Shown: positions 1 through 52,256, numbered from the stretch's first letter. The stretch: 52,256 nucleotides of DNA from Myxococcota bacterium (GCA_023150875.1 JAKLKC010000049.1:1-52256), one strand, 5' to 3'. Made by a program: numbers and translations. Notes: generated by a model not told the origin, from the letters alone.

Positions 1-338
1 AGGCCTGGGACTTCGCCCCGGGGCGGAGCTTCGTCCAGGCCATGCACGACGCCCTGATCCGAGCGCGCCGGGTGCTGACGGTCCTGTCCCCCGACTACTT
101 CCGCTCCGGCTTCGCCACCCCCGAGTGGCAGCACGCCTTCGCCCGCGATCCCCGGGGCGAGGCGGGCACCCTCCTCCCCGTCCGCGTCCGCGACGTCGAT
201 CCCCCCGGCCTCGCCGCGCCCATCGGGTACGTCGACGTCTTCGGCAAGGACGAGGCCACCGCCATCACCCTCCTCCTCTCCGCGGCACGGGGGGAAAGGG
301 GGAAGCCGGCGGCGAGGCCCGACTTCCCCGGACGCTAG
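1..338 (+). CDS. TIR-domain protein, C-terminal part (cut by window edge)
   Basis: The open frame runs in from the left edge (frame of base 3) and ends at the TAG at 336-338. What is visible is the second half of a TIR domain: the WDFAPG segment, the VLSPDYFRSGF strand and loop, and the downstream PEW, whose Glu sits where bacterial TIR NADases carry their catalytic glutamate. The 338 bases match the 3' end of the intact EAD-TIR gene at 2316-3119 with 9 mismatches and no gaps, and change few residues, so both copies are recent paralogues and probably both under constraint. TIR effectors of this kind usually degrade NAD+ or make cyclic ADP-ribose signals when oligomerised. The missing N-terminus probably also carried an EAD-like domain, but that part is outside the window. 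Confidence 0.85.
   Translation, partial: AWDFAPGRSFVQAMHDALIRARRVLTVLSPDYFRSGFATPEWQHAFARDPRGEAGTLLPVRVRDVDPPGLAAPIGYVDVFGKDEATAITLLLSAARGERGKPAARPDFPGR
1..338 (+). repeat. Direct repeat, copy 1 of TIR gene 3' end
   Basis: Direct repeat of 2782-3119 (offset 2781): 338 positions, 9 substitutions, no indels by eye, about 97% identical. Similarity fades about 30 bases after the stop codons. The repeat flanks the AbiE-type pair and the intact TIR gene, so it could support deletion or gene conversion. Confidence 0.9.
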
Positions 339-449
339 CGCCTCCGCGGCGGGCCCTCACCCGAACTTCCCGGCGACCGCGGAGGGCCCCGGTGGGGGCC
401 CGACCGCCGCGATCTCCCGTCGCGCCCGCATCCCCACCGATGGGCACTG

Positions 450-479
450 TTGTATTTCCTAGTTCATCGCACCTATACT
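450..479 (+). promoter_or_regulatory. Putative promoter of the abiE pair
   Basis: A short AT-rich island in GC-rich surroundings carries TTGTAT (450-455) and TATACT (474-479) with an 18-base spacer, ending 15 bases before the ATG at 495. The hexamer TCCTAG occurs twice (457-462 and 479-484), 22 bases or about two helical turns apart, overlapping the promoter. That is a plausible site for autoregulation by the AbiEi-like protein, whose family represses its own operon. Not tested. Confidence 0.45.
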
Positions 480-494
480 CCTAGCTATTACGAC

Positions 495-1103
495 ATGGCC
501 GAACACCCGACCCCTACCGAGCAGGTCCTGGCCTTCGCACGAGAGCGGGGGATCCTCCGCCCGCGGGACCTCGGCGCCGCCGGGCTGTCGACGATCTACC
601 TGACTCGTCTGGTCCACCGTGGGGACCTCGTCCGCCTCGGTCGCGGCCTGTACGCCGTCCCCGACCTCGACCTGACCGAGCACCACACCCTCGCCGAGGT
701 GGCGCGCATCGCCCCCCGCGCGGTGGTCTGCCTGCTCTCGGCGCTTCGCTTCCACGACCTGTCGACCGAGAACCCCCACGAGGTCTGGATCGCGCTGCCC
801 CGGCATGCCTGGAAGCCCCGGTCCACCGGCGTGCCGCTGCGGGTGACCTGGCTCCCCCTGGACCTGCTGGACGCGGACGTCGAGGAGCACGTCGTCGAGG
901 GGGTGCCGGTCAAGGTCTTCACCGCCGCCCGCACGGTCGCCGACTGCTTCCGGCACCGGAAGGAGGTCGGCCACGAGGCGGCGGTCGCGGCGCTGCGCGA
1001 CTACCTCCGCCGATACCCCCGCGGGCTCGAAGACCTGCGCCGCTGCGCCGAGCGTCGTCGAGTCCTGGGCGTCATCCGCCCCTTCGTGGAGGCCCTCACG
1101 TGA
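495..1103 (+). CDS. abiEi: AbiEi-type antitoxin / transcriptional regulator (type IV TA-like)
   Basis: The 202-residue protein starts with a winged-helix-like region (about residues 5-60, with EQVLAFARERGILRPRDL and LVRLGRGLYAVPD), the N-terminal domain typical of AbiEi antitoxins. A second domain of AbiEi C-terminal type follows (ALRFHDLSTENPHEVWIALP and the conserved VKVFTAARTVADCFRHR). AbiEi proteins repress their own operon and neutralise the AbiEii nucleotidyltransferase. The frame is open from 450, but the TTG there lies inside the predicted promoter, so the ATG at 495 is preferred. The stop overlaps the next gene's GTG by four bases, the usual translational coupling of this pair. The pair sits between two TIR gene copies, consistent with a defence island. 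Confidence 0.85.
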   Translation: MAEHPTPTEQVLAFARERGILRPRDLGAAGLSTIYLTRLVHRGDLVRLGRGLYAVPDLDLTEHHTLAEVARIAPRAVVCLLSALRFHDLSTENPHEVWIALPRHAWKPRSTGVPLRVTWLPLDLLDADVEEHVVEGVPVKVFTAARTVADCFRHRKEVGHEAAVAALRDYLRRYPRGLEDLRRCAERRRVLGVIRPFVEALT

Positions 1104-1978
1104 GCGGAAACCTCGGCCACTCGGTGCGCCACCGCCTCCTCAACAGGGCGAAGGCGGAGGGGGCCGACTACAACTCCCTCCTCCTTCGGTACGCCAACGA
1201 GCGCCTCCTGTATCGCCTGTCGCGCTCCAACTGGACCGACGCCTACGTCCTCAAGGGAGCGACGCTGTTCACGGTGTGGACCGGGAAGGCCCACCGCGCG
1301 ACCCGCGACCTGGACCTCCTCGCCTGCGGGGACAACTCCATCGCCGCGGTGGAACAGGTCTTCCGCGCGCTCTGCGCCGTGGAGGTCGAGGACGACGGCC
1401 TCACCTTCGACGCCGCCTCGGTCCACGGGGAGCCCATCCGCGAGGAGGAGGCCTACCTCGGGGTCCGGATCCGCCTGCTCGCCCACCTCACCACGGCCAG
1501 GCTCTCCCTCCAGGTCGACGTCGGATTCGGCGACGCGGTCTACCCGACACCCGTGCGCATCGCGATCCCGACCCTCCTCGACTTCCCGGCTCCAACAATC
1601 CGGGCCTACGCCCCCGAGACCACCATCGCCGAGAAATACCACGCGATGGTCGACCGGGGCCTCCTGAACAGCCGCCTCAAGGACTACTACGACATCTACG
1701 TCCTCTCCCGGACGTTACCCTTCGACGAGCGCCTGGGCGAGGCCATCCGCGCGACCTTCACCCGGCGGGGAACCCCGGTCCCCACCGAGGTACCCGTGGG
1801 GCTCAGCCGCGAGTTTGCCGACCATCCCGAGAAGCGGGCGCAATGGTCGTCGTTCCTGAAGAAGGCAGGGCTGCCGCCACTGGATCTCCCGGAGGTCGTC
1901 GGGCTGGTCCGCCACTTCCTCACGCGGGGTGCCGCCACCGGCGGGTCCGCCCGAGACACGCCCGAACCAGATCGGTGA
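1100..1978 (+). CDS. abiEii: AbiEii-family nucleotidyltransferase toxin
   Basis: The 292-residue protein belongs to the AbiEii/AbiGii family of nucleotidyltransferase-fold toxins. Visible are the substrate-binding LKGATLF segment (about residue 51), the metal-binding RATRDLDLL motif (about residue 67), and the late family motif EKYHAMVDRGLLNSRLKDYYDIY (split here for length: EKYHAMVDRGLL then NSRLKDYYDIY), whose Lys and Asp residues are characteristic. Family members block growth by modifying RNA (tRNA for related MenA/MenT toxins) and can cause phage abortive infection. Translation starts at the GTG at 1100, overlapping the antitoxin stop (GTGA). All key motifs are present, so the toxin looks intact. 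The C-terminal tail is low in structure and Pro/Gly-rich. Confidence 0.85.
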   Translation: MSGNLGHSVRHRLLNRAKAEGADYNSLLLRYANERLLYRLSRSNWTDAYVLKGATLFTVWTGKAHRATRDLDLLACGDNSIAAVEQVFRALCAVEVEDDGLTFDAASVHGEPIREEEAYLGVRIRLLAHLTTARLSLQVDVGFGDAVYPTPVRIAIPTLLDFPAPTIRAYAPETTIAEKYHAMVDRGLLNSRLKDYYDIYVLSRTLPFDERLGEAIRATFTRRGTPVPTEVPVGLSREFADHPEKRAQWSSFLKKAGLPPLDLPEVVGLVRHFLTRGAATGGSARDTPEPDR

Positions 1979-1980
1979 CG

Positions 1981-2009
1981 GGACCGGCAATACATGTTTC
2001 CCCCGGTCC
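1981..2009 (+). terminator. Stem-loop after abiEii
   Basis: GGACCGG (1981-1987) pairs with CCGGTCC (2003-2009) across a 15-base loop, three bases after the toxin stop codon. There is no T-tract, so it may be a weak terminator or a 3' end-protecting hairpin. Confidence 0.35.
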
Positions 2010-2167
2010 GCCGCCGCCAAGGCGGGCGGGGCCGCCGCTCCTCGGCAGGATTGCGGCCGCGCTCCCGCCGGTGGCCCGACCCGACGTGCGGGCCCGCGCG
2101 AGGCCCCCGAACACCAGGGCGGACGGCGAACCGACCCGCATCCCCGCCAAGCGCCATGCCGCTGCGC

Positions 2168-2257
2168 GCCCCCTCCCTGACCCTCCCCTCCCAGCCTGGG
2201 CGGCGGAGGCCGCGGGCCCAAAGGACGACGGCCGAGGGATCAAGCCTCGTGCTCGGG
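2168..2257 (-). repeat. 90-bp copy of the DGR target tail (orphan)
   Basis: Matches 5409-5498 at offset 3241 with a few substitutions and no gaps. In the original copy this spans the last codons (reading EHEA-stop on the minus strand), the stop, and about 72 bases downstream. Here the last five codons and stop are preserved on the minus strand, but the preceding sequence is unrelated to VR or an FGE domain. It is therefore either a remnant of a lost second VR-bearing gene or a transplanted target-recognition element. It lies 58 bases before the EAD-TIR start. Confidence 0.85.
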
Positions 2258-2315
2258 AGGGGGGGCGAGGGGGTGCTCCCCCTCGACCGATCGGGATTTC
2301 TTGGGAGGACGACCG

Positions 2316-3119
2316 ATGAACGGAGACCGTGACCGCGAAGACCTGGCGCGCCTGCGCGACACCCTCTCGAACCTCTACCGCGGGCGCGCCGACGCGGAGC
2401 GGGTGGTGTCGGACGCCGGCCTCGACCTGGACCGCCTGGACCTCGACGGCGGCGCGAAGAACCGCTGGCATCGCATCGTGGACGAGGCGGACAAGCAGAA
2501 GAGGGTGGGCGCCCTCGTCTCGGTCGCCCTGAACGACTACCCGCACGACGAGGTCCTCCTCGCCCTCGCCGGCCGGCCCGCCCCGGCCCCGGCGCCCGCC
2601 CTCGCCCCGGTGGCCGCCCGCGCCGCCCCCGCTCCCTTCCCCGCCGCACCCGCCGCGCCCGAGGGCGCCGCGGTCCCCAAGGGCCCCGTGGACTTCTTCG
2701 TCAGCTACACCCAGGCGGACCGCGCCTGGGCGGAGTGGATCGCCTGGGTGCTGGAGGAGGCGGGGTGGACGTGCATCCTCCAGGCCTGGGACTTCGCCCC
2801 GGGGCGGAGCTTCGTCCAGGCCATGCACGACGCCCTGATCCGAGCGCGCCGGGTGCTGGCGGTCCTTTCCCCCGACTACTTCCGCTCCGGCTTCGCCACC
2901 CCCGAGTGGCAGCACGCCTTCGCCCGCGACCCCCGGGGCGAGGCGGGCACCCTCCTCCCCGTCCGCGTCCGCGAAGTCGATCCCCCAGGCCTCACCGCAC
3001 CCATCGTGTACGTCGACGCCTTCGGCAAGGACGAGGCCACCGCCATCACCCTCCTCCTCTCCGCGGCACGGGGGGAAAGGGGGAAGCCGGCGGCGAGGCC
3101 CGACTTCCCCGGACGCTAG
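2316..3119 (+). CDS. EAD-like domain + TIR effector
   Basis: A 267-residue two-domain protein. Residues about 5-85 form a small helical domain (LRDTLSNLYRGRADAERV ... GAKNRWHRIVDEADKQ ... YPHDEVLLAL) that resembles the effector-associated domains (EADs) of bacterial NACHT/STAND conflict systems. It is clearly homologous to the first 90 residues of the DGR target at 5481-8903. An Ala/Pro-rich linker of about 40 residues follows, then a TIR domain (from DFFVSYTQADRAWAEW to the end) with SPDYFRSGFATPEW, where the Glu is the expected NADase catalytic residue. The ATG at 2316 follows GGAGG at 2304-2308; the frame is open from a TTG at 2301 but that has no site. The shared EAD suggests homotypic recruitment of this TIR effector by the variable NACHT sensor. 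That pairing is inference. It converges on the reverse transcriptase gene with an 18-base gap. Confidence 0.9.
   Translation: MNGDRDREDLARLRDTLSNLYRGRADAERVVSDAGLDLDRLDLDGGAKNRWHRIVDEADKQKRVGALVSVALNDYPHDEVLLALAGRPAPAPAPALAPVAARAAPAPFPAAPAAPEGAAVPKGPVDFFVSYTQADRAWAEWIAWVLEEAGWTCILQAWDFAPGRSFVQAMHDALIRARRVLAVLSPDYFRSGFATPEWQHAFARDPRGEAGTLLPVRVREVDPPGLTAPIVYVDAFGKDEATAITLLLSAARGERGKPAARPDFPGR
2782..3119 (+). repeat. Direct repeat, copy 2 of TIR gene 3' end
   Basis: Partner of the repeat at 1-338 (offset 2781, 9 mismatches in 338). Differences are spread over the first two thirds, and the last 98 bases are identical, which may reflect recent gene conversion. Confidence 0.9.
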
Positions 3120-3137
3120 CGCCTCCGGGGCGGGCCG

Positions 3138-4196
3138 TCACCCGAACATCCACGCCGCCGCCGACGACGATGCGGCTGCCCGCAACCGTTCCGGGTCGCC
3201 GACATGCGCCGCCAGCACAGCGCCGAGGCGGTCCCGGGCCTTCCTCCCGATCTCCAGGCCTCGCCGGGACACCCGGTACCCCAGGTATGCGTGGTCGCGG
3301 TCGGCCCGCACCGGCCGGGCATCCGGATCCTTCAGCTCCAGGCGCCGCCTTTCCCCGAGCCAGCGCCCCAAGGCGTCCCTCGCCTCTACGAGCGCCGCCG
3401 CGTCGTCCCCGAACAGCGCCATGTCGTCCATGTAGCGCTGGTAGGAGGCAACCCCGAGGACCCTCTTGGCGTAGTGGTCGGCCCCGTCGAGGTAGAGGTT
3501 GCCCCACCACTGGCTGGTGAGGTTGCCGATGGGCAGCCCTCGCCCCGGCTCGCCAGGGCCCTCCCAGCCGAGCCAGCTCCAGACGTCCCGCCGCCGGTAC
3601 AGCCCTCCCCCGCTGTCGACCACCTGGTCGAGCAGGGCGCGGAGATCGGCGCCGCCTGCCCTTCCATACACGAGGGTCCTCAGGATCTCGCGGTCGATGG
3701 AGTAGAAGTACCGGCGAACGTCCAGTTGGAGGACGAACCGATATCGTCGCAGCTCACCGAGGAACCGGAGCACCGCCCGGTGGCTGCCCTTCCCCACCAG
3801 GCAGGCGTAGCTCTGATCCAGGAAGGACCGATCCCACCTCGGCGCCAGGACCCGGTGGATTGCGTGGTGGACCACCCGGTCCCGGACGGTCGCGGCGGCG
3901 ACGATCCGCCTCTTGGGGTCCGTGATCCGGAGCAGCCGGTAAGGTCCGGGGTGCCACGCGCCGGAGGCCAGCTCGCGGGCGAGGCGGTGAACGTGCCGGT
4001 CGGCGTCCAGCGCGAATGCCGCGACGTCCGGCCGCCGCCTCTTTCCCCGCTCGAAGTCTCGCCACGCCCGCCACACGTTGTCGACGCTGACGACGTCATC
4101 GAAGCCGGGGGCGGCGATCACCGGCGGCCACCGGCAAGAAGGGGCCCGCTCCAGCGCGCCCGGGGGCGACGGACGGGAGCGGGCCGTGGGGGCCAC
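3138..4196 (-). CDS. DGR-type reverse transcriptase
   Basis: This 352-residue RNA-directed DNA polymerase copies the TR RNA with errors at adenines. The RT core is intact: LQLDVRRYFYSID with the first catalytic Asp (about residue 157), GLPIGNLTSQWWGNLYL (about 220-236; the SQ-type motif is typical of DGR RTs rather than the SP seen in other RTs), and YMDD (255-258). The N-terminal region (DNVWRAWRDFERGKR ... FALDADRHVHRLARELASG) is typical of DGR and related RTs. No maturase/X domain or endonuclease follows, which argues against a group II intron. The start is the GTG at 4196, 50 bases after TR; a GTG at 4121 is an alternative, and neither has a strong ribosome-binding site. It is the last gene of the target-HTH-avd-TR-RT array. 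Confidence 0.95.
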   Translation of the reverse strand: MAPTARSRPSPPGALERAPSCRWPPVIAAPGFDDVVSVDNVWRAWRDFERGKRRRPDVAAFALDADRHVHRLARELASGAWHPGPYRLLRITDPKRRIVAAATVRDRVVHHAIHRVLAPRWDRSFLDQSYACLVGKGSHRAVLRFLGELRRYRFVLQLDVRRYFYSIDREILRTLVYGRAGGADLRALLDQVVDSGGGLYRRRDVWSWLGWEGPGEPGRGLPIGNLTSQWWGNLYLDGADHYAKRVLGVASYQRYMDDMALFGDDAAALVEARDALGRWLGERRRLELKDPDARPVRADRDHAYLGYRVSRRGLEIGRKARDRLGAVLAAHVGDPERLRAAASSSAAAWMFG

Positions 4197-4246
4197 GGGG
4201 ACCCAGCGTCACCTGCACGAGGCCCCGACCGCGGGGCGGGGCACGA

Positions 4247-4398
4247 CGTGTTCGGGGGGGACACGAACCACCACACGGAACCCGAGGTTGTCGTTCCTGT
4301 TCCTGGGGTCGTTCCTGTTCCGGCAGGCGCAGCGCAGGTTCCTGGGATCGTCGTTCCAGGAACCGCCCCGGACCACCCGGGGCGAGCCGCCGTCATCG
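4247..4398 (-). repeat. DGR template repeat (TR)
   Basis: 152 bases aligning without gaps to VR at 5489-5640 (offset 1242). Sixteen positions differ. Fourteen are T on the plus strand, that is A on the coding strand: 4251, 4289, 4291, 4295, 4300, 4312, 4313, 4319, 4339, 4340, 4343, 4351, 4354 and 4396. The two others are 4271 and 4391. In the core 4289-4354 all 12 differences fall on TR adenines. Read in the target frame, TR is rich in AAC (Asn) codons: WNDDPRN ... RNRNDPRNRNDN. This is the usual codon that adenine mutagenesis converts to almost any residue without making stops. TR lacks a start codon and is non-coding. Its 5' edge overlaps the avd stop codon by six bases, and it lies just upstream of the RT. 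Confidence 0.97.
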
Positions 4399-4737
4399 GT
4401 GACGCGCGTCCAGCGTATCGGACTCGAGGCGGCGAAGCCAGCCCCCGATCTGGCGCCCGATGGCGTCGATCTGCCCGGTCAGGAAGAGGAGGCGGTGCTC
4501 GTCCAGCCCGTCGACCTCGTGGAGGAGGCGGAGGTGGACGCGCAGCAGGACCGCCGCGGCGTCGGCGCGGTCGAGGTTTCCCGAGCGGTCCAACCCCTTC
4601 AGGGCCAGCACGACGGCGTCCAGGAGGTCGAGGGTGCCTGCGTGGACCCGGGCCTCCAGGGGCCCCGCGGCCGGCAGGTTCTTCGAGACCCAGGCGGCGA
4701 GGTCGTAAGCGTGGGCGAAGAGGGGGGCCTCCTTCAC
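4393..4737 (-). CDS. avd: Avd-like DGR accessory variability determinant
   Basis: A 114-residue, almost entirely helical protein with the length and pattern of Avd, the four-helix-bundle partner of DGR reverse transcriptases. The features are an N-terminal helix with FAHAYDLAAWVSKNLP, a LDLLDAVVLALKG helix, a LLRVHLRLLHEVDGLDEHR helix, and the closing LTGQIDAIGRQIGGWLRRL, which matches the family's terminal helix. In the Bordetella phage system Avd is a pentamer that binds RT and TR RNA and is required for cDNA synthesis. Translation begins at GTG 4737, overlapping the preceding gene's stop by four bases. The gene ends inside the 5' edge of TR, so avd and TR probably share one transcript. Confidence 0.88.
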   Translation of the reverse strand: MKEAPLFAHAYDLAAWVSKNLPAAGPLEARVHAGTLDLLDAVVLALKGLDRSGNLDRADAAAVLLRVHLRLLHEVDGLDEHRLLFLTGQIDAIGRQIGGWLRRLESDTLDARHR

Positions 4738-5294
4738 GGGCCCTCGCGGCGCTCGGCGCGGCGGAGCAGGCCCGAGAGCTGGGGAAGGAGTCGCTCCTCC
4801 ACCGACGCGCCGATCTCCTCGGCCCCAGGGCGGCCATCGAGGTACAGCCGCGCCACCGCCGTCGCCGCCAGTTCCCGGGCGTCACGGAAGGCGCCGGACT
4901 TGTCCCGGTGATGGAAGCGGTGGCAGCCCTGGGAGATCCGGATCGCCGCCGTCTCCAGTTCCAGGGTCGCGGCGTGCTCGGTGCCCAGCAGGTCCCGGGT
5001 CGCCCGCCAGGGTCCCACGGCGGACTGGAAGGCCAGCATCTCCCGGACGGAGAAGGACCGGCGGCCGTCGGGGCGCAGGTGGGGGCCGAGGGCTTCCTGG
5101 ACGGCGTCCACCAGGTCCGCGGCCCTGCGCTCCCGGGCCCGCCCCTGGCCCTCGGTCAAGGGAAGGGCGTCCCGCTCGATGACCCAGCGCCCCGCCACCT
5201 TCAGCGCCGCCAGGCGGCCGGTCTGGATCAGGTAGCGGACCTGGCGTTCGGACTGGCCGAGGAGGCGGGCGGCGTCGGCGAGGGAGAGTTGCAT
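4734..5294 (-). CDS. HTH (excisionase/MerR-type) protein of the DGR operon
   Basis: This 186-residue protein opens with a helix-turn-helix of the excisionase/MerR-like class (residues about 1-48: LSLADAARLLGQSERQVRYLIQTGRLAALKVAGRWVI, given here as LSLADAARLLG, then SERQVRYLIQTGRL, then ALKVAGRWVI), the form used by DNA-binding accessory proteins that read a site and place a protein on it. The remaining ~135 residues are helical and charged and were not recognised. The start ATG at 5294 follows GAGGT, and the stop overlaps avd by four bases. The position between target and avd suggests a role in the DGR, either as repressor of the cassette or as a protein that marks VR or directs homing. Both are inference; such an HTH gene is not part of the minimal phage DGR. 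Confidence 0.8.
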   Translation of the reverse strand: MQLSLADAARLLGQSERQVRYLIQTGRLAALKVAGRWVIERDALPLTEGQGRARERRAADLVDAVQEALGPHLRPDGRRSFSVREMLAFQSAVGPWRATRDLLGTEHAATLELETAAIRISQGCHRFHHRDKSGAFRDARELAATAVARLYLDGRPGAEEIGASVEERLLPQLSGLLRRAERREGP

Positions 5295-5329
5295 GGACCT
5301 CGGTCCGGCGGTGGGCGAGCAGGGACCCG

Positions 5330-5358
5330 ATCCTCCCCGTGATGTCGGCCATTGTCAA
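5330..5358 (-). promoter_or_regulatory. Putative promoter of HTH-avd-TR-RT cassette
   Basis: On the minus strand TTGACA (5358-5353) is followed after 17 bases by a weak -10, GAGGAT (5335-5330), about 36 bases before the HTH gene start. The perfect dyad TGTCGACA (5363-5370) lies just upstream and could be an operator. A separate promoter here would let TR and RT be made independently of the target gene. Confidence 0.3.
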
Positions 5359-5400
5359 CGACTGTCGACACGACGACGATGGCCTCGGGGCGACAGCGCC

Positions 5401-5418
5401 GGGAGGGGGCCCCCTCCC
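5401..5418. other. Perfect 18-bp palindrome downstream of VR
   Basis: GGGAGGGGG followed directly by CCCCCTCCC (5401-5418), perfectly self-complementary with no loop, 63 bases past the target stop codon. DGR targets often carry a GC-rich hairpin or cruciform 3' of the IMH that raises homing efficiency, and this is the best candidate here. It could instead act as a terminator between target and HTH gene, but there is no T-tract. Only the inner edge is kept in the orphan copy at 2168-2257. Confidence 0.45.
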
Positions 5419-5498
5419 GGACCCTCCCCTCCCGGCCTGGGCGGCGGAGGCCGCGGGCCCAAAGGACGACGGCCGAGGGATCAAGCCTCGTGCTCGGG
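5409..5498 (-). repeat. 90-bp target tail, original copy
   Basis: Covers the end of VR, the EHEA-stop codons, and the 3' flank of the DGR target. A second copy sits at 2168-2257. Conservation of non-coding flank together with the VR end suggests that this piece has a function in target recognition or was moved with a former target gene. Confidence 0.85.
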
Positions 5499-8400
5499 GG
5501 GGACACGAACCAACACACGGAACCCGAGGTAGCCGTACCTGATCCTGGGGTCGCCCCTGTGCCGGCAGGCGCAGCGCAGGGACCAGGGATCGCCGCTCCA
5601 GGAACCGCCCCGGACCACCCGGGGCGAGCCGCTGTCACCGAGGTGACAAGGATTGTCGACGATCGTGTCGATACGCCCTCCCCCCCGGATGGCCGGCCAG
5701 CTCGCGTCCTTCGCCTCGCGCCAGGTGTCCCGGCACCACTCCCACACGTTGCCGGCGAGGTCCACCAGGTCGTCGTCCCCCCACCGCCGGTGCCCCAGCG
5801 GGTAGGCCCCCACCGGCGTGGGGTGGCCCGGCCCCTCCCCCCTGTAGCCCCCGAAGCTCGCGGGGGCGGCGTCCCCCTGGACGGGGTCGGCGGTGCCGGG
5901 CCAGGGGTAGGTCCGGCCCTCCCTCCCCCTGGCCAGGTACTCCCACTCCGCCTCGGTGGGCAGGTCGACGGCGTGGCCGGCGGGGACCCCCCACGCCTCC
6001 CCCAGGTGGACCGTGGCCCACCGGCAGAAGGCGCGGGCTGCGTACCAGCTCACCCCTGTCACCGGGCGGTTGGGATGAAAGAGCTGGTCAGCCCAACCAA
6101 CCGGCTCGCGGCCGTCGAGTTCCCCCCGGGCGACCCGGCCGGCGCCGTCCCTCCACCACGGGGCGTCGCCCTCCGCGTAGGCGCCGGTGCTCACGAAGGG
6201 CCCGAAGTCCGCCACCGTCACCGGCCGCCACGAGACGCGGAGATCCCCCACCCGCACGCGGTGGGCCGGCGCGGCCTCGTGTGCCTTCTCGTCCCCCCCC
6301 ATCGTGAACACCCCCCCGGGCACCGCCACCCACGGGGGGCCATCGAGGCGGGGATCCCCCAGCCTGCCCAGCGCGTCCAGCGCCCGCAAGCGGTCGTCCA
6401 GGCCCCATCCCTCGCCCTCCGCCCGGTACACCCGCGCCAGCTCCCCTGGGAGGGAGGCCAGCAGCGGGTGGCTCCTGAGGCCGTGGGTCCTCTCGTCGGC
6501 CAGGGCCTCCGCCAGGACCGCATACACGCGGCCGGCCCGGGGGTGGCGGGGGACGCCGTCGCCCCGGGCGTGGGCGTGCAGGCGCTCCGCGAACGCCCGG
6601 GCGTCGTCCCGGTGCCGCTCGCCGTGGACGCCGGCCAGGAAGCGGACCACCCCCCTCCACGCGGGGTCGTCGAACGGGGCGGCGAGCCCCCCCTCGCCCC
6701 GGAGCAGGGCGTCGGTGCCGGCGATCACCGACTCCGCCCGCACCACCTTCTGCCAGGCCACCAGGTAGTCCGAGAAGCTGGCGTGCCAGGGGCGCACCAC
6801 CTTCACGGGCCTCCCCTCCACCCCCTCCACCGGGACCTCCTCGAAGCGCAGCAGCCCCGTCTCGTCGTACAGGCGGTCCAACCCGGACTTGCCCGCCTCC
6901 AGGTCGGGGAAGTCCTGGGGCCTCGCCCTCCCCAGGGCCCCCGCGGCGTCCTCCACCGCCAGGGCCGTCCGCGACTTCCCCCCCGCCGCCGTGCCCCGGA
7001 CCTGCATGGCCTCGAAGACCACCGCCAGGGCCTCTTTCTTGCTGTTCCACGTGGGGAACGGGCTCGTCACCGGCGCCGGACCGCCCGGCGCGGGCGGCCC
7101 GTCCCGCCCCTCAGCGGGGGAGCGCAGCTTGCACAGGACGTCCACGACCTGGTGGTAGAGCTGGGCGACGGACTCCGGGAGCCGCCCCTGCTCGGCGTAG
7201 ACCGTCATCGTGCAGGTCAGCAGCAGGGGGTTGTCCCGGAGGACCGGCTGGTCCAGCCGGGCGCAGGTCTGGTCGATGCACCGCACCATTCTCCCCCGCC
7301 TCTCCTCGTCCCAACCCCGGGCGGCGCTCCAGCGGGCGACGATCCGCTCCTGGTCGTCCCGATCCAGCGATGCGGCTCGGGCCACGGGGAGATCCCTGAA
7401 GTCCACCTCCCCCAGCCAGGCGGAGGGGCGGGTGCTGAGGACGAACCGGGCCCTGGGGTGAGCCGCCGCCAGGCACTTCAGGCCCCCCAGGACGAGGCGC
7501 CGGCCCGCCTCGGTGCCGATCTCGTCCAGGGCGTCCACCAGCAGCAGGTAGCGGGACTGGGCGAGCCCCGCGTGGACCTCGGCCTCGTCCGGGGGCGGAG
7601 AGACGAACCTCTTGATCTCGGCCCGGATGGCCTCCACGACCCCCGGCACCCCCTCTCGCCCGGCCAGGCAGGTGGCCAGGGCGCTCGCCGTCAGGAGCAC
7701 GGGCAGGCGGGGCGAGAGGGGTGCGCCGGCGCCCAGGGCCTCCAGGTCGAGGCGGTGCTCCGGCGCCCCGTCCTGCAGGTGAATGGCGGCCAGGGCGTAG
7801 GCGGCGTGTTGGAGGAGGACCGTCTTGCCGGCCCCCGGCTCTCCCTCCACCACCAGGTGGGGGAGGTCCGGGCGGCTCAGCAGGGCCTCCAGCCAGGGCT
7901 TCTCTCTCTGTTCGGGAGCCTCGATGCCCCTCTCCGATCCCCTCCCCTTCCGCGCCTTCGGGGACGCGCCCGCTCCGCCCCCCGGAGGCGCCGGATCCCC
8001 TTCGGCCCGCAGCGAGACGTAGAGGTCCGCCCGGTGGAGCTTCCGCCCCAGGGAGCCCAGGGGGCCGAGGGATCCCTCCCGCCAACCGACCCGGGCCTGG
8101 CGGAGGTAGGTCTCCTCCCAGGGGGTGGGGACGGCCCCTCCCCCGGGCCTGGGGGGAAGACGCTCCTCCAGCCACGCGGCGATGGCGCGGCGGGCGGCGT
8201 CGGAGGCCCCGTCGGGGGTGTCGAACTCCGGGGCACTCGCGGCGAGGTCGTGCAGTTCCAGGGCCGGAGCCAACTCGGAGCGGAAGTCGCGGTTCCTGAA
8301 GTCCGCGGCCCTGAACTTCAGGACCGAGGGCCGCGGATCCAGGCCGAACGCCCCCGCCAGCACCCCGGTCCCTCCGGTGCGGGCGCCCAGGAGGACCACG

Positions 8401-8903
8401 ACGGGGCCCGCGTCGCCCCGGGGGACGGCGGCCCCGGCCTTCCCGGCGTCCACCAGGTCCACCCCCGAGATCCCCGGCAGGTCCCGGACCCTCTCGGCGA
8501 CCCGCCTCTGGAAGTCCCCGAGCTCCTGGGCGACGGCGACGACCGCGGCACGGAACCGACCGGCGACGGAGGTCCCTCCGCCGTCCCGCGGCTCGTCCGG
8601 ACGGCCCGCGCCCGCGACGATCCGGGCAGCCTCGGGGTGGGACCTGGCCCTGGGGAGCAGCGCGTTCAGGCCCTCGTCCTGCCGGTACTGCACCCACGCC
8701 AAGGCGCACAACACCTCGGCGCACCGTTGCTTTCCCGCCTCATCGAGGAGCCGGAACCAGCGGTTCTCGGGCTTCCCGTCCAGGTCCAGGTGCGCAGCAT
8801 CCAGCCCCGCGTCGCTCGCGAGCCGCTCCGCGTCCGCCCGTTCACGATAGAGCCGCGCCAGGGTGGCGCGGAGCTGGGTGACCTCTGCCTTGGTGAACCC
8901 CAC
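5481..8903 (-). CDS. DGR target: EAD - NACHT NTPase - variable FGE/CLec domain
   Basis: A 1140-residue sensor-like protein. Residues about 5-90 form an EAD-like domain shared with the TIR protein at 2316-3119. About 95-330 is unrecognised and leads into a NACHT/STAND NTPase with Walker A GEPGAGKT (354-361), Walker B LLLVDALDEI (about 452-461) and a downstream FVLSTRPSAW. A helical region follows. From about 855 to the end is a formylglycine-generating-enzyme (FGE-sulfatase) fold, the C-type-lectin-like scaffold used by many DGR targets: WVAVPGGVFTMGG, DLPTEAEWEYLARG, LVDLAGNVWEWCRDTW, RVVRGGSW. VR covers residues about 1089-1138, with diversified positions between 1103 and 1125. The C-terminal variable fold probably binds ligand, and the NTPase would transduce binding. 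The GTG start at 8903 has a GGGAGGGGG site. No signal peptide or membrane segment is seen, so it is probably cytoplasmic. Confidence 0.93.
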   Translation of the reverse strand: MGFTKAEVTQLRATLARLYRERADAERLASDAGLDAAHLDLDGKPENRWFRLLDEAGKQRCAEVLCALAWVQYRQDEGLNALLPRARSHPEAARIVAGAGRPDEPRDGGGTSVAGRFRAAVVAVAQELGDFQRRVAERVRDLPGISGVDLVDAGKAGAAVPRGDAGPVVVLLGARTGGTGVLAGAFGLDPRPSVLKFRAADFRNRDFRSELAPALELHDLAASAPEFDTPDGASDAARRAIAAWLEERLPPRPGGGAVPTPWEETYLRQARVGWREGSLGPLGSLGRKLHRADLYVSLRAEGDPAPPGGGAGASPKARKGRGSERGIEAPEQREKPWLEALLSRPDLPHLVVEGEPGAGKTVLLQHAAYALAAIHLQDGAPEHRLDLEALGAGAPLSPRLPVLLTASALATCLAGREGVPGVVEAIRAEIKRFVSPPPDEAEVHAGLAQSRYLLLVDALDEIGTEAGRRLVLGGLKCLAAAHPRARFVLSTRPSAWLGEVDFRDLPVARAASLDRDDQERIVARWSAARGWDEERRGRMVRCIDQTCARLDQPVLRDNPLLLTCTMTVYAEQGRLPESVAQLYHQVVDVLCKLRSPAEGRDGPPAPGGPAPVTSPFPTWNSKKEALAVVFEAMQVRGTAAGGKSRTALAVEDAAGALGRARPQDFPDLEAGKSGLDRLYDETGLLRFEEVPVEGVEGRPVKVVRPWHASFSDYLVAWQKVVRAESVIAGTDALLRGEGGLAAPFDDPAWRGVVRFLAGVHGERHRDDARAFAERLHAHARGDGVPRHPRAGRVYAVLAEALADERTHGLRSHPLLASLPGELARVYRAEGEGWGLDDRLRALDALGRLGDPRLDGPPWVAVPGGVFTMGGDEKAHEAAPAHRVRVGDLRVSWRPVTVADFGPFVSTGAYAEGDAPWWRDGAGRVARGELDGREPVGWADQLFHPNRPVTGVSWYAARAFCRWATVHLGEAWGVPAGHAVDLPTEAEWEYLARGREGRTYPWPGTADPVQGDAAPASFGGYRGEGPGHPTPVGAYPLGHRRWGDDDLVDLAGNVWEWCRDTWREAKDASWPAIRGGGRIDTIVDNPCHLGDSGSPRVVRGGSWSGDPWSLRCACRHRGDPRIRYGYLGFRVLVRVPPEHEA
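5489..5640 (-). repeat. DGR variable repeat (VR)
   Basis: Last third of the FGE domain of the target, aligned to TR at 4247-4398. Relative to TR, ten codons between residues 1103 and 1125 carry twelve adenine substitutions: N to S, D to G, R to W, N to S, N to H, N to G, N to I, N to Y, D to G, N to Y. The invariant framework between them (LRCAC, GFRV) is kept. The 3' end (coding sense) is a C/G-rich run that would serve as the initiation of mutagenic homing (IMH). It differs from TR by a G-to-T at 5513 and an A-to-G at 5493, as expected for an IMH/IMH* pair. Confidence 0.97.
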
Positions 8904-8994
8904 TCGGTCCCCCTCCCTGTCGCCCCGGACGCGGAGCGACGGCCATCATGCCACCCCGCCGAGGCGCGTGAAAGGCCGTCCAGGGGGGTCAAAT

Positions 8995-9030
8995 CCAGGG
9001 GGGTCAGGCACCGACACTTTCACATTTCCG
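8995..9030 (-). repeat. Dispersed repeat, copy 1 (GGTGCCTGACCCCC type)
   Basis: On the minus strand reads CGGAAATGTG...GTGTCGGTGCCTGACCCCCC; the flanking CCAGGGGGGTC is itself repeated at 8980-8990. Related copies lie at 15087-15121 and 15141-15177. It sits in the divergent gap between the DGR target and the GH5 gene. It may be a REP-like element; no transposase is adjacent. Confidence 0.6.
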
Positions 9031-9107
9031 ACAGGACGGGGGGATGGTGTATCGTCGGTCCCGTCGCGGGTGCGCCTGGGGGATCCCCGGGCCCGCAGGA
9101 GATCGCC

Positions 9108-10682
9108 GTGACCCGACGGACCGCCCGCCGGTGCCCTGCAACCGCCGCCCCAGCCCCCGTTGACTCTCCGTACCGGACGCCGCGGGCGCGCATTCCGCCC
9201 CTCGCCGGGGCCTGGCTCGCGGGGCTCCTGGCCGGGTCCGCGAGCTGCCCGCCGCCGGACGCGCCCGAGGATCCCGGAACGCCGTCGGACGACGACACCT
9301 CGCCCCCGGACGAGGGCTGCGGGGTGGACGATCCGGAGTGCGTCGACTGGCGCTACGTCACCGACGCCCACGGGCGGGCGCTGTTCCTGCACGGACTGAA
9401 CACCGACGGCGACGCCAAGGCCGGCGGACTGCCCTCCATCACCCGCGAGGAGGTCCTGGCCCTTGCCTCGGAGTCCGGCTTCAACCACGCGCGCTACCTC
9501 GTGTTCTGGTCCCAGATCGAGCCCCAGCCCGGCGCCTACGACGACGCCTACCTGGACGAGGTCCTGGAGCGGCTGGACTGGTTCGCCGAGGCGGGGATCC
9601 ACGTCGTCGTGGACATGCACCAGGACTGCTGGGGGGACTCGATCTACCAGCTCGCCACCGGGGACCCCGACTACGGGGGTGTGAACGGCGCGCCGGTGTG
9701 GGCGACGATCACCGACGGCGAGCCCCACGACCAGCTCGAGGGCTTCTGGTCCCTGTGCTACCTGTCCTCGGACGTGATCCGCGCCTTCGACAACTTCTGG
9801 GACGCCTCAGCCCACCCCGAGCTGCAGGACGCCTACGCCGCCATGTGGGCCCACGTCGCCTCGCGCCTCGGGGACCACGCGGCCGTCCTCGGGTACGACC
9901 TGATGAACGAGCCGTGGGAGGGCAGCCACGTCACCGACCAGGAGGCGTTCGACACCACCCTGTACGCCGACTTCCTGCGCCGCGTGGTGGGGGCCATCCG
10001 CGGGGTGGACCCCGACCGATGGATCTTCTACGAGCCCCGGGCCTTCGGACCCAACCAGGGCGGGCCCTCGTGGCTCCCTCCCCTGGAGGACCCCCGGAGC
10101 GGTCCCCCGAGGCTCGCCTACTACCCCCACTTCTATCCCATCGCCTACGAGACCGGCTACGACCCCTCGGCGGACGGATACATCGACGCTTGGGAGGACT
10201 TCCGCGCCGCCGAGGCGGAGGAGCTGCGGACCCCGCTTCTGGTGGGCGAGTACTCGGTCCTGCCCTTCGAGACCGAGGGGGACCGGGCGGCCTACTTCTC
10301 GCGGATGAACGCCATGTTGGAGCGGACCACCTCCGGCTGGGCCTTCTGGGACCGGAGCGTCGCCGGCCAGACCCAGGACGGCGGATCCACGCGGGTGCTG
10401 GACTACCTCGTCCGCCCCTACGCCCGCGCCGTCGCCGGGCAGCCGGTGGAGGCCGCCTACGACGAGGACTCGGGGACCTTCACCCTCGTGTTCGAGTCCC
10501 GGGCGAAGGTGCGGGGCGCCACGGAGGTCTTCGTCCCCGCCGCGCTCTACCCCGCCGGCCCCACCGTCCAGGTGGACGACCCCGAGGGCTCGTACACGGC
10601 CACATGGGACGACTCCGGCCAGGTGCTCACCCTGGAGGTGGACCCGTCCATCCCCCAGCACACGGTGCGCGTCCTGCGCTGA
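9108..10682 (+). CDS. Secreted GH5-family glycoside hydrolase (endoglycoceramidase-like)
   Basis: A 524-residue exported (beta/alpha)8 glycosidase. The N-terminus has a hydrophobic export segment (PPLAGAWLAGLLAGSASC) whose Cys could be a lipidation site, though the lipobox is weak, then an Asp/Pro-rich linker. The catalytic domain shows FLHGLNTDGDAK, VVVDMHQDCWG, the acid/base Glu in DLMNEPWEG (about E268), and the nucleophile Glu in LLVGEYSV (about E381). The DMHQD motif and the C-terminal beta-sandwich-like region (from about residue 440) resemble endoglycoceramidase-type GH5 proteins, which cut glycans from glycolipids; the actual substrate cannot be read from sequence. The start is the GTG at 9108 behind CAGGAG (9095-9100). 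A much longer frame is open upstream, but it is antisense to the DGR target. Confidence 0.88.
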   Translation: MTRRTARRCPATAAPAPVDSPYRTPRARIPPLAGAWLAGLLAGSASCPPPDAPEDPGTPSDDDTSPPDEGCGVDDPECVDWRYVTDAHGRALFLHGLNTDGDAKAGGLPSITREEVLALASESGFNHARYLVFWSQIEPQPGAYDDAYLDEVLERLDWFAEAGIHVVVDMHQDCWGDSIYQLATGDPDYGGVNGAPVWATITDGEPHDQLEGFWSLCYLSSDVIRAFDNFWDASAHPELQDAYAAMWAHVASRLGDHAAVLGYDLMNEPWEGSHVTDQEAFDTTLYADFLRRVVGAIRGVDPDRWIFYEPRAFGPNQGGPSWLPPLEDPRSGPPRLAYYPHFYPIAYETGYDPSADGYIDAWEDFRAAEAEELRTPLLVGEYSVLPFETEGDRAAYFSRMNAMLERTTSGWAFWDRSVAGQTQDGGSTRVLDYLVRPYARAVAGQPVEAAYDEDSGTFTLVFESRAKVRGATEVFVPAALYPAGPTVQVDDPEGSYTATWDDSGQVLTLEVDPSIPQHTVRVLR

Positions 10683-10709
10683 CGCCGCCCGCCCCGGAGC
10701 GCCCCCGCG

Positions 10710-11459
10710 TCACTTCTTCTTGTTGGCGTTGTTGGGGTTGTCCGTGCCCTGGTTGGGGCTGTTGGACTTGCCGCCCCCCTGTCCGGGGTTGGTCCCATCG
10801 CCGAGGCCGGAGTGGTTCCCGTGGGAGCCACCATCGTCGTCATCGTCATCGTCATCGTCATCGTCGTCCCCGCCCGCGGGCACGTCCCCGTCGTCGGCGA
10901 GGTCGTCGTCGCCGCCAGCGTCGTCGGCGCCATCGTCGTCACTCGTGGCGCCGTCGTCTCCAACGGAGTCGTCCCCGCCATCGCCGTCGTCTCCCCCCTC
11001 CGCCGGCACGTCGCCGTCGTCGGCCAGGTCGTCGTCTCCGTCGCCCCCGTCATCGCCTCCGCCCTCGCCCTCGTCCTCGCCCCCCGCCCCGCCGTCGCCG
11101 CCGCCGTCGCCTCCGCCGCCTCCCTCCCCCGCCGTGGTGTCCGGCGCGCCGCCGCCTCCTCCCCCGCTGGAAGGACCGTCCTCGGCCTCGTCCTTGCCGT
11201 CTCCGGCGTCCCCCGCTCCGGCGTCCTCTTCGCCCCCCGTGGTGTCCCCGGGCCCTCCGCCGTCCCCCTCGGCCCCGTCATCCCCGCCCGCGCCGTCCTC
11301 GTCGCCCGCCCCGATCGCCTTTCCGGCGGCCGGCGGCCCCGGGCGGTCGTACACGTCGGTGAACACCACCCGGACCGTTCCCGCGACGGCCGCCGCGGGC
11401 AACGCCAGGCCGATACAGATACAGATCGCGCCCAGGGCGCGTGTGTCGATGTGTCTCAC
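10710..11459 (-). CDS. Asp/Gly-rich secreted low-complexity protein
   Basis: A 249-residue protein with a signal peptide (ALGAICICIGLALPAAAVAG). A short ordered start, TVRVVFTDVYDRPGPPAAGK, ends in a long acidic, glycine-rich region with runs of Asp up to a dozen. The segment GGDDDLADDGDVPA occurs twice (about residues 143-156 and 182-195). The end is basic and Asn-rich (SPNQGTDNPNNANKKK). Such acidic stretches may bind calcium or act as flexible spacers, but no known family was recognised. Codon choice (GAC, GGC) follows the high GC, so part of the composition may reflect repeat slippage. The start is the GTG at 11459 with GGAGATC upstream. It converges on the GH5 gene with a 27-base gap. 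Confidence 0.7.
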   Translation of the reverse strand: MRHIDTRALGAICICIGLALPAAAVAGTVRVVFTDVYDRPGPPAAGKAIGAGDEDGAGGDDGAEGDGGGPGDTTGGEEDAGAGDAGDGKDEAEDGPSSGGGGGGAPDTTAGEGGGGGDGGGDGGAGGEDEGEGGGDDGGDGDDDLADDGDVPAEGGDDGDGGDDSVGDDGATSDDDGADDAGGDDDLADDGDVPAGGDDDDDDDDDDDDGGSHGNHSGLGDGTNPGQGGGKSNSPNQGTDNPNNANKKK

Positions 11460-11500
11460 GTCGATCTCCCTGTCTCAAGCTCCGGGGCGGCCCCAGGCCT

Positions 11501-11938
11501 TCAGCGGTCGTCCTCGACCTCGAGGATGTCCAGGAACTCGTCCTGGTCGAGGTTGGCGGTGGCGGTCATGCGGTAGGAGTCGGGGCCGTCGGGCTGGGTG
11601 AGGACCACGTTGTACCATCGCCCCTGGAGGCTCCCGTCCAGCTCCAGCCCCACCTCGCCGCCCAGGTGGGCCTCAAGGTCCGAGAGCTGGCTCGCGTAGG
11701 CACCGTCGTTCCCGGCCAGATACGCCTCCTGGAGGTGGGCGAGGGAGCCCAGCATCGCGAAGCCCTCGGCCTGCTTCGCGCGAGCCCGGAAGCCCGTGAA
11801 GCTGGGCACGGCGATGGCCGCCAGCACCCCCACGATGGCCACCACGTTGATCAGCTCCAGCAGGGTGAAGCCACGCGCGTCCCGGAGGACCTCGTGGGGT
11901 CCCGGGATGGTCGTGACGGCTGGGGGATGGAGCTTCAC
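11501..11938 (-). CDS. Type IV pilin-like prepilin
   Basis: A 145-residue protein with a class III (prepilin) signal: a leader of about 22 residues ending in RDARG, then FTLLELINVVAIVGVLAAIAVPSF. The prepilin peptidase would cut after Gly, N-methylate Phe, and the invariant Glu is at position 5. The hydrophobic helix is followed by an alpha-helical spine (QAEGFAMLGSLAHLQEAYLAG) and a short beta-rich head (ARWYNVVLTQPDG...), typical of PilA-like major or minor pilins and of type II secretion pseudopilins. The GTG at 11938 with GGAGG is preferred over the open frame from 12016, because it gives a normal leader length. It stands alone without pilus assembly genes. It is divergent from acnA. Confidence 0.8.
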   Translation of the reverse strand: MKLHPPAVTTIPGPHEVLRDARGFTLLELINVVAIVGVLAAIAVPSFTGFRARAKQAEGFAMLGSLAHLQEAYLAGNDGAYASQLSDLEAHLGGEVGLELDGSLQGRWYNVVLTQPDGPDSYRMTATANLDQDEFLDILEVEDDR

Positions 11939-12141
11939 GCCGCCTCCGCGCCCCGCCCCTCCCGCGTCCGGGCGCGGTGGGCAGGGCGGAGAGGCCCCGC
12001 CACCACTCCGCCACATGGCCTCATCGGCGCCCGCCCCGCCGCCATGAGCGCCGCCCCGCTGGCGCTCCCCGCCGGCGGGCCGTGGAGCGCCCCTTGCACC
12101 CCCACCCCTGGTCCGGCCCGGGGCCGGGCGGGGAGGGAACC

Positions 12142-15045
12142 ATGGACACCTTCGGCGCCCGCGGCGTGCTGCGGATCTCGGACCGCGAGTATGGGATCCA
12201 CCGGCTGGACGCGCTGTCGCCCCACGGCCTCGATGTCTCGCGCCTCCCCTACTCCCTTCGGATCCTCCTGGAGAACCTGCTCCGCCACGAGGACGGCGTG
12301 TCAGCCACCGCCGCCGACGTGGAGGCCCTGGCCCGGTGGGATCCTCGGGCCGCCCCCACCCGGGAGATCGCCTTCACCCCGGCCCGGGTGCTCCTCCAGG
12401 ACTTCACCGGGGTGCCCGCCGTGGTGGACCTGGCGGCCATGCGACAGGCGATGGCGGACCTGGGGGGAGATCCGGCCCGCGTGGATCCGCTGCTGCCGGT
12501 GGAGCTGGTGATCGACCACTCCATGCAGGTGGACCACTGGGCCTCTCCGGACGCTCCGCGCCTGAACCGGGACGCCGACTACGGCCGGAACCGCGAGCGA
12601 TACGCCTTCCTGCGCTGGGGGCAGCGGGCCTTCCGGAACTTCCGGGTGGTCCCCCCCCACACGGGGATCGTCCACCAGGTGAACCTGGAGCACCTGGCCC
12701 GGGTGGTCTTCACCACCGACGCGCCGAACGGCCGCCCCGACGCGTACCCGGACACGGTCCTGGGCACCGACTCCCACACCCCCATGGTCAACGGCCTGGG
12801 GGTGCTGGGCTGGGGCGTCGGGGGGATCGAGGCCGAGGCGGCGATGTTGGGTCAGCCGGTGACGATGCCGATCCCCCAGGTGCTGGGCATGCACCTCGTG
12901 GGCGAGCTGCGGGAGGGCGCCACGGCGACCGACCTGGTGCTGACGGTGTGCGAGCGCCTCCGGAAGAAGGGCGTGGTGGGCCGCTTCGTGGAGTTCTTCG
13001 GCGCGGGCCTGTCACACCTGCCGCTGGCGGACCGGGCGACCATCGGAAACATGTCTCCGGAATACGGTGCCACCTGCGCGATCTTCCCCATCGACGACGA
13101 GACTCTCCGCTACCTGCGCTTCACGGGCCGCCCTCCGGAGCGGGTGGCCCTGGTGGAGGCCTACGCCAAGGAGCAGGGCCTCTTCCGCCGCCCGGGCGAC
13201 CCGGATCCCTCCTTCACCGAGGTACTGACCCTGGACCTGGGCGAGGTGGAGCCCTGCGTCGCCGGCCCCCGGCGCCCCCACGACCGGGTGCCCCTGTCCC
13301 GGGTCGCGGCCTCCTTCGGCGAGGCCCTCCCGGGGCTGCGCCCCCCGTCCCGGGACGGACCCGCCAAGGGCGCCGCCCTGCGCCCTCCCCCTCCCCAGCC
13401 GGCCGTGGGGGTGTGGGGCGAGCACGGGGGGCCCAACCCTTGCCGGAGCGGCACCGGCGCGGCCGCCGAGGCGGCCGCCGCGACCTTGGACCACGGCGCC
13501 GTGGTGATCGCCTCCATCACGAGCTGCACCAACACATCCAACCCGGCGGTGATGTTGGCCGCCGGCCTGCTCGCCCGCGCCGCGGTGGCGCGGGGCCTGG
13601 AGGTCCCGCCGTGGGTCAAGACCTCCCTGGCCCCGGGGTCCCAGGTGGTCACGGACTACCTGCGGGCCGCGGGCCTCCAGGCGCCCCTGGACGCCCTGGG
13701 CTTCCACCTGGTGGGCTACGGCTGCGCCACATGCATCGGCAACTCCGGACCCCTGCCCGAGGCGATCTCCAGGGCCATCGCCGAGAGGGACCTGGTGGTG
13801 TGCTCGGTGCTGTCGGGCAACCGGAACTACGAGGGCCGGATCCACTCCGAGGTCCGGGCCAACTTCCTGATGTCGCCCCCCCTGGTGGTGGCCTACGCCC
13901 TGAGCGGCCGCGTGGACCGGGACCTGACCTCGGAGCCCCTGGGGATCGGGCGGGACGGACGGCCGGTGTACCTCCGGGACGTCTGGCCGAGCCGCGAGGA
14001 GGTGGAGGCGGCCATCGCCTCGTCGGTGCGGGCGGACATGTTCCGGCGCACCTACGCGGACGTGTACCGGGGCGACCCGGTCTGGAACTCCCTGCCGGTG
14101 CCGGAGGGAGACCTGTACGCCTGGGACCCGGCCTCGACCTACGTGCGCCTGCCGCCGTACTTCCAGGGCATGGACGGCGCCCCGGAGCCCCCGGCCGACG
14201 CCATCCGGGGGGCGCGGGCGCTGGCGGTGCTCGGGGACGGTGTGACCACGGACCACATCTCCCCGGCGGGCAGCATCCAGAGCCATTCCCCGGCGGGCCG
14301 CCACCTGGTGGACCGCGGGGTGGAGGCCCGGGAGTTCAACTCCTACGGGTCCCGTCGGGGCAACCACGAGGTGATGGTCCGGGGCACCTTCGCCAACGTG
14401 CGGATCCGCAACCGCCTGGCCCCGGGCACCGAGGGGGGCGTGACCCGCCACCAGCCCAGCGGCGACGCGATGTCCATCTACGACGCCGCCGTCCGCTACG
14501 CGGCGGAGGGCACCCCCCTCCTGGTCCTGGCGGGCCGGGAGTACGGGGCCGGATCCAGCCGCGACTGGGCGGCCAAGGGCCCCCGCCTCCTGGGGGTCCG
14601 CGCCGTGATCGCCGAGAGCTACGAGCGCATCCACCGCTCCAACCTCGTGGGGATGGGGATCCTGCCCCTCCAGTTCCACCCGGGGGAAACGGTGGACTCC
14701 CTGGGCCTGACCGGCCGCGAGGACTTCGCGGTCCTGGGGATCGCCGGAGCCCTGGGCGAGGACGGCCGGGCCACGGGCGACGTCCGGGTGGTGGCCCGCT
14801 CCGAGGACGGCTCCGAGCGCGAGTTCCGCGCCACGCCCCGCATCGACACCGCCCGGGAGGCCCTCTACTACCGCCACGGCGGCATCCTGAACTACGCCCT
14901 GCGCCAGCTCCTCGCCGGCCACACCTCCCCCCTCCCGGGCCCCACCGCTTCCGCCGGCACCCCCCTGGACCTCCCGACGGACGACGAGACGGTGGACGAG
15001 GGCTCCCGCGACAGCTTCCCCGCCAGCGACCCCCCGGCCTACTGA
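12142..15045 (+). CDS. acnA: Aconitate hydratase A
   Basis: A 967-residue cytoplasmic enzyme of the AcnA/IRP type, interconverting citrate and isocitrate in the TCA and glyoxylate cycles. The three [4Fe-4S] ligands are C462 in SITSCTNTSNP, and C528 and C531 in GCATCIGNSGPLPE. Other family marks are VIDHSMQVD, LGTDSHTPMVNGLGVLGWGVGG, NSYGSRRGNHEVM and AGREYGAGSSRDWAAKGP in the swivel domain. The first half contains a Pro-rich insertion (around residues 405-440). The ATG at 12142 follows GGGAGGG; the upstream open frame from 11977 lacks homology. The last 25 residues are an unusual tail, with the motif EGSRDSFPASDPPAY after the normal end of the fold. It is probably monocistronic. Confidence 0.96.
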   Translation: MDTFGARGVLRISDREYGIHRLDALSPHGLDVSRLPYSLRILLENLLRHEDGVSATAADVEALARWDPRAAPTREIAFTPARVLLQDFTGVPAVVDLAAMRQAMADLGGDPARVDPLLPVELVIDHSMQVDHWASPDAPRLNRDADYGRNRERYAFLRWGQRAFRNFRVVPPHTGIVHQVNLEHLARVVFTTDAPNGRPDAYPDTVLGTDSHTPMVNGLGVLGWGVGGIEAEAAMLGQPVTMPIPQVLGMHLVGELREGATATDLVLTVCERLRKKGVVGRFVEFFGAGLSHLPLADRATIGNMSPEYGATCAIFPIDDETLRYLRFTGRPPERVALVEAYAKEQGLFRRPGDPDPSFTEVLTLDLGEVEPCVAGPRRPHDRVPLSRVAASFGEALPGLRPPSRDGPAKGAALRPPPPQPAVGVWGEHGGPNPCRSGTGAAAEAAAATLDHGAVVIASITSCTNTSNPAVMLAAGLLARAAVARGLEVPPWVKTSLAPGSQVVTDYLRAAGLQAPLDALGFHLVGYGCATCIGNSGPLPEAISRAIAERDLVVCSVLSGNRNYEGRIHSEVRANFLMSPPLVVAYALSGRVDRDLTSEPLGIGRDGRPVYLRDVWPSREEVEAAIASSVRADMFRRTYADVYRGDPVWNSLPVPEGDLYAWDPASTYVRLPPYFQGMDGAPEPPADAIRGARALAVLGDGVTTDHISPAGSIQSHSPAGRHLVDRGVEAREFNSYGSRRGNHEVMVRGTFANVRIRNRLAPGTEGGVTRHQPSGDAMSIYDAAVRYAAEGTPLLVLAGREYGAGSSRDWAAKGPRLLGVRAVIAESYERIHRSNLVGMGILPLQFHPGETVDSLGLTGREDFAVLGIAGALGEDGRATGDVRVVARSEDGSEREFRATPRIDTAREALYYRHGGILNYALRQLLAGHTSPLPGPTASAGTPLDLPTDDETVDEGSRDSFPASDPPAY

Positions 15046-15086
15046 CCACGGGGGCCACCGGCGACCGACGGCGGAAGGAGGGTGCG

Positions 15087-15121
15087 CGGAAGTGTAGAAG
15101 TGCTGGTGCCTGACCCCCTGG
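15087..15121 (+). repeat. Dispersed repeat, copy 2
   Basis: CGGAAGTG...AAGTGCTGGTGCCTGACCCCC followed by TGG, directly repeated at 15141-15177 and inverted relative to 8995-9030. Located between acnA and the SRPBCC gene. Confidence 0.6.
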
Positions 15122-15140
15122 CCGGCAGGAGGACGAGGCG

Positions 15141-15177
15141 CGGAAATAGTAGAGGTGTTGGTGCCTGCCCCCCCTGG
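15141..15177 (+). repeat. Dispersed repeat, copy 3
   Basis: CGGAAATAGTAG...GTGTTGGTGCCTGCCCCCCC then TGG. Same orientation as copy 2, with start points 54 bases apart. No open frame of its own. Confidence 0.6.
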
Positions 15178-15253
15178 CTCCGGCTTTGCGCAGGCGTTAC
15201 GCTCCCGTCCCCGGCGGTCGCCTCCCGCGCCCGGCCGGGGTGGGGAGTCCGAC

Positions 15254-15874
15254 ATGGGAAAGACCGCGATGGTGGTGGGGGCGGTGGCCGGGGTGGGCCT
15301 GCTGGGGGCCGTGGGCCTCGTCCTGTACGCCCGCACGCTGCCCACCCGGTGGCGCGTCGAGGTCGCCGAGACCATCGCCGCATCCCCCCAGGACCTCTTC
15401 CCCCTGCTGGACTCCCCGAAGGAGTGGCCGGCCTGGCTCGCCGGGGACGGCCAGGGGATGGAGGAGGCGAAGTACACGTACTTCGGCCCGGAGCGCGGCC
15501 CCGGCGCCGGCTACACCTGGGAGGCCCCAAAGACCGAGGGCCGCATGACCATCACCGAGGCTGACCCCGCCACCGGGATCGCCTACGAGATGAGCATGGA
15601 GGGGGACGCCGCCCCCGCCTGGGGCAGCCTGCGCTTCGCCCCCGAGGGGGACGGACTGAGGCTCACCTGGATCGACGAGGGGGACCTCGGGGGGCTCGTG
15701 GTGGGCGGGCTCCTGGTCGGCACCATGGAGGCCAGCCTCTCCACCCACTTCCGCGCCGCCGCCACCAAGCTCAAGGGGCTCGCCGAGGAGAGGGCCCGGG
15801 AGAGGGAGTCCGGGGCTCCCCCGCCTTCCGCCGGGGACGGGGCCGGCGAGGCCGTGTCACAGCCCTCCCCATGA
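15254..15874 (+). CDS. Membrane-anchored SRPBCC-family protein
   Basis: A 206-residue protein with one N-terminal membrane helix (VVGAVAGVGLLGAVGLVLYA, about residues 7-26), then a START/polyketide-cyclase-type (SRPBCC) domain: WRVEVAETIAASPQDLFPLLDSPKEWPAW as first strand and helices, and THFRAAATKLKGLAEE as closing helix. SRPBCC domains form a deep hydrophobic pocket for lipids or other small ligands; the ligand is unknown. ATG 15254 follows GGGGAG. The 3' end overlaps the end of the convergent aldehyde dehydrogenase gene by 18 bases (15857-15874), so transcripts of the two would be complementary at their ends. Confidence 0.8.
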   Translation: MGKTAMVVGAVAGVGLLGAVGLVLYARTLPTRWRVEVAETIAASPQDLFPLLDSPKEWPAWLAGDGQGMEEAKYTYFGPERGPGAGYTWEAPKTEGRMTITEADPATGIAYEMSMEGDAAPAWGSLRFAPEGDGLRLTWIDEGDLGGLVVGGLLVGTMEASLSTHFRAAATKLKGLAEERARERESGAPPPSAGDGAGEAVSQPSP

Positions 15875-17320
15875 TACATATTTCACGTTCACGTACTCGT
15901 CCATGACGTAGCGGCCACCCTCGCGGCCGAAGCCGGAGTGCTTCACGCCCCCGAAGGGGGCCTGGGCCGTGGAGGGGGCGCCGTCGTTGGCGCCCACGAT
16001 CCCGTACTCCAGGGCCTCGGCGACGCGGATCAGGCGGGCGGCGTCCCGGGTGTAGAAGTAAGACGCCAGGCCGTAGGGGCTGTCGTTGGCCAGCTCGAGG
16101 GCCTCCTCCTCGGTCTCGAAGCGGCGGACCGGGCTCACGGGGCCGAAGGTCTCCTCGTGGGACAGCTCCATGTCCGGGGTGAAATCCTCCAGCACCGTGG
16201 GGGCGAAGAAGCGGTCCGCCAGCCCGGCCCCGGGCCGCACCCTCTCGCCGCCCGCCCGCAGGCGGGCCCCCTTCGACACCGCGTCCCGGACGTGGCGCTC
16301 CACCTTCGCCACCGCCTCGTCGTCCACCAGGGGCCCGATCCTCACCCCCTCCTCCCAGCCCGGGCCCACCTTCAGGGCCGCGACCGCCCCGGCGAGGCGG
16401 TCCACGAAGGCCTCGTACACGCCCCCCTGCACGAGGATCCGGTTCGGGCAGACGCAGGTCTGGCCCATGTTCCGGTACTTGGAGGCGAGGAGGCCCGCGA
16501 CCGCCGCGTCCACGTCGGCGTCGTCGAAGACCAGGAAGGGGGCGTGGCCCCCCAGCTCCAGCGAGAGGCGGGTCAAGTTCCGGGCCGCCTTCGCCATCAG
16601 GATCCGCCCCACCTCCGTGGACCCGGTGAACGAGAGCTTGCGCACCCGGGGGTCCGCGAGCAGGGCGTCGCCGATGGCCTCGGCGTCGCCGCAGACCACG
16701 TTCACCACCCCCGGGGGGATCCCCGCCTCCTCCGCCAGGGCCCCGACGGCCAGGGCCGAGAGGGGGGTCTGGGGCGCCGGCTTGACGACCATGGCGCAGC
16801 CCGCCGCCAGCGCCGGACCCAGCTTCCGGGTGATCATCGCCGCCGGGAAGTTCCAGGGCGTGATCGCCGCCGTCACCCCGAGGGGCTGGCGCAGCACCAG
16901 GATCCGCTTGTCCCGGTGGGAGGACGGCACCAGCTCGCCGTACAGGCGCTTGCCCTCCTCCGCCGCCCAGTCCACGAAGGACGCCGCGTAGGCGACCTCG
17001 CCCCGGGCCTCCGCCAGGGGCTTGCCCTGCTCCAGCGTCATCAGGAGGGCCAGGTCCTCCCTGCGCTCCAGCATCAGGGACGCCAGGCGCCGCAGGGGCT
17101 CCGCCCGCTCCGCCGCCGTGCGGGCCCGCCACTCCGGGAGGGCCGCCGCCGCCGCGTCCACCGCCCGCCGGGCGTCCTCGCCTCCCCCCCAGGGCACCGT
17201 CGCCAGCACCTCGTCGGTGGCGGGGTTGGCGACCTCCGCCGCCCCGCCGCCCGCCGCGCCGACCCAGCGGCCTCCCACCAGGTGCCCCCCCTTGAGCAGG
17301 TCCCCGGGGACGTGTCGCAT
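15857..17320 (-). CDS. gabD: NAD(P)-dependent succinate-semialdehyde-type dehydrogenase
   Basis: A 487-residue aldehyde dehydrogenase of the SSADH/GabD group, oxidising succinate semialdehyde (or a close aldehyde) to the acid. Visible are ITPWNFPAAMITRK (cofactor loop), FTGSTEVGR (Rossmann Gly motif), the general base Glu in LELGGHAPF, the catalytic Cys in MGQTCVCPNR (about C289), and HEETFGPV near the end. The paired CVC is typical of SSADH. The ATG at 17320 is chosen because homology begins there (MRHVPGDLLKGGHLVGGRWV); the frame is open to 17374. Specificity for succinate semialdehyde is inferred from similarity only. No gabT or GABA gene is nearby. Confidence 0.85.
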   Translation of the reverse strand: MRHVPGDLLKGGHLVGGRWVGAAGGGAAEVANPATDEVLATVPWGGGEDARRAVDAAAAALPEWRARTAAERAEPLRRLASLMLERREDLALLMTLEQGKPLAEARGEVAYAASFVDWAAEEGKRLYGELVPSSHRDKRILVLRQPLGVTAAITPWNFPAAMITRKLGPALAAGCAMVVKPAPQTPLSALAVGALAEEAGIPPGVVNVVCGDAEAIGDALLADPRVRKLSFTGSTEVGRILMAKAARNLTRLSLELGGHAPFLVFDDADVDAAVAGLLASKYRNMGQTCVCPNRILVQGGVYEAFVDRLAGAVAALKVGPGWEEGVRIGPLVDDEAVAKVERHVRDAVSKGARLRAGGERVRPGAGLADRFFAPTVLEDFTPDMELSHEETFGPVSPVRRFETEEEALELANDSPYGLASYFYTRDAARLIRVAEALEYGIVGANDGAPSTAQAPFGGVKHSGFGREGGRYVMDEYVNVKYVSWGGL

Positions 17321-17410
17321 GTCCGCCTCGCTCCCTTCCCCCCGGCCCGCCGCGGGGGAAGTGGGATGATACACATCCCGCCGCCCCGGGGCGCCTGTCC
17401 CGCCGCCGGA

Positions 17411-18256
17411 TCAGGGGCCGGGAGGGTGGAAGCCGATCCCGACCTCGGCGCACGCCGCGTCGCAGGCCCGGAGCAGCCGGGCCGCCAGGATCCCCCGCCG
17501 CTCGGGGCGCCGGAGGGACACGAAGAGCCTCAGGTCGGCGTCACGGATCCCGCCCTCGCACACCGCCAGGCCCGACGCGTCCCGCCACGCCGCCAGCGCG
17601 TCGCGGGTCGCCCGGACCGCCTCGAAGGCGTTGTCGTGGAGCTGGCGGTCCACGCCCCCCCACTCCGCGTCGTGGGCGGTCTTGGGGCAGGCCCTGAGCT
17701 GGTCGCCGTCGGTGGGGTCGAAGTCCGCGTGATTGACGCCCCCGGCGTCCAGGCACGCCTTGTGGCTGAAGGAGTCCGCCAGGGAGTGCAACCAGATCCC
17801 CAGCGAAACCAGGGATCCGGGGTAGACGCAGGTGGCCTCCCCGTCGGGATCGCAGCAGGTCCCGTCGGCGTCGCAGCCCAGGATCGGCGCGCCGGTCTCG
17901 TCCAGCAGGGGGCCCCGCCCGTGGGCCCAGCCCTCCAGCCACGGCAGGGAGCCCACCGACTGGGGCCAGTGGAAGTAGGGGTCGTTGACGTCCCCCCGGT
18001 CGGTGAAGCCCAGGTGGATCCGCTGGTAGTGGCCCAGGTCCGTCGCCTCGTTGGCCTCGGCGATCACCCCGGCGTCGGCCGCCGAAAACCCCGCGCAGCG
18101 GGCCAGGGCCCGGGTGAGGTCCTCGTGGACGGCGCTCCTCTCCACCGATCCCGGGGTCGTCAGGTCCTCGGCGAAGCCCCGGGCGGGGCGCTCCCGGGCG
18201 GCGACGATGAGCACGGTGGCGGCGAGGGCCGCCCCGGTCAGGGTGGCGAGACGCAT
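17411..18256 (-). CDS. Secreted helical protein, phospholipase C/DUF6765-like
   Basis: A 281-residue exported protein with signal peptide LATLTGAALAATVLIVAA. The mature part is rich in His, Asp and Cys: HEDLTRALARCAGFSAADAGVIAEANEATDLGHYQRIH, later SLVSLGIWLHSLADSFSHKACLD and VNHADFDPTDGDQL (long items shown in parts only as landmarks). The spaced His/Asp pattern around HSLADSFSH resembles helical zinc enzymes of the phospholipase C/P1-nuclease type and the DUF6765 family, but the match is weak. Several Cys pairs (CDADGTCCDPDG ... CVY) suggest disulfides or a bound metal. The ATG at 18256 gives a proper signal peptide; the frame is open to 18355. Function unknown. Confidence 0.6.
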   Translation of the reverse strand: MRLATLTGAALAATVLIVAARERPARGFAEDLTTPGSVERSAVHEDLTRALARCAGFSAADAGVIAEANEATDLGHYQRIHLGFTDRGDVNDPYFHWPQSVGSLPWLEGWAHGRGPLLDETGAPILGCDADGTCCDPDGEATCVYPGSLVSLGIWLHSLADSFSHKACLDAGGVNHADFDPTDGDQLRACPKTAHDAEWGGVDRQLHDNAFEAVRATRDALAAWRDASGLAVCEGGIRDADLRLFVSLRRPERRGILAARLLRACDAACAEVGIGFHPPGP

Positions 18257-18374
18257 CCTGGGATCCCCCGGGCGCGCCAGCCGCCGAGCCCACGGGAGGG
18301 CCTTGCGGCGGGGTGCGCCTCTGTCGATCCCTACCGTCTCGCCCGCTCCCGGCAAGGAGCGCCCGCCGTCGGAG

Positions 18375-19142
18375 TCAGGTCCACGCGCCCCGGAGGAGGG
18401 GTGGGATCCGATGCCTGCTCCTCTCCAGCTTCAGGTCGCCGAACACCTCGGCGCTGGCCTCGGTCTCCCGCCGCGGGTCCAGCCGGATCCCCAGCTCCTC
18501 CTCGGCGGCCTCCCTCGCCCCCACCAGGACGATCTCCGCCCCCTCGTGGTCCAGGAAGGAGGGGGGATCCACGTCCGCGAAGCGACGCCCGTCGAACCGC
18601 TCCCGGAGCTTCTTCGGGAAGTCCGCGCGGCGCTCCCGCCCCAGGCCCGCGCCTCCCTTCGCCGGGGCGTCGGGGTTCTTCACGCTGACCACGTAGCTGG
18701 CCTGCCGGGCGATGTTCAGCTCCTCCTGGACCTCCCCCGGCGCCTCCGGCAGCTCCAGGGCGTAGGCGAGGTGGGTGTGGCGGCCGCCCCCCTCCCCGTG
18801 ACCGACGATGGCGTACACCCCCTCCCCCGCCGGCCGGACCCCCGGGCGCAGCCGCTCCCCCCGGGTCTTCGTCTGGTAGGTCCCCCGCTCCAGCTCGTCC
18901 CGGAGGTCCTCGGGCCGTCGGACCACCCGGTCGACGAAGCCCCACACCCGCTCGCCGCCGTCCTTCACGTCGGGCAGGTGCTTGCGACCGACGACGATGA
19001 GACGGTATCGCCTCGCCCGGCGGGGATGGAGCACCATGTAGGTGCGCTGCACGTCCTCCTCGCCCGCCACCTCCCCGGGCTCCCGCTCGACCTTCGGGCG
19101 ATACAAGAAATAGATGTCTCCGCGCTCCAGGACCTCGGCCAT
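18375..19142 (-). CDS. Conserved hypothetical protein (VLERGDIYFLYRPKV family)
   Basis: A 255-residue soluble protein without signal peptide. The N-terminal half is well ordered (ERGDIYFLYRPKV, DVQRTYMVLHP, YRLIVVGRKHLPD, RVWGFVDRV, YQTKTRGER, GEGVYAIVGH) and has the look of a conserved but unnamed bacterial family. The C-terminal part is charged (ELNIARQASYVVSVKNPDAP, DFPKKLRERFDGRRF, AAEEELGIRL). No catalytic motif was recognised. ATG 19142 has a strong GGAGGGAGGAG site. It lies 15 bases downstream of pncB on the same strand and is likely co-transcribed with the NAD-salvage genes. Whether it works in that pathway is unknown. Confidence 0.7.
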   Translation of the reverse strand: MAEVLERGDIYFLYRPKVEREPGEVAGEEDVQRTYMVLHPRRARRYRLIVVGRKHLPDVKDGGERVWGFVDRVVRRPEDLRDELERGTYQTKTRGERLRPGVRPAGEGVYAIVGHGEGGGRHTHLAYALELPEAPGEVQEELNIARQASYVVSVKNPDAPAKGGAGLGRERRADFPKKLRERFDGRRFADVDPPSFLDHEGAEIVLVGAREAAEEELGIRLDPRRETEASAEVFGDLKLERSRHRIPPLLRGAWT

Positions 19143-19156
19143 GTCTCCTCCCTCCT

Positions 19157-20740
19157 TCACGTTGCCTCCGGCTCCACCCCCACGCCCCCGGGACCCCCGC
19201 GGCCGGGGCGGGCCACCCCCGCCCCCCGCAGCACCTCCCGGGCGAGGTCGGGGGAGAGGCCCACGGGGTACTCCGGCGCTCCCGAGAGGGCCCGGAGCGC
19301 CCGAGGCAGGCGGGCGATCCGCGCCAGGGCGCGGGCGCGGATCCGGGCCTCGGGCTCCCGGGGCCCCACCCTCTCCCCGCCCCGCATCACGGGGACCATG
19401 AGGGGCGCGGCGGCCTCGGCGCCGACGAGCCGCGAGGGGCGCGAGGGATCGCCGCGCTCGTGGAACATCGCCCGGGCCGGCTCCTGGCCCCCCTCCCCCT
19501 TCCGCCCCACGACGTCCGCCAGGGGGATCCCCTCCCCGTCGCGGTAGCGCCACACCTCCTTGCGCCCCGGCCAGGTGGCCTTGGCGGGGTCCGAGGTCGT
19601 CTTGGCCTTGGGCTCCCACCGGCCGCCGGCTCCCATGACCGCCGCCAGCTTGTAGATCCCCGGGAAGGCCGGATCGTCGCCCCCCGTGACGAGGCGCGTG
19701 CCCACCCCCCACGCCCGGATGGGCGCCCCGGCCCGCACCAGTCGGTCCACCAGGGACTCGTCCAGGTCCCCGCTGGCCATGACCCACGGGTCCGGGAAGC
19801 CCGCCCGCCGCAACTCCCGGTCCACCGCGGTGGACAGGTGGAGCAGGTCTCCCGAGTCCAGGCGCACGGCGGCCCGCGCGGGCCGGCCCGCGTCGCGCAG
19901 CTCGCGGAACACCTGGATCGCGTGGGGGAGCCCGCTCTGGAGGGTGTCGTAGGTGTCCAGGAGAAGCAGGCAGCGATCGGGCCACGCCGCCGCCCAGGCG
20001 CGGAACGCCTGGAGCTCGTCCGGGAAGCTCATCACCCAGGAGTGGGCCATGGTGCCCCGCAGGGGGATGTCGTAGGCGCGCCCGGCGAGCACGTCCGAGG
20101 TGCTGTCGCATCCCCCCACGAAGGCGGCCCGGGAGGCGGCCAGGGCGGCGTCCCCGGGGGGGGCGCGCCGGAGCCCGAACTCCACGACCTCTCCGTCCCC
20201 GGCCGCGATCCGCAGCCGGGCCGCCGCCGTAGCCACCCGGCTCGGGTGGTTCAGGGCGTTGAGCACCAGGGTCTCCACGACCTGGGCCTCGCCCAGGGGG
20301 GCCTCGATCCGGAGCACCGGCTCGTGGGGGAAGACCACCTCGCCCTCGGGGGCCGCGTCCACGTCGCCCCGGAAGCGGAAGCTCCCCAGGCGCCGCCCGA
20401 GGTCGCTGCCCTCGAAGAGCCCAGTGCGGGAGAGCCAATCCAGCTCCTCCCCGGAGAAGCGCAGGGAAGCCAGGCGGTCCAGGAGGGGCTCCAGCCCGGC
20501 GAAGACGGCGAAGGCCGCGCCGCCGGGGAGGTGGCGGAACTGGTACTCGAAGACGGCGGGGCGGTCGAAGGTGCCGGCCACCGCGTAGCCCCGCAGCATG
20601 GTCAGCTCGTAGAGGTCGGTGAGGAGGGGGCTGGCGGAGGCCGGGCCGGCCTCGACGCGCGCGGCGATGCAGGCTCCGTCCTCCGCCCGCGACGGGCCCC
20701 GCCGGGAGGGGCGCTGGCCCTCAGGGCGTGGCGCGGGCAT
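19157..20740 (-). CDS. pncB: Nicotinate phosphoribosyltransferase
   Basis: A 527-residue enzyme that converts nicotinate and PRPP to nicotinate mononucleotide in NAD salvage. Landmarks are LLTDLYELTMLRGY at the start of the domain, GTMAHSWVMSFPDE with the family's active-site His, AVRLDSGDL and AWGVGTRLVTGGDDPA for phosphate binding, and YKLAAV with downstream SDPAKATWPGRKEVWR. The start is uncertain. ATG 20740 overlaps the nicotinamidase gene by 20 bases and leaves about 35 poorly conserved residues before the domain; a frame is open to 20872, but that is antisense-like sequence. It follows pncA on the same strand, so the two steps nicotinamide to nicotinate to NaMN are encoded together. Confidence 0.92.
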   Translation of the reverse strand: MPAPRPEGQRPSRRGPSRAEDGACIAARVEAGPASASPLLTDLYELTMLRGYAVAGTFDRPAVFEYQFRHLPGGAAFAVFAGLEPLLDRLASLRFSGEELDWLSRTGLFEGSDLGRRLGSFRFRGDVDAAPEGEVVFPHEPVLRIEAPLGEAQVVETLVLNALNHPSRVATAAARLRIAAGDGEVVEFGLRRAPPGDAALAASRAAFVGGCDSTSDVLAGRAYDIPLRGTMAHSWVMSFPDELQAFRAWAAAWPDRCLLLLDTYDTLQSGLPHAIQVFRELRDAGRPARAAVRLDSGDLLHLSTAVDRELRRAGFPDPWVMASGDLDESLVDRLVRAGAPIRAWGVGTRLVTGGDDPAFPGIYKLAAVMGAGGRWEPKAKTTSDPAKATWPGRKEVWRYRDGEGIPLADVVGRKGEGGQEPARAMFHERGDPSRPSRLVGAEAAAPLMVPVMRGGERVGPREPEARIRARALARIARLPRALRALSGAPEYPVGLSPDLAREVLRGAGVARPGRGGPGGVGVEPEAT

Positions 20741-21359
20741 CGGAGTCCGCCTCGCGGTCCCGGACCCGCGCCAGCAGGGTACGGCTCGGCACGAAGCGTA
20801 CCCCCGCGGCGCGCATCTCCCCCTCCGCCGCCCGGGCCGCCCCCGGTGGCGCGTCCACACCCCGCACGGCATCCTCGACGACGGTGACGTCGAACCCCTC
20901 CCGCACGGCGTCCAGGGCGGTCTGCTTCACACACCAGTCGGTGGCGAGCCCGCCGACGTGCAGGGAGCGCACGCCCCGCGCCCTGAGCCTCTCGGCGAGG
21001 CCCGTGCCGTCGAAGGCGGACATCTGCTCCCTGTCCCGCTCGGTGGCCTTGGACACGATCCATGCGCCCTCGGGCACGGGCAGGTCCGGGTGGAACTCGG
21101 CCCCCGGGGTGCCGCGCACCGCGTGGGGAGGCCAGGAGAGGTGGGCGTACCGGGGGCGTTCCGAGAAGCTGACGTGGCCTTCGGGGTGCCAGTCACGGCT
21201 GAAGACCACCGTGCGATAGCGAGGGATCAGCCGCGCCAGCACCGGCACCACCGCCTCGCCTCCGGGGATCCCCAGGGCACCTCCGGGGAGGAAGTCCCTC
21301 TGCACGTCCACGACGACCAGGGCGACGTCGTCCGGGTGCGCCCCCGCTCGACCCTGCAT
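20721..21359 (-). CDS. pncA: Nicotinamidase (isochorismatase fold)
   Basis: A 212-residue hydrolase converting nicotinamide to nicotinate. The catalytic triad is complete: Asp in VVVDVQRDFLPGGAL, Lys in IVSKATERD, and Cys (about C143) in GGLATDWCVKQTALDA. The metal site is in RDWHPEGHVSF (Asp-x-His ... His). The cis-peptide region precedes the nucleophile, as in the family. Start is the ATG at 21359. It overlaps the start of pncB, which it precedes on the same strand, forming an NAD-salvage operon. TIR effectors in this window would release nicotinamide from NAD+, but the distance (18 kb) argues against a direct functional link. Confidence 0.92.
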   Translation of the reverse strand: MQGRAGAHPDDVALVVVDVQRDFLPGGALGIPGGEAVVPVLARLIPRYRTVVFSRDWHPEGHVSFSERPRYAHLSWPPHAVRGTPGAEFHPDLPVPEGAWIVSKATERDREQMSAFDGTGLAERLRARGVRSLHVGGLATDWCVKQTALDAVREGFDVTVVEDAVRGVDAPPGAARAAEGEMRAAGVRFVPSRTLLARVRDREADSDARATP

Positions 21360-21523
21360 GGCCGGACCCTCCCACCCGCCGCGTCCCGAGGGCGGGCCGT
21401 CCCACTACTGCTAGGTCTTCCGACTCCCACCGGCCACCGGGGAGCGGCCATCCGCCCCCGCCGCGGTCCGTACCGCCGCGCCGCGGGGGACGGCCTCAGC
21501 GCCCTGCCCGGAGGAACGAGCGA

Positions 21524-21559
21524 GCCGCCCGGCCCCCCTCTCTCGGGGTGCCGGGCGGC
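21524..21559 (-). terminator. Strong GC hairpin downstream of the SFTS-repeat protein gene
   Basis: GCCGCCCGGC (21524-21533) pairs perfectly with GCCGGGCGGC (21550-21559); the 16-base interval can add inner C/G pairs. It lies 77 bases past the stop codon at 21636 on the minus strand. There is no T-tract, so termination strength is uncertain. Confidence 0.4.
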
Positions 21560-21635
21560 CGCTTCGCGGCGGGATCCGAACTCGCCGCACCGTTCCAGGG
21601 ATCAGCCGCGTCTCAGCGCGGCACTACTCGGGAGC

Positions 21636-23186
21636 TCACTTCCAGGGAGCGTTGTCGTTCTGGGGATCGAGGATCCGGATGCCGGCCGCGGAGCCGAGCA
21701 CCGTGGAGATCACTTCGATCTGCTCGTCCTCGGCGCCCGCGAGCACGGGCTCCAGGGCGATCTCGGTCTCGTCGATGAGGCCGAGGTAGGTGTCGGCGAC
21801 GCCGTCGGCCAGGAGGGCGACGTCCAGGGTCTCGGTCTCGCCGGAGCCGTCCAGCGCGCCGGTGAAGGCCAGCTCGACGCCCGCACCCACCTGCTCGCTC
21901 AGGCGCTCGCCGGTGGCGTAGATCTCGGGCCAGGCGCTGGCGAGGCCGTTCTCGACCGCGTAGTCCTGGAGGTAGTGGGCCTCGTCGCGGCCCTCGCCGT
22001 CGGCCTCCACCGCGTCGGTGCGGAGCACGCCCACCAGCCACGGCCAGGTCCCGCCGCCCACGCCCAGGCCGGCGAAGCCCGCGCCGAAGCCGGCCGCGCC
22101 GAAGCCCGCGCTGGTGAAGGAGCTGTAGCTGACGCTGGAGGTGAACGACGTCGCGCTGGTGAACGAGGAGGCGGCCGCGGCGCCGCCCAGCCCGAACCCG
22201 AGGCCGCCCACGGCGCCGGTCGACGAGGTAACGGACGTGAACGAGGTGTAGGACGTGAAGCTCACCACCGAGGTGAACGACACCGCCGCCGCGCCGAACG
22301 CGCCGGCGACGCCCACCGCGGGCACGCCCACCGCCCCGAGGCCGAGGCCGAGGCCGCCGATCCCGAGCCCGAAGCCGCCCACGCCGCACCACGGCACGCC
22401 CACCATGCCGCCGAAGCCGAAGGGGGCGATCCCGAGCCACGGCGAGATCCCGATCCCCCACCACGGCAGCGCGCCGAAGCCGATGTGCCCGACGCCGAAG
22501 CGCCGGAACCCCAGGTGACCGAAGCCCAGGCCGTGACCCAGGATCCCGCGGAACCCGAGGCCCAGGCCGTGACGCAGGCCGCGGCCGTGGATCCCGAACC
22601 CGCGGCCCAGCACGCCCACGAAGGCCCGGTTGGCACCCCGGAAGCCCCGGCCGAGGTGACCCACGCCGAGCCCCATGCCCCCGCCGAACTCGCGGGCCGC
22701 CTGCATGGTCCCCTCGTCGATGAGGGTCATCAGCAGCACGGGCTGCACGTCGTCCAGGGCCAGGTCGCCCCGGGCGTCGGTGAGCGCGGCGTCCAGCACG
22801 TCCACCTGGAAGGTGGAGAGCTCGCCCACGGGCACGATGGGGTTGACCTCGTCGGACGTGATCTCGCTGTCGGTCAGCGCGCGGCCGAGGAGCTCGCCGG
22901 TGTCGGACGTGTACGCGCTCACCACCAGGAAGGGCGCCTCGGAGTCGATGCCCTCCAACAGGAAGGTGCCGTCCTCGTCGACCGCGGCCTCGACCTGCTG
23001 CACGGTCGTGCGCCCGGACCCGTCGGCGAAGTACTCCTCGATGTCGAAGCGGGCCTTGGTGACCTCGCCGTCGGAGCTGTCCAGGATCCCCTGGATGTCG
23101 CCGACCTCGGCGTGGGCGACGCCGGAGACCGACAGGATGACGGCGGCGGTCGCGGGACCGGCCAGGAGTCCAAGAAGGTTGCGCAT
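21636..23186 (-). CDS. Secreted glycine-rich protein with SFTS repeats
   Basis: A 516-residue exported protein of unknown family. The signal peptide is residues 1-26 (LLAGPATAAVILSVSGVAHA). Residues about 27-165 form an ordered domain with beta-rich repeats (VQQVEAAVDEDGTFLLEGI, APFLVVSAYTSDTGELLGRALT), like a carboxypeptidase-regulatory or Cna-B fold. Residues about 168-295 are a glycine/phenylalanine/histidine-rich stretch (GLGVGHLGRGFRG, GFGHLGFRRFGVGHIGFG). Residues about 300-365 carry repeated SFTS/YTSFTS motifs, and the region ends in another Gly/Phe-rich block. An ordered acidic C-terminal domain of about 130 residues follows. Silk-like or adhesive secreted proteins have such composition; a matrix or surface role is a guess. 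ATG 23186 follows GGAG. Confidence 0.72.
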   Translation of the reverse strand: MRNLLGLLAGPATAAVILSVSGVAHAEVGDIQGILDSSDGEVTKARFDIEEYFADGSGRTTVQQVEAAVDEDGTFLLEGIDSEAPFLVVSAYTSDTGELLGRALTDSEITSDEVNPIVPVGELSTFQVDVLDAALTDARGDLALDDVQPVLLMTLIDEGTMQAAREFGGGMGLGVGHLGRGFRGANRAFVGVLGRGFGIHGRGLRHGLGLGFRGILGHGLGFGHLGFRRFGVGHIGFGALPWWGIGISPWLGIAPFGFGGMVGVPWCGVGGFGLGIGGLGLGLGAVGVPAVGVAGAFGAAAVSFTSVVSFTSYTSFTSVTSSTGAVGGLGFGLGGAAAASSFTSATSFTSSVSYSSFTSAGFGAAGFGAGFAGLGVGGGTWPWLVGVLRTDAVEADGEGRDEAHYLQDYAVENGLASAWPEIYATGERLSEQVGAGVELAFTGALDGSGETETLDVALLADGVADTYLGLIDETEIALEPVLAGAEDEQIEVISTVLGSAAGIRILDPQNDNAPWK

Positions 23187-23718
23187 CCATTCTCCGTGCT
23201 CCGGCGATCTCGGGCAGGATGCCGGGCCCTCCCCCGAACCTCCGTTCGGCTCGGCGCGGGCCCCGTTCGTCGCCGGGAGCGCACGGCCCCCTGTTCACCC
23301 TTCGTGCCACGCCGGGCCGGGACCCCCTCCCGGACAGGCCCCTTTCCAGCGCGTCCAGGGCAACGCGCGTGAAGAGCGGTCCGTCCGCGGACTCCGGGAC
23401 TCGCTCCGGCGCAGCGGGCTGGAGGCCGTAGCGGACGTGATCTGTGCACGTGCTTCCCGATCCCGGTCCCCGGGCCGCACACCCCGCCCGGCGTGCGTCC
23501 AGGCCCCGCCCGGGCGCCTCTGCCGCCGGTCCGAGCCGGGGGGATCCGCCCGGGGAGCCCCTCTCGCCCCAAGGGCCCCAGCGCGCCTTCACGTCGCTCC
23601 CGCTCCAGCCCACTCCGAGCGTTCCGGGTGTCCCGACCCGACACGGATGACTCCACATCCCACCCGCCTTGTCCGTGGGGGGAGGCGGTGTAGGGTTCGG
23701 CGTCGAGGGGTGGCGCCG
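23187..23718. other. Divergent intergenic region, no gene seen
   Basis: 532 bases between the SFTS-repeat gene (minus) and ccoS (plus). Open frames here have no recognisable protein and high-GC codon shadows only. It must hold promoters for both sides. A weak TTGTCC ... TAGGGT pair, 16 bases apart, ends about 23 bases before ccoS. No FNR-type TTGAT-ATCAA site, often seen before cbb3 operons, was found. Confidence 0.5.
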
Positions 23719-23982
23719 ATGCTCGTGTCCTCCGCCGTCGTCGTCTCCGTGGGGCTCCTGCTCGGGGCCATCGGCCTCGGAGCCTTCATCTGGGCCTTCT
23801 GGGTGGGGGCCTTCGAGTCCCTCGACGAGCAGGCCCGGTGCATCCTCGACGAGAGGGACCTGAGGATGCGCCGCCCGTGGGAGACGCCGGGCCAGGCCCG
23901 GGAGCGACGGCGCCTGTACGGCGGCCCCCTGGAGCCCGGGCCCGGCGAGTGGGGCGGGGCCCTGGGCCGGGGCGGGCGGTGA
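23719..23982 (+). CDS. ccoS: CcoS-like cbb3 oxidase maturation protein
   Basis: An 87-residue protein with one N-terminal membrane helix (VVVSVGLLLGAIGLGAFIWAF, given as landmark), followed by GAFESLDEQARCILDERD, the hallmark of CcoS/FixS proteins, in which a short acidic segment follows the helix. CcoS is needed to insert cofactors (haem b and CuB) into cbb3 oxidases. The tail of about 40 residues is longer than usual. ATG 23719 has GAGGGG upstream. Its stop overlaps the GTG of ccoN by four bases. Usually ccoS sits at the end of ccoGHIS; here it leads the structural genes and ccoGHI are absent from the window. Confidence 0.8.
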   Translation: MLVSSAVVVSVGLLLGAIGLGAFIWAFWVGAFESLDEQARCILDERDLRMRRPWETPGQARERRRLYGGPLEPGPGEWGGALGRGGR

Positions 23983-25421
23983 CCGCTCCCGCCGCCAGCA
24001 CCGACGTCGTCACGCTGCGGGACCTCGACGAGCCGGGGCGGGTGCCGGCGCTGGTGGCCTTCGTCTCGGCGGTGGCGTGGCTGCTGGTGGGATCCCTGCT
24101 GGGCCTGGTCGCCAGCCTCAAGTTCAACTTCCCCGACTGGTGGACCGGCTGGGCCCCCGCCACCTTCGGGCGGGTGCGCGCCGCCCACCTGAACGCGATG
24201 ATCTACGGTTGGGCCTCCCTGGCGATGCTCGGGATCTCCGTCTGGCTGGTGCCTCGCCTGGTCCACGCCCCCTTGCGCTGGCCACGGGTGGCCACGGGGG
24301 GGATCGTCTTCTGGAACGGGGCCATCCTGGTGGGGGTCCTGGCGCTCCTGGCGGGTTGGACCGACGGCCTGGAGTGGCTGGAGTTCCCCCGATCCGTCGT
24401 CGACCCGATGCTGATCGTCGCCGGCGGGATGGTGGGCGTCACCCTCCTGGGGACGGTGCTGGGGGGGCGAGCCCGCCACCTCTACGTCTCGGTCTGGTAC
24501 GTCGCCGCCGCCTTCGTGTGGTTCCCCATCATCTTCGTCACCGGCAACCTGCCGGTCTTCCGGGGGGTGGAGTCGGCGGCGGTCAACTGGTTCTATGCCC
24601 ACAACGCCCTGGGTTTCTGGCTCACCGCCATCGGCCTTGGCGCGGTCTACTACTTCATCCCCAAGGTCCTCGGCCGCCCGATCTACTCGTATCAACTGTC
24701 GCTCCTGGGCTTCTGGACGCTCGCGTTCTTCTATGCCCTCAACGGGATGCATCACCTCATCGGCGGGCCGCTGCCGACGTGGATGATCACCACGTCCATC
24801 GTCGCCAGCGTCCTGATGGTCATCCCGGTGGCGGCGGTGGCGGTGAACCACCACATGTCGATGGTGGGCCGCTTCGCATCCCTGCGGTACTCGCCCACGC
24901 TGAGGTTCGTGGTCCTGGGCGCCGTAGCGTACACCGCCGTCTCCCTCCAGGGGATCTTCACCGCCTTCCGCGAGGTGAACCGGATCACCCACTTCACCCA
25001 CTGGACCATCGCCCACTCCCACGTCGGCGTGTACGCCTTCGTCACGTTCGTCATGTTCGGCTCGGTGTATTACGTGATCCCACGCCTGGTGGGCCGGGAC
25101 TGGCCCGATGGCCGCCTGATCGCCTGGCATTTCTGGCTCGCCCTCGGGGGGATCGGCGCCTTCGTGCTCGCCCTCAACCTGGGGGGCGTCCTCCAGGGGC
25201 TGGCCCTCATGGACCCCCAGGTCCCCTTCCAGGCCTCCGTGGAGGCGGCGGCCCCCTGGCTGGCGGTGCGGAGCCTCGCCGGCGTCGTGCTCACCGCCGC
25301 CCACCTCGTCTTCGCCTGGCACCTCTGGAAGGTCCTGCGGAGGGCCCCCACGGTGGGACCGCTCCCCCCCTGGCACGACCCGAGGCCGGTGGTGGTGCCG
25401 CCCCCCGGGCCCTGGTCGTGA
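23979..25421 (+). CDS. ccoN: cbb3-type cytochrome c oxidase subunit I
   Basis: A 480-residue polytopic membrane protein of about 12 helices, the catalytic subunit of the high-affinity terminal oxidase. Haem and copper ligands are visible: RAAHLNAMIYGW (low-spin haem b His), NWFYAHNALGFWLT and NGMHHLIGGPLPTWM (CuB His residues), and HWTIAHSHVGVYAF (haem b3/b His pair). YYFIPKVLGRPIYSYQ holds the conserved tyrosine region of cbb3. The start GTG 23979 overlaps ccoS; the end overlaps ccoO (GTGA), so translation is coupled. The length matches the family. It reduces O2 to water and pumps protons under low oxygen. Confidence 0.94.
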   Translation: MTAPAASTDVVTLRDLDEPGRVPALVAFVSAVAWLLVGSLLGLVASLKFNFPDWWTGWAPATFGRVRAAHLNAMIYGWASLAMLGISVWLVPRLVHAPLRWPRVATGGIVFWNGAILVGVLALLAGWTDGLEWLEFPRSVVDPMLIVAGGMVGVTLLGTVLGGRARHLYVSVWYVAAAFVWFPIIFVTGNLPVFRGVESAAVNWFYAHNALGFWLTAIGLGAVYYFIPKVLGRPIYSYQLSLLGFWTLAFFYALNGMHHLIGGPLPTWMITTSIVASVLMVIPVAAVAVNHHMSMVGRFASLRYSPTLRFVVLGAVAYTAVSLQGIFTAFREVNRITHFTHWTIAHSHVGVYAFVTFVMFGSVYYVIPRLVGRDWPDGRLIAWHFWLALGGIGAFVLALNLGGVLQGLALMDPQVPFQASVEAAAPWLAVRSLAGVVLTAAHLVFAWHLWKVLRRAPTVGPLPPWHDPRPVVVPPPGPWS

Positions 25422-26017
25422 CCCGGATCTGGGCCCTGCTGCTGGGTGCCACCGCGGCGATGACCTTCGCCCTCGTCGTGCTGGTGGCCATCCCCCGCGT
25501 CCAGCTCCGGACCCTGGAGCCGGACCCCCAGGTGCCACCCTACACCGCGACCCAGCTCGCGGGCCGGCGCATCTATGTCTCGGAGGGCTGCGTCTACTGC
25601 CACTCCCAGCAGGTCCGGGACCCGAGCTTCACCTACGACACCCTCCGGGGATGGGGCAGGCCCTCGGTGCCGACGGACTACTCGTGGGACACGCCGCACC
25701 TCCTGGGCACGATGCGGACCGGGCCCGACCTGATCAACGTCGGCAGCCGCCTGCCGGACCGGAGCTGGCACCTGCTCCACCTGTACCAGCCCCGGGCGGT
25801 GGTGCCGTGGTCGATCATGCCCGCGTTCCCGTACCTCTTCGAGGTGAAGCCGGCCGCGGCGGACGGCGACGTCGTGGTGGTGCCCCCCTCCCCCTACGCC
25901 CTCCCCGGCCGGGTCGTCGTGGCCCGGCCCGGGGCCCTGGCCCTGGTGGACTACCTGCTCTCCCTGGACCGAACCAAGCCGCCGGTGGCCACCCCCGCCG
26001 CCGGTGCGGCGCCCTGA
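25418..26017 (+). CDS. ccoO: cbb3-type oxidase monohaem cytochrome subunit
   Basis: A 199-residue protein: an N-terminal membrane anchor (ALLLGATAAMTFALVVLVAI), then a cytochrome c domain with the haem site CVYCHSQQVRD and the axial Met in WSIMPAFPYLF. YDTLRGWGRPSVPTDYSWDTPHLLGTMRTGPDL (seen in parts) is the conserved region after the haem motif of CcoO. It accepts electrons from the CcoP-like cytochrome and passes them to CcoN. GTG 25418 overlaps ccoN's stop. There is an 18-base gap to the following cytochrome gene. Confidence 0.94.
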   Translation: MTRIWALLLGATAAMTFALVVLVAIPRVQLRTLEPDPQVPPYTATQLAGRRIYVSEGCVYCHSQQVRDPSFTYDTLRGWGRPSVPTDYSWDTPHLLGTMRTGPDLINVGSRLPDRSWHLLHLYQPRAVVPWSIMPAFPYLFEVKPAAADGDVVVVPPSPYALPGRVVVARPGALALVDYLLSLDRTKPPVATPAAGAAP

Positions 26018-26035
26018 GAGGGTGGCGAGCCGACG

Positions 26036-26731
26036 ATGTCCGGTCCCGACGATCCCGACCGAACGCCGCCTCCCCCGGGCCCTCCCTCGGGCCCGCCCGG
26101 GCCCCCTCCGGACGAGGAGACCGACGTCGCCGCGCTCCATCCTCCCCTCGTCCCGGAGCCGGCGGAGCCGGTGGAGGGCGAGGAGCTGACCCCCTGGTGG
26201 GTCTGGATCCTCTCCGCCCTCGCCCTCTTCCTGAGTGGCTTCTACCTCGCCCGCCACGGCGGCGTGTTCGGACCGGTCGTCCACCTCGCCTATCGGGACG
26301 GGGGCGCCCCCCAGGGCGCGGGCGCGCCGGAACCGTCCGGCGCCCCGGCCGCCGTGTCGGGCGAGGAGCTGTACGCGGCCCACTGCGCCCCCTGCCACGG
26401 GAGCGACGGACGGGGAGTGCCGGGGACCTTCCCTCCCCTGTTCGGCTCGGAGTGGGTGACGGGGGATCCCGAGGTGCCCGTCCGCATCGTGCTCCACGGC
26501 CTGGCCGGGCCCATCGTCGTCGGGGGCGCGGCCTATGACGGGGCCATGCCGGCGCTGGGGGCGCGCCTCGGGGACGCCGAGGTCGCCGCCGTGGTCACCT
26601 ACGAGAGGGAGCGGGGCGGCGTCGTCGATCCCGCGGTGTCGCCGGAGCGCGTCGCCGGGATCCGCGAGGCCACCCGGGAGCGGGCCACCCCCTGGACCGC
26701 CGACGAGCTCCGCGCCCCGGGGACGCCGTGA
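26036..26731 (+). CDS. Membrane-anchored monohaem cytochrome c (CcoP-like)
   Basis: A 231-residue protein with a Pro-rich cytoplasmic N-terminus, one membrane helix (WWVWILSALALFLSGFYLA, residues about 55-73), and a cytochrome c domain with CAPCHGSDGRG and an axial-Met candidate in GAMPALG. CcoP of cbb3 oxidases has the same anchor-plus-cytochrome plan but normally two haem c domains; here there is one CxxCH and the chain is short. It therefore serves as a one-haem CcoP substitute, or as a separate electron carrier. The segment WWVWILSALALFLSGFYLARHGG corresponds to the anchor of FixP/CcoP. ATG 26036. The 3' end overlaps the next gene by four bases. Confidence 0.82.
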   Translation: MSGPDDPDRTPPPPGPPSGPPGPPPDEETDVAALHPPLVPEPAEPVEGEELTPWWVWILSALALFLSGFYLARHGGVFGPVVHLAYRDGGAPQGAGAPEPSGAPAAVSGEELYAAHCAPCHGSDGRGVPGTFPPLFGSEWVTGDPEVPVRIVLHGLAGPIVVGGAAYDGAMPALGARLGDAEVAAVVTYERERGGVVDPAVSPERVAGIREATRERATPWTADELRAPGTP

Positions 26732-27249
26732 GCCCGCCGGTCACACCACGGGGCCCCGCGAAGGTGTCGGTGACGGCCTTCTTCGAGTCCGAAGAGGCGG
26801 TGGTCCACGCCCTGGAGCGCCTGGTGCGGGCGGGGGTCCCCCGGGACGTGGTGGAGGTCGTGGTCTCCCGGACCGCCGCGGAGCGCTTCTTCCGGGGCCG
26901 GGCCCGGGCCCGGGGCAGGGAGACCCTGCGGGGCGCGGGGATGGGGGCCGTCATCGGCCTGCTGGCGGGTGGGGTGGTGGGGATCTCGGTGGTGGCGTTG
27001 CCGGGCTTCGCGCCGCCGGGCCTCCAGGCCGTGGCCCAGCTCATCGGTCCCAACGCCGGGAGCCTCCTGGGGGCGGGGCTCGGGGCCGCCATCGGGGCGA
27101 TGACCCGCCAGCGCCCCGGGGAGCACGACCGGAGGGCCCTGGAGCGCGACGCGATCCTCCTCGTGGTGCAGGGCCGCCCCCCCGGCGAGGCGGCCCGCAT
27201 CGAGAAGGAGGTCCTGGCGGCCGGGGGCACGGACGTCCGGGTGGGGTGA
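26728..27249 (+). CDS. Glycine-zipper membrane protein, general-stress-protein-like
   Basis: A 173-residue protein coupled to the cytochrome gene by a GTGA overlap. Residues about 12-60 form an alpha/beta domain (VSVTAFFESEEAVVHALERLVRAGVP ... VVEVVVS, a landmark), similar to the N-terminus of general stress protein 17M-type families. Residues about 70-130 hold two hydrophobic, Gly-rich segments (GAGMGAVIGLLAGGVVGIS and GSLLGAGLGAAIGAM) that look like a glycine zipper. The C-terminal DAILLVVQGRPPGEAARIEKEVLAAGGT (in outline) completes a ferredoxin-like fold. It could sit in the membrane beside the oxidase; function unknown. Convergent with copD, 5 bases apart. Confidence 0.65.
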   Translation: MSPPVTPRGPAKVSVTAFFESEEAVVHALERLVRAGVPRDVVEVVVSRTAAERFFRGRARARGRETLRGAGMGAVIGLLAGGVVGISVVALPGFAPPGLQAVAQLIGPNAGSLLGAGLGAAIGAMTRQRPGEHDRRALERDAILLVVQGRPPGEAARIEKEVLAAGGTDVRVG

Positions 27250-27254
27250 GGCCC

Positions 27255-28121
27255 CTACGGCGTCTCCCACTGGCTCATCAGGCCCGCCAGCAGGACCGCC
27301 GTCAGGACCAGGCCGACCTCGATGGCGACGGCCCGGTCCATCGCCCGCCACGCCTCGGGGTCCCCGGGGGCTCCCTCCAGGCGCGGGAGGCGGCGGCGCC
27401 GGTGCCCCCAGGCCAGCCCCAGGGCGGCGGCGACGCAAGCGACCTTCACCGCCAGCAAGGCCCCCCACGGGGAGACCACTCCGCCCACTCCACCCAGGTG
27501 GACGGCGGCGGCGGCGAGGCCCGGGGGCAGGGTGGCGGCCACCGAACCGGCGGCCAGGCGCGAGAAGGCCCGGAGGGGGCGGACCCCCAGGGCGGCGCCC
27601 CGGGGCAGCCGCACCGACAGGGCCAGCAGGCCCCCGACCCAGATCAATGCGGCGCCTCCGTGGGCGGCGTGGACCAGGAACAGGGGGGAGATCGCGCCCC
27701 GGACGGCCCCGTGCCCCAGGGCGGCCAGGCCCAGGACCGCCAACCCCGCGGCCACCATCCCCGCGACCACCCTCCCCCCGGGGCGGGCCGGCGTCCCCCG
27801 GGCCGCGCCCAGGCCCAGAGCCACCGTCGCCGCCGCCGCGGCCCCGTGGAGGGCGAGGCTCCGGCCCCACTCCGACCCCGTCAGTACCCCCCAGGCAGCA
27901 GCGGGGGCCAGGGACCCGGCCATGGTCGTGGCGCCCTGGAGCAGGTGGAGGGCGCTGGCGGCTCCGACCGCGACCCCGCCCGCCAGCACCATCCGGGCGT
28001 CGGCGGGATCGGGCCCCGCGCCGGTGGCCAGGCGCAGGGTCCCCGGGCCCGTCGCCAGCGCGAGCCCCAGGAAGGACAGCGCGTGGGCCAGGGCGCCGTC
28101 GAGGATGTGGTCGCCCGGCAC
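27255..28121 (-). CDS. copD: CopD-family copper transport membrane protein
   Basis: A 288-residue polytopic protein with about eight hydrophobic helices. The helices carry the His and Met positions of CopD/PcoD: FLVHAAHGGAALIWVGGLLALSV and ASALHLLQGATTMAGS, and the C-terminal MSQWETP. CopD works with periplasmic CopC to bring copper into the cell. Here it may supply copper for CuB of the adjacent cbb3 oxidase, since the operons are neighbours and convergent; that link is inference. Start at ATG 28121, 12 bases after copC on the same strand. Confidence 0.85.
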   Translation of the reverse strand: MPGDHILDGALAHALSFLGLALATGPGTLRLATGAGPDPADARMVLAGGVAVGAASALHLLQGATTMAGSLAPAAAWGVLTGSEWGRSLALHGAAAAATVALGLGAARGTPARPGGRVVAGMVAAGLAVLGLAALGHGAVRGAISPLFLVHAAHGGAALIWVGGLLALSVRLPRGAALGVRPLRAFSRLAAGSVAATLPPGLAAAAVHLGGVGGVVSPWGALLAVKVACVAAALGLAWGHRRRRLPRLEGAPGDPEAWRAMDRAVAIEVGLVLTAVLLAGLMSQWETP

Positions 28122-28133
28122 CGGCCGCGGCGT

Positions 28134-28508
28134 TCAACGGGGGACGGTGAAGGCGAGCACCCCCTCGACCCGGTGGCCGTCCCGGGAGACCACGCTCCAC
28201 TCCAGGCGGTGGGAGCCGGGGGGAAGGGACCGGGGAAGCCTTACGGCCACCTCGGTCTCCGGGGCGCCCTCCCTCTCCACCCGCGACAGCGGCGTTCGGT
28301 TCCCCGCGGCGTCCACCAGGTCGAAGCGGCCGTACCGGCGCTCCACCCGGCCGTCGAACCGGAGCACCACGGTCTCGGGGACGCCCTTGGCGACCCCCTC
28401 CGCCGGAGGCTCGGAGTCCACCAGCTTCGCGTGGGCGGCGGCCGGGGCGGGGCCGAAGGCGAGGGTGAAGGCGACGAGGTGGGCCAGGGGGAGGGGCACC
28501 CGCATCAT
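28134..28508 (-). CDS. copC: CopC-family periplasmic copper-binding protein
   Basis: A 124-residue exported protein. The signal peptide is HLVAFTLAFGPAPAAA, and cleavage leaves HAKLVDSEPPAEG, the N-terminal copper(II) site His of CopC. A cupredoxin-like beta-sandwich follows (ETVVLRFDGRVER, SLPPGSHRLEWSVVSRDGHRVEG), with the second site in RDGHRVEG. A Met-rich Cu(I) loop is absent, so it is of the Cu(II)-only type. The ATG at 28508 (of a MMR start) follows CCGGAG. It is the first gene of copC-copD. Confidence 0.88.
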   Translation of the reverse strand: MMRVPLPLAHLVAFTLAFGPAPAAAHAKLVDSEPPAEGVAKGVPETVVLRFDGRVERRYGRFDLVDAAGNRTPLSRVEREGAPETEVAVRLPRSLPPGSHRLEWSVVSRDGHRVEGVLAFTVPR

Positions 28509-28763
28509 CCACTCCGGCGGGCGCCCGCGCGGGGGGCGGTGCGCGGGCGCGGCCCGGTGAAGCTGCGCCGGATCCGTCCGACGGCAAGGGGCGACTTGTC
28601 CGGGTGGGGATCGGGGAGAGGGCTCGGCGCACCCTTTCCTTGCCCGTCGCCCCCCTCTCCTTGCCCGGTCTGGCGCCCCTTCGCCGCGCTGAGCACGTGC
28701 CTGGGGCGGGCACTGGACCTGGATGGCCGCGCTGACTAGGCTTGCGTGGTCATGGAGGTGTTC

Positions 28764-29003
28764 GTGTGGCTCATCCCCGTCCACGCCGCCAAGACGTGCC
28801 TTCCCCGCCTGATCGAACGCGCCCTGGCCGGCGAAGAGATCGTGATCTCCCGGGCCGGCGTGCCCGCGGTGCGGCTCGTCCCCGTCGACGCGCCTGCGCG
28901 CACTCGGGTGTTCGGGGCCCTGAAAGGCCGGATCCCGACAGACGACCGCCTGTACGGTCCGCTGGCTGCGAGCGACCTGCGCGACTGGGAGGGCGCGGAG
29001 TAG
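28764..29003 (+). CDS. Phd/YefM-like antitoxin (apparently orphan)
   Basis: A 79-residue protein with the Phd/YefM/VapB-type N-terminal fold: VHAAKTCLPRLIERALAGEEIVISRAGVPAVRLVPVDA (landmarks HAAKT, GEEIVI and GVPAVRLV), then FGALKGRI, DDRLYGPLAASDLRDWEG. This is the region that wraps a PIN toxin. Such antitoxins repress their own operon. The GTG at 28764 follows GGAGG (28754-28758) and is preferred; the frame also allows ATG 28752. The partner toxin is missing: only a short run after the stop looks like the start of a PIN domain (see next entry), and then the dehydratase gene begins on the opposite strand. It is likely a decaying TA locus. Confidence 0.75.
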   Translation: MWLIPVHAAKTCLPRLIERALAGEEIVISRAGVPAVRLVPVDAPARTRVFGALKGRIPTDDRLYGPLAASDLRDWEGAE

Positions 29004-29060
29004 CGGTTCTCGTGGACACGCCCTCCGCTGGTGGATCGGGCGAGCGCCTCTACCGGACGG
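29004..29060 (+). pseudogene. Possible PIN-toxin start remnant after the Phd antitoxin
   Basis: Right after the antitoxin stop, codons read V-A-V-L-V-D-T, then after a small frame shift L-R-W-W-I-G. PIN toxins paired with Phd antitoxins usually begin with a LLDTHxLLWW-like stretch. A loss of about four bases would explain the shift. The rest is replaced by the 3' end of the opposite-strand dehydratase gene. The evidence is very short. Confidence 0.3.
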
Positions 29061-29070
29061 CTCCCGCTCG

Positions 29071-30695
<1,625 letters not shown>

Positions 30696-30699
<4 letters not shown>

Positions 30700-33600
30700 G
30701 AGTACACGCGCAGCGTCCGGGCGCCGGCGGCGCGGCGGGCCAGGAGCTCCGCCCGCTTCTGGTCCACGAGCCGCTGAAGCTCGGCCTTCTTGCGGGCCAG
30801 GTCGTGGAGTCGCTCCTGGTGGCGCGACAGGGAGTGGGCGTAGGTCTTCACCCGGATCTTGATGGAGCCCGAGGGCTTGTTGGCGTCGATGTCGTGGAGC
30901 TGGGCCGAGGGGCATCCCCCCGCCTTGAGGATGGAGTCGATGAGCCCGTAGGTCGGGGCGTCGTGCCCGCACTTGAAGCTGGAGAGGTCCAGCACCGCGA
31001 CGTTGGGGTGGCGGGCGGCGAAGCCCGCCGCCCACACCTTCTGCACCGAGTTGACGGAGTAGTTCTCGGGCCAGACGTCGCGGATGTCGAAGGGATCGGC
31101 GATCCGCCCCGAGCGGACGTCCTCCCCGAACCAGCGCATGAGCCACTCCGGGTCCTTGGGGATGGAACGGATCGACAGGATCGGGTACCCGAGGGCCTGG
31201 AACTCCTCGGGGATCTGGTGGTTCAGCCCGGGGTCGTTGTGATACGGGCGCGACAGGAGCAGGATGGCGATGCGGTCCTCCCGCTCCACCTGGTCCAGCA
31301 CCTGGCGGCCCCGGGCCTGCATCCTCCGGTCGAACTCCTCCAGGGCGGCGAAACCCTGGTCGCACGCGAAGTCCGACTCGTCCCGGGTCGCGTCCAGTCG
31401 AGGCCCCCAGACCTGATACATCTTCTCCTTGAACAGGAGGCGCTCCTCCAGGGTGAAGGAGGGGTCCAGGTACTCGATGCCCGCCCGGCCGAAGAAGTCC
31501 ACCTCCTTGGTGAAGGCCGCCTTCATCACGTTGGGCGCCCCGGCCACGATGGGACAGGTGGTGTTGTCCGAGGTGTGACTCACGAAGCTGGGGAGGTGCG
31601 TGACGCAGGGGAAGAAGATCCAGTCCAGGGGACCGTGGCGCTTGTCGGCGTGCTTGTGGAAGAGCAGGTCGTGGATGTGGGCCTGGGCGACCTTCGAGGG
31701 GTAGCACGGGTCGACGGAGCCATACTTCCCCCCCTCCTGGAACATCTGCTCCGAGGTGTACTCCGAGAACACCACGTTCTGGCGGGGCAGCCCCAGCGTC
31801 TCGAAGTAGGTGCGCCACAGGGGAGCCGTCGAGTAGACGTTCAGGGCCCGGGGGATCCCCACCTTCGCCCTGGCCCGGGCCTCGGCGGCCCGGGGGGACG
31901 ACCGCTGGAAGCCCCGGCGCACCGGCCTCCGCTCCAGCCCGCCGAGGCCGAAGAGGCGGTGGCGGACCTCCAGGTCGTCCACGGGCCGCCCCGCTTCCGG
32001 CAGGGGCGGCGGATCGTAGAAGTGCCGGAAGCCGAGCTTGCACTCCTCGTCCACGAGGTTCGGGTAGGCGTCCCGGGTGCGCCGGGCCTCCCGGGCCAGC
32101 ACCTTCAGCGCGTCCTCGGACTCCACCGTGCCCTTCTCGCAGGTGAAACCGGAGATGTATCGAGACACGCCTCCCTCGGGTGTCTCGGCGTCGATGAAGG
32201 TGCGGGAGCACAGGTTGGGACAGAAGGAGCAGCGGGTCGTCTCGTCGTTCCGCGTGGTGTACCGCAGGTCGATGGCGGCGTCGATCCCGATGAAGCGGCT
32301 CTCGCCCCGTCGCCCCACCACCCGCAGCGCCTCGAAGGCGGCGCCCAGGGCCCCCGCCTCCCCCGGGTGGGGGTGGACCCGCACGTCCGCCCCGGGCACC
32401 CGCTCCCGGATGTAGTCCACCTGGGCCTTCACCGCGGCGAGGTTGTACTGGGTGCCCCCCTGGAGCACGAAGACCCGCCCCAGCTCCGACATGCGGGGCA
32501 CCTGGACGACGTACTGCCACACGTTCTTGGGCAGGACGAGGGCGAGCCCCGCCAGCAGCTCCTCCCGGGTGAAGCCGTCCTTCTGGAAGTTCACCCGGTC
32601 GGCATCGAGGAAGACCGCGCAGCCGTAGGAGAAGCGGGGACTCAAGGGAGCGGCGAACGCGACGTCGGCGTAGTCCTGGACCGGCACGCCGAACTGGTCG
32701 GCCATGGCCTGGAGCAGCATGCCGTTGCCGGCGGAGCACTGGTTCGAGAGCTTGAAGTCCTTGACGTCCCCGCGCCGGAGGAACAGGACCTTGATGTCCT
32801 GCCCCCCGATGTCGCACACCACGTCCGCGTCGGGGTGATACCGGGTCGCAGACATCGTGTGGGCGATGGTCTCGACGATGTTCACGTCGCAGCGCACCGC
32901 GCTCTGGAGCACGTCGGCGGCGTAGCCCGTCGCCCCGAAGCCCGCGACCTCCAGGACCGCTCCCTGGGAGGTCACCCAGCTCCTCAGGCGGGCGAGGATC
33001 TCCTTGGCGTCCTGGATGGGGTTGCCCCGGGAGAGCTGGTACTCCTTCTTCAGGATCTCGCCGTCCTCGGAGACGAGGACCGCCTTGGAGGAGGTGGACC
33101 CGCCGTCGAGGCCGATGGCCGCGCGCACCGTCCGGCCGGGCTGGAGGCGCGGGGGCTCGAAGGCCGGGATCCGGAACTCCTCGCGGAACGCCGCCAGCTC
33201 CTCGTGGCTCCGCACCAGGGGACGCCCCGCCGTGTCCCCCAGGCGGGCCGCCCGGCCGTTGCGGATGAACTCGTTGAGGCCGTCGAGGCCGCGGTAGGAC
33301 TCCCCCTCGCGGCCCTCGGCCCGGCCGTAGACCACGGCGCCGAAGGCGGCGTAGTACTGGGCGTTCTCGGGGACGAAGACCAGCTCGTCCAGGGGGACGC
33401 CCTGGGGCCGCTCCACGCCCCTCTCGTCCCACGTCTCGGGGATCCGGTGCCTCCAGCACGCCTGCAGGAACGGCAGGTACGTGTTGGGGCCCCCGAGGAG
33501 CAGGACCTTGGGGCGCAGCGTGTTCCCCCGGGTGAGCACCGAGAGGTTCTGGTGCACGATGGCGTCGGCGAGGGAGTTCATGATCTCCCCCGCCGGGATC

Positions 33601-34166
33601 CCGCTCTTGACCAGGTTGACGACGTCGGTCTCGGCGAAGACCCCGCACTTCGCCGCGACGTGGTGGAGCCGGGTGGGGTCGTAGACGAGGCGGGCGACGT
33701 CGGCGGGCTCCATGCCCACCTTCACCATGCACTTGTCGATGGTGGCCCCCGTGCCCGAGGCGCACTTGTCGTTCATGGACGTCGTGGCCCGCCGCTCCCC
33801 CGTCTCGGCGTGGACGCGGAACATGACGATCTTGGCGTCCTGCCCCCCCAGCTCGACGACCGATCCCACGTCGGGGTGCAGGCGCTCCACCGCCAGGGTG
33901 ACGGCGTTGACCTCCTGGACGAAGCGCGCGCCGAGGGGCACCGCCAGGGGGCCGGAGCCCGATCCCGTGACGAAGACCCGGATCCGGGACCGGTCCACGC
34001 CTGCGAACGCCTCGCCGATCCGCACCAGGAAGTCCCGGGCCATCTCGGCCTGCCGGGTCTCGTGGCGGCGGTAGTCGGACCAGAGGATCTCCAGGGAGTC
34101 CGGGTCCACCACCACCGCCTTCACGGTGGTGGAGCCCACGTCGATGCCGATGGCGAGGTCCCGCAC
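30696..34166 (-). CDS. Fused acyl-CoA dehydratase activase (two ASKHA domains + DUF2229)
   Basis: A 1156-residue protein. Residues 1-300 form a BadF/BcrD-type ATPase (AIGIDVGSTTVKAVVVDP, VVELGGQDAKIVMF, NDKCASGTGATIDKC). Residues about 345-630 form a second copy (IGLDGGSTSSKAVLV, CDIGGQDIKVLFL, NQCSAGNGMLLQAMA). Both keep the phosphate loops and the Cys at the CxSGTG/CxAGNG site for the bridging [4Fe-4S] cluster. Then CSFCPNLCSR (about residue 665) and a DUF2229-type acyl-CoA dehydratase activator region follow to the end. Such proteins use ATP to drive electrons into a dehydratase, here the product of 29071-30699. The ATG at 34166 lies 38 bases from a 28-bp palindrome. The two domains in tandem let one chain act as the dimeric activator. 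Confidence 0.85.
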
Positions 34167-34203
34167 CCCATCCTCCTGCCGCCGGCGGGGAGGCCCCCCA
34201 GGG

Positions 34204-34231
34204 CCGCTAGACTGACACGTCAGTCTAGCGG
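34204..34231. promoter_or_regulatory. 28-bp palindrome, probable TetR operator
   Basis: Two 13-base arms (34204-34216 and 34219-34231) match perfectly around AC (34217-34218). The core reads ACTGAC-AC-GTCAGT. It lies 38 bases upstream of the activase start, where a repressor would block the dehydratase operon. The TetR gene at 35142-35741 encodes the likely binder. TetR-family regulators of acyl-CoA metabolism use similar paired TGAC/GTCA sites. Confidence 0.65.
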
Positions 34232-34359
34232 GGGCACATTAGCGCCGGCCGCGGGCGAGCGCAAGCACGACGCGGGAGTCAGGCGATGGCTGGCCGGGCC
34301 GACGGCGGGTGGCTGCTGGCTCCTCCGGGCCTCCGCCGGCGTGGCCGGGGCTGCGGCGT

Positions 34360-34755
34360 TCATGCCCAGTTCTCGACCTCGAGGCCCCGCACCCGGCGGA
34401 ACTCCCGCTCGTTGTGCGTCACGAGCGTGCGGCCTAGCGCCATGGCGTGGGCGGCGATCAGCATGTCGAGGCTGCCGATCGGGTGCCCGCTGCGCTCGAG
34501 GTCCGCGCGGATCGCGCCGTAGCGCTCGGCCGCGGCGTCGTCGAACGGCATCACGCCGAGGGGTGCCACGAACGCCGCGAGCGCGGCGCGGTTCCTTTCG
34601 GACTGGGCGCTCTTGGCGACCCCATACTCCAGCTCGGCGAGGGTGATCGACGAGATCCCCACGGACTCGATGTCGAGGGTCCTCAGGCGATCGAGCACGC
34701 GCGGCGACTTCTGCCGGATGAGGAAGATGCAGATGTTGGTGTCGAGCAACCACAT
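34360..34755 (-). CDS. vapC: VapC PIN-domain ribonuclease toxin
   Basis: A 131-residue PIN-domain protein with all four acidic residues of the VapC site: D5 in MWLLDTNICIFLI, E42 in SSITLAELEYGV, D97 in GSLDMLIAAHA, and the Asn/Glu region in LVTHNEREF. VapC toxins cut tRNA or rRNA and halt translation. Start ATG 34755 overlaps the vapB stop by one base (TGATG). Length and fold are typical, so the toxin appears intact. Its antitoxin is encoded immediately upstream. Confidence 0.92.
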   Translation of the reverse strand: MWLLDTNICIFLIRQKSPRVLDRLRTLDIESVGISSITLAELEYGVAKSAQSERNRAALAAFVAPLGVMPFDDAAAERYGAIRADLERSGHPIGSLDMLIAAHAMALGRTLVTHNEREFRRVRGLEVENWA

Positions 34756-34985
34756 CAGAACGACTCCCGCACGTCGTGGGCGGGCTGGCCGCGCTCTGCC
34801 ATGAAGTCGTCGCTGAACAGCCCCAGCGCCGCCACGATCCCCTCCCAGGGGTCGTCCTTCGGGACCAGGAGGACGTTGCGCCCCACACGACGGACGTACA
34901 CCTCCTTGCCCGGGAGCGCGAACTCACGGGGGATCCGGACTGCCTGACTCTGGCCGTTCCTGAAGAGCTTGGCGATGGTGGGCAC
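34755..34985 (-). CDS. vapB: VapB-type antitoxin (AbrB/SpoVT fold)
   Basis: A 76-residue swapped-hairpin AbrB-like antitoxin: PTIAKLFRNGQSQAVRIPREF is the DNA-binding part (outline: TIAKLFRNGQSQAVRIPREF), ending with the toxin-binding tail DPWEGIVAALGLFSDDFMAERGQP. It binds VapC and represses its own promoter. GTG 34985 follows GGAGG at 34994-34998. The overlapping TGATG with vapC couples translation. The upstream palindrome (35001-35023) is the expected operator. Confidence 0.88.
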   Translation of the reverse strand: MPTIAKLFRNGQSQAVRIPREFALPGKEVYVRRVGRNVLLVPKDDPWEGIVAALGLFSDDFMAERGQPAHDVRESF

Positions 34986-35000
34986 GGGCGTCGACCTCCA

Positions 35001-35023
35001 TATATACTTGAGAGTATATACTC
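35001..35023. promoter_or_regulatory. vapBC palindromic operator/promoter
   Basis: TATATACT (35001-35008) and AGTATATA (35013-35020) flank TGAG, a perfect 8-base inverted repeat. A second dyad GAGTATATACTC (35012-35023) overlaps it. This AT-rich island in GC-rich DNA lies 16 bases from the vapB GTG. It suits autoregulation by VapBC complexes. Confidence 0.75.
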
Positions 35024-35141
35024 CGCCGCGGCGCGTCAACCCGAAGACCGGCCGCTGGCGCCCCCCGGGGGGGCTGAGGTATCCTCCCGCCCGCGCGCGG
35101 CCCGGCGGCCCCCGCCCCTCCCCGCACCGAGCCCGAGTCCC

Positions 35142-35741
35142 TTGTCCCGCAACCTCCCCCTCAGCCGCGACGAGCGGCGCCAGCAGATCCTCGACGCCGC
35201 CCGCCGGGTCTTCGCCCGGAGGGGCTACCACGTCGCCTCCATCGACGACGTGGTGAAGGAGGCCGAGGTCGCCCGGGGGACCTTCTACAACTACTTCCCC
35301 TCGAAGCGAGCGGTCTTCGCGGTGGTGCTGGAGGCCCTCTTCGAGGCGGTCGCCAGCGCACCGGAGCCCATCCGGGTGGACGGCGACGACATCCCCTCTC
35401 AGGTCCGCGCCAACCTCGTCCGCATGTACCGGGCCCTGGCGGAGCACCAGGACCTCACCCGGATCCTCCTCGCCGAGGCGGTGGGGCTGGACTCCGAGGC
35501 GGACGAGGACCTCGGCCGCTTCTACGAGAGGGCCCTGGAGCGGGTCGAGAGGGCGCTCCTCGCCGGGCAGTCCCTGGGCCTGGTGCGGGCGGGAGACGCC
35601 CGGGCCATGGCCTCGTGCCTGCTGGGGGTGATCAAGGAGCCGGTGTTCCAGGCGATGCTCCGGCGGGAGCCCCTGCCCGTCGAGGCGGTCGCCGAGGAGG
35701 CCTTCGCCCTGGTGTGGACGGGGGTCCTGGCGGCGCGCTGA
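35142..35741 (+). CDS. TetR-family transcriptional regulator
   Basis: A 199-residue repressor. The N-terminal HTH (about residues 8-55) shows SRDERRQQILDAARRVFARRG, then the recognition region ASIDDVVKEAEVARGTFYNYFPSKRAVFAVVLEAL (landmarks VARGTFYNYF). The C-terminal ligand-binding region is helical and unassigned, with LTRILLAEAVGLDSEADEDL. Only TTG 35142 gives a sensible start, with no clear ribosome-binding site, and the frame upstream is open but unrelated. It could control the dehydratase operon through the palindrome 34204-34231, which lies 0.9 kb away beyond the vapBC genes. That is inference. The ligand may be an acyl-CoA. Confidence 0.88.
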   Translation: MSRNLPLSRDERRQQILDAARRVFARRGYHVASIDDVVKEAEVARGTFYNYFPSKRAVFAVVLEALFEAVASAPEPIRVDGDDIPSQVRANLVRMYRALAEHQDLTRILLAEAVGLDSEADEDLGRFYERALERVERALLAGQSLGLVRAGDARAMASCLLGVIKEPVFQAMLRREPLPVEAVAEEAFALVWTGVLAAR

Positions 35742-35753
35742 CCCTCCCGGAAA

Positions 35754-35770
35754 CGCTCCCCCCCGGAGCG
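35754..35770. terminator. Stem-loop between tetR and the small membrane gene
   Basis: CGCTCC (35754-35759) and GGAGCG (35765-35770) enclose a five-base C loop. On the minus strand it is followed by TTTCC. It lies between two convergent genes and may serve both. Confidence 0.35.
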
Positions 35771-35786
35771 AAGGAGCGCGGCGGGA

Positions 35787-36011
35787 TCAGGTCGGACGGA
35801 TGGGGCGCTCGCCGCCCCCGTGGGGCCGCCGTCCCCGGGGCGTCCCGCTCCAGGCCAGCACGACGAAGAGCACGATGGCGGCGATGATCACCAGCCAGAT
35901 CCATCCCCATGCCCATCCTTCGGGGCGCGCCTCCGCGCCCGCCTCGGGGGGGATGGCCTCCTGGAGCAGGAGCAGGGCCAGGGCGAGCTTGGTCGGCAGC
36001 AGGTCCGTCAT
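35787..36011 (-). CDS. Small single-pass membrane protein
   Basis: A 74-residue protein with two hydrophobic parts: the N-terminal MTDLLPTKLALALLLLQEA, which may be a signal or first helix, and WGWIWLVIIAAIVLFVVLAW (about residues 34-53), the main helix. A basic tail (RGRRPHGGGERPIRP) follows. No family was recognised. ATG 36011 has GGAG 8 bases upstream. The hydrophobic pattern and sensible start favour a real gene, but it is short and lies in GC-rich DNA with open frames on all strands. It converges on tetR. Confidence 0.5.
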   Translation of the reverse strand: MTDLLPTKLALALLLLQEAIPPEAGAEARPEGWAWGWIWLVIIAAIVLFVVLAWSGTPRGRRPHGGGERPIRPT

Positions 36012-36294
36012 GGAGTCGCTCCGGACGCGGTGATCGCCGGGGGCGGATCGCCGCCTCCGCCCGGGTGCCCTGCTCCGCCGTGACGGTGCCAGGGCCGTGC
36101 CAGGGCGGGGCGTGGGGGGGGAACGGGCCTCCGCCGCCGGCCGTCCAAGCGCCCGCGACTTTTTTCGGCGAAGTTCTCCCCTGCTCCAATCCGCTCGGTT
36201 TCAAGGGTCGAGACGTGGCGCGGCGCTCCTTGGAGGGGCGATGGCCGCCCGTGTCCTGTTCCAAACCAGTGCGAGGTCCCACGGGGAGGCGTCC

Positions 36295-37326
36295 ATGGGC
36301 GAACGGATACTCTTGTCCGGAGGCTGCGGCTTCATCGGGAGCCACCTCGTCCGCGCCTTGCTGGGGGCGGGCCATCGGGTGACGGTCCTGGACGACCTCA
36401 GCACCGGCGCGCTGACCAGCCTGCCCGCGTCTCCCCACTTGGAATTCGTCCAAGGGTCGATCCTGGACCCCGTGCCGGTGACGAGAGCGGCCCGGGGAGT
36501 GGACGCCGTGGTCCACCTGGCGGGCGTCGTGGGCATGAGGTTGGCCACGGAGCGCCGGGAGGAGGCCCACCGGGTCGCCGCCGAGGGGACGCGACGGCTC
36601 CTGGAAGCGACGGGGGATGCCCCCGCGCTGCTGGTCTCGTCCTCGGCGGTCTACGGCCTGGGGAAGGGCGGCCCGGTCCGCGAGGAGGACGCCGCCGGCC
36701 CCGGGGGCTGCCTGCAATACGACGGAGGACTGCCGGGCTACGCCTCGGGCAAGCTGGCCCTGGAGGCCGCGGGGGCCGAGCACGCCGCCCGCGGGCGCCC
36801 CGTCCGGGTGCTGCGTCCCTTCAACGTGGTGGGTCCGGGGCAGAGCGCCGCCTACGGAATGGTCCTGCCCACTTTCGTCCGGCGGGCCCTGGAGGGGCGC
36901 CCCCTGGTGGTCCACGACGACGGGGAACAGACGCGCACCTTCAGCGACGTCCGGACCTTCGTCGCCTGCGCCGTGCGACTCCTCTCCCGGCCCGAGGCGT
37001 GGAGCCCCACGGACCTGGCCGTGAACGTCGGCGCGACGACCCCCATCCGGATCGGGGAGCTCGCCCGCCTGGTGGTCGAAGAGACGGGGGCGGAGGTCCC
37101 GGTGGAGTTCGTGCCCTACCACCGGGCCTTCCCGGGGCGCCGCGACGTGCGCGCCCGGGAGCCGGACGTGTCTCGCCTGAGGTCCCTGCTGGGGCCGGTG
37201 GAGTGGCCGGGGATGCGGGAGATCGTGAGGGACGTGGTCGCCTGGCGGCGCGCCCTGGCGCCGTCCTGGCGCGCCACCGTACCGCCGCCGCGGCCCGCCG
37301 CGTCCGGCACCGCAGGAGGGATCTGA
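36295..37326 (+). CDS. NAD-dependent sugar epimerase/dehydratase
   Basis: A 343-residue extended SDR enzyme. The NAD-binding motif is LLSGGCGFIGSHL at the N-terminus, followed by VTVLDDLSTG. The catalytic Ser/Tyr/Lys are in VSSSAVYGLG and PGYASGK. Sugar-nucleotide enzymes of this class (UDP-glucose 4-epimerase or dTDP-sugar types) convert nucleotide sugars for surface polymers; substrate is not resolved. ATG 36295 follows GGGGAGG (36283-36289). It is the first of seven genes with gaps or overlaps of a few bases, so it heads a polysaccharide operon. The last 30 residues (PPPRPAASG) are a low-order tail. Confidence 0.88.
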   Translation: MGERILLSGGCGFIGSHLVRALLGAGHRVTVLDDLSTGALTSLPASPHLEFVQGSILDPVPVTRAARGVDAVVHLAGVVGMRLATERREEAHRVAAEGTRRLLEATGDAPALLVSSSAVYGLGKGGPVREEDAAGPGGCLQYDGGLPGYASGKLALEAAGAEHAARGRPVRVLRPFNVVGPGQSAAYGMVLPTFVRRALEGRPLVVHDDGEQTRTFSDVRTFVACAVRLLSRPEAWSPTDLAVNVGATTPIRIGELARLVVEETGAEVPVEFVPYHRAFPGRRDVRAREPDVSRLRSLLGPVEWPGMREIVRDVVAWRRALAPSWRATVPPPRPAASGTAGGI

Positions 37327-37329
37327 GCG

Positions 37330-38037
37330 ATGCCCTTCTTGTCCATGGCCCCACGGCGCGCCGTGATCGTCGCGCCCCACGCCGACGACGAGGTCCTGGG
37401 CGCGGGGGGGCTCGCCCTCCTGGCCGCCCGCCGGGGGTGGGAAGTCCACGTCCTGTTCGCCACCGTGTCCGGCTACCCTTCCACGCCGCGGGGCGAGAGC
37501 TCCGGGACCGCCCTGCGGGCGCGGGAGGTGGAGCGGGCCGCGGCCGCCCTGGGCCTGGCGGGGTACTCCGTCCTCTTCGAGGGGGAGGAGCGGCACCTGG
37601 CACTGGACGCGGTCCCCCAGTCGACGCTGATCCGGTTCATCGAGGAGCACGTCGGGAGGATCCGCCCCTCCCTCGCCGTGGTGCCGGGGAGGGGCCACCA
37701 CCACCAGGACCACCGGGCGGTGGCCGACGCCTGCGTGGCCGCCCTCCGCCCCGCCCCCGACGGGCGCGCCCCCTTCGTTCCGGCGGTGCTCGCCTATGGC
37801 CACGCCGCCGCGGGCTGGGGCGGCGAGGCGTTCGCCTTCCGGCCCGACGTGTTCGTCGACATCGGGGCGGTCGTCGAGGACAAGCTCGCCGCCCTCGCCT
37901 GCTACGAGAGCCAGGTCTGCGACCCTCCCCACCCGCGGAGCCTGCCGGCGGTCCGGCACCAGCACGCCGCCTGGGGAGCCCTCGCCGGAGTCAGCCATGC
38001 CGAACCCTTCGAGTGCCTCCGCCTCGTCCAGCGCTGA
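37330..38037 (+). CDS. PIG-L/LmbE-type deacetylase
   Basis: A 235-residue zinc hydrolase with the family motif VIVAPHADDEVLGAGG at the start (His-Asp-Asp zinc ligands) and the later GHHHQDHRAVADA, supplying the third ligand and general base. PIG-L enzymes remove N-acetyl groups from GlcNAc-type sugars in glycolipids, mycothiol, or antibiotics. In this operon it probably deacetylates an amino sugar of the surface glycan. ATG 37330 is 4 bases after the epimerase stop. Its 3' end overlaps the next gene's start by 41 bases. Confidence 0.9.
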   Translation: MPFLSMAPRRAVIVAPHADDEVLGAGGLALLAARRGWEVHVLFATVSGYPSTPRGESSGTALRAREVERAAAALGLAGYSVLFEGEERHLALDAVPQSTLIRFIEEHVGRIRPSLAVVPGRGHHHQDHRAVADACVAALRPAPDGRAPFVPAVLAYGHAAAGWGGEAFAFRPDVFVDIGAVVEDKLAALACYESQVCDPPHPRSLPAVRHQHAAWGALAGVSHAEPFECLRLVQR

Positions 38038-38815
38038 ACGCCGGGCGATCTCGGACCACCTGCACCTCTCCCGGGGCGCCGGTCCCCAGGCCACGCGCCA
38101 CGAGGCCAACGCCCGCCACGGAGACGCGGACCTCGCCTCCGCGCTGGTCCTGGCGCTGGGGATCGGTCCCGGGGCCAGGGTCCTGGACGTCGGATGCGGG
38201 ACGGGCGAGATCGCCCTCCGCCTGGGGGAGGCGGTGGGCCCGTCGGGGCGGGTCGCGGCCTACGACTATGCCCCCGCCGCCGTGGAGGCGGCCCGGGCCC
38301 GGGGTGTCCGCGCCGAGGTGGCCGACGCCGCCCACCTCCCCGAGGCGGACGCCGACGCCGACGCCCTGCTGTGCGCCTACGCGGCCTACTACCTGCCGGA
38401 CCTGCGGGCCGCCCTCGCCGAGTGGCGGCGGGTCCTGCGCCCCGGCGGGCGCCTGGTGGTCGCGGGGCCGGCGGCGGACTCCAACGCCGAGCTCTACGCC
38501 TTCCACCGCGCCGCCACCGGGCGGGGACCCGGGGACGCCGATCGCCTCGCCCTGGGCTTCGTGGCCCGGGACGTGGCCGGGGCCCTGGGCGCCGGGTTCG
38601 ACACATCGAGGACCGGGACCTTCGTGAACGTCGTGGTCTTTCCGGAGGTCGACGAGGCGATCCGGTACTGGACCGCCACCAGCCTCTTCGCACGGACGGT
38701 GCCCCCGGAGGAGGAGCGGAGCGCCGTGGAGCGGGGGAGGCGGATCCTGGAGGCGCGGGAGGCCCCCCTACGGGTGACCAAGCGCACCACCGTCCTCGGG
38801 GGGGTGAGGAGGTGA
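37997..38815 (+). CDS. Class I SAM-dependent methyltransferase
   Basis: A 272-residue protein with a Rossmann methyltransferase core: LDVGCGTGEIALRLGEAVG (motif I), VAAYDYAPAAVEAAR, then ADALLCAYAAYYLPDLRAALAEWRRVLRPGGRLVVAG (motifs in part) of the methyltransferase-11 group. It resembles UbiE/COQ5-like and glycan O-methyltransferases. ATG 37997 overlaps the deacetylase gene by 41 bases. It shares its 3' end with the next gene (GTGA overlap). The substrate is probably a sugar or lipid of the same pathway. Confidence 0.86.
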   Translation: MPNPSSASASSSAERRAISDHLHLSRGAGPQATRHEANARHGDADLASALVLALGIGPGARVLDVGCGTGEIALRLGEAVGPSGRVAAYDYAPAAVEAARARGVRAEVADAAHLPEADADADALLCAYAAYYLPDLRAALAEWRRVLRPGGRLVVAGPAADSNAELYAFHRAATGRGPGDADRLALGFVARDVAGALGAGFDTSRTGTFVNVVVFPEVDEAIRYWTATSLFARTVPPEEERSAVERGRRILEAREAPLRVTKRTTVLGGVRR

Positions 38816-39675
38816 GCGCGTGCCCCCTGTGCCGGCTCGCGGCCCCCCTGCCTTACGCGAGTCTCGGGATCCTGGCGGTGGAGCGCTGCCCGGCGTGCCG
38901 GGTGACCCGGGTGACGGAGGCGGGCGGTCCCCCGCGCCGCGAGGCCGACTACGCCGGGCGCTACCTGCGGGAGTCGTCCGCCGACAAGGCGAGGCGCTGC
39001 TGGGACCTGGTCGCCACCACGGCGCCGGGCTGGTCGGGGGTACGCCGGCTGTTGGACGTCGGGTGCGGAGGGGGCGCCTTCCTGGACGTCGCCCGCGCCG
39101 AGGGCCTGGAGACCGCGGGGATCGAGCTGTCCCCCGAGGCGGCGGCGGTGGCGCGGCGGGCGGGCCACCGGGTGGCGACGGGCTCGGCGGAGGAGGGGGG
39201 GCTGGTGGCCGGGACCTTCGACGCGGCGACGATGTGGGACCTGCTGGAGCACCTGGACGATCCCCGGGCGGCGCTGGTGGCGGCCCGGAACGCCCTCGCC
39301 CCGGGGGGACGCCTGTGGATCGTCACGCCCATGGCGGGCAGCGCGTGGGACCGGGCGGCGGTGCTGGCCCTGGGGGCGTCGGGGGGCCGCCTGGACTCCC
39401 TCGCCCGCATGTGCTGGAGCCGGGAGCACCGCTTCCGCTTCGACCCCCGGGGCCTGGCGGGGACGCTGCGGGCCCTGGGGTTCCGGGACGTGAAGCACCG
39501 GCCGGTGCTGCTGCTGTCCCTGAGGCCGGACCGGTACGCCGGAGGCGAGGTCATGGCCACGTGGACGGGCCGGCAAGGGTGGGACGCGGCCCTGTCGCGA
39601 GCGGGGGTGAGGCTGGCCTCGGCCCTCCGCCTCCACAACAAGACCCTCGTCGAGGCGGTGAGGAGCGAGACGTGA
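38812..39675 (+). CDS. Zinc-ribbon SAM-dependent methyltransferase
   Basis: A 287-residue protein opening with a two-CxxC zinc ribbon (CPLC ... CPAC, residues 4-27), followed by a methyltransferase core: LLDVGCGGGAFLDVARAEGLE, GIELSPEAAAVARRAG, and MWDLLEHLDDPRAALVAARNALAPGG (outlined). This plan is frequent in sugar- and polyketide-modifying C- or O-methyltransferases of surface-glycan clusters. The GTG at 38812 follows GAGGAGG and overlaps the previous stop; its own stop overlaps the flavoprotein gene start (GTGA). Confidence 0.86.
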   Translation: MSACPLCRLAAPLPYASLGILAVERCPACRVTRVTEAGGPPRREADYAGRYLRESSADKARRCWDLVATTAPGWSGVRRLLDVGCGGGAFLDVARAEGLETAGIELSPEAAAVARRAGHRVATGSAEEGGLVAGTFDAATMWDLLEHLDDPRAALVAARNALAPGGRLWIVTPMAGSAWDRAAVLALGASGGRLDSLARMCWSREHRFRFDPRGLAGTLRALGFRDVKHRPVLLLSLRPDRYAGGEVMATWTGRQGWDAALSRAGVRLASALRLHNKTLVEAVRSET

Positions 39676-41054
39676 TCCCCACGGAGACGGACGTACTGGT
39701 GCTGGGAGCGGGGCTCGCCGGGTTGGCGGTGGCGGGGGAGCTGGGCGGGGACGCCGTGGTCCTGGAGAGGGAGGAGCGACCCGGGGGCCTCGTCCGGGCG
39801 GAGCTCATGGGGGGACACTGGTTCGACCACGTCCTCCACCTCCTCTACTTCCCCGATCCCGAGACGGAGGGGAAGGTGCGGGGGATCGTGGGAGACGCGC
39901 TGGTGCCGTGCCCCGCCGAGGCCTTCGTCGAGACCCGGGCCGGGGTCGCGCGCTTCCCCCTGCAATGCCACCTCGGCACCCTGGAGCGGGAGACCGTGGT
40001 GCGCTGCGTCTCCGACCTCGCCCGCGCCGCCGCCACCGGGGGCCCGCCCCCAGCCCACTACGAGGAGATGCTGCTGCGGACCTTCGGGCGGGAGCTGTGC
40101 GAGCTCTTCTTCCTGCCCTACAACCGCAAGATGTGGCGCCGGCCCCTGGACGCCCTGGCCCCCAGCGGCTTCCAGTGGAACATCGCCCGCCCGGCGCTCG
40201 AGGACGTCCTGCGGGGCGCGCTGGGCGGAGGCGCGGCGCCGGCGGCTCCCGGCGGGACGTGGTACCCGCGCCCCCCCGCGGGGGCCGAGGTCCGGGGGAT
40301 GGAGGTGCTGTCGCGCGCCCTGGCCAGGCGGGTCGAGCACCTGGCGCTGGGGGTGGAGGCACGCGTCATCGACCTGGACCGGCGGGAGGTGCGGGGCCGG
40401 GACCGCGCGGGACGGGAGGTCCGCTTCCGCTGGCGGCGCGCCTGCGTCGGCACCCTCCCGCTGCCCGCCATGGTCCTCGCGTGCCCCCAGGCGCCGCCAT
40501 CGTTGAAGGCGGCGTGCCGGGAGCTGGCGTGGAACCGCGTGTGGACGGTGGCCTTCGCCGTGCGCGGACCCCGGCCCCGGGGGCGCGGGCACTGGCGCTA
40601 CTACCCGGGCGAGGCGGTGCCCTTCACCCGCCTCGTCCACATGCACGAGTTCGACCCGCAGTCCGCCCCCGACGACGGGTGGTCCCTGCTGGCCGAGGTC
40701 CCCGAGCCCGGCGATGCGACGCCGCCCCCGGCGCCGGACCTGGTGCGCCGCGTCCGGGAGGGTTTGCATCGGGTGGGCGCCCTGCCCCCCGGATGCCGGA
40801 TCGTGAACGAGAGGGTGATCGCCGCCGATCCCGCGTACGTCGTCTTCGACGCCGGGACCGCCGGGACGCTGGCGCGGGCGAGGTCCTTCCTGGAGGGACG
40901 GGGGCTCTGGCCGCTGGGCCGCTACGGGCGCTGGGAGTACTCGTCCATGGGAGGGGTGATGAGGGACGGCTTCGCCCTCGGCGAGGAGCTGCGGACGGGC
41001 CGTCCGGCCTCGCCCGTCGGGACGGAGGCGTCGCGGGGGGCCCTGGCGCCATGA
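39672..41054 (+). CDS. FAD-dependent oxidoreductase (amine oxidase/UGM-like)
   Basis: A 460-residue flavoprotein. The FAD motif is DVLVLGAGLAGLAVAGELG, and the second ERPGGLVRAE is typical of amine-oxidase and UDP-galactopyranose-mutase (UGM)-like proteins, supported by YNRKMWRRPLDAL and PSGFQWNIARP. The C-terminus ends RYGRWEYSSMGGVMRDGFALGEEL (outlined), the usual FAD-closing motif. In a surface-glycan cluster a sugar ring or desaturation reaction is plausible, though true UGM length and residues are not assured. GTG 39672, and ATGA overlap with the next gene. Confidence 0.82.
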   Translation: MIPTETDVLVLGAGLAGLAVAGELGGDAVVLEREERPGGLVRAELMGGHWFDHVLHLLYFPDPETEGKVRGIVGDALVPCPAEAFVETRAGVARFPLQCHLGTLERETVVRCVSDLARAAATGGPPPAHYEEMLLRTFGRELCELFFLPYNRKMWRRPLDALAPSGFQWNIARPALEDVLRGALGGGAAPAAPGGTWYPRPPAGAEVRGMEVLSRALARRVEHLALGVEARVIDLDRREVRGRDRAGREVRFRWRRACVGTLPLPAMVLACPQAPPSLKAACRELAWNRVWTVAFAVRGPRPRGRGHWRYYPGEAVPFTRLVHMHEFDPQSAPDDGWSLLAEVPEPGDATPPPAPDLVRRVREGLHRVGALPPGCRIVNERVIAADPAYVVFDAGTAGTLARARSFLEGRGLWPLGRYGRWEYSSMGGVMRDGFALGEELRTGRPASPVGTEASRGALAP

Positions 41055-42085
41055 ACGCCTCCCCCCTCGCCTGCCTGGTCCTGGGCGCCGCCACCAGCCT
41101 GGTGACCACCGCCCTGGCCCGGGCCGCCGCCGTGCGCACGGGGCTCGTGGCCCGGCCGAACCCCATCGTCCCCCAGCACACGGCGCCCGTGGCCTACCTG
41201 GGCGGCTTGGGGCTGGCGGGGGGCGTGGCCTACGCCCTGGCGATCCTCCACGACGCGGGCGCGGTCCCGGAGCTGCTCGCCTCGCCCGAGGCCGGGGGAG
41301 TGATGGCGGGGTCCCTGGCCTTCCTCGCCCTGGGGCTCGCCGACGACGTCCGCCCCTTCACCCCCGGTCCGAAGCTCGCGCTCCAGGCGGTCGCGGCGGC
41401 GGTGGCGGTGGGCCTCGGCTGGGCGGCGCCACTGACGGGTCACCCGGCGCTGGACGCGGCGGCTTCGGCCCTGTGGGTGCTGGTGCTGGTGAACGCCACC
41501 AACTTCACGGACGTGTGCGACGGCCTGGTGGGTGGGCTCGGCGCCGTCACCGCCCTGGCCTTCGGCCTGCTGGGCCTCGCCGGCGGTCCCCTGCCCTTCG
41601 TCATCGCGGGGGCCTGCTTGGGGTTCCTGGTCTTCAACGCCCCGCCGGCGAGGATCTACCTGGGGGACGCCGGGAGCCACCTGCTCGGGTTCCTTCTGGC
41701 GGTGGGCACCCTGGACGTGGCGACCCGCGGCGTGGTGGCGGCCTGGCCGGCGGCGGCCCTGCTGGCGGGCGTGCCACTCTTCGAGCTGGTGTTCATCACC
41801 GGCGTACGGGTGGGCAAGGGGCTGCCGTGGTGGCGGGGGAGCCCCGATCACTTCTCGCTCCGGGCGCAGGCGGCGGGACTGGGCCGATGGCGGACCAACG
41901 CACTCGCCTGGACCGCCGCGGCGACCCTGGCCGGGGTGGCCTGGTCCCTGCTCCACCTGCCGGCGTGGGGCGGCGCGGTGGTGCTGGCGTGGGTCGCGCT
42001 CGCAGCCGGGGCGATCGCAAGGTGGCTCCTGCGGCACGATCCGCGTTCGGTGGCCCGGCACGCCGCCGCGGGGGGTGCCCGATGA
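41051..42085 (+). CDS. WecA/MraY-family polyprenyl-phosphate sugar-1-phosphate transferase
   Basis: A 344-residue integral membrane protein with about ten helices. Family marks are NATNFTDVCDGLVGG (Mg/diphosphate Asp pair), ARIYLGDAGSHLLGFLL, and the late GSPDHFSLR, the HxxxR of the carbohydrate-binding loop. It transfers a sugar-1-phosphate (often GlcNAc or a HexNAc) from a UDP-sugar to undecaprenyl phosphate, the first committed step of repeat-unit assembly. In this operon it therefore starts the glycan whose sugars are altered by the neighbouring enzymes. ATG 41051 overlaps the previous stop (ATGA); the next gene overlaps by four bases. Confidence 0.9.
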   Translation: MNASPLACLVLGAATSLVTTALARAAAVRTGLVARPNPIVPQHTAPVAYLGGLGLAGGVAYALAILHDAGAVPELLASPEAGGVMAGSLAFLALGLADDVRPFTPGPKLALQAVAAAVAVGLGWAAPLTGHPALDAAASALWVLVLVNATNFTDVCDGLVGGLGAVTALAFGLLGLAGGPLPFVIAGACLGFLVFNAPPARIYLGDAGSHLLGFLLAVGTLDVATRGVVAAWPAAALLAGVPLFELVFITGVRVGKGLPWWRGSPDHFSLRAQAAGLGRWRTNALAWTAAATLAGVAWSLLHLPAWGGAVVLAWVALAAGAIARWLLRHDPRSVARHAAAGGAR

Positions 42086-43584
42086 CGGGTGGCGCGGGCG
42101 CGGGGGGCGCGGGGCCCCGCCTGCTGTGGATCCACCAGAACTTCGTCACCGCGCGCCAGGCGGGGAACAGTCGCCCCGTCCACCTGGTGGCGGCGCTGCT
42201 GGCGGCGGGGTGGCGGGTGGACGTGGTGTGCAGCCAGGTGACCTACCTGGGGGACGCCGCCGTCCCCCCCGCCCGGCACGCGGTGGTGGAGAGGGAGGGG
42301 GGCCTGGCCCTGCACCGGCTGCCCGAGGGGGGCCGGAGCGGATGGGCGGCGGGACGGGGGACGGCCTACGCCGCGTTCTCGGCGCGTTCCCTGGCCTACG
42401 CCATCCGCCTGCCAAAGCCGGACGTCGTCCTGTGCTCCTCCCCTCCTCTGCCCCAGGCCCTCCCCGGGCTGCTGGCTGCGGCCTGGGGGCGGTGCCCCTG
42501 GGTGCTGGAGGTGCGAGACCTGTGGCCCGCGGTGGTGGTCGAGGGGGGATTGCTGAGGGGGCGGCCGCTGGTGGCGGCGATGGAGTGGATCGAGGCCCTC
42601 TCCTACCGCGTCGCCGACGGGTGCGTCGCGGTGTCCCCGGGCTTCGTCCCCTACCTGCGGGCCATGGGCCTGGCGGAGGCGGGGATCGTCGTGGCGCCGA
42701 CGGGGGGAGATCCGCGACTCACGGAGGACGCGACGCCCCCGGACCGGGGCTGGAGGCGGCGGCTGGGGCTCGAGGAGCGGTTCGTGGCCCTGTACGCCGG
42801 CTCGTTCAACGAGGCGTATGGCCTGGACGTGCTGCTGGACGCCGCGCGGGCCGCGGCCGGCACCCTCCCCCGCCTGGCCTTCGTGTTCGCGGGCAACGGC
42901 CGGGGGCGAGACCGCATCGAGAGGGCGGCCCGGGAGGTTCCGGGGATCTTTCACCTGGGCAGCCTGCCCAAGGACGAGCTGGTGAAGGTCCTGCGGAGTG
43001 CCGACGCCGCCCTGGTCCCCCACGCCGCCTGGTCGCTGGTGGACACGTCCATCTCGGGGAAGGCCATCGACGCCCTGGCGGCGGGGGTGCCGGTGGTCGC
43101 GTTCCGGCAGGGGACGTCGGGGCTGCTGGTGGCGGCGGCGGGGGCCGGCCGGGTGCTGGACGAGGCGGGGCCCGCCGAGTTGCTGGGGGCGCTGCGGGAC
43201 CTCGCCACCATGGACCCCACCGAGCGGGCCGCGATGGGCCGGCGGGGGAGGGAGTGGGCGCGGCGCTGGGTGCCGGCGGCAAGGACGGGGGCGGACGTGC
43301 GGGGGGCGGTGGAGGCGGCGGCGAGACTCGGGGGGCGGTCCCGGCGGGCCTGGGCCGCGCGCCTCATCCGGGCCGGCGCCGGCGCGGCGCGGGACGTGGC
43401 GTCGGGGAGGTCCCGGAGGGCGGTGGCGGACCTGTCTGGGCCGGAGGTGAGGGAGCGGACCCTGGGGGCGGCGTTCGGCGAGTGGAGGCGGGCGAGGGAG
43501 CGGGAGGGGGGGGTGGCGGGGGTGCGAACGGCAGGGGTGGCCCCGGAGGTGCCGGGGCTGCTGTCGGCGCGGGGGGGTGCATGA
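42082..43584 (+). CDS. GT4-type glycosyltransferase
   Basis: A 500-residue GT-B glycosyltransferase, group 1 (GT4). The N-terminal acceptor domain starts LLWIHQNFVTARQAGNSRPVHL, the GT4-typical N-terminus (outlined). The donor domain carries ALYAGSFNEAYGLDVLL, LGSLPKDELVKVLRSADAALVPH, and the EX7E-like region around DTSISGKAIDALAAGVPVVA, whose acidic residues bind the nucleotide sugar. The last 120 residues are Arg/Ala-rich, poorly ordered and extend beyond usual family length. The start ATG 42082 overlaps the previous stop. It ends the operon; 376 non-coding bases follow. Confidence 0.88.
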   Translation: MTGGAGAGGAGPRLLWIHQNFVTARQAGNSRPVHLVAALLAAGWRVDVVCSQVTYLGDAAVPPARHAVVEREGGLALHRLPEGGRSGWAAGRGTAYAAFSARSLAYAIRLPKPDVVLCSSPPLPQALPGLLAAAWGRCPWVLEVRDLWPAVVVEGGLLRGRPLVAAMEWIEALSYRVADGCVAVSPGFVPYLRAMGLAEAGIVVAPTGGDPRLTEDATPPDRGWRRRLGLEERFVALYAGSFNEAYGLDVLLDAARAAAGTLPRLAFVFAGNGRGRDRIERAAREVPGIFHLGSLPKDELVKVLRSADAALVPHAAWSLVDTSISGKAIDALAAGVPVVAFRQGTSGLLVAAAGAGRVLDEAGPAELLGALRDLATMDPTERAAMGRRGREWARRWVPAARTGADVRGAVEAAARLGGRSRRAWAARLIRAGAGAARDVASGRSRRAVADLSGPEVRERTLGAAFGEWRRAREREGGVAGVRTAGVAPEVPGLLSARGGA

Positions 43585-43960
43585 CGGGGGGCGGTGGGAT
43601 GCCGTGCCCACGCGGTCGCCGCCCACCGCCCTGGCCCCCCATGGCATCCCTCTTCGTTCGCCGCGGGGCCAGGACGGGCCACTCCGCTCTGCGGGCGAGC
43701 CCGGGACGGCGAGCCGATTCCGTGGTTTCGCGGGTCGGCGACCGTCACGCACCGCGGGGGTGCCGTCCGGATGTAATGGAGTGTAATGGACGGGGCTTGA
43801 GGTCCCCTTGCGACGCGGCCGAAGATCCTCGCCCCACCCAGGGTGGGGGGACGGTGGTGGGTACGTCGCGCGCGCGGGCGCGCGGGCACGCCGGTGAGCG
43901 GGTTCGCGAGCGCTCGAGTGCGCCAGTGCGCGGGCGCACGCGAGGGGCGAACGAGACCCC
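43585..43960. other. Intergenic region with simple repeats
   Basis: No gene was identified. It holds TGTAATGGA twice at about 43774-43797 (spaced 10 bases), a palindrome CCCCACCC-A-GGGTGGGG (43832-43848), and a CG-alternating stretch (about 43866-43940) of GCGC and GGGCGC blocks. The converging genes on either side end toward it from the left (plus) and right (minus), so it is a terminal zone of two operons. Confidence 0.5.
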
Positions 43961-45136
43961 TTACTTCCCCTCCACCACCAGCCCATCGAACGGCGTCCCC
44001 TCCCGCAGCAGCCCGCCGTAACGGGCGTCCCCCCGCAGGTACAGCCCGAGGAAGTCGACGGACAGGGCGTTGGCGATCTCCTGGACCTCGGAGGGGGGAC
44101 GGAACGGAGGCTCGCAGTCCTCGACGTATCCGGGGACGATCTCGCACATGTTGGAGAAGCCGTAGTGGCCGGCGAGGTCCACGGACGCCAGCCACGAGGG
44201 CTCGGGGGTGCCCTCCCACATCGGCTCCACCTCGGTGTCGGGCTCGCAGACGTCGTCCATGAGGCCCGAGAAGTACAGCATCGGCGCGTCGATGGCGTCC
44301 AGGCCCTCGGTGCCGACCAGGCCCGGGCCGCACGGGGTCATGGCCACTCCGGCGAGGAAGCGGGGATCGCCCAGGTCGGCCGGGAAGGTGACGCCGTACG
44401 ACTCGAACACCGCCTCGCTCCCGAACGGGGCCTGGTGGAGGATCCACCCCGCCACCGCCGCGGTGGTGAACCCGCCGTAGCTGTGCCCGGAGACCGCCGC
44501 GCGCTGGCCGTCCACCCGGCCGGCGAAGGGGTCACCCGGGTCCTCCCCCAGGGCGATGGCCGCGTCCAGCGTCGCCGAGACATCCCGGGGCCGCCACGCA
44601 GCCACCTCCACCTCGTGGGCCGCGTCGTAGTCGGCAAAGGTGTTCCACGGGTGGTTCGGCGCCGCCACGAGGTAGCCGTGGCTGGCGAGGCGCTCGGTGA
44701 AGAAGACCGACTGGAAGTTGATGCCCTGGTACCCGTGGCTGAACACCACCACCGGCCAGGCCGAGTCCCCCGCCGCCGGCGGCGCGTCCTGGACCGCCTC
44801 GCCGAACACGAAGGCGGGCTCCCCTCCCACCGCCTCCGCCGGGTACCAGACCAGCAGGTCCAGCATCACGTTGCGCTCCTCCTCATAGGTCCGCACCTCC
44901 CGCATGCCCACGGCAAAGGGTCCTGGGGCGAGGGGATCGCGCCAGTCCGGCAGGGTCGCAGCGTCGTCGTCCGCGGTGTCGTCGTCGGCGGGGGTGGAGC
45001 CGGGATCGCCGGGCGAGGAGACGGCTTCGCACCCCAGCGCGAAGCCGAGGACAGAGAGCGCCGTGAGGGTGGAGGACCAGCGGAGGGTTCGGGAGCCCAC
45101 CCTCCGAGGGGCGGGGCGAACGGGGCGGAGGGTCAT
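43961..45136 (-). CDS. Secreted alpha/beta hydrolase lipoprotein (PAF-acetylhydrolase-like)
   Basis: A 391-residue protein with an N-terminal export segment (TLRWSSTLTALSVLGFALGC) whose Cys may be lipidated, followed by an Asp/Thr-rich linker (TPADDDTADDDAATLP). The hydrolase fold shows FSHGYQG (oxyanion region), and GHSYGG (about residue 216-221), the nucleophile elbow with Ser. Further His and Asp (SVDLAGHYGFSNMC, DVCEPDTEV) complete the likely triad. PAF-acetylhydrolase/dienelactone-hydrolase-type proteins act on short-chain lipid esters; the substrate is unknown. ATG 45136. Its acidic linker resembles that of the GH5 protein at 9108, which suggests a shared lipoprotein style. Confidence 0.82.
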   Translation of the reverse strand: MTLRPVRPAPRRVGSRTLRWSSTLTALSVLGFALGCEAVSSPGDPGSTPADDDTADDDAATLPDWRDPLAPGPFAVGMREVRTYEEERNVMLDLLVWYPAEAVGGEPAFVFGEAVQDAPPAAGDSAWPVVVFSHGYQGINFQSVFFTERLASHGYLVAAPNHPWNTFADYDAAHEVEVAAWRPRDVSATLDAAIALGEDPGDPFAGRVDGQRAAVSGHSYGGFTTAAVAGWILHQAPFGSEAVFESYGVTFPADLGDPRFLAGVAMTPCGPGLVGTEGLDAIDAPMLYFSGLMDDVCEPDTEVEPMWEGTPEPSWLASVDLAGHYGFSNMCEIVPGYVEDCEPPFRPPSEVQEIANALSVDFLGLYLRGDARYGGLLREGTPFDGLVVEGK

Positions 45137-45916
45137 GGCGGCGGCCGGCCCGCGGGGGGAAGCGCGCTCGGGAGGCGGACCGAGGGGAGGCCGCCCCGGC
45201 GCTCCGCGGTTCCCGGACTTCTACACCAACGGCGGCCCCGCAGTCCCGCCCCCGCCGCCGAATTCCCGCCCTCGGGCGGGGTCGGTCCCGGGGAAGACCG
45301 TCGCGATGCGTTGCCCGCGCCCGACGTACACGCCAGCCAGCGTCCTCCGTTTCATCGGCGCACGGGGCCATCGCGATACATCAGGAGGATACTGGGTATG
45401 AAACGCGGAGGGATGCGAGGGTTGAACCAAAGAGACACACAGAGCACAGAGGAAGAGGCAAGGGGCGTCCGTGGAACCGATGTCAGGGACACGAGTCGCC
45501 CGGCTCTCCAGGACCCATGGGTCGTTGTGCGGAGCCTCCTTCAACTGCGATGGTTCCTCATCCGCATCGTCCTCTCCGTGTCCTCTGTGTCTCTGTGGTT
45601 CATTCCGGTCCGCCCCTTCCTGTCTGTGGTTCATCCTGGTTCACCCCTTCCCCCCGCCCGTCGCCCTCCAGTGACCCTGCGCTCGGTCCGCGCCCATGCC
45701 TGCCCCCCGGGAGAGCGGGCCCCTCCCCTTCCCCCCCGTCGATCACGGGCGCTCCGGCTCCACCTTGACGGTGGAGGAGGCGGGCCCCAATGTGCGGTCC
45801 AGTGGATCGGCTCGATCCAGGAGGAGTCACCGCATGAACCTCGCATCGATGGAGAGTGGACCGTCTCGGACCTTGAGCTGGCCGACGGTGTCGGGAACGG
45901 CAGGTTCTGACCCCCG
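45137..45916. other. Long intergenic region with inverted repeat element
   Basis: 780 bases without a supported gene. The right half holds the GTGTCTCTGTGGTTC-type repeat (45424-45632, own entry). The rest is unremarkable GC-rich DNA. The open frame 45221-45634 (minus) reads through the repeat and is judged spurious. Divergent promoters for 43961-45136 on the left would be near 45137. Confidence 0.6.
45424..45632. repeat. Inverted repeat element with CTCTGTGTCTCTGTGGTTC arms
   Basis: One arm (45424-45452, on the minus strand ending in GTCTCTTTGGTTC) is roughly inverted relative to 45582-45601, which reads CCTCTGTGTCTCTGTGGTTC on the plus strand. A third short copy (CTGTCTGTGGTTC) lies at 45620-45632. 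The AT content is higher than the flanks. It looks like a MITE- or REP-like element. No transposase is nearby. Confidence 0.6.
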
Positions 45917-47503
45917 TCACGGGGGGAGCGACTGGGGCTGCGACCTCTCGCGGAGGGAGGGGAAGGTGGCCGCGCGCCGAAGGAGGCGGTCCAGCTCGCC
46001 GGGGTCCACCGGCTTGACGAGGTGGGCGTCGAAGCCCGCCTCGCGAGCCCGGCGCCGGACGTCGCCACCGCCGAAGCCCGACAGCGCGACGAGGGTGATC
46101 GGGGCCTCCCGGTGCATGCCCCTCAGGCGGCGGGCGACCTCGTACCCGTCCACCCCCGGCAGGCCGATGTCCACCAGGGCGACGTCCGAGCGGCGGACGG
46201 CGGCCCGCTCGACGGCCTCCTCCCCGTCCGCGGCGACCTCCACGTCGTACCCCTGGATCTGGAGCAGGTCCCGGAGCGCCTCCCGGGCGTCGGGTTGGTC
46301 CTCCACCAGCAGCACCCGGCATCCCACCCCGAGGAAGGAGTCGCCCCGGCTGCTCGCCTCGATGGGCCCGGGGTCCACGGCGGGCAGGCGGACCACGAAC
46401 TCGGCTCCCTGCCCGGGACCGGCGCTGGTCGCCTCGACGTCGCCACCGTGGTTGCGGACCAGGGATCGCACCAGCGCCAGACCCAGGCCGAGTCCTCCCA
46501 CGGGACGGGCGACTCCGGCCTCCCCCTGGCAGAAGGGATCGAAGACCCGGGGCAGGAGCCCCGGATCGATCCCGATCCCGTCGTCGCGCACCCCGACGAC
46601 GACCTGATCCCCCTCCCTGCGGGCCCAGATCCGCACATGACCCCCTGGAGGGGTGTACTTCAAGGCGTTGTCCAGGAGGTTGTCGAAGACCTGGGCCAGC
46701 CGCCGCGGGTCCCCGCAGATCGCCAGCGGATCGGGTCCGAGGTCCATCGACAACGAGTGGCGGCGCTCCTCGGCGCCCGGGCGGCGTGCCTCGACGCACC
46801 TCGCCAAGAGGTCGGCCAGGTCCACTTCCCGCGGCGCCAGGGGCAGCTTGTCCGCGGCGATCCGCGAGAAGTCCAGCAGGTCCTCCACCAGGCCGGCCAG
46901 GTGCCGGCTCTGGCGCCCGATCACGCCGACCTGGCGCGCCACCAGGGGGTCTGAGAGCCCGCGGCGCTCCAGCACTCGCACCGCGTTCGTGATCGCCGAG
47001 AGGGGATTACGGAGCTCGTGGGCCAACAACGCCAGCAGTGCCCCCTCCCGTGGGTCGGGAGTCCGAGTCTCCGAGGGGCCGCCTCCGCCGGCCCCCTCGC
47101 CGCCTCGGAGTGGCTCGCGGGGAAGGGCCTCGAACCTCGCGCCCGGGCGCGGGATCTCCACTACCACCACCGCGACGCGAAGCACCCCTCCGACCGCGCC
47201 CAAAGGCTGGAGCCAGGCCAGCACTTCCCGGACGGACCCGCCACCGGCGACGCGGTGCACACACGCAAGCCCGTCGCCCGTGGCGACGGCGCGCCGGAAC
47301 GCCGCCTCGAACTCGAGGCGATCTTCGGGCACCACGCAGTCGGCCCATCGGGGCCGTTCCCCGCCCGCCGAGGCCCCCAACGTGGCCAGAGCACGCCGGG
47401 ACGCGCTCTCGATCTCCCCCGACACCGCGGACGCCACGAACCCCTCGAGCTCGAGCGCGTCCAGCACCAGGCTGATTGCCTCCGTCCCCTCGGTGGCAGT
47501 CAT
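45917..47503 (-). CDS. Hybrid sensor histidine kinase/response regulator
   Basis: A 528-residue signalling protein. About residues 1-140 form a poorly conserved PAS-like sensor part. The phosphoacceptor helix has LLAHELRNPLSAITNAVRVLE with His162. The ATPase domain shows DNLLDNALKYTPPGGHVR (N box), DDGIGIDPGLL (G1), and GGLGLGLALVRSLVRNHGG (G2). From about 395 comes a receiver domain: VLLVEDQPDAREALRDLL, phosphoacceptor Asp in VALVDIGLPGVDGYEV (about D445), VALSGFGGGD, and HLVKPVDPGEL. It senses an unknown signal in the cytoplasm (no membrane helix) and ends in an attached receiver. ATG 47503 follows GGGAGGGGG. It is upstream of no obvious partner and follows the RamB-like regulator on the same strand with a 71-base gap. 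Confidence 0.9.
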   Translation of the reverse strand: MTATEGTEAISLVLDALELEGFVASAVSGEIESASRRALATLGASAGGERPRWADCVVPEDRLEFEAAFRRAVATGDGLACVHRVAGGGSVREVLAWLQPLGAVGGVLRVAVVVVEIPRPGARFEALPREPLRGGEGAGGGGPSETRTPDPREGALLALLAHELRNPLSAITNAVRVLERRGLSDPLVARQVGVIGRQSRHLAGLVEDLLDFSRIAADKLPLAPREVDLADLLARCVEARRPGAEERRHSLSMDLGPDPLAICGDPRRLAQVFDNLLDNALKYTPPGGHVRIWARREGDQVVVGVRDDGIGIDPGLLPRVFDPFCQGEAGVARPVGGLGLGLALVRSLVRNHGGDVEATSAGPGQGAEFVVRLPAVDPGPIEASSRGDSFLGVGCRVLLVEDQPDAREALRDLLQIQGYDVEVAADGEEAVERAAVRRSDVALVDIGLPGVDGYEVARRLRGMHREAPITLVALSGFGGGDVRRRAREAGFDAHLVKPVDPGELDRLLRRAATFPSLRERSQPQSLPP

Positions 47504-47574
47504 TGCGCCCCCTCCCGCCCGGGTGCCCCCCGGCAGCGGTCGAAGGCATTGTACGTCCGGAGGGTGGCGCGGCG

Positions 47575-49041
47575 CTACCTGGAAGTCGTGGTCGGCGGGG
47601 GCAGCGCCGCGTCGACGGGGGCGTAGAACGACACGCCCCGCACGTTCTCGTCCATCCGCAGCGGGTGGCGGCTCGACGGGAAGGCCCGCTGCTCGCAGTC
47701 CATCCGCTCGCAGAGGCGGCAGGTCACGCCGACGGGCAGCGCCGCCTTCAAGTCCTCCAGGGCCATGCCGTCGGAGTAGACGAGGTCCCGGGCGTGCTCC
47801 AGGCGGCAGCCGAGCCCGATGGCGTGCAGGGCGTGGGCCCCGTGCCAGCCCCCGACGCCCTTGTTCACCGTGCGGGCGAAGCAGAAGTACACCGTCCCAT
47901 CCGGCATCACCGAGAGCTGGGCCCGGATCCGCCCCGGCGTCAGGAACGCCGAGAAGACGTTCCAGCGGGGACACGCCCCGCTGAAGCGGGCGAACCGGAT
48001 CCCCGAGGCCGAGAAGCGCTTCGAGATGTTGCCCGCGACGTCCACGCGGATGAAGTGGAAGGGCACGCCCTCGCACCCGGGCCGCTGGAGGGTGGTCAGG
48101 CGCTGGGTGACCTGCTCGTAGCTGGTGCGGAAGCGATGGCCCAGCAGCTCCACGTCGTAGCGCAGGCGCCGCGCCGCCTCCCAGAAGGGCGCATAGGGCA
48201 TCAACACGGCGCCGGCGAAGTAGTTGGCGAGGGCGATCCGGCACAGCGCCCGGGACTCGTCGGTGGTGAGGCGGTCGTCCCGGGTGTAGCGCGCCAGCAC
48301 CTCGCCGTGGGTGAGCAGGCAGATCTGGTGGGCGAGCTGGAAGTTGCGGCTCCGGGGGGGGAGCAGCTCCGAGAGGGTGACCCGCCGAGCGTGGGCGTCG
48401 AACCGCCGCGTCGCCCTCTCGGCGTCTCCGACGGCGACGAACCGGACGTCGACGCCCAGGCGCCGCGCCAGGTGCTGGACCAGGCCGGGTCCGATGTCGT
48501 TGCGGTCGAGGCGGGCGTCCTTCCAGAGCTGCTCCGCCGCCACCTCGAGCTCTGGGAAGTGGTTGAAGCGCCTCTGGATGAAGTCCGAGACCTCCTCGGA
48601 GCTGAGGCGGGCGAGGTCGATGGTGGCGGCCTCGTCCCCCCCGCGACCGGGCTCGGAGGCGTCGCGCCCCGAGGTCGTCCGGGCGGCGCGGTAGGCTTCG
48701 TAGAGGGTGATCACCGCCCGAGCCACCGGCGGTGACGCCGTGACGACCTCCTCCAGGTCCTGGGGCAGCACCACCGTTCCCTCGAAGACGGGATCGGCGA
48801 ACACCTCGGTGAGGTCGGGGATGAGGCGGGCGTCGTTCTCGGCGGCGAACTCGGCGATGTCCACCTGGCAGAGCTGGGCCAGCTTGATGAGCAGCGGCGC
48901 CGGCAGGGGGCGGCGGTTGCGCTCGATCAGGTTCAGGTAGCTCGCCGAGATCCCAAGCCGGGAAGCGAGCTGGACCTGGGTGAGGCTCTCGCGGCGGCGG
49001 AGCTGCCGTACCTTCGAGCCGAGCCGGAGCGTGTCGTCCAC
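47575..49041 (-). CDS. XRE-type short-chain fatty acyl regulator (RamB/ScfR-like)
   Basis: A 488-residue regulator. The N-terminal XRE helix-turn-helix (KVRQLRRRESLTQVQLASRLGISASYLNLIERNRRPL, outlined; residues about 9-45) is followed by a large ImmA/IrrE- and DUF2083-like region (for example NFQLAHQICLLTHGEV, ANYFAGAVLMPYAPFWEAARRLRYDVELLGHRFRTSYEQV in outline) and a Cys-rich end (GVTCRLCERMDCEQRAFP). RamB, MccR/PrpR and ScfR of this type sense propionyl- or acetyl-CoA-related signals and control the glyoxylate and methylcitrate cycles. It is divergent from malate synthase, with a 155-base shared region holding dyads, so control of aceBA is likely. The GTG at 49041 has GGAGGCG. Confidence 0.9.
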   Translation of the reverse strand: MDDTLRLGSKVRQLRRRESLTQVQLASRLGISASYLNLIERNRRPLPAPLLIKLAQLCQVDIAEFAAENDARLIPDLTEVFADPVFEGTVVLPQDLEEVVTASPPVARAVITLYEAYRAARTTSGRDASEPGRGGDEAATIDLARLSSEEVSDFIQRRFNHFPELEVAAEQLWKDARLDRNDIGPGLVQHLARRLGVDVRFVAVGDAERATRRFDAHARRVTLSELLPPRSRNFQLAHQICLLTHGEVLARYTRDDRLTTDESRALCRIALANYFAGAVLMPYAPFWEAARRLRYDVELLGHRFRTSYEQVTQRLTTLQRPGCEGVPFHFIRVDVAGNISKRFSASGIRFARFSGACPRWNVFSAFLTPGRIRAQLSVMPDGTVYFCFARTVNKGVGGWHGAHALHAIGLGCRLEHARDLVYSDGMALEDLKAALPVGVTCRLCERMDCEQRAFPSSRHPLRMDENVRGVSFYAPVDAALPPPTTTSR

Positions 49042-49080
49042 TGCGCCTCCGCCCCCCGGATCCCCGTCGAGGGTGTGAGG

Positions 49081-49109
49081 ACATTACAAGCATGCCTTCA
49101 ACACAGCAA
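49081..49109 (-). promoter_or_regulatory. Putative promoter of the RamB-like regulator
   Basis: On the minus strand TTGCTG (49109-49104) and TAATGT (49086-49081) have 17-base spacing. The -10 is 40 bases from the GTG at 49041. Adjacent to the dyads at 49118-49139. Confidence 0.35.
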
Positions 49110-49117
49110 CACAAGCC

Positions 49118-49139
49118 TGACAACCTGTCAATAATTGAC
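49118..49139. promoter_or_regulatory. Overlapping dyads in the regulator-aceB intergenic region
   Basis: TGACA-ACC-TGTCA (49118-49130) and GTCAAT-A-ATTGAC (49127-49139) overlap by four bases. Both are perfect inverted repeats in the 155-base gap between the regulator and malate synthase. They are candidate binding sites for the divergent RamB/ScfR-like regulator, although the corynebacterial RamB motif itself is not present. Confidence 0.5.
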
Positions 49140-49196
49140 GGCCTGAGGATCGCTTGACAAGCTGCCTCTGTTGCGAACGCGGAGTCGCCCCCACCG

Positions 49197-50801
49197 ATGA
49201 TCCCCCCTCTCCCCCCAACCCCCGGCCTCACCCTCCTCGGCCCCCGTCTGCCCCGGGACGAGGAGGTCCTCACCTCCGGCGCCCTGGCCTTCGTGGCCCG
49301 CCTGGCGCGGGAGTTCACGCCCCGCGTGGACGCGCTCCTGGCGAGGCGGCGCGACGTCCAGGCCCGCCTGGACGCCGGGGTGCGCCTGCGCTTCCTGCCC
49401 GAGACCGCGTCGATCCGCGCCTCCGAGTGGGAGGTCGCCCCCCTTCCCGCCGACCTGCTGGACCGGCGCGTGGAGATCACCGGTCCGGTGGACCGCAAGA
49501 TGATCATCAACGCCCTGAACTCCGGGGCGAACGTCTTCATGGCCGACTTCGAGGACTCCAGCACGCCGACGTGGGAGAACCAGGTCCAGGGCCAGGTGAA
49601 CCTCGCCGACGCGGTGCGCCGCCAGATCCGGTACGAGGCGGGCACCGGGAAGGTGTACGCGCTGGCACCGAAGACCGCCGTCCTGATGGTCCGCCCCCGG
49701 GGTTGGCACCTGTGGGAGAAGCACCTGCTGGTGGACGGGCGTCCCGTGCCCGGCGGCCTCTTCGACTTCGGCCTCTACTTCTTCCACAACGCCCACGAGC
49801 TGCTGCGGCGGGGCTCGGGTCCCTACTTCTACCTGCCCAAGATGGAGAGCCACCTGGAGGCCCGCGTCTGGAACGAGGTCTTCACCCTGGCCGAGCGGGA
49901 GCTGGACGTCCCCTACGGATCCATCAAGGCGACGGTCCTCATCGAGACCATCCCCGCCGCCTTCGAGATGGACGAGATCCTGTACGAGCTGCGCGACCAC
50001 TCCGCGGGGCTGAACTGCGGGCGCTGGGACTACATCTTCAGCTTCATCAAGCGCCACCGGAACGACCCCGCCTTCGTGATGCCCGATCGCGGGCGGGTGA
50101 CGATGGAGCAGCCCTGCATGAGGGCATACACCCAGCTCGTGATCCGCACCTGCCACCGGCGGGGGGTCCACGCCATGGGGGGCATGGCGGCCCAGATCCC
50201 CATCAAGGGAGATCCGGGAGCCAACGAGGCGGCGCTGGCGAAGGTGCGGGCCGACAAGCTCCGGGAGGTCCGGGACGGGCACGACGGCACCTGGGTCGCC
50301 CACCCCGGCCTGGTGCCGGTCGCCCGGGAGGTCTTCGACGCCCACATGCCCGGCCGCAACCAGATCGACCGGAAGCGCGAGGACGTGGTGGTGGGTCAGG
50401 ACGACCTCCTGCGGGTGCCCGAGGGCCCCCGGACCGAGGCGGGGCTTCGCCAGAACGTCAACGTGGCCCTGCTCTACCTGGAGTCCTGGCTCCGGGGGAT
50501 CGGCTGCGTCCCCCTCTACGACCTCATGGAGGACGCCGCGACGGCCGAGATCTCCAGGGCGCAGATCTGGCAGTGGATCCGGCACGGAGCCACCCTCGAC
50601 GACGGCCGCGTCGTGACGGTGGGTCTCGTGCGCCAGGTCTTCGACGAGGAGAGCGCCCGGATCGCGGAGGACCTCGGCGAGGAGAGGATGCGCGCCGGCC
50701 GCTTCGGGGAGGCCCGGGAGCTGTTCGAGCGCCTGTGCACCTCCGACACGTTCGAGGAGTTCCTGACCCTGGCCGCATACGACCGCGTCCTGACCACCTG
50801 A
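49197..50801 (+). CDS. aceB: Malate synthase A
   Basis: A 534-residue enzyme joining glyoxylate and acetyl-CoA to make malate in the glyoxylate bypass. Isoform A signs are the family signature [28 protein letters not shown] (outlined), the [32 protein letters not shown] region (metal Glu and Asp), [18 protein letters not shown] and [17 protein letters not shown]. The typical length of about 530 residues and the catalytic Asp in the C-terminal [19 protein letters not shown] agree. ATG 49197. It lies upstream of aceA in the same direction, 91 bases apart. Confidence 0.95.
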
Positions 50802-50892
50802 CGGACGCGCCACGGAACGACGAAACCCCGAGGGCCCGCGGCGGCGCCCTCCCCTTCCCCCCGCCCCGGGGGGAGACACGAAGGAGCAAGAA

Positions 50893-52185
<1,293 letters not shown>

Positions 52186-52256
52186 TACGTCGTTCCAGAG
52201 AAAGTTCCCCAGTTTCCGAGTTCGTACTCGGGGTCGTCGGCGTCGCGAACCCGTAA

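Follow-up and report, generated by a model that had tools for sequence, protein, structure and literature searches.

Several described systems resemble the locus reported here. In DGR 6 of Thiohalocapsa PB-PSB1, a diversity-generating retroelement (DGR) rewrites the C-terminal FGE-type C-lectin domain of EAD-bearing STAND NTPases, and a nearby effector bears the same EAD as the sensor (Dore et al., 2024; PMC10907252). EAD conflict systems use EAD1 as an adaptor between core and effector, include TIR effectors, and have FGS domains linked to DGRs (Kaur et al., 2020; PMC7159879). For the DGR of Bordetella phage BPP-1 (mtd-avd-TR-brt), cDNA synthesis by the reverse transcriptase (RT) plus the accessory variability determinant (Avd) has been described, as has retrohoming (PMC12875486). 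The locus analyzed here, from a Myxococcota bacterium (GCA_023150875.1 JAKLKC010000049.1:1-52256; this whole stretch of 52,256 nt is termed the window), shares the rewritten FGE-type domain of an EAD-bearing STAND NTPase and the EAD-matched neighbor with DGR 6, the EAD1 and TIR components with the EAD conflict systems, and the avd-TR-RT order, the Avd fold (4DWL), and adenine-directed change with BPP-1.

The template repeat (TR1; 4247–4398, minus strand) lies between avd and the RT gene, its first bases overlapping the avd stop codon, and is a 152-nt repeat of the variable repeat (VR1; 5489–5640, minus strand), which sits 3′-terminally in the target gene, reads in frame with the FGE domain, and is followed by a stop codon within a few codons. 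The alignment of the two is gapless over 152 nt at an offset of 1242. On the coding (minus) strand they differ at 16 of the 152 positions, of which 14 are at adenines of TR1 (7 A>G, 5 A>T, and 2 A>C); given the adenine content of TR1 (27/152), the hypergeometric probability of this placement is 9e-11. The two remaining differences (G>A at 4391 and G>T at 4271) are both outside the hypermutated core (4289–4354), in which 12 of 20 adenines have changed and all 46 other bases are unchanged. The changes alter ten core codons, 7 of them AAC (N to S, S, H, G, I, Y, and Y), with D to G twice and R to W accounting for the rest. TR1 adenines occupy codon positions 1 and 2 nearly throughout, and the A-bearing codons of the core are AAC, GAC, GAT, and AGG, none of which can yield a stop codon by A-to-N change; under such change, the core has a coding capacity of ~3.5e12 protein variants. 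The initial annotation had already given the coordinates, offset, and length of the repeats, the 14 of 16 differences on adenines, the restriction of all 12 core differences to adenines, the ten altered codons (mostly AAC), and the improbability of chance placement, all of which were reproduced on realignment and recounting; only its total of 21 core adenines needed correction, to 20.

The genes on the minus strand are ordered target (8903–5481), HTH gene (5294–4734), avd (4737–4393), TR, and RT gene (4196–3138). The reverse transcriptase, RT1 (3138–4196, minus strand; Pfam RVT_1, E = 9.5e-8), was aligned with five other DGR RTs and has IGNLTSQ at 223 and YMDD at 255; compared with RT2 (see below), its annotated GTG start may be ~25 codons too early. 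The avd gene (4393–4737, minus strand; Pfam bAvd, E = 4e-10) shares 4 nt (GTGA) with the HTH gene, and its product matches the solved BPP-1 Avd 4DWL (E = 9e-5) as well as the 8UB7-series Avd in a profile search, with 4DWL also being the best fold match of its structure model. A hairpin downstream of the VR is not needed in every DGR; ~70–90 nt downstream of VR1 there is a 9-bp stem, which folds no better than shuffled sequences in a hairpin/cruciform test, and an Rfam scan of the window returned no match. Judged by its sequence (the TR/VR adenine signature, the IGxxxSQ-like and YxDD motifs of the RT, bAvd as the accessory protein, for which HRDC or MSL are the alternatives in DGRs, and a VR in a C-terminal FGE-type C-lectin domain), the locus at 3138–8903 is a genuine DGR, and its initial annotation as complete stands for the defining features that sequence can address. 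The annotated order of target, HTH, avd, TR, and RT is likewise right, although the HTH gene is no part of the textbook DGR cassette to which that order was likened.

Further VRs were sought across the genome using TR1 and TR2, the template repeat of a second DGR, as queries. As the initial annotation had anticipated for the same TR, TR1 retrieved another variable repeat, VR2 (C121:53353–53494), at the very end of its contig, such that its gene is missing the last codons. VR2 differs from TR1 at 16 positions, 14 of them TR1 adenines and the other two non-A positions in the flanks. The VR2 gene (L013:5807–8494) encodes a NACHT-FGE protein with an EAD1-like N-terminus (38% identity to the segment of the first target; E = 0.0025, below the Pfam cut-off). 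TR1 therefore appears to serve at least two receptors, the VR1 and VR2 targets. The second full DGR, on contig C93, comprises RT2 (58% identity to RT1), TR2, avd, an HTH gene, and two convergent targets, a layout also seen at the G019 locus: VR3, in a TIR-NACHT-FGE target, and VR4, in a NACHT-FGE target, differ from TR2 exclusively at A (19/19 and 11/11 differences, respectively). The segment C93:7971–8103, considered as a VR of TR1, was rejected, as it is the TR of this second DGR. The whole-genome search with TR1 and TR2 gave no convincing VR beyond VR1–VR4, an RT scan over the genome contigs gave a single distant match, and the VR pattern with N at adenines had no match in the viral contigs searched.

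Pooled over the four TR/VR pairs, TR adenines account for 58 of 62 differences (P from 4e-18 to 1e-9 per pair), in contradiction to the alternative named in the initial annotation, that non-adenine sites differ equally often. Without a DGR, paralogous segments could in principle come to differ by ordinary drift, gene conversion, or diversifying selection, and duplicated segments are common in the window (a TIR copy at 1–370, and a 94-nt repeat at 2168–2261 and 5409–5502). However, in the true duplication (1–370 vs. 2782–3151; 370 nt, 97% identity), 5 of 12 differences are at A, compared to 14/16, 14/16, 19/19, and 11/11 in the TR/VR pairs. This base bias led us to reject drift or gene conversion as the source of the VR differences, and we assign an origin without a DGR a negligible probability.

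None of the four pairs has a non-A difference within the hypermutated core, which argues for recent activity of the DGRs. The alternative that the cassette is a relic, which once diversified these genes and retrohomes no more, would accord with the two non-A differences in the flanks of VR1 and the two in those of VR2, as well as with decay in related loci: G352:C80 lacks an RT, and its avd is truncated; G019 has a partial RT, with no TR found; and G284:C757 and G051:C255 have targets and an HTH gene on stretches without an RT. For the paired G051 targets, the search for an RT gave a weak match only (E = 1e-8), and no TR for the L071 VRs was found in the other G284 loci examined. Elsewhere in the class and phylum, the adenine signature itself is also present (L031, 16/17; L034, 15/15; L035, 19/19; L039, 17/21; L069, 15/15, 17/18, and 15/19; L068, 18/25 and 14/17). 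We regard a relic as distinctly improbable at the present locus: both RT1 and avd remain intact, the catalytic motifs being retained, and the clean cores of the four pairs are unlike the old copies in relatives (e.g., 18/25 in L068).

The DGR target (5481–8903, minus strand; 1140 aa) combines a STAND NTPase, an EAD, and an FGE sensor in one protein, with the architecture EAD1-NACHT-FGE (C-lectin) (Pfam EAD1, E = 1.4e-8; NACHT, E = 8.9e-8; FGE-sulfatase, E = 3.5e-42). It has a Walker A motif (GEPGAGKT) at residue 354 and a Walker B motif (LLLVDALDE), and its FGE-sulfatase domain (residues 856–1131) ends in the VR; on the basis of these domains, the target is an NLR-like receptor. The Pfam name raises the question of a formylglycine-generating enzyme, in which a catalytic cysteine pair follows the GGS motif; the target reads GGSWSGDPWSLRCAC, and a by-eye comparison with the FGE motif suggests that VR-encoded residues may stand in place of the catalytic cysteines. 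The proposed effector is a TIR-EAD1 protein (2316–3119, plus strand; Pfam TIR_2, E = 4e-36; EAD1, E = 1e-12), in which the glutamate aligning with the conserved TIR glutamate is kept. Genome-wide, EAD1 domains above threshold occur once in the target, once in TIR-EAD1, and nowhere else, and these two are ~5–5.5 kb apart. A second TIR gene is cut by the contig start; its C-terminal part (1–338, plus strand) falls in the segment 1–370 of the duplication noted above. The 94-nt repeat was considered as a conserved cassette boundary and rejected, as there is no copy of it in the C121 or C93 stretches. Defense-type neighbors of the cassette are AbiEi/AbiEii, and PADLOC called no known defense system for either the sensor or the DGR. 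The C93 sensor supports TIR as the natural output of these receptors, because it bears a TIR domain fused in cis.

The adenine signature, the RT, bAvd, and gene order, the EAD1-NACHT-FGE and TIR-EAD1 pair, the second DGR with a cis TIR, the AbiEi/AbiEii neighbors, and the published parallels (PMC10907252; PMC7159879) all lead us to the reading that this is in all likelihood a chromosomal DGR that diversifies NLR-like NACHT immune sensors, with a TIR effector recruited via EAD1. By homology with BPP-1, RT1 and Avd would reverse-transcribe TR1 RNA, making errors at template adenines, and the mutated cDNA would replace the VR by retrohoming (PMC12875486). From the domains, a ligand on the variable lectin face would trigger NACHT oligomerization, the N-terminal EAD1 of the target would recruit the neighboring TIR-EAD1 by EAD1 pairing, and TIR-EAD1 would consume NAD+, such that the infected cell is killed or arrested. 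The coupled HTH protein may serve in cassette regulation or as an aid to retrohoming. An active DGR could also diversify NACHT-FGE proteins that have a non-antiviral role, such as kin recognition, development, or environmental signaling; cyanobacterial DGR targets have been interpreted as regulatory proteins (PMC7517822). Such a role seems unlikely here, as the EAD1/TIR partner, the NACHT core, and the AbiE neighbors indicate conflict systems, and there are published parallels in Thiohalocapsa (PMC10907252).

The HTH_17 protein (4734–5294, minus strand; 186 aa; Pfam HTH_17, E = 3e-8) has an N-terminal HTH and a C-terminal four-helix bundle in its AlphaFold2 model (pLDDT 88). The overlap of its gene with avd is exactly 4 nt (GTGA or ATGA) in 5/5 loci that have both genes, the G352 locus with its truncated avd among them. 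When 379 genomes of the phylum were searched with a profile, nine strong homologs (>100 bits; two partial matches) emerged in seven genomes, all nine adjoined by FGE-type target genes; none was found in plasmid records. At G101:C40, the HTH gene is directly upstream of the TR and avd was not detected, the sole bAvd match of that genome being at another DGR. At G352:C80, G284:C757, and G051:C255, the HTH gene accompanies two convergent diversified targets on stretches without an RT.

By a small measure, we lean toward the HTH protein being a plain regulator that controls transcription of the target/DGR operon, rather than a retrohoming factor: its DNA-binding domain is similar to BldC, MerR-type, and Xis domains, the gene is retained beside targets where the RT is missing, and profile comparison shows no sequence similarity between the HTH protein and Avd. 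A plain regulator sits less well with the constant 4-nt overlap with avd, with the arrangement at G101:C40, and with the helix bundle, which is nearest to an S23/Avd-related fold, by a weak match. These points would fit a second, DNA-binding DGR cofactor, in which an excisionase/BldC-like HTH is joined to an Avd-like four-helix bundle, and which, in amounts coupled to those of Avd, might bring the RT-Avd complex or mutagenized cDNA to the VR and replace Avd at G101:C40; we consider this proposal possible, if rather doubtful. The best PDB match of the bundle is 2GSC (E = 0.075, prob 1.00, TM 0.62 by target), with 2RLD also matched and 4DWL outside the top 50; 2GSC and 2RLD belong to family S23, to which Avd is related (PMC10053308). 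For comparison, the E-values of the real Avd against 4DWL, 2GSC, and 2RLD are 0.003 to 0.02 (best chains). The regulator is ranked above the cofactor because of the weak fold E-values (≥0.075), the position of 4DWL outside the top 50, and the lack of a profile link to Avd. That the HTH protein is an Avd paralog by sequence is unsupported, with no Pfam bAvd/S23 match in 8 members and an hhalign probability of 0.3%.

An avd-coupled HTH gene is absent from the DGR accounts compared (PMC10907252; PMC10053308; PMC8144416; PMC7517822; PMC6642488), its novelty being provisional. Dore et al. describe one HTH gene, at DGR 8, which replaces a VMAP and does not adjoin avd (PMC10907252). The avd-coupled gene offers a lead on how mutated cDNA finds and replaces the target, which is the DGR step least well understood. 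More broadly, DGR-diversified NACHT sensors are good candidates for anticipatory, antibody-like bacterial immunity, and the present genome offers a clean case: one TR for two EAD1-type NACHT sensors, TIR-EAD1 encoded in the vicinity, and a sister-DGR sensor with a cis TIR make the sensor-effector logic directly testable.

Compared to known systems, the locus differs from Thiohalocapsa DGR 6 in that nSTAND1, EAD8, and a trypsin-like protease (PMC10907252) give way to NACHT, EAD1, and TIR, with the avd-coupled HTH gene as an addition. The EAD conflict systems are mainly vWA-MoxR ternary systems, whereas the window cassette is without such partners (PMC7159879). The closest RTs among named plasmid records are cyanobacterial (Acaryochloris NZ_AP026076 and Nostoc NZ_CP117770; 38–42% identity), which agrees with the cellular lineage of DGRs described by Dore et al. 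(PMC10907252); there, as in the window, avd-RT adjoins FGE targets, but the neighbors are MoxR/AAA ATPases and a protease, and no HTH gene lies between target and avd. The BPP-1 DGR, in contrast to that of the window, has a phage tail-fiber target, one VR, and no HTH gene. TvpA of Treponema denticola (2Y3C) is an FGE-type C-lectin variable protein, and is among the PDB matches of the target (E = 2e-6); to our knowledge, it is without EAD1 or NACHT. Thus, the locus is provisionally set apart from known systems by its conserved, translationally coupled HTH gene, the remainder following a known kind.

At the start of the contig, the window opens within another TIR gene, of which it contains the 3' portion; this is a copy of the TIR-EAD1 gene, with positions 1-370 matching 2782-3151 (plus strand) at 97% identity. 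The second variable repeat that matches the template repeat (TR) of this locus lies at the end of contig C121 of the same genome, which stops in the interior of that repeat. Both breaks are compatible with an assembly gap at repeats, and thus C121 and the window contig (C124) may adjoin. Additionally, a 94-nt direct repeat (97%; 2168-2261 and 5409-5502) comprises the last codons of the target gene and its 3' flank; the other copy lies immediately upstream of TIR-EAD1, and appears to be the trace of a duplication or of a lost second target. An AbiEi/AbiEii type IV toxin-antitoxin pair (450-1978, plus strand) adjoins the DGR locus, which suggests a defence island. A Gly/Asp-rich, low-complexity open reading frame with numerous short repeats is encoded at 10710-11459 (minus strand).

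The same genome encodes another complete DGR on contig C93 (within positions 3000-16000), with TIR-NACHT-FGE and NACHT-FGE targets both converging on the reverse transcriptase (RT). In a relative (G101:C40), the TR stays open in the HTH reading frame, with no stop codon (L069:9323-10240, plus strand); thus, the TR-encoded peptide could be translated as the C-terminal tail of the HTH protein. In stretches L070, L071, and L072 from three relatives (G352, G284, and G051, respectively), which contain no RT or TR, an HTH gene is flanked by convergent pairs of FGE-type target genes. Codon variation in these pairs is DGR-like, and they may be relics, or targets served in trans.
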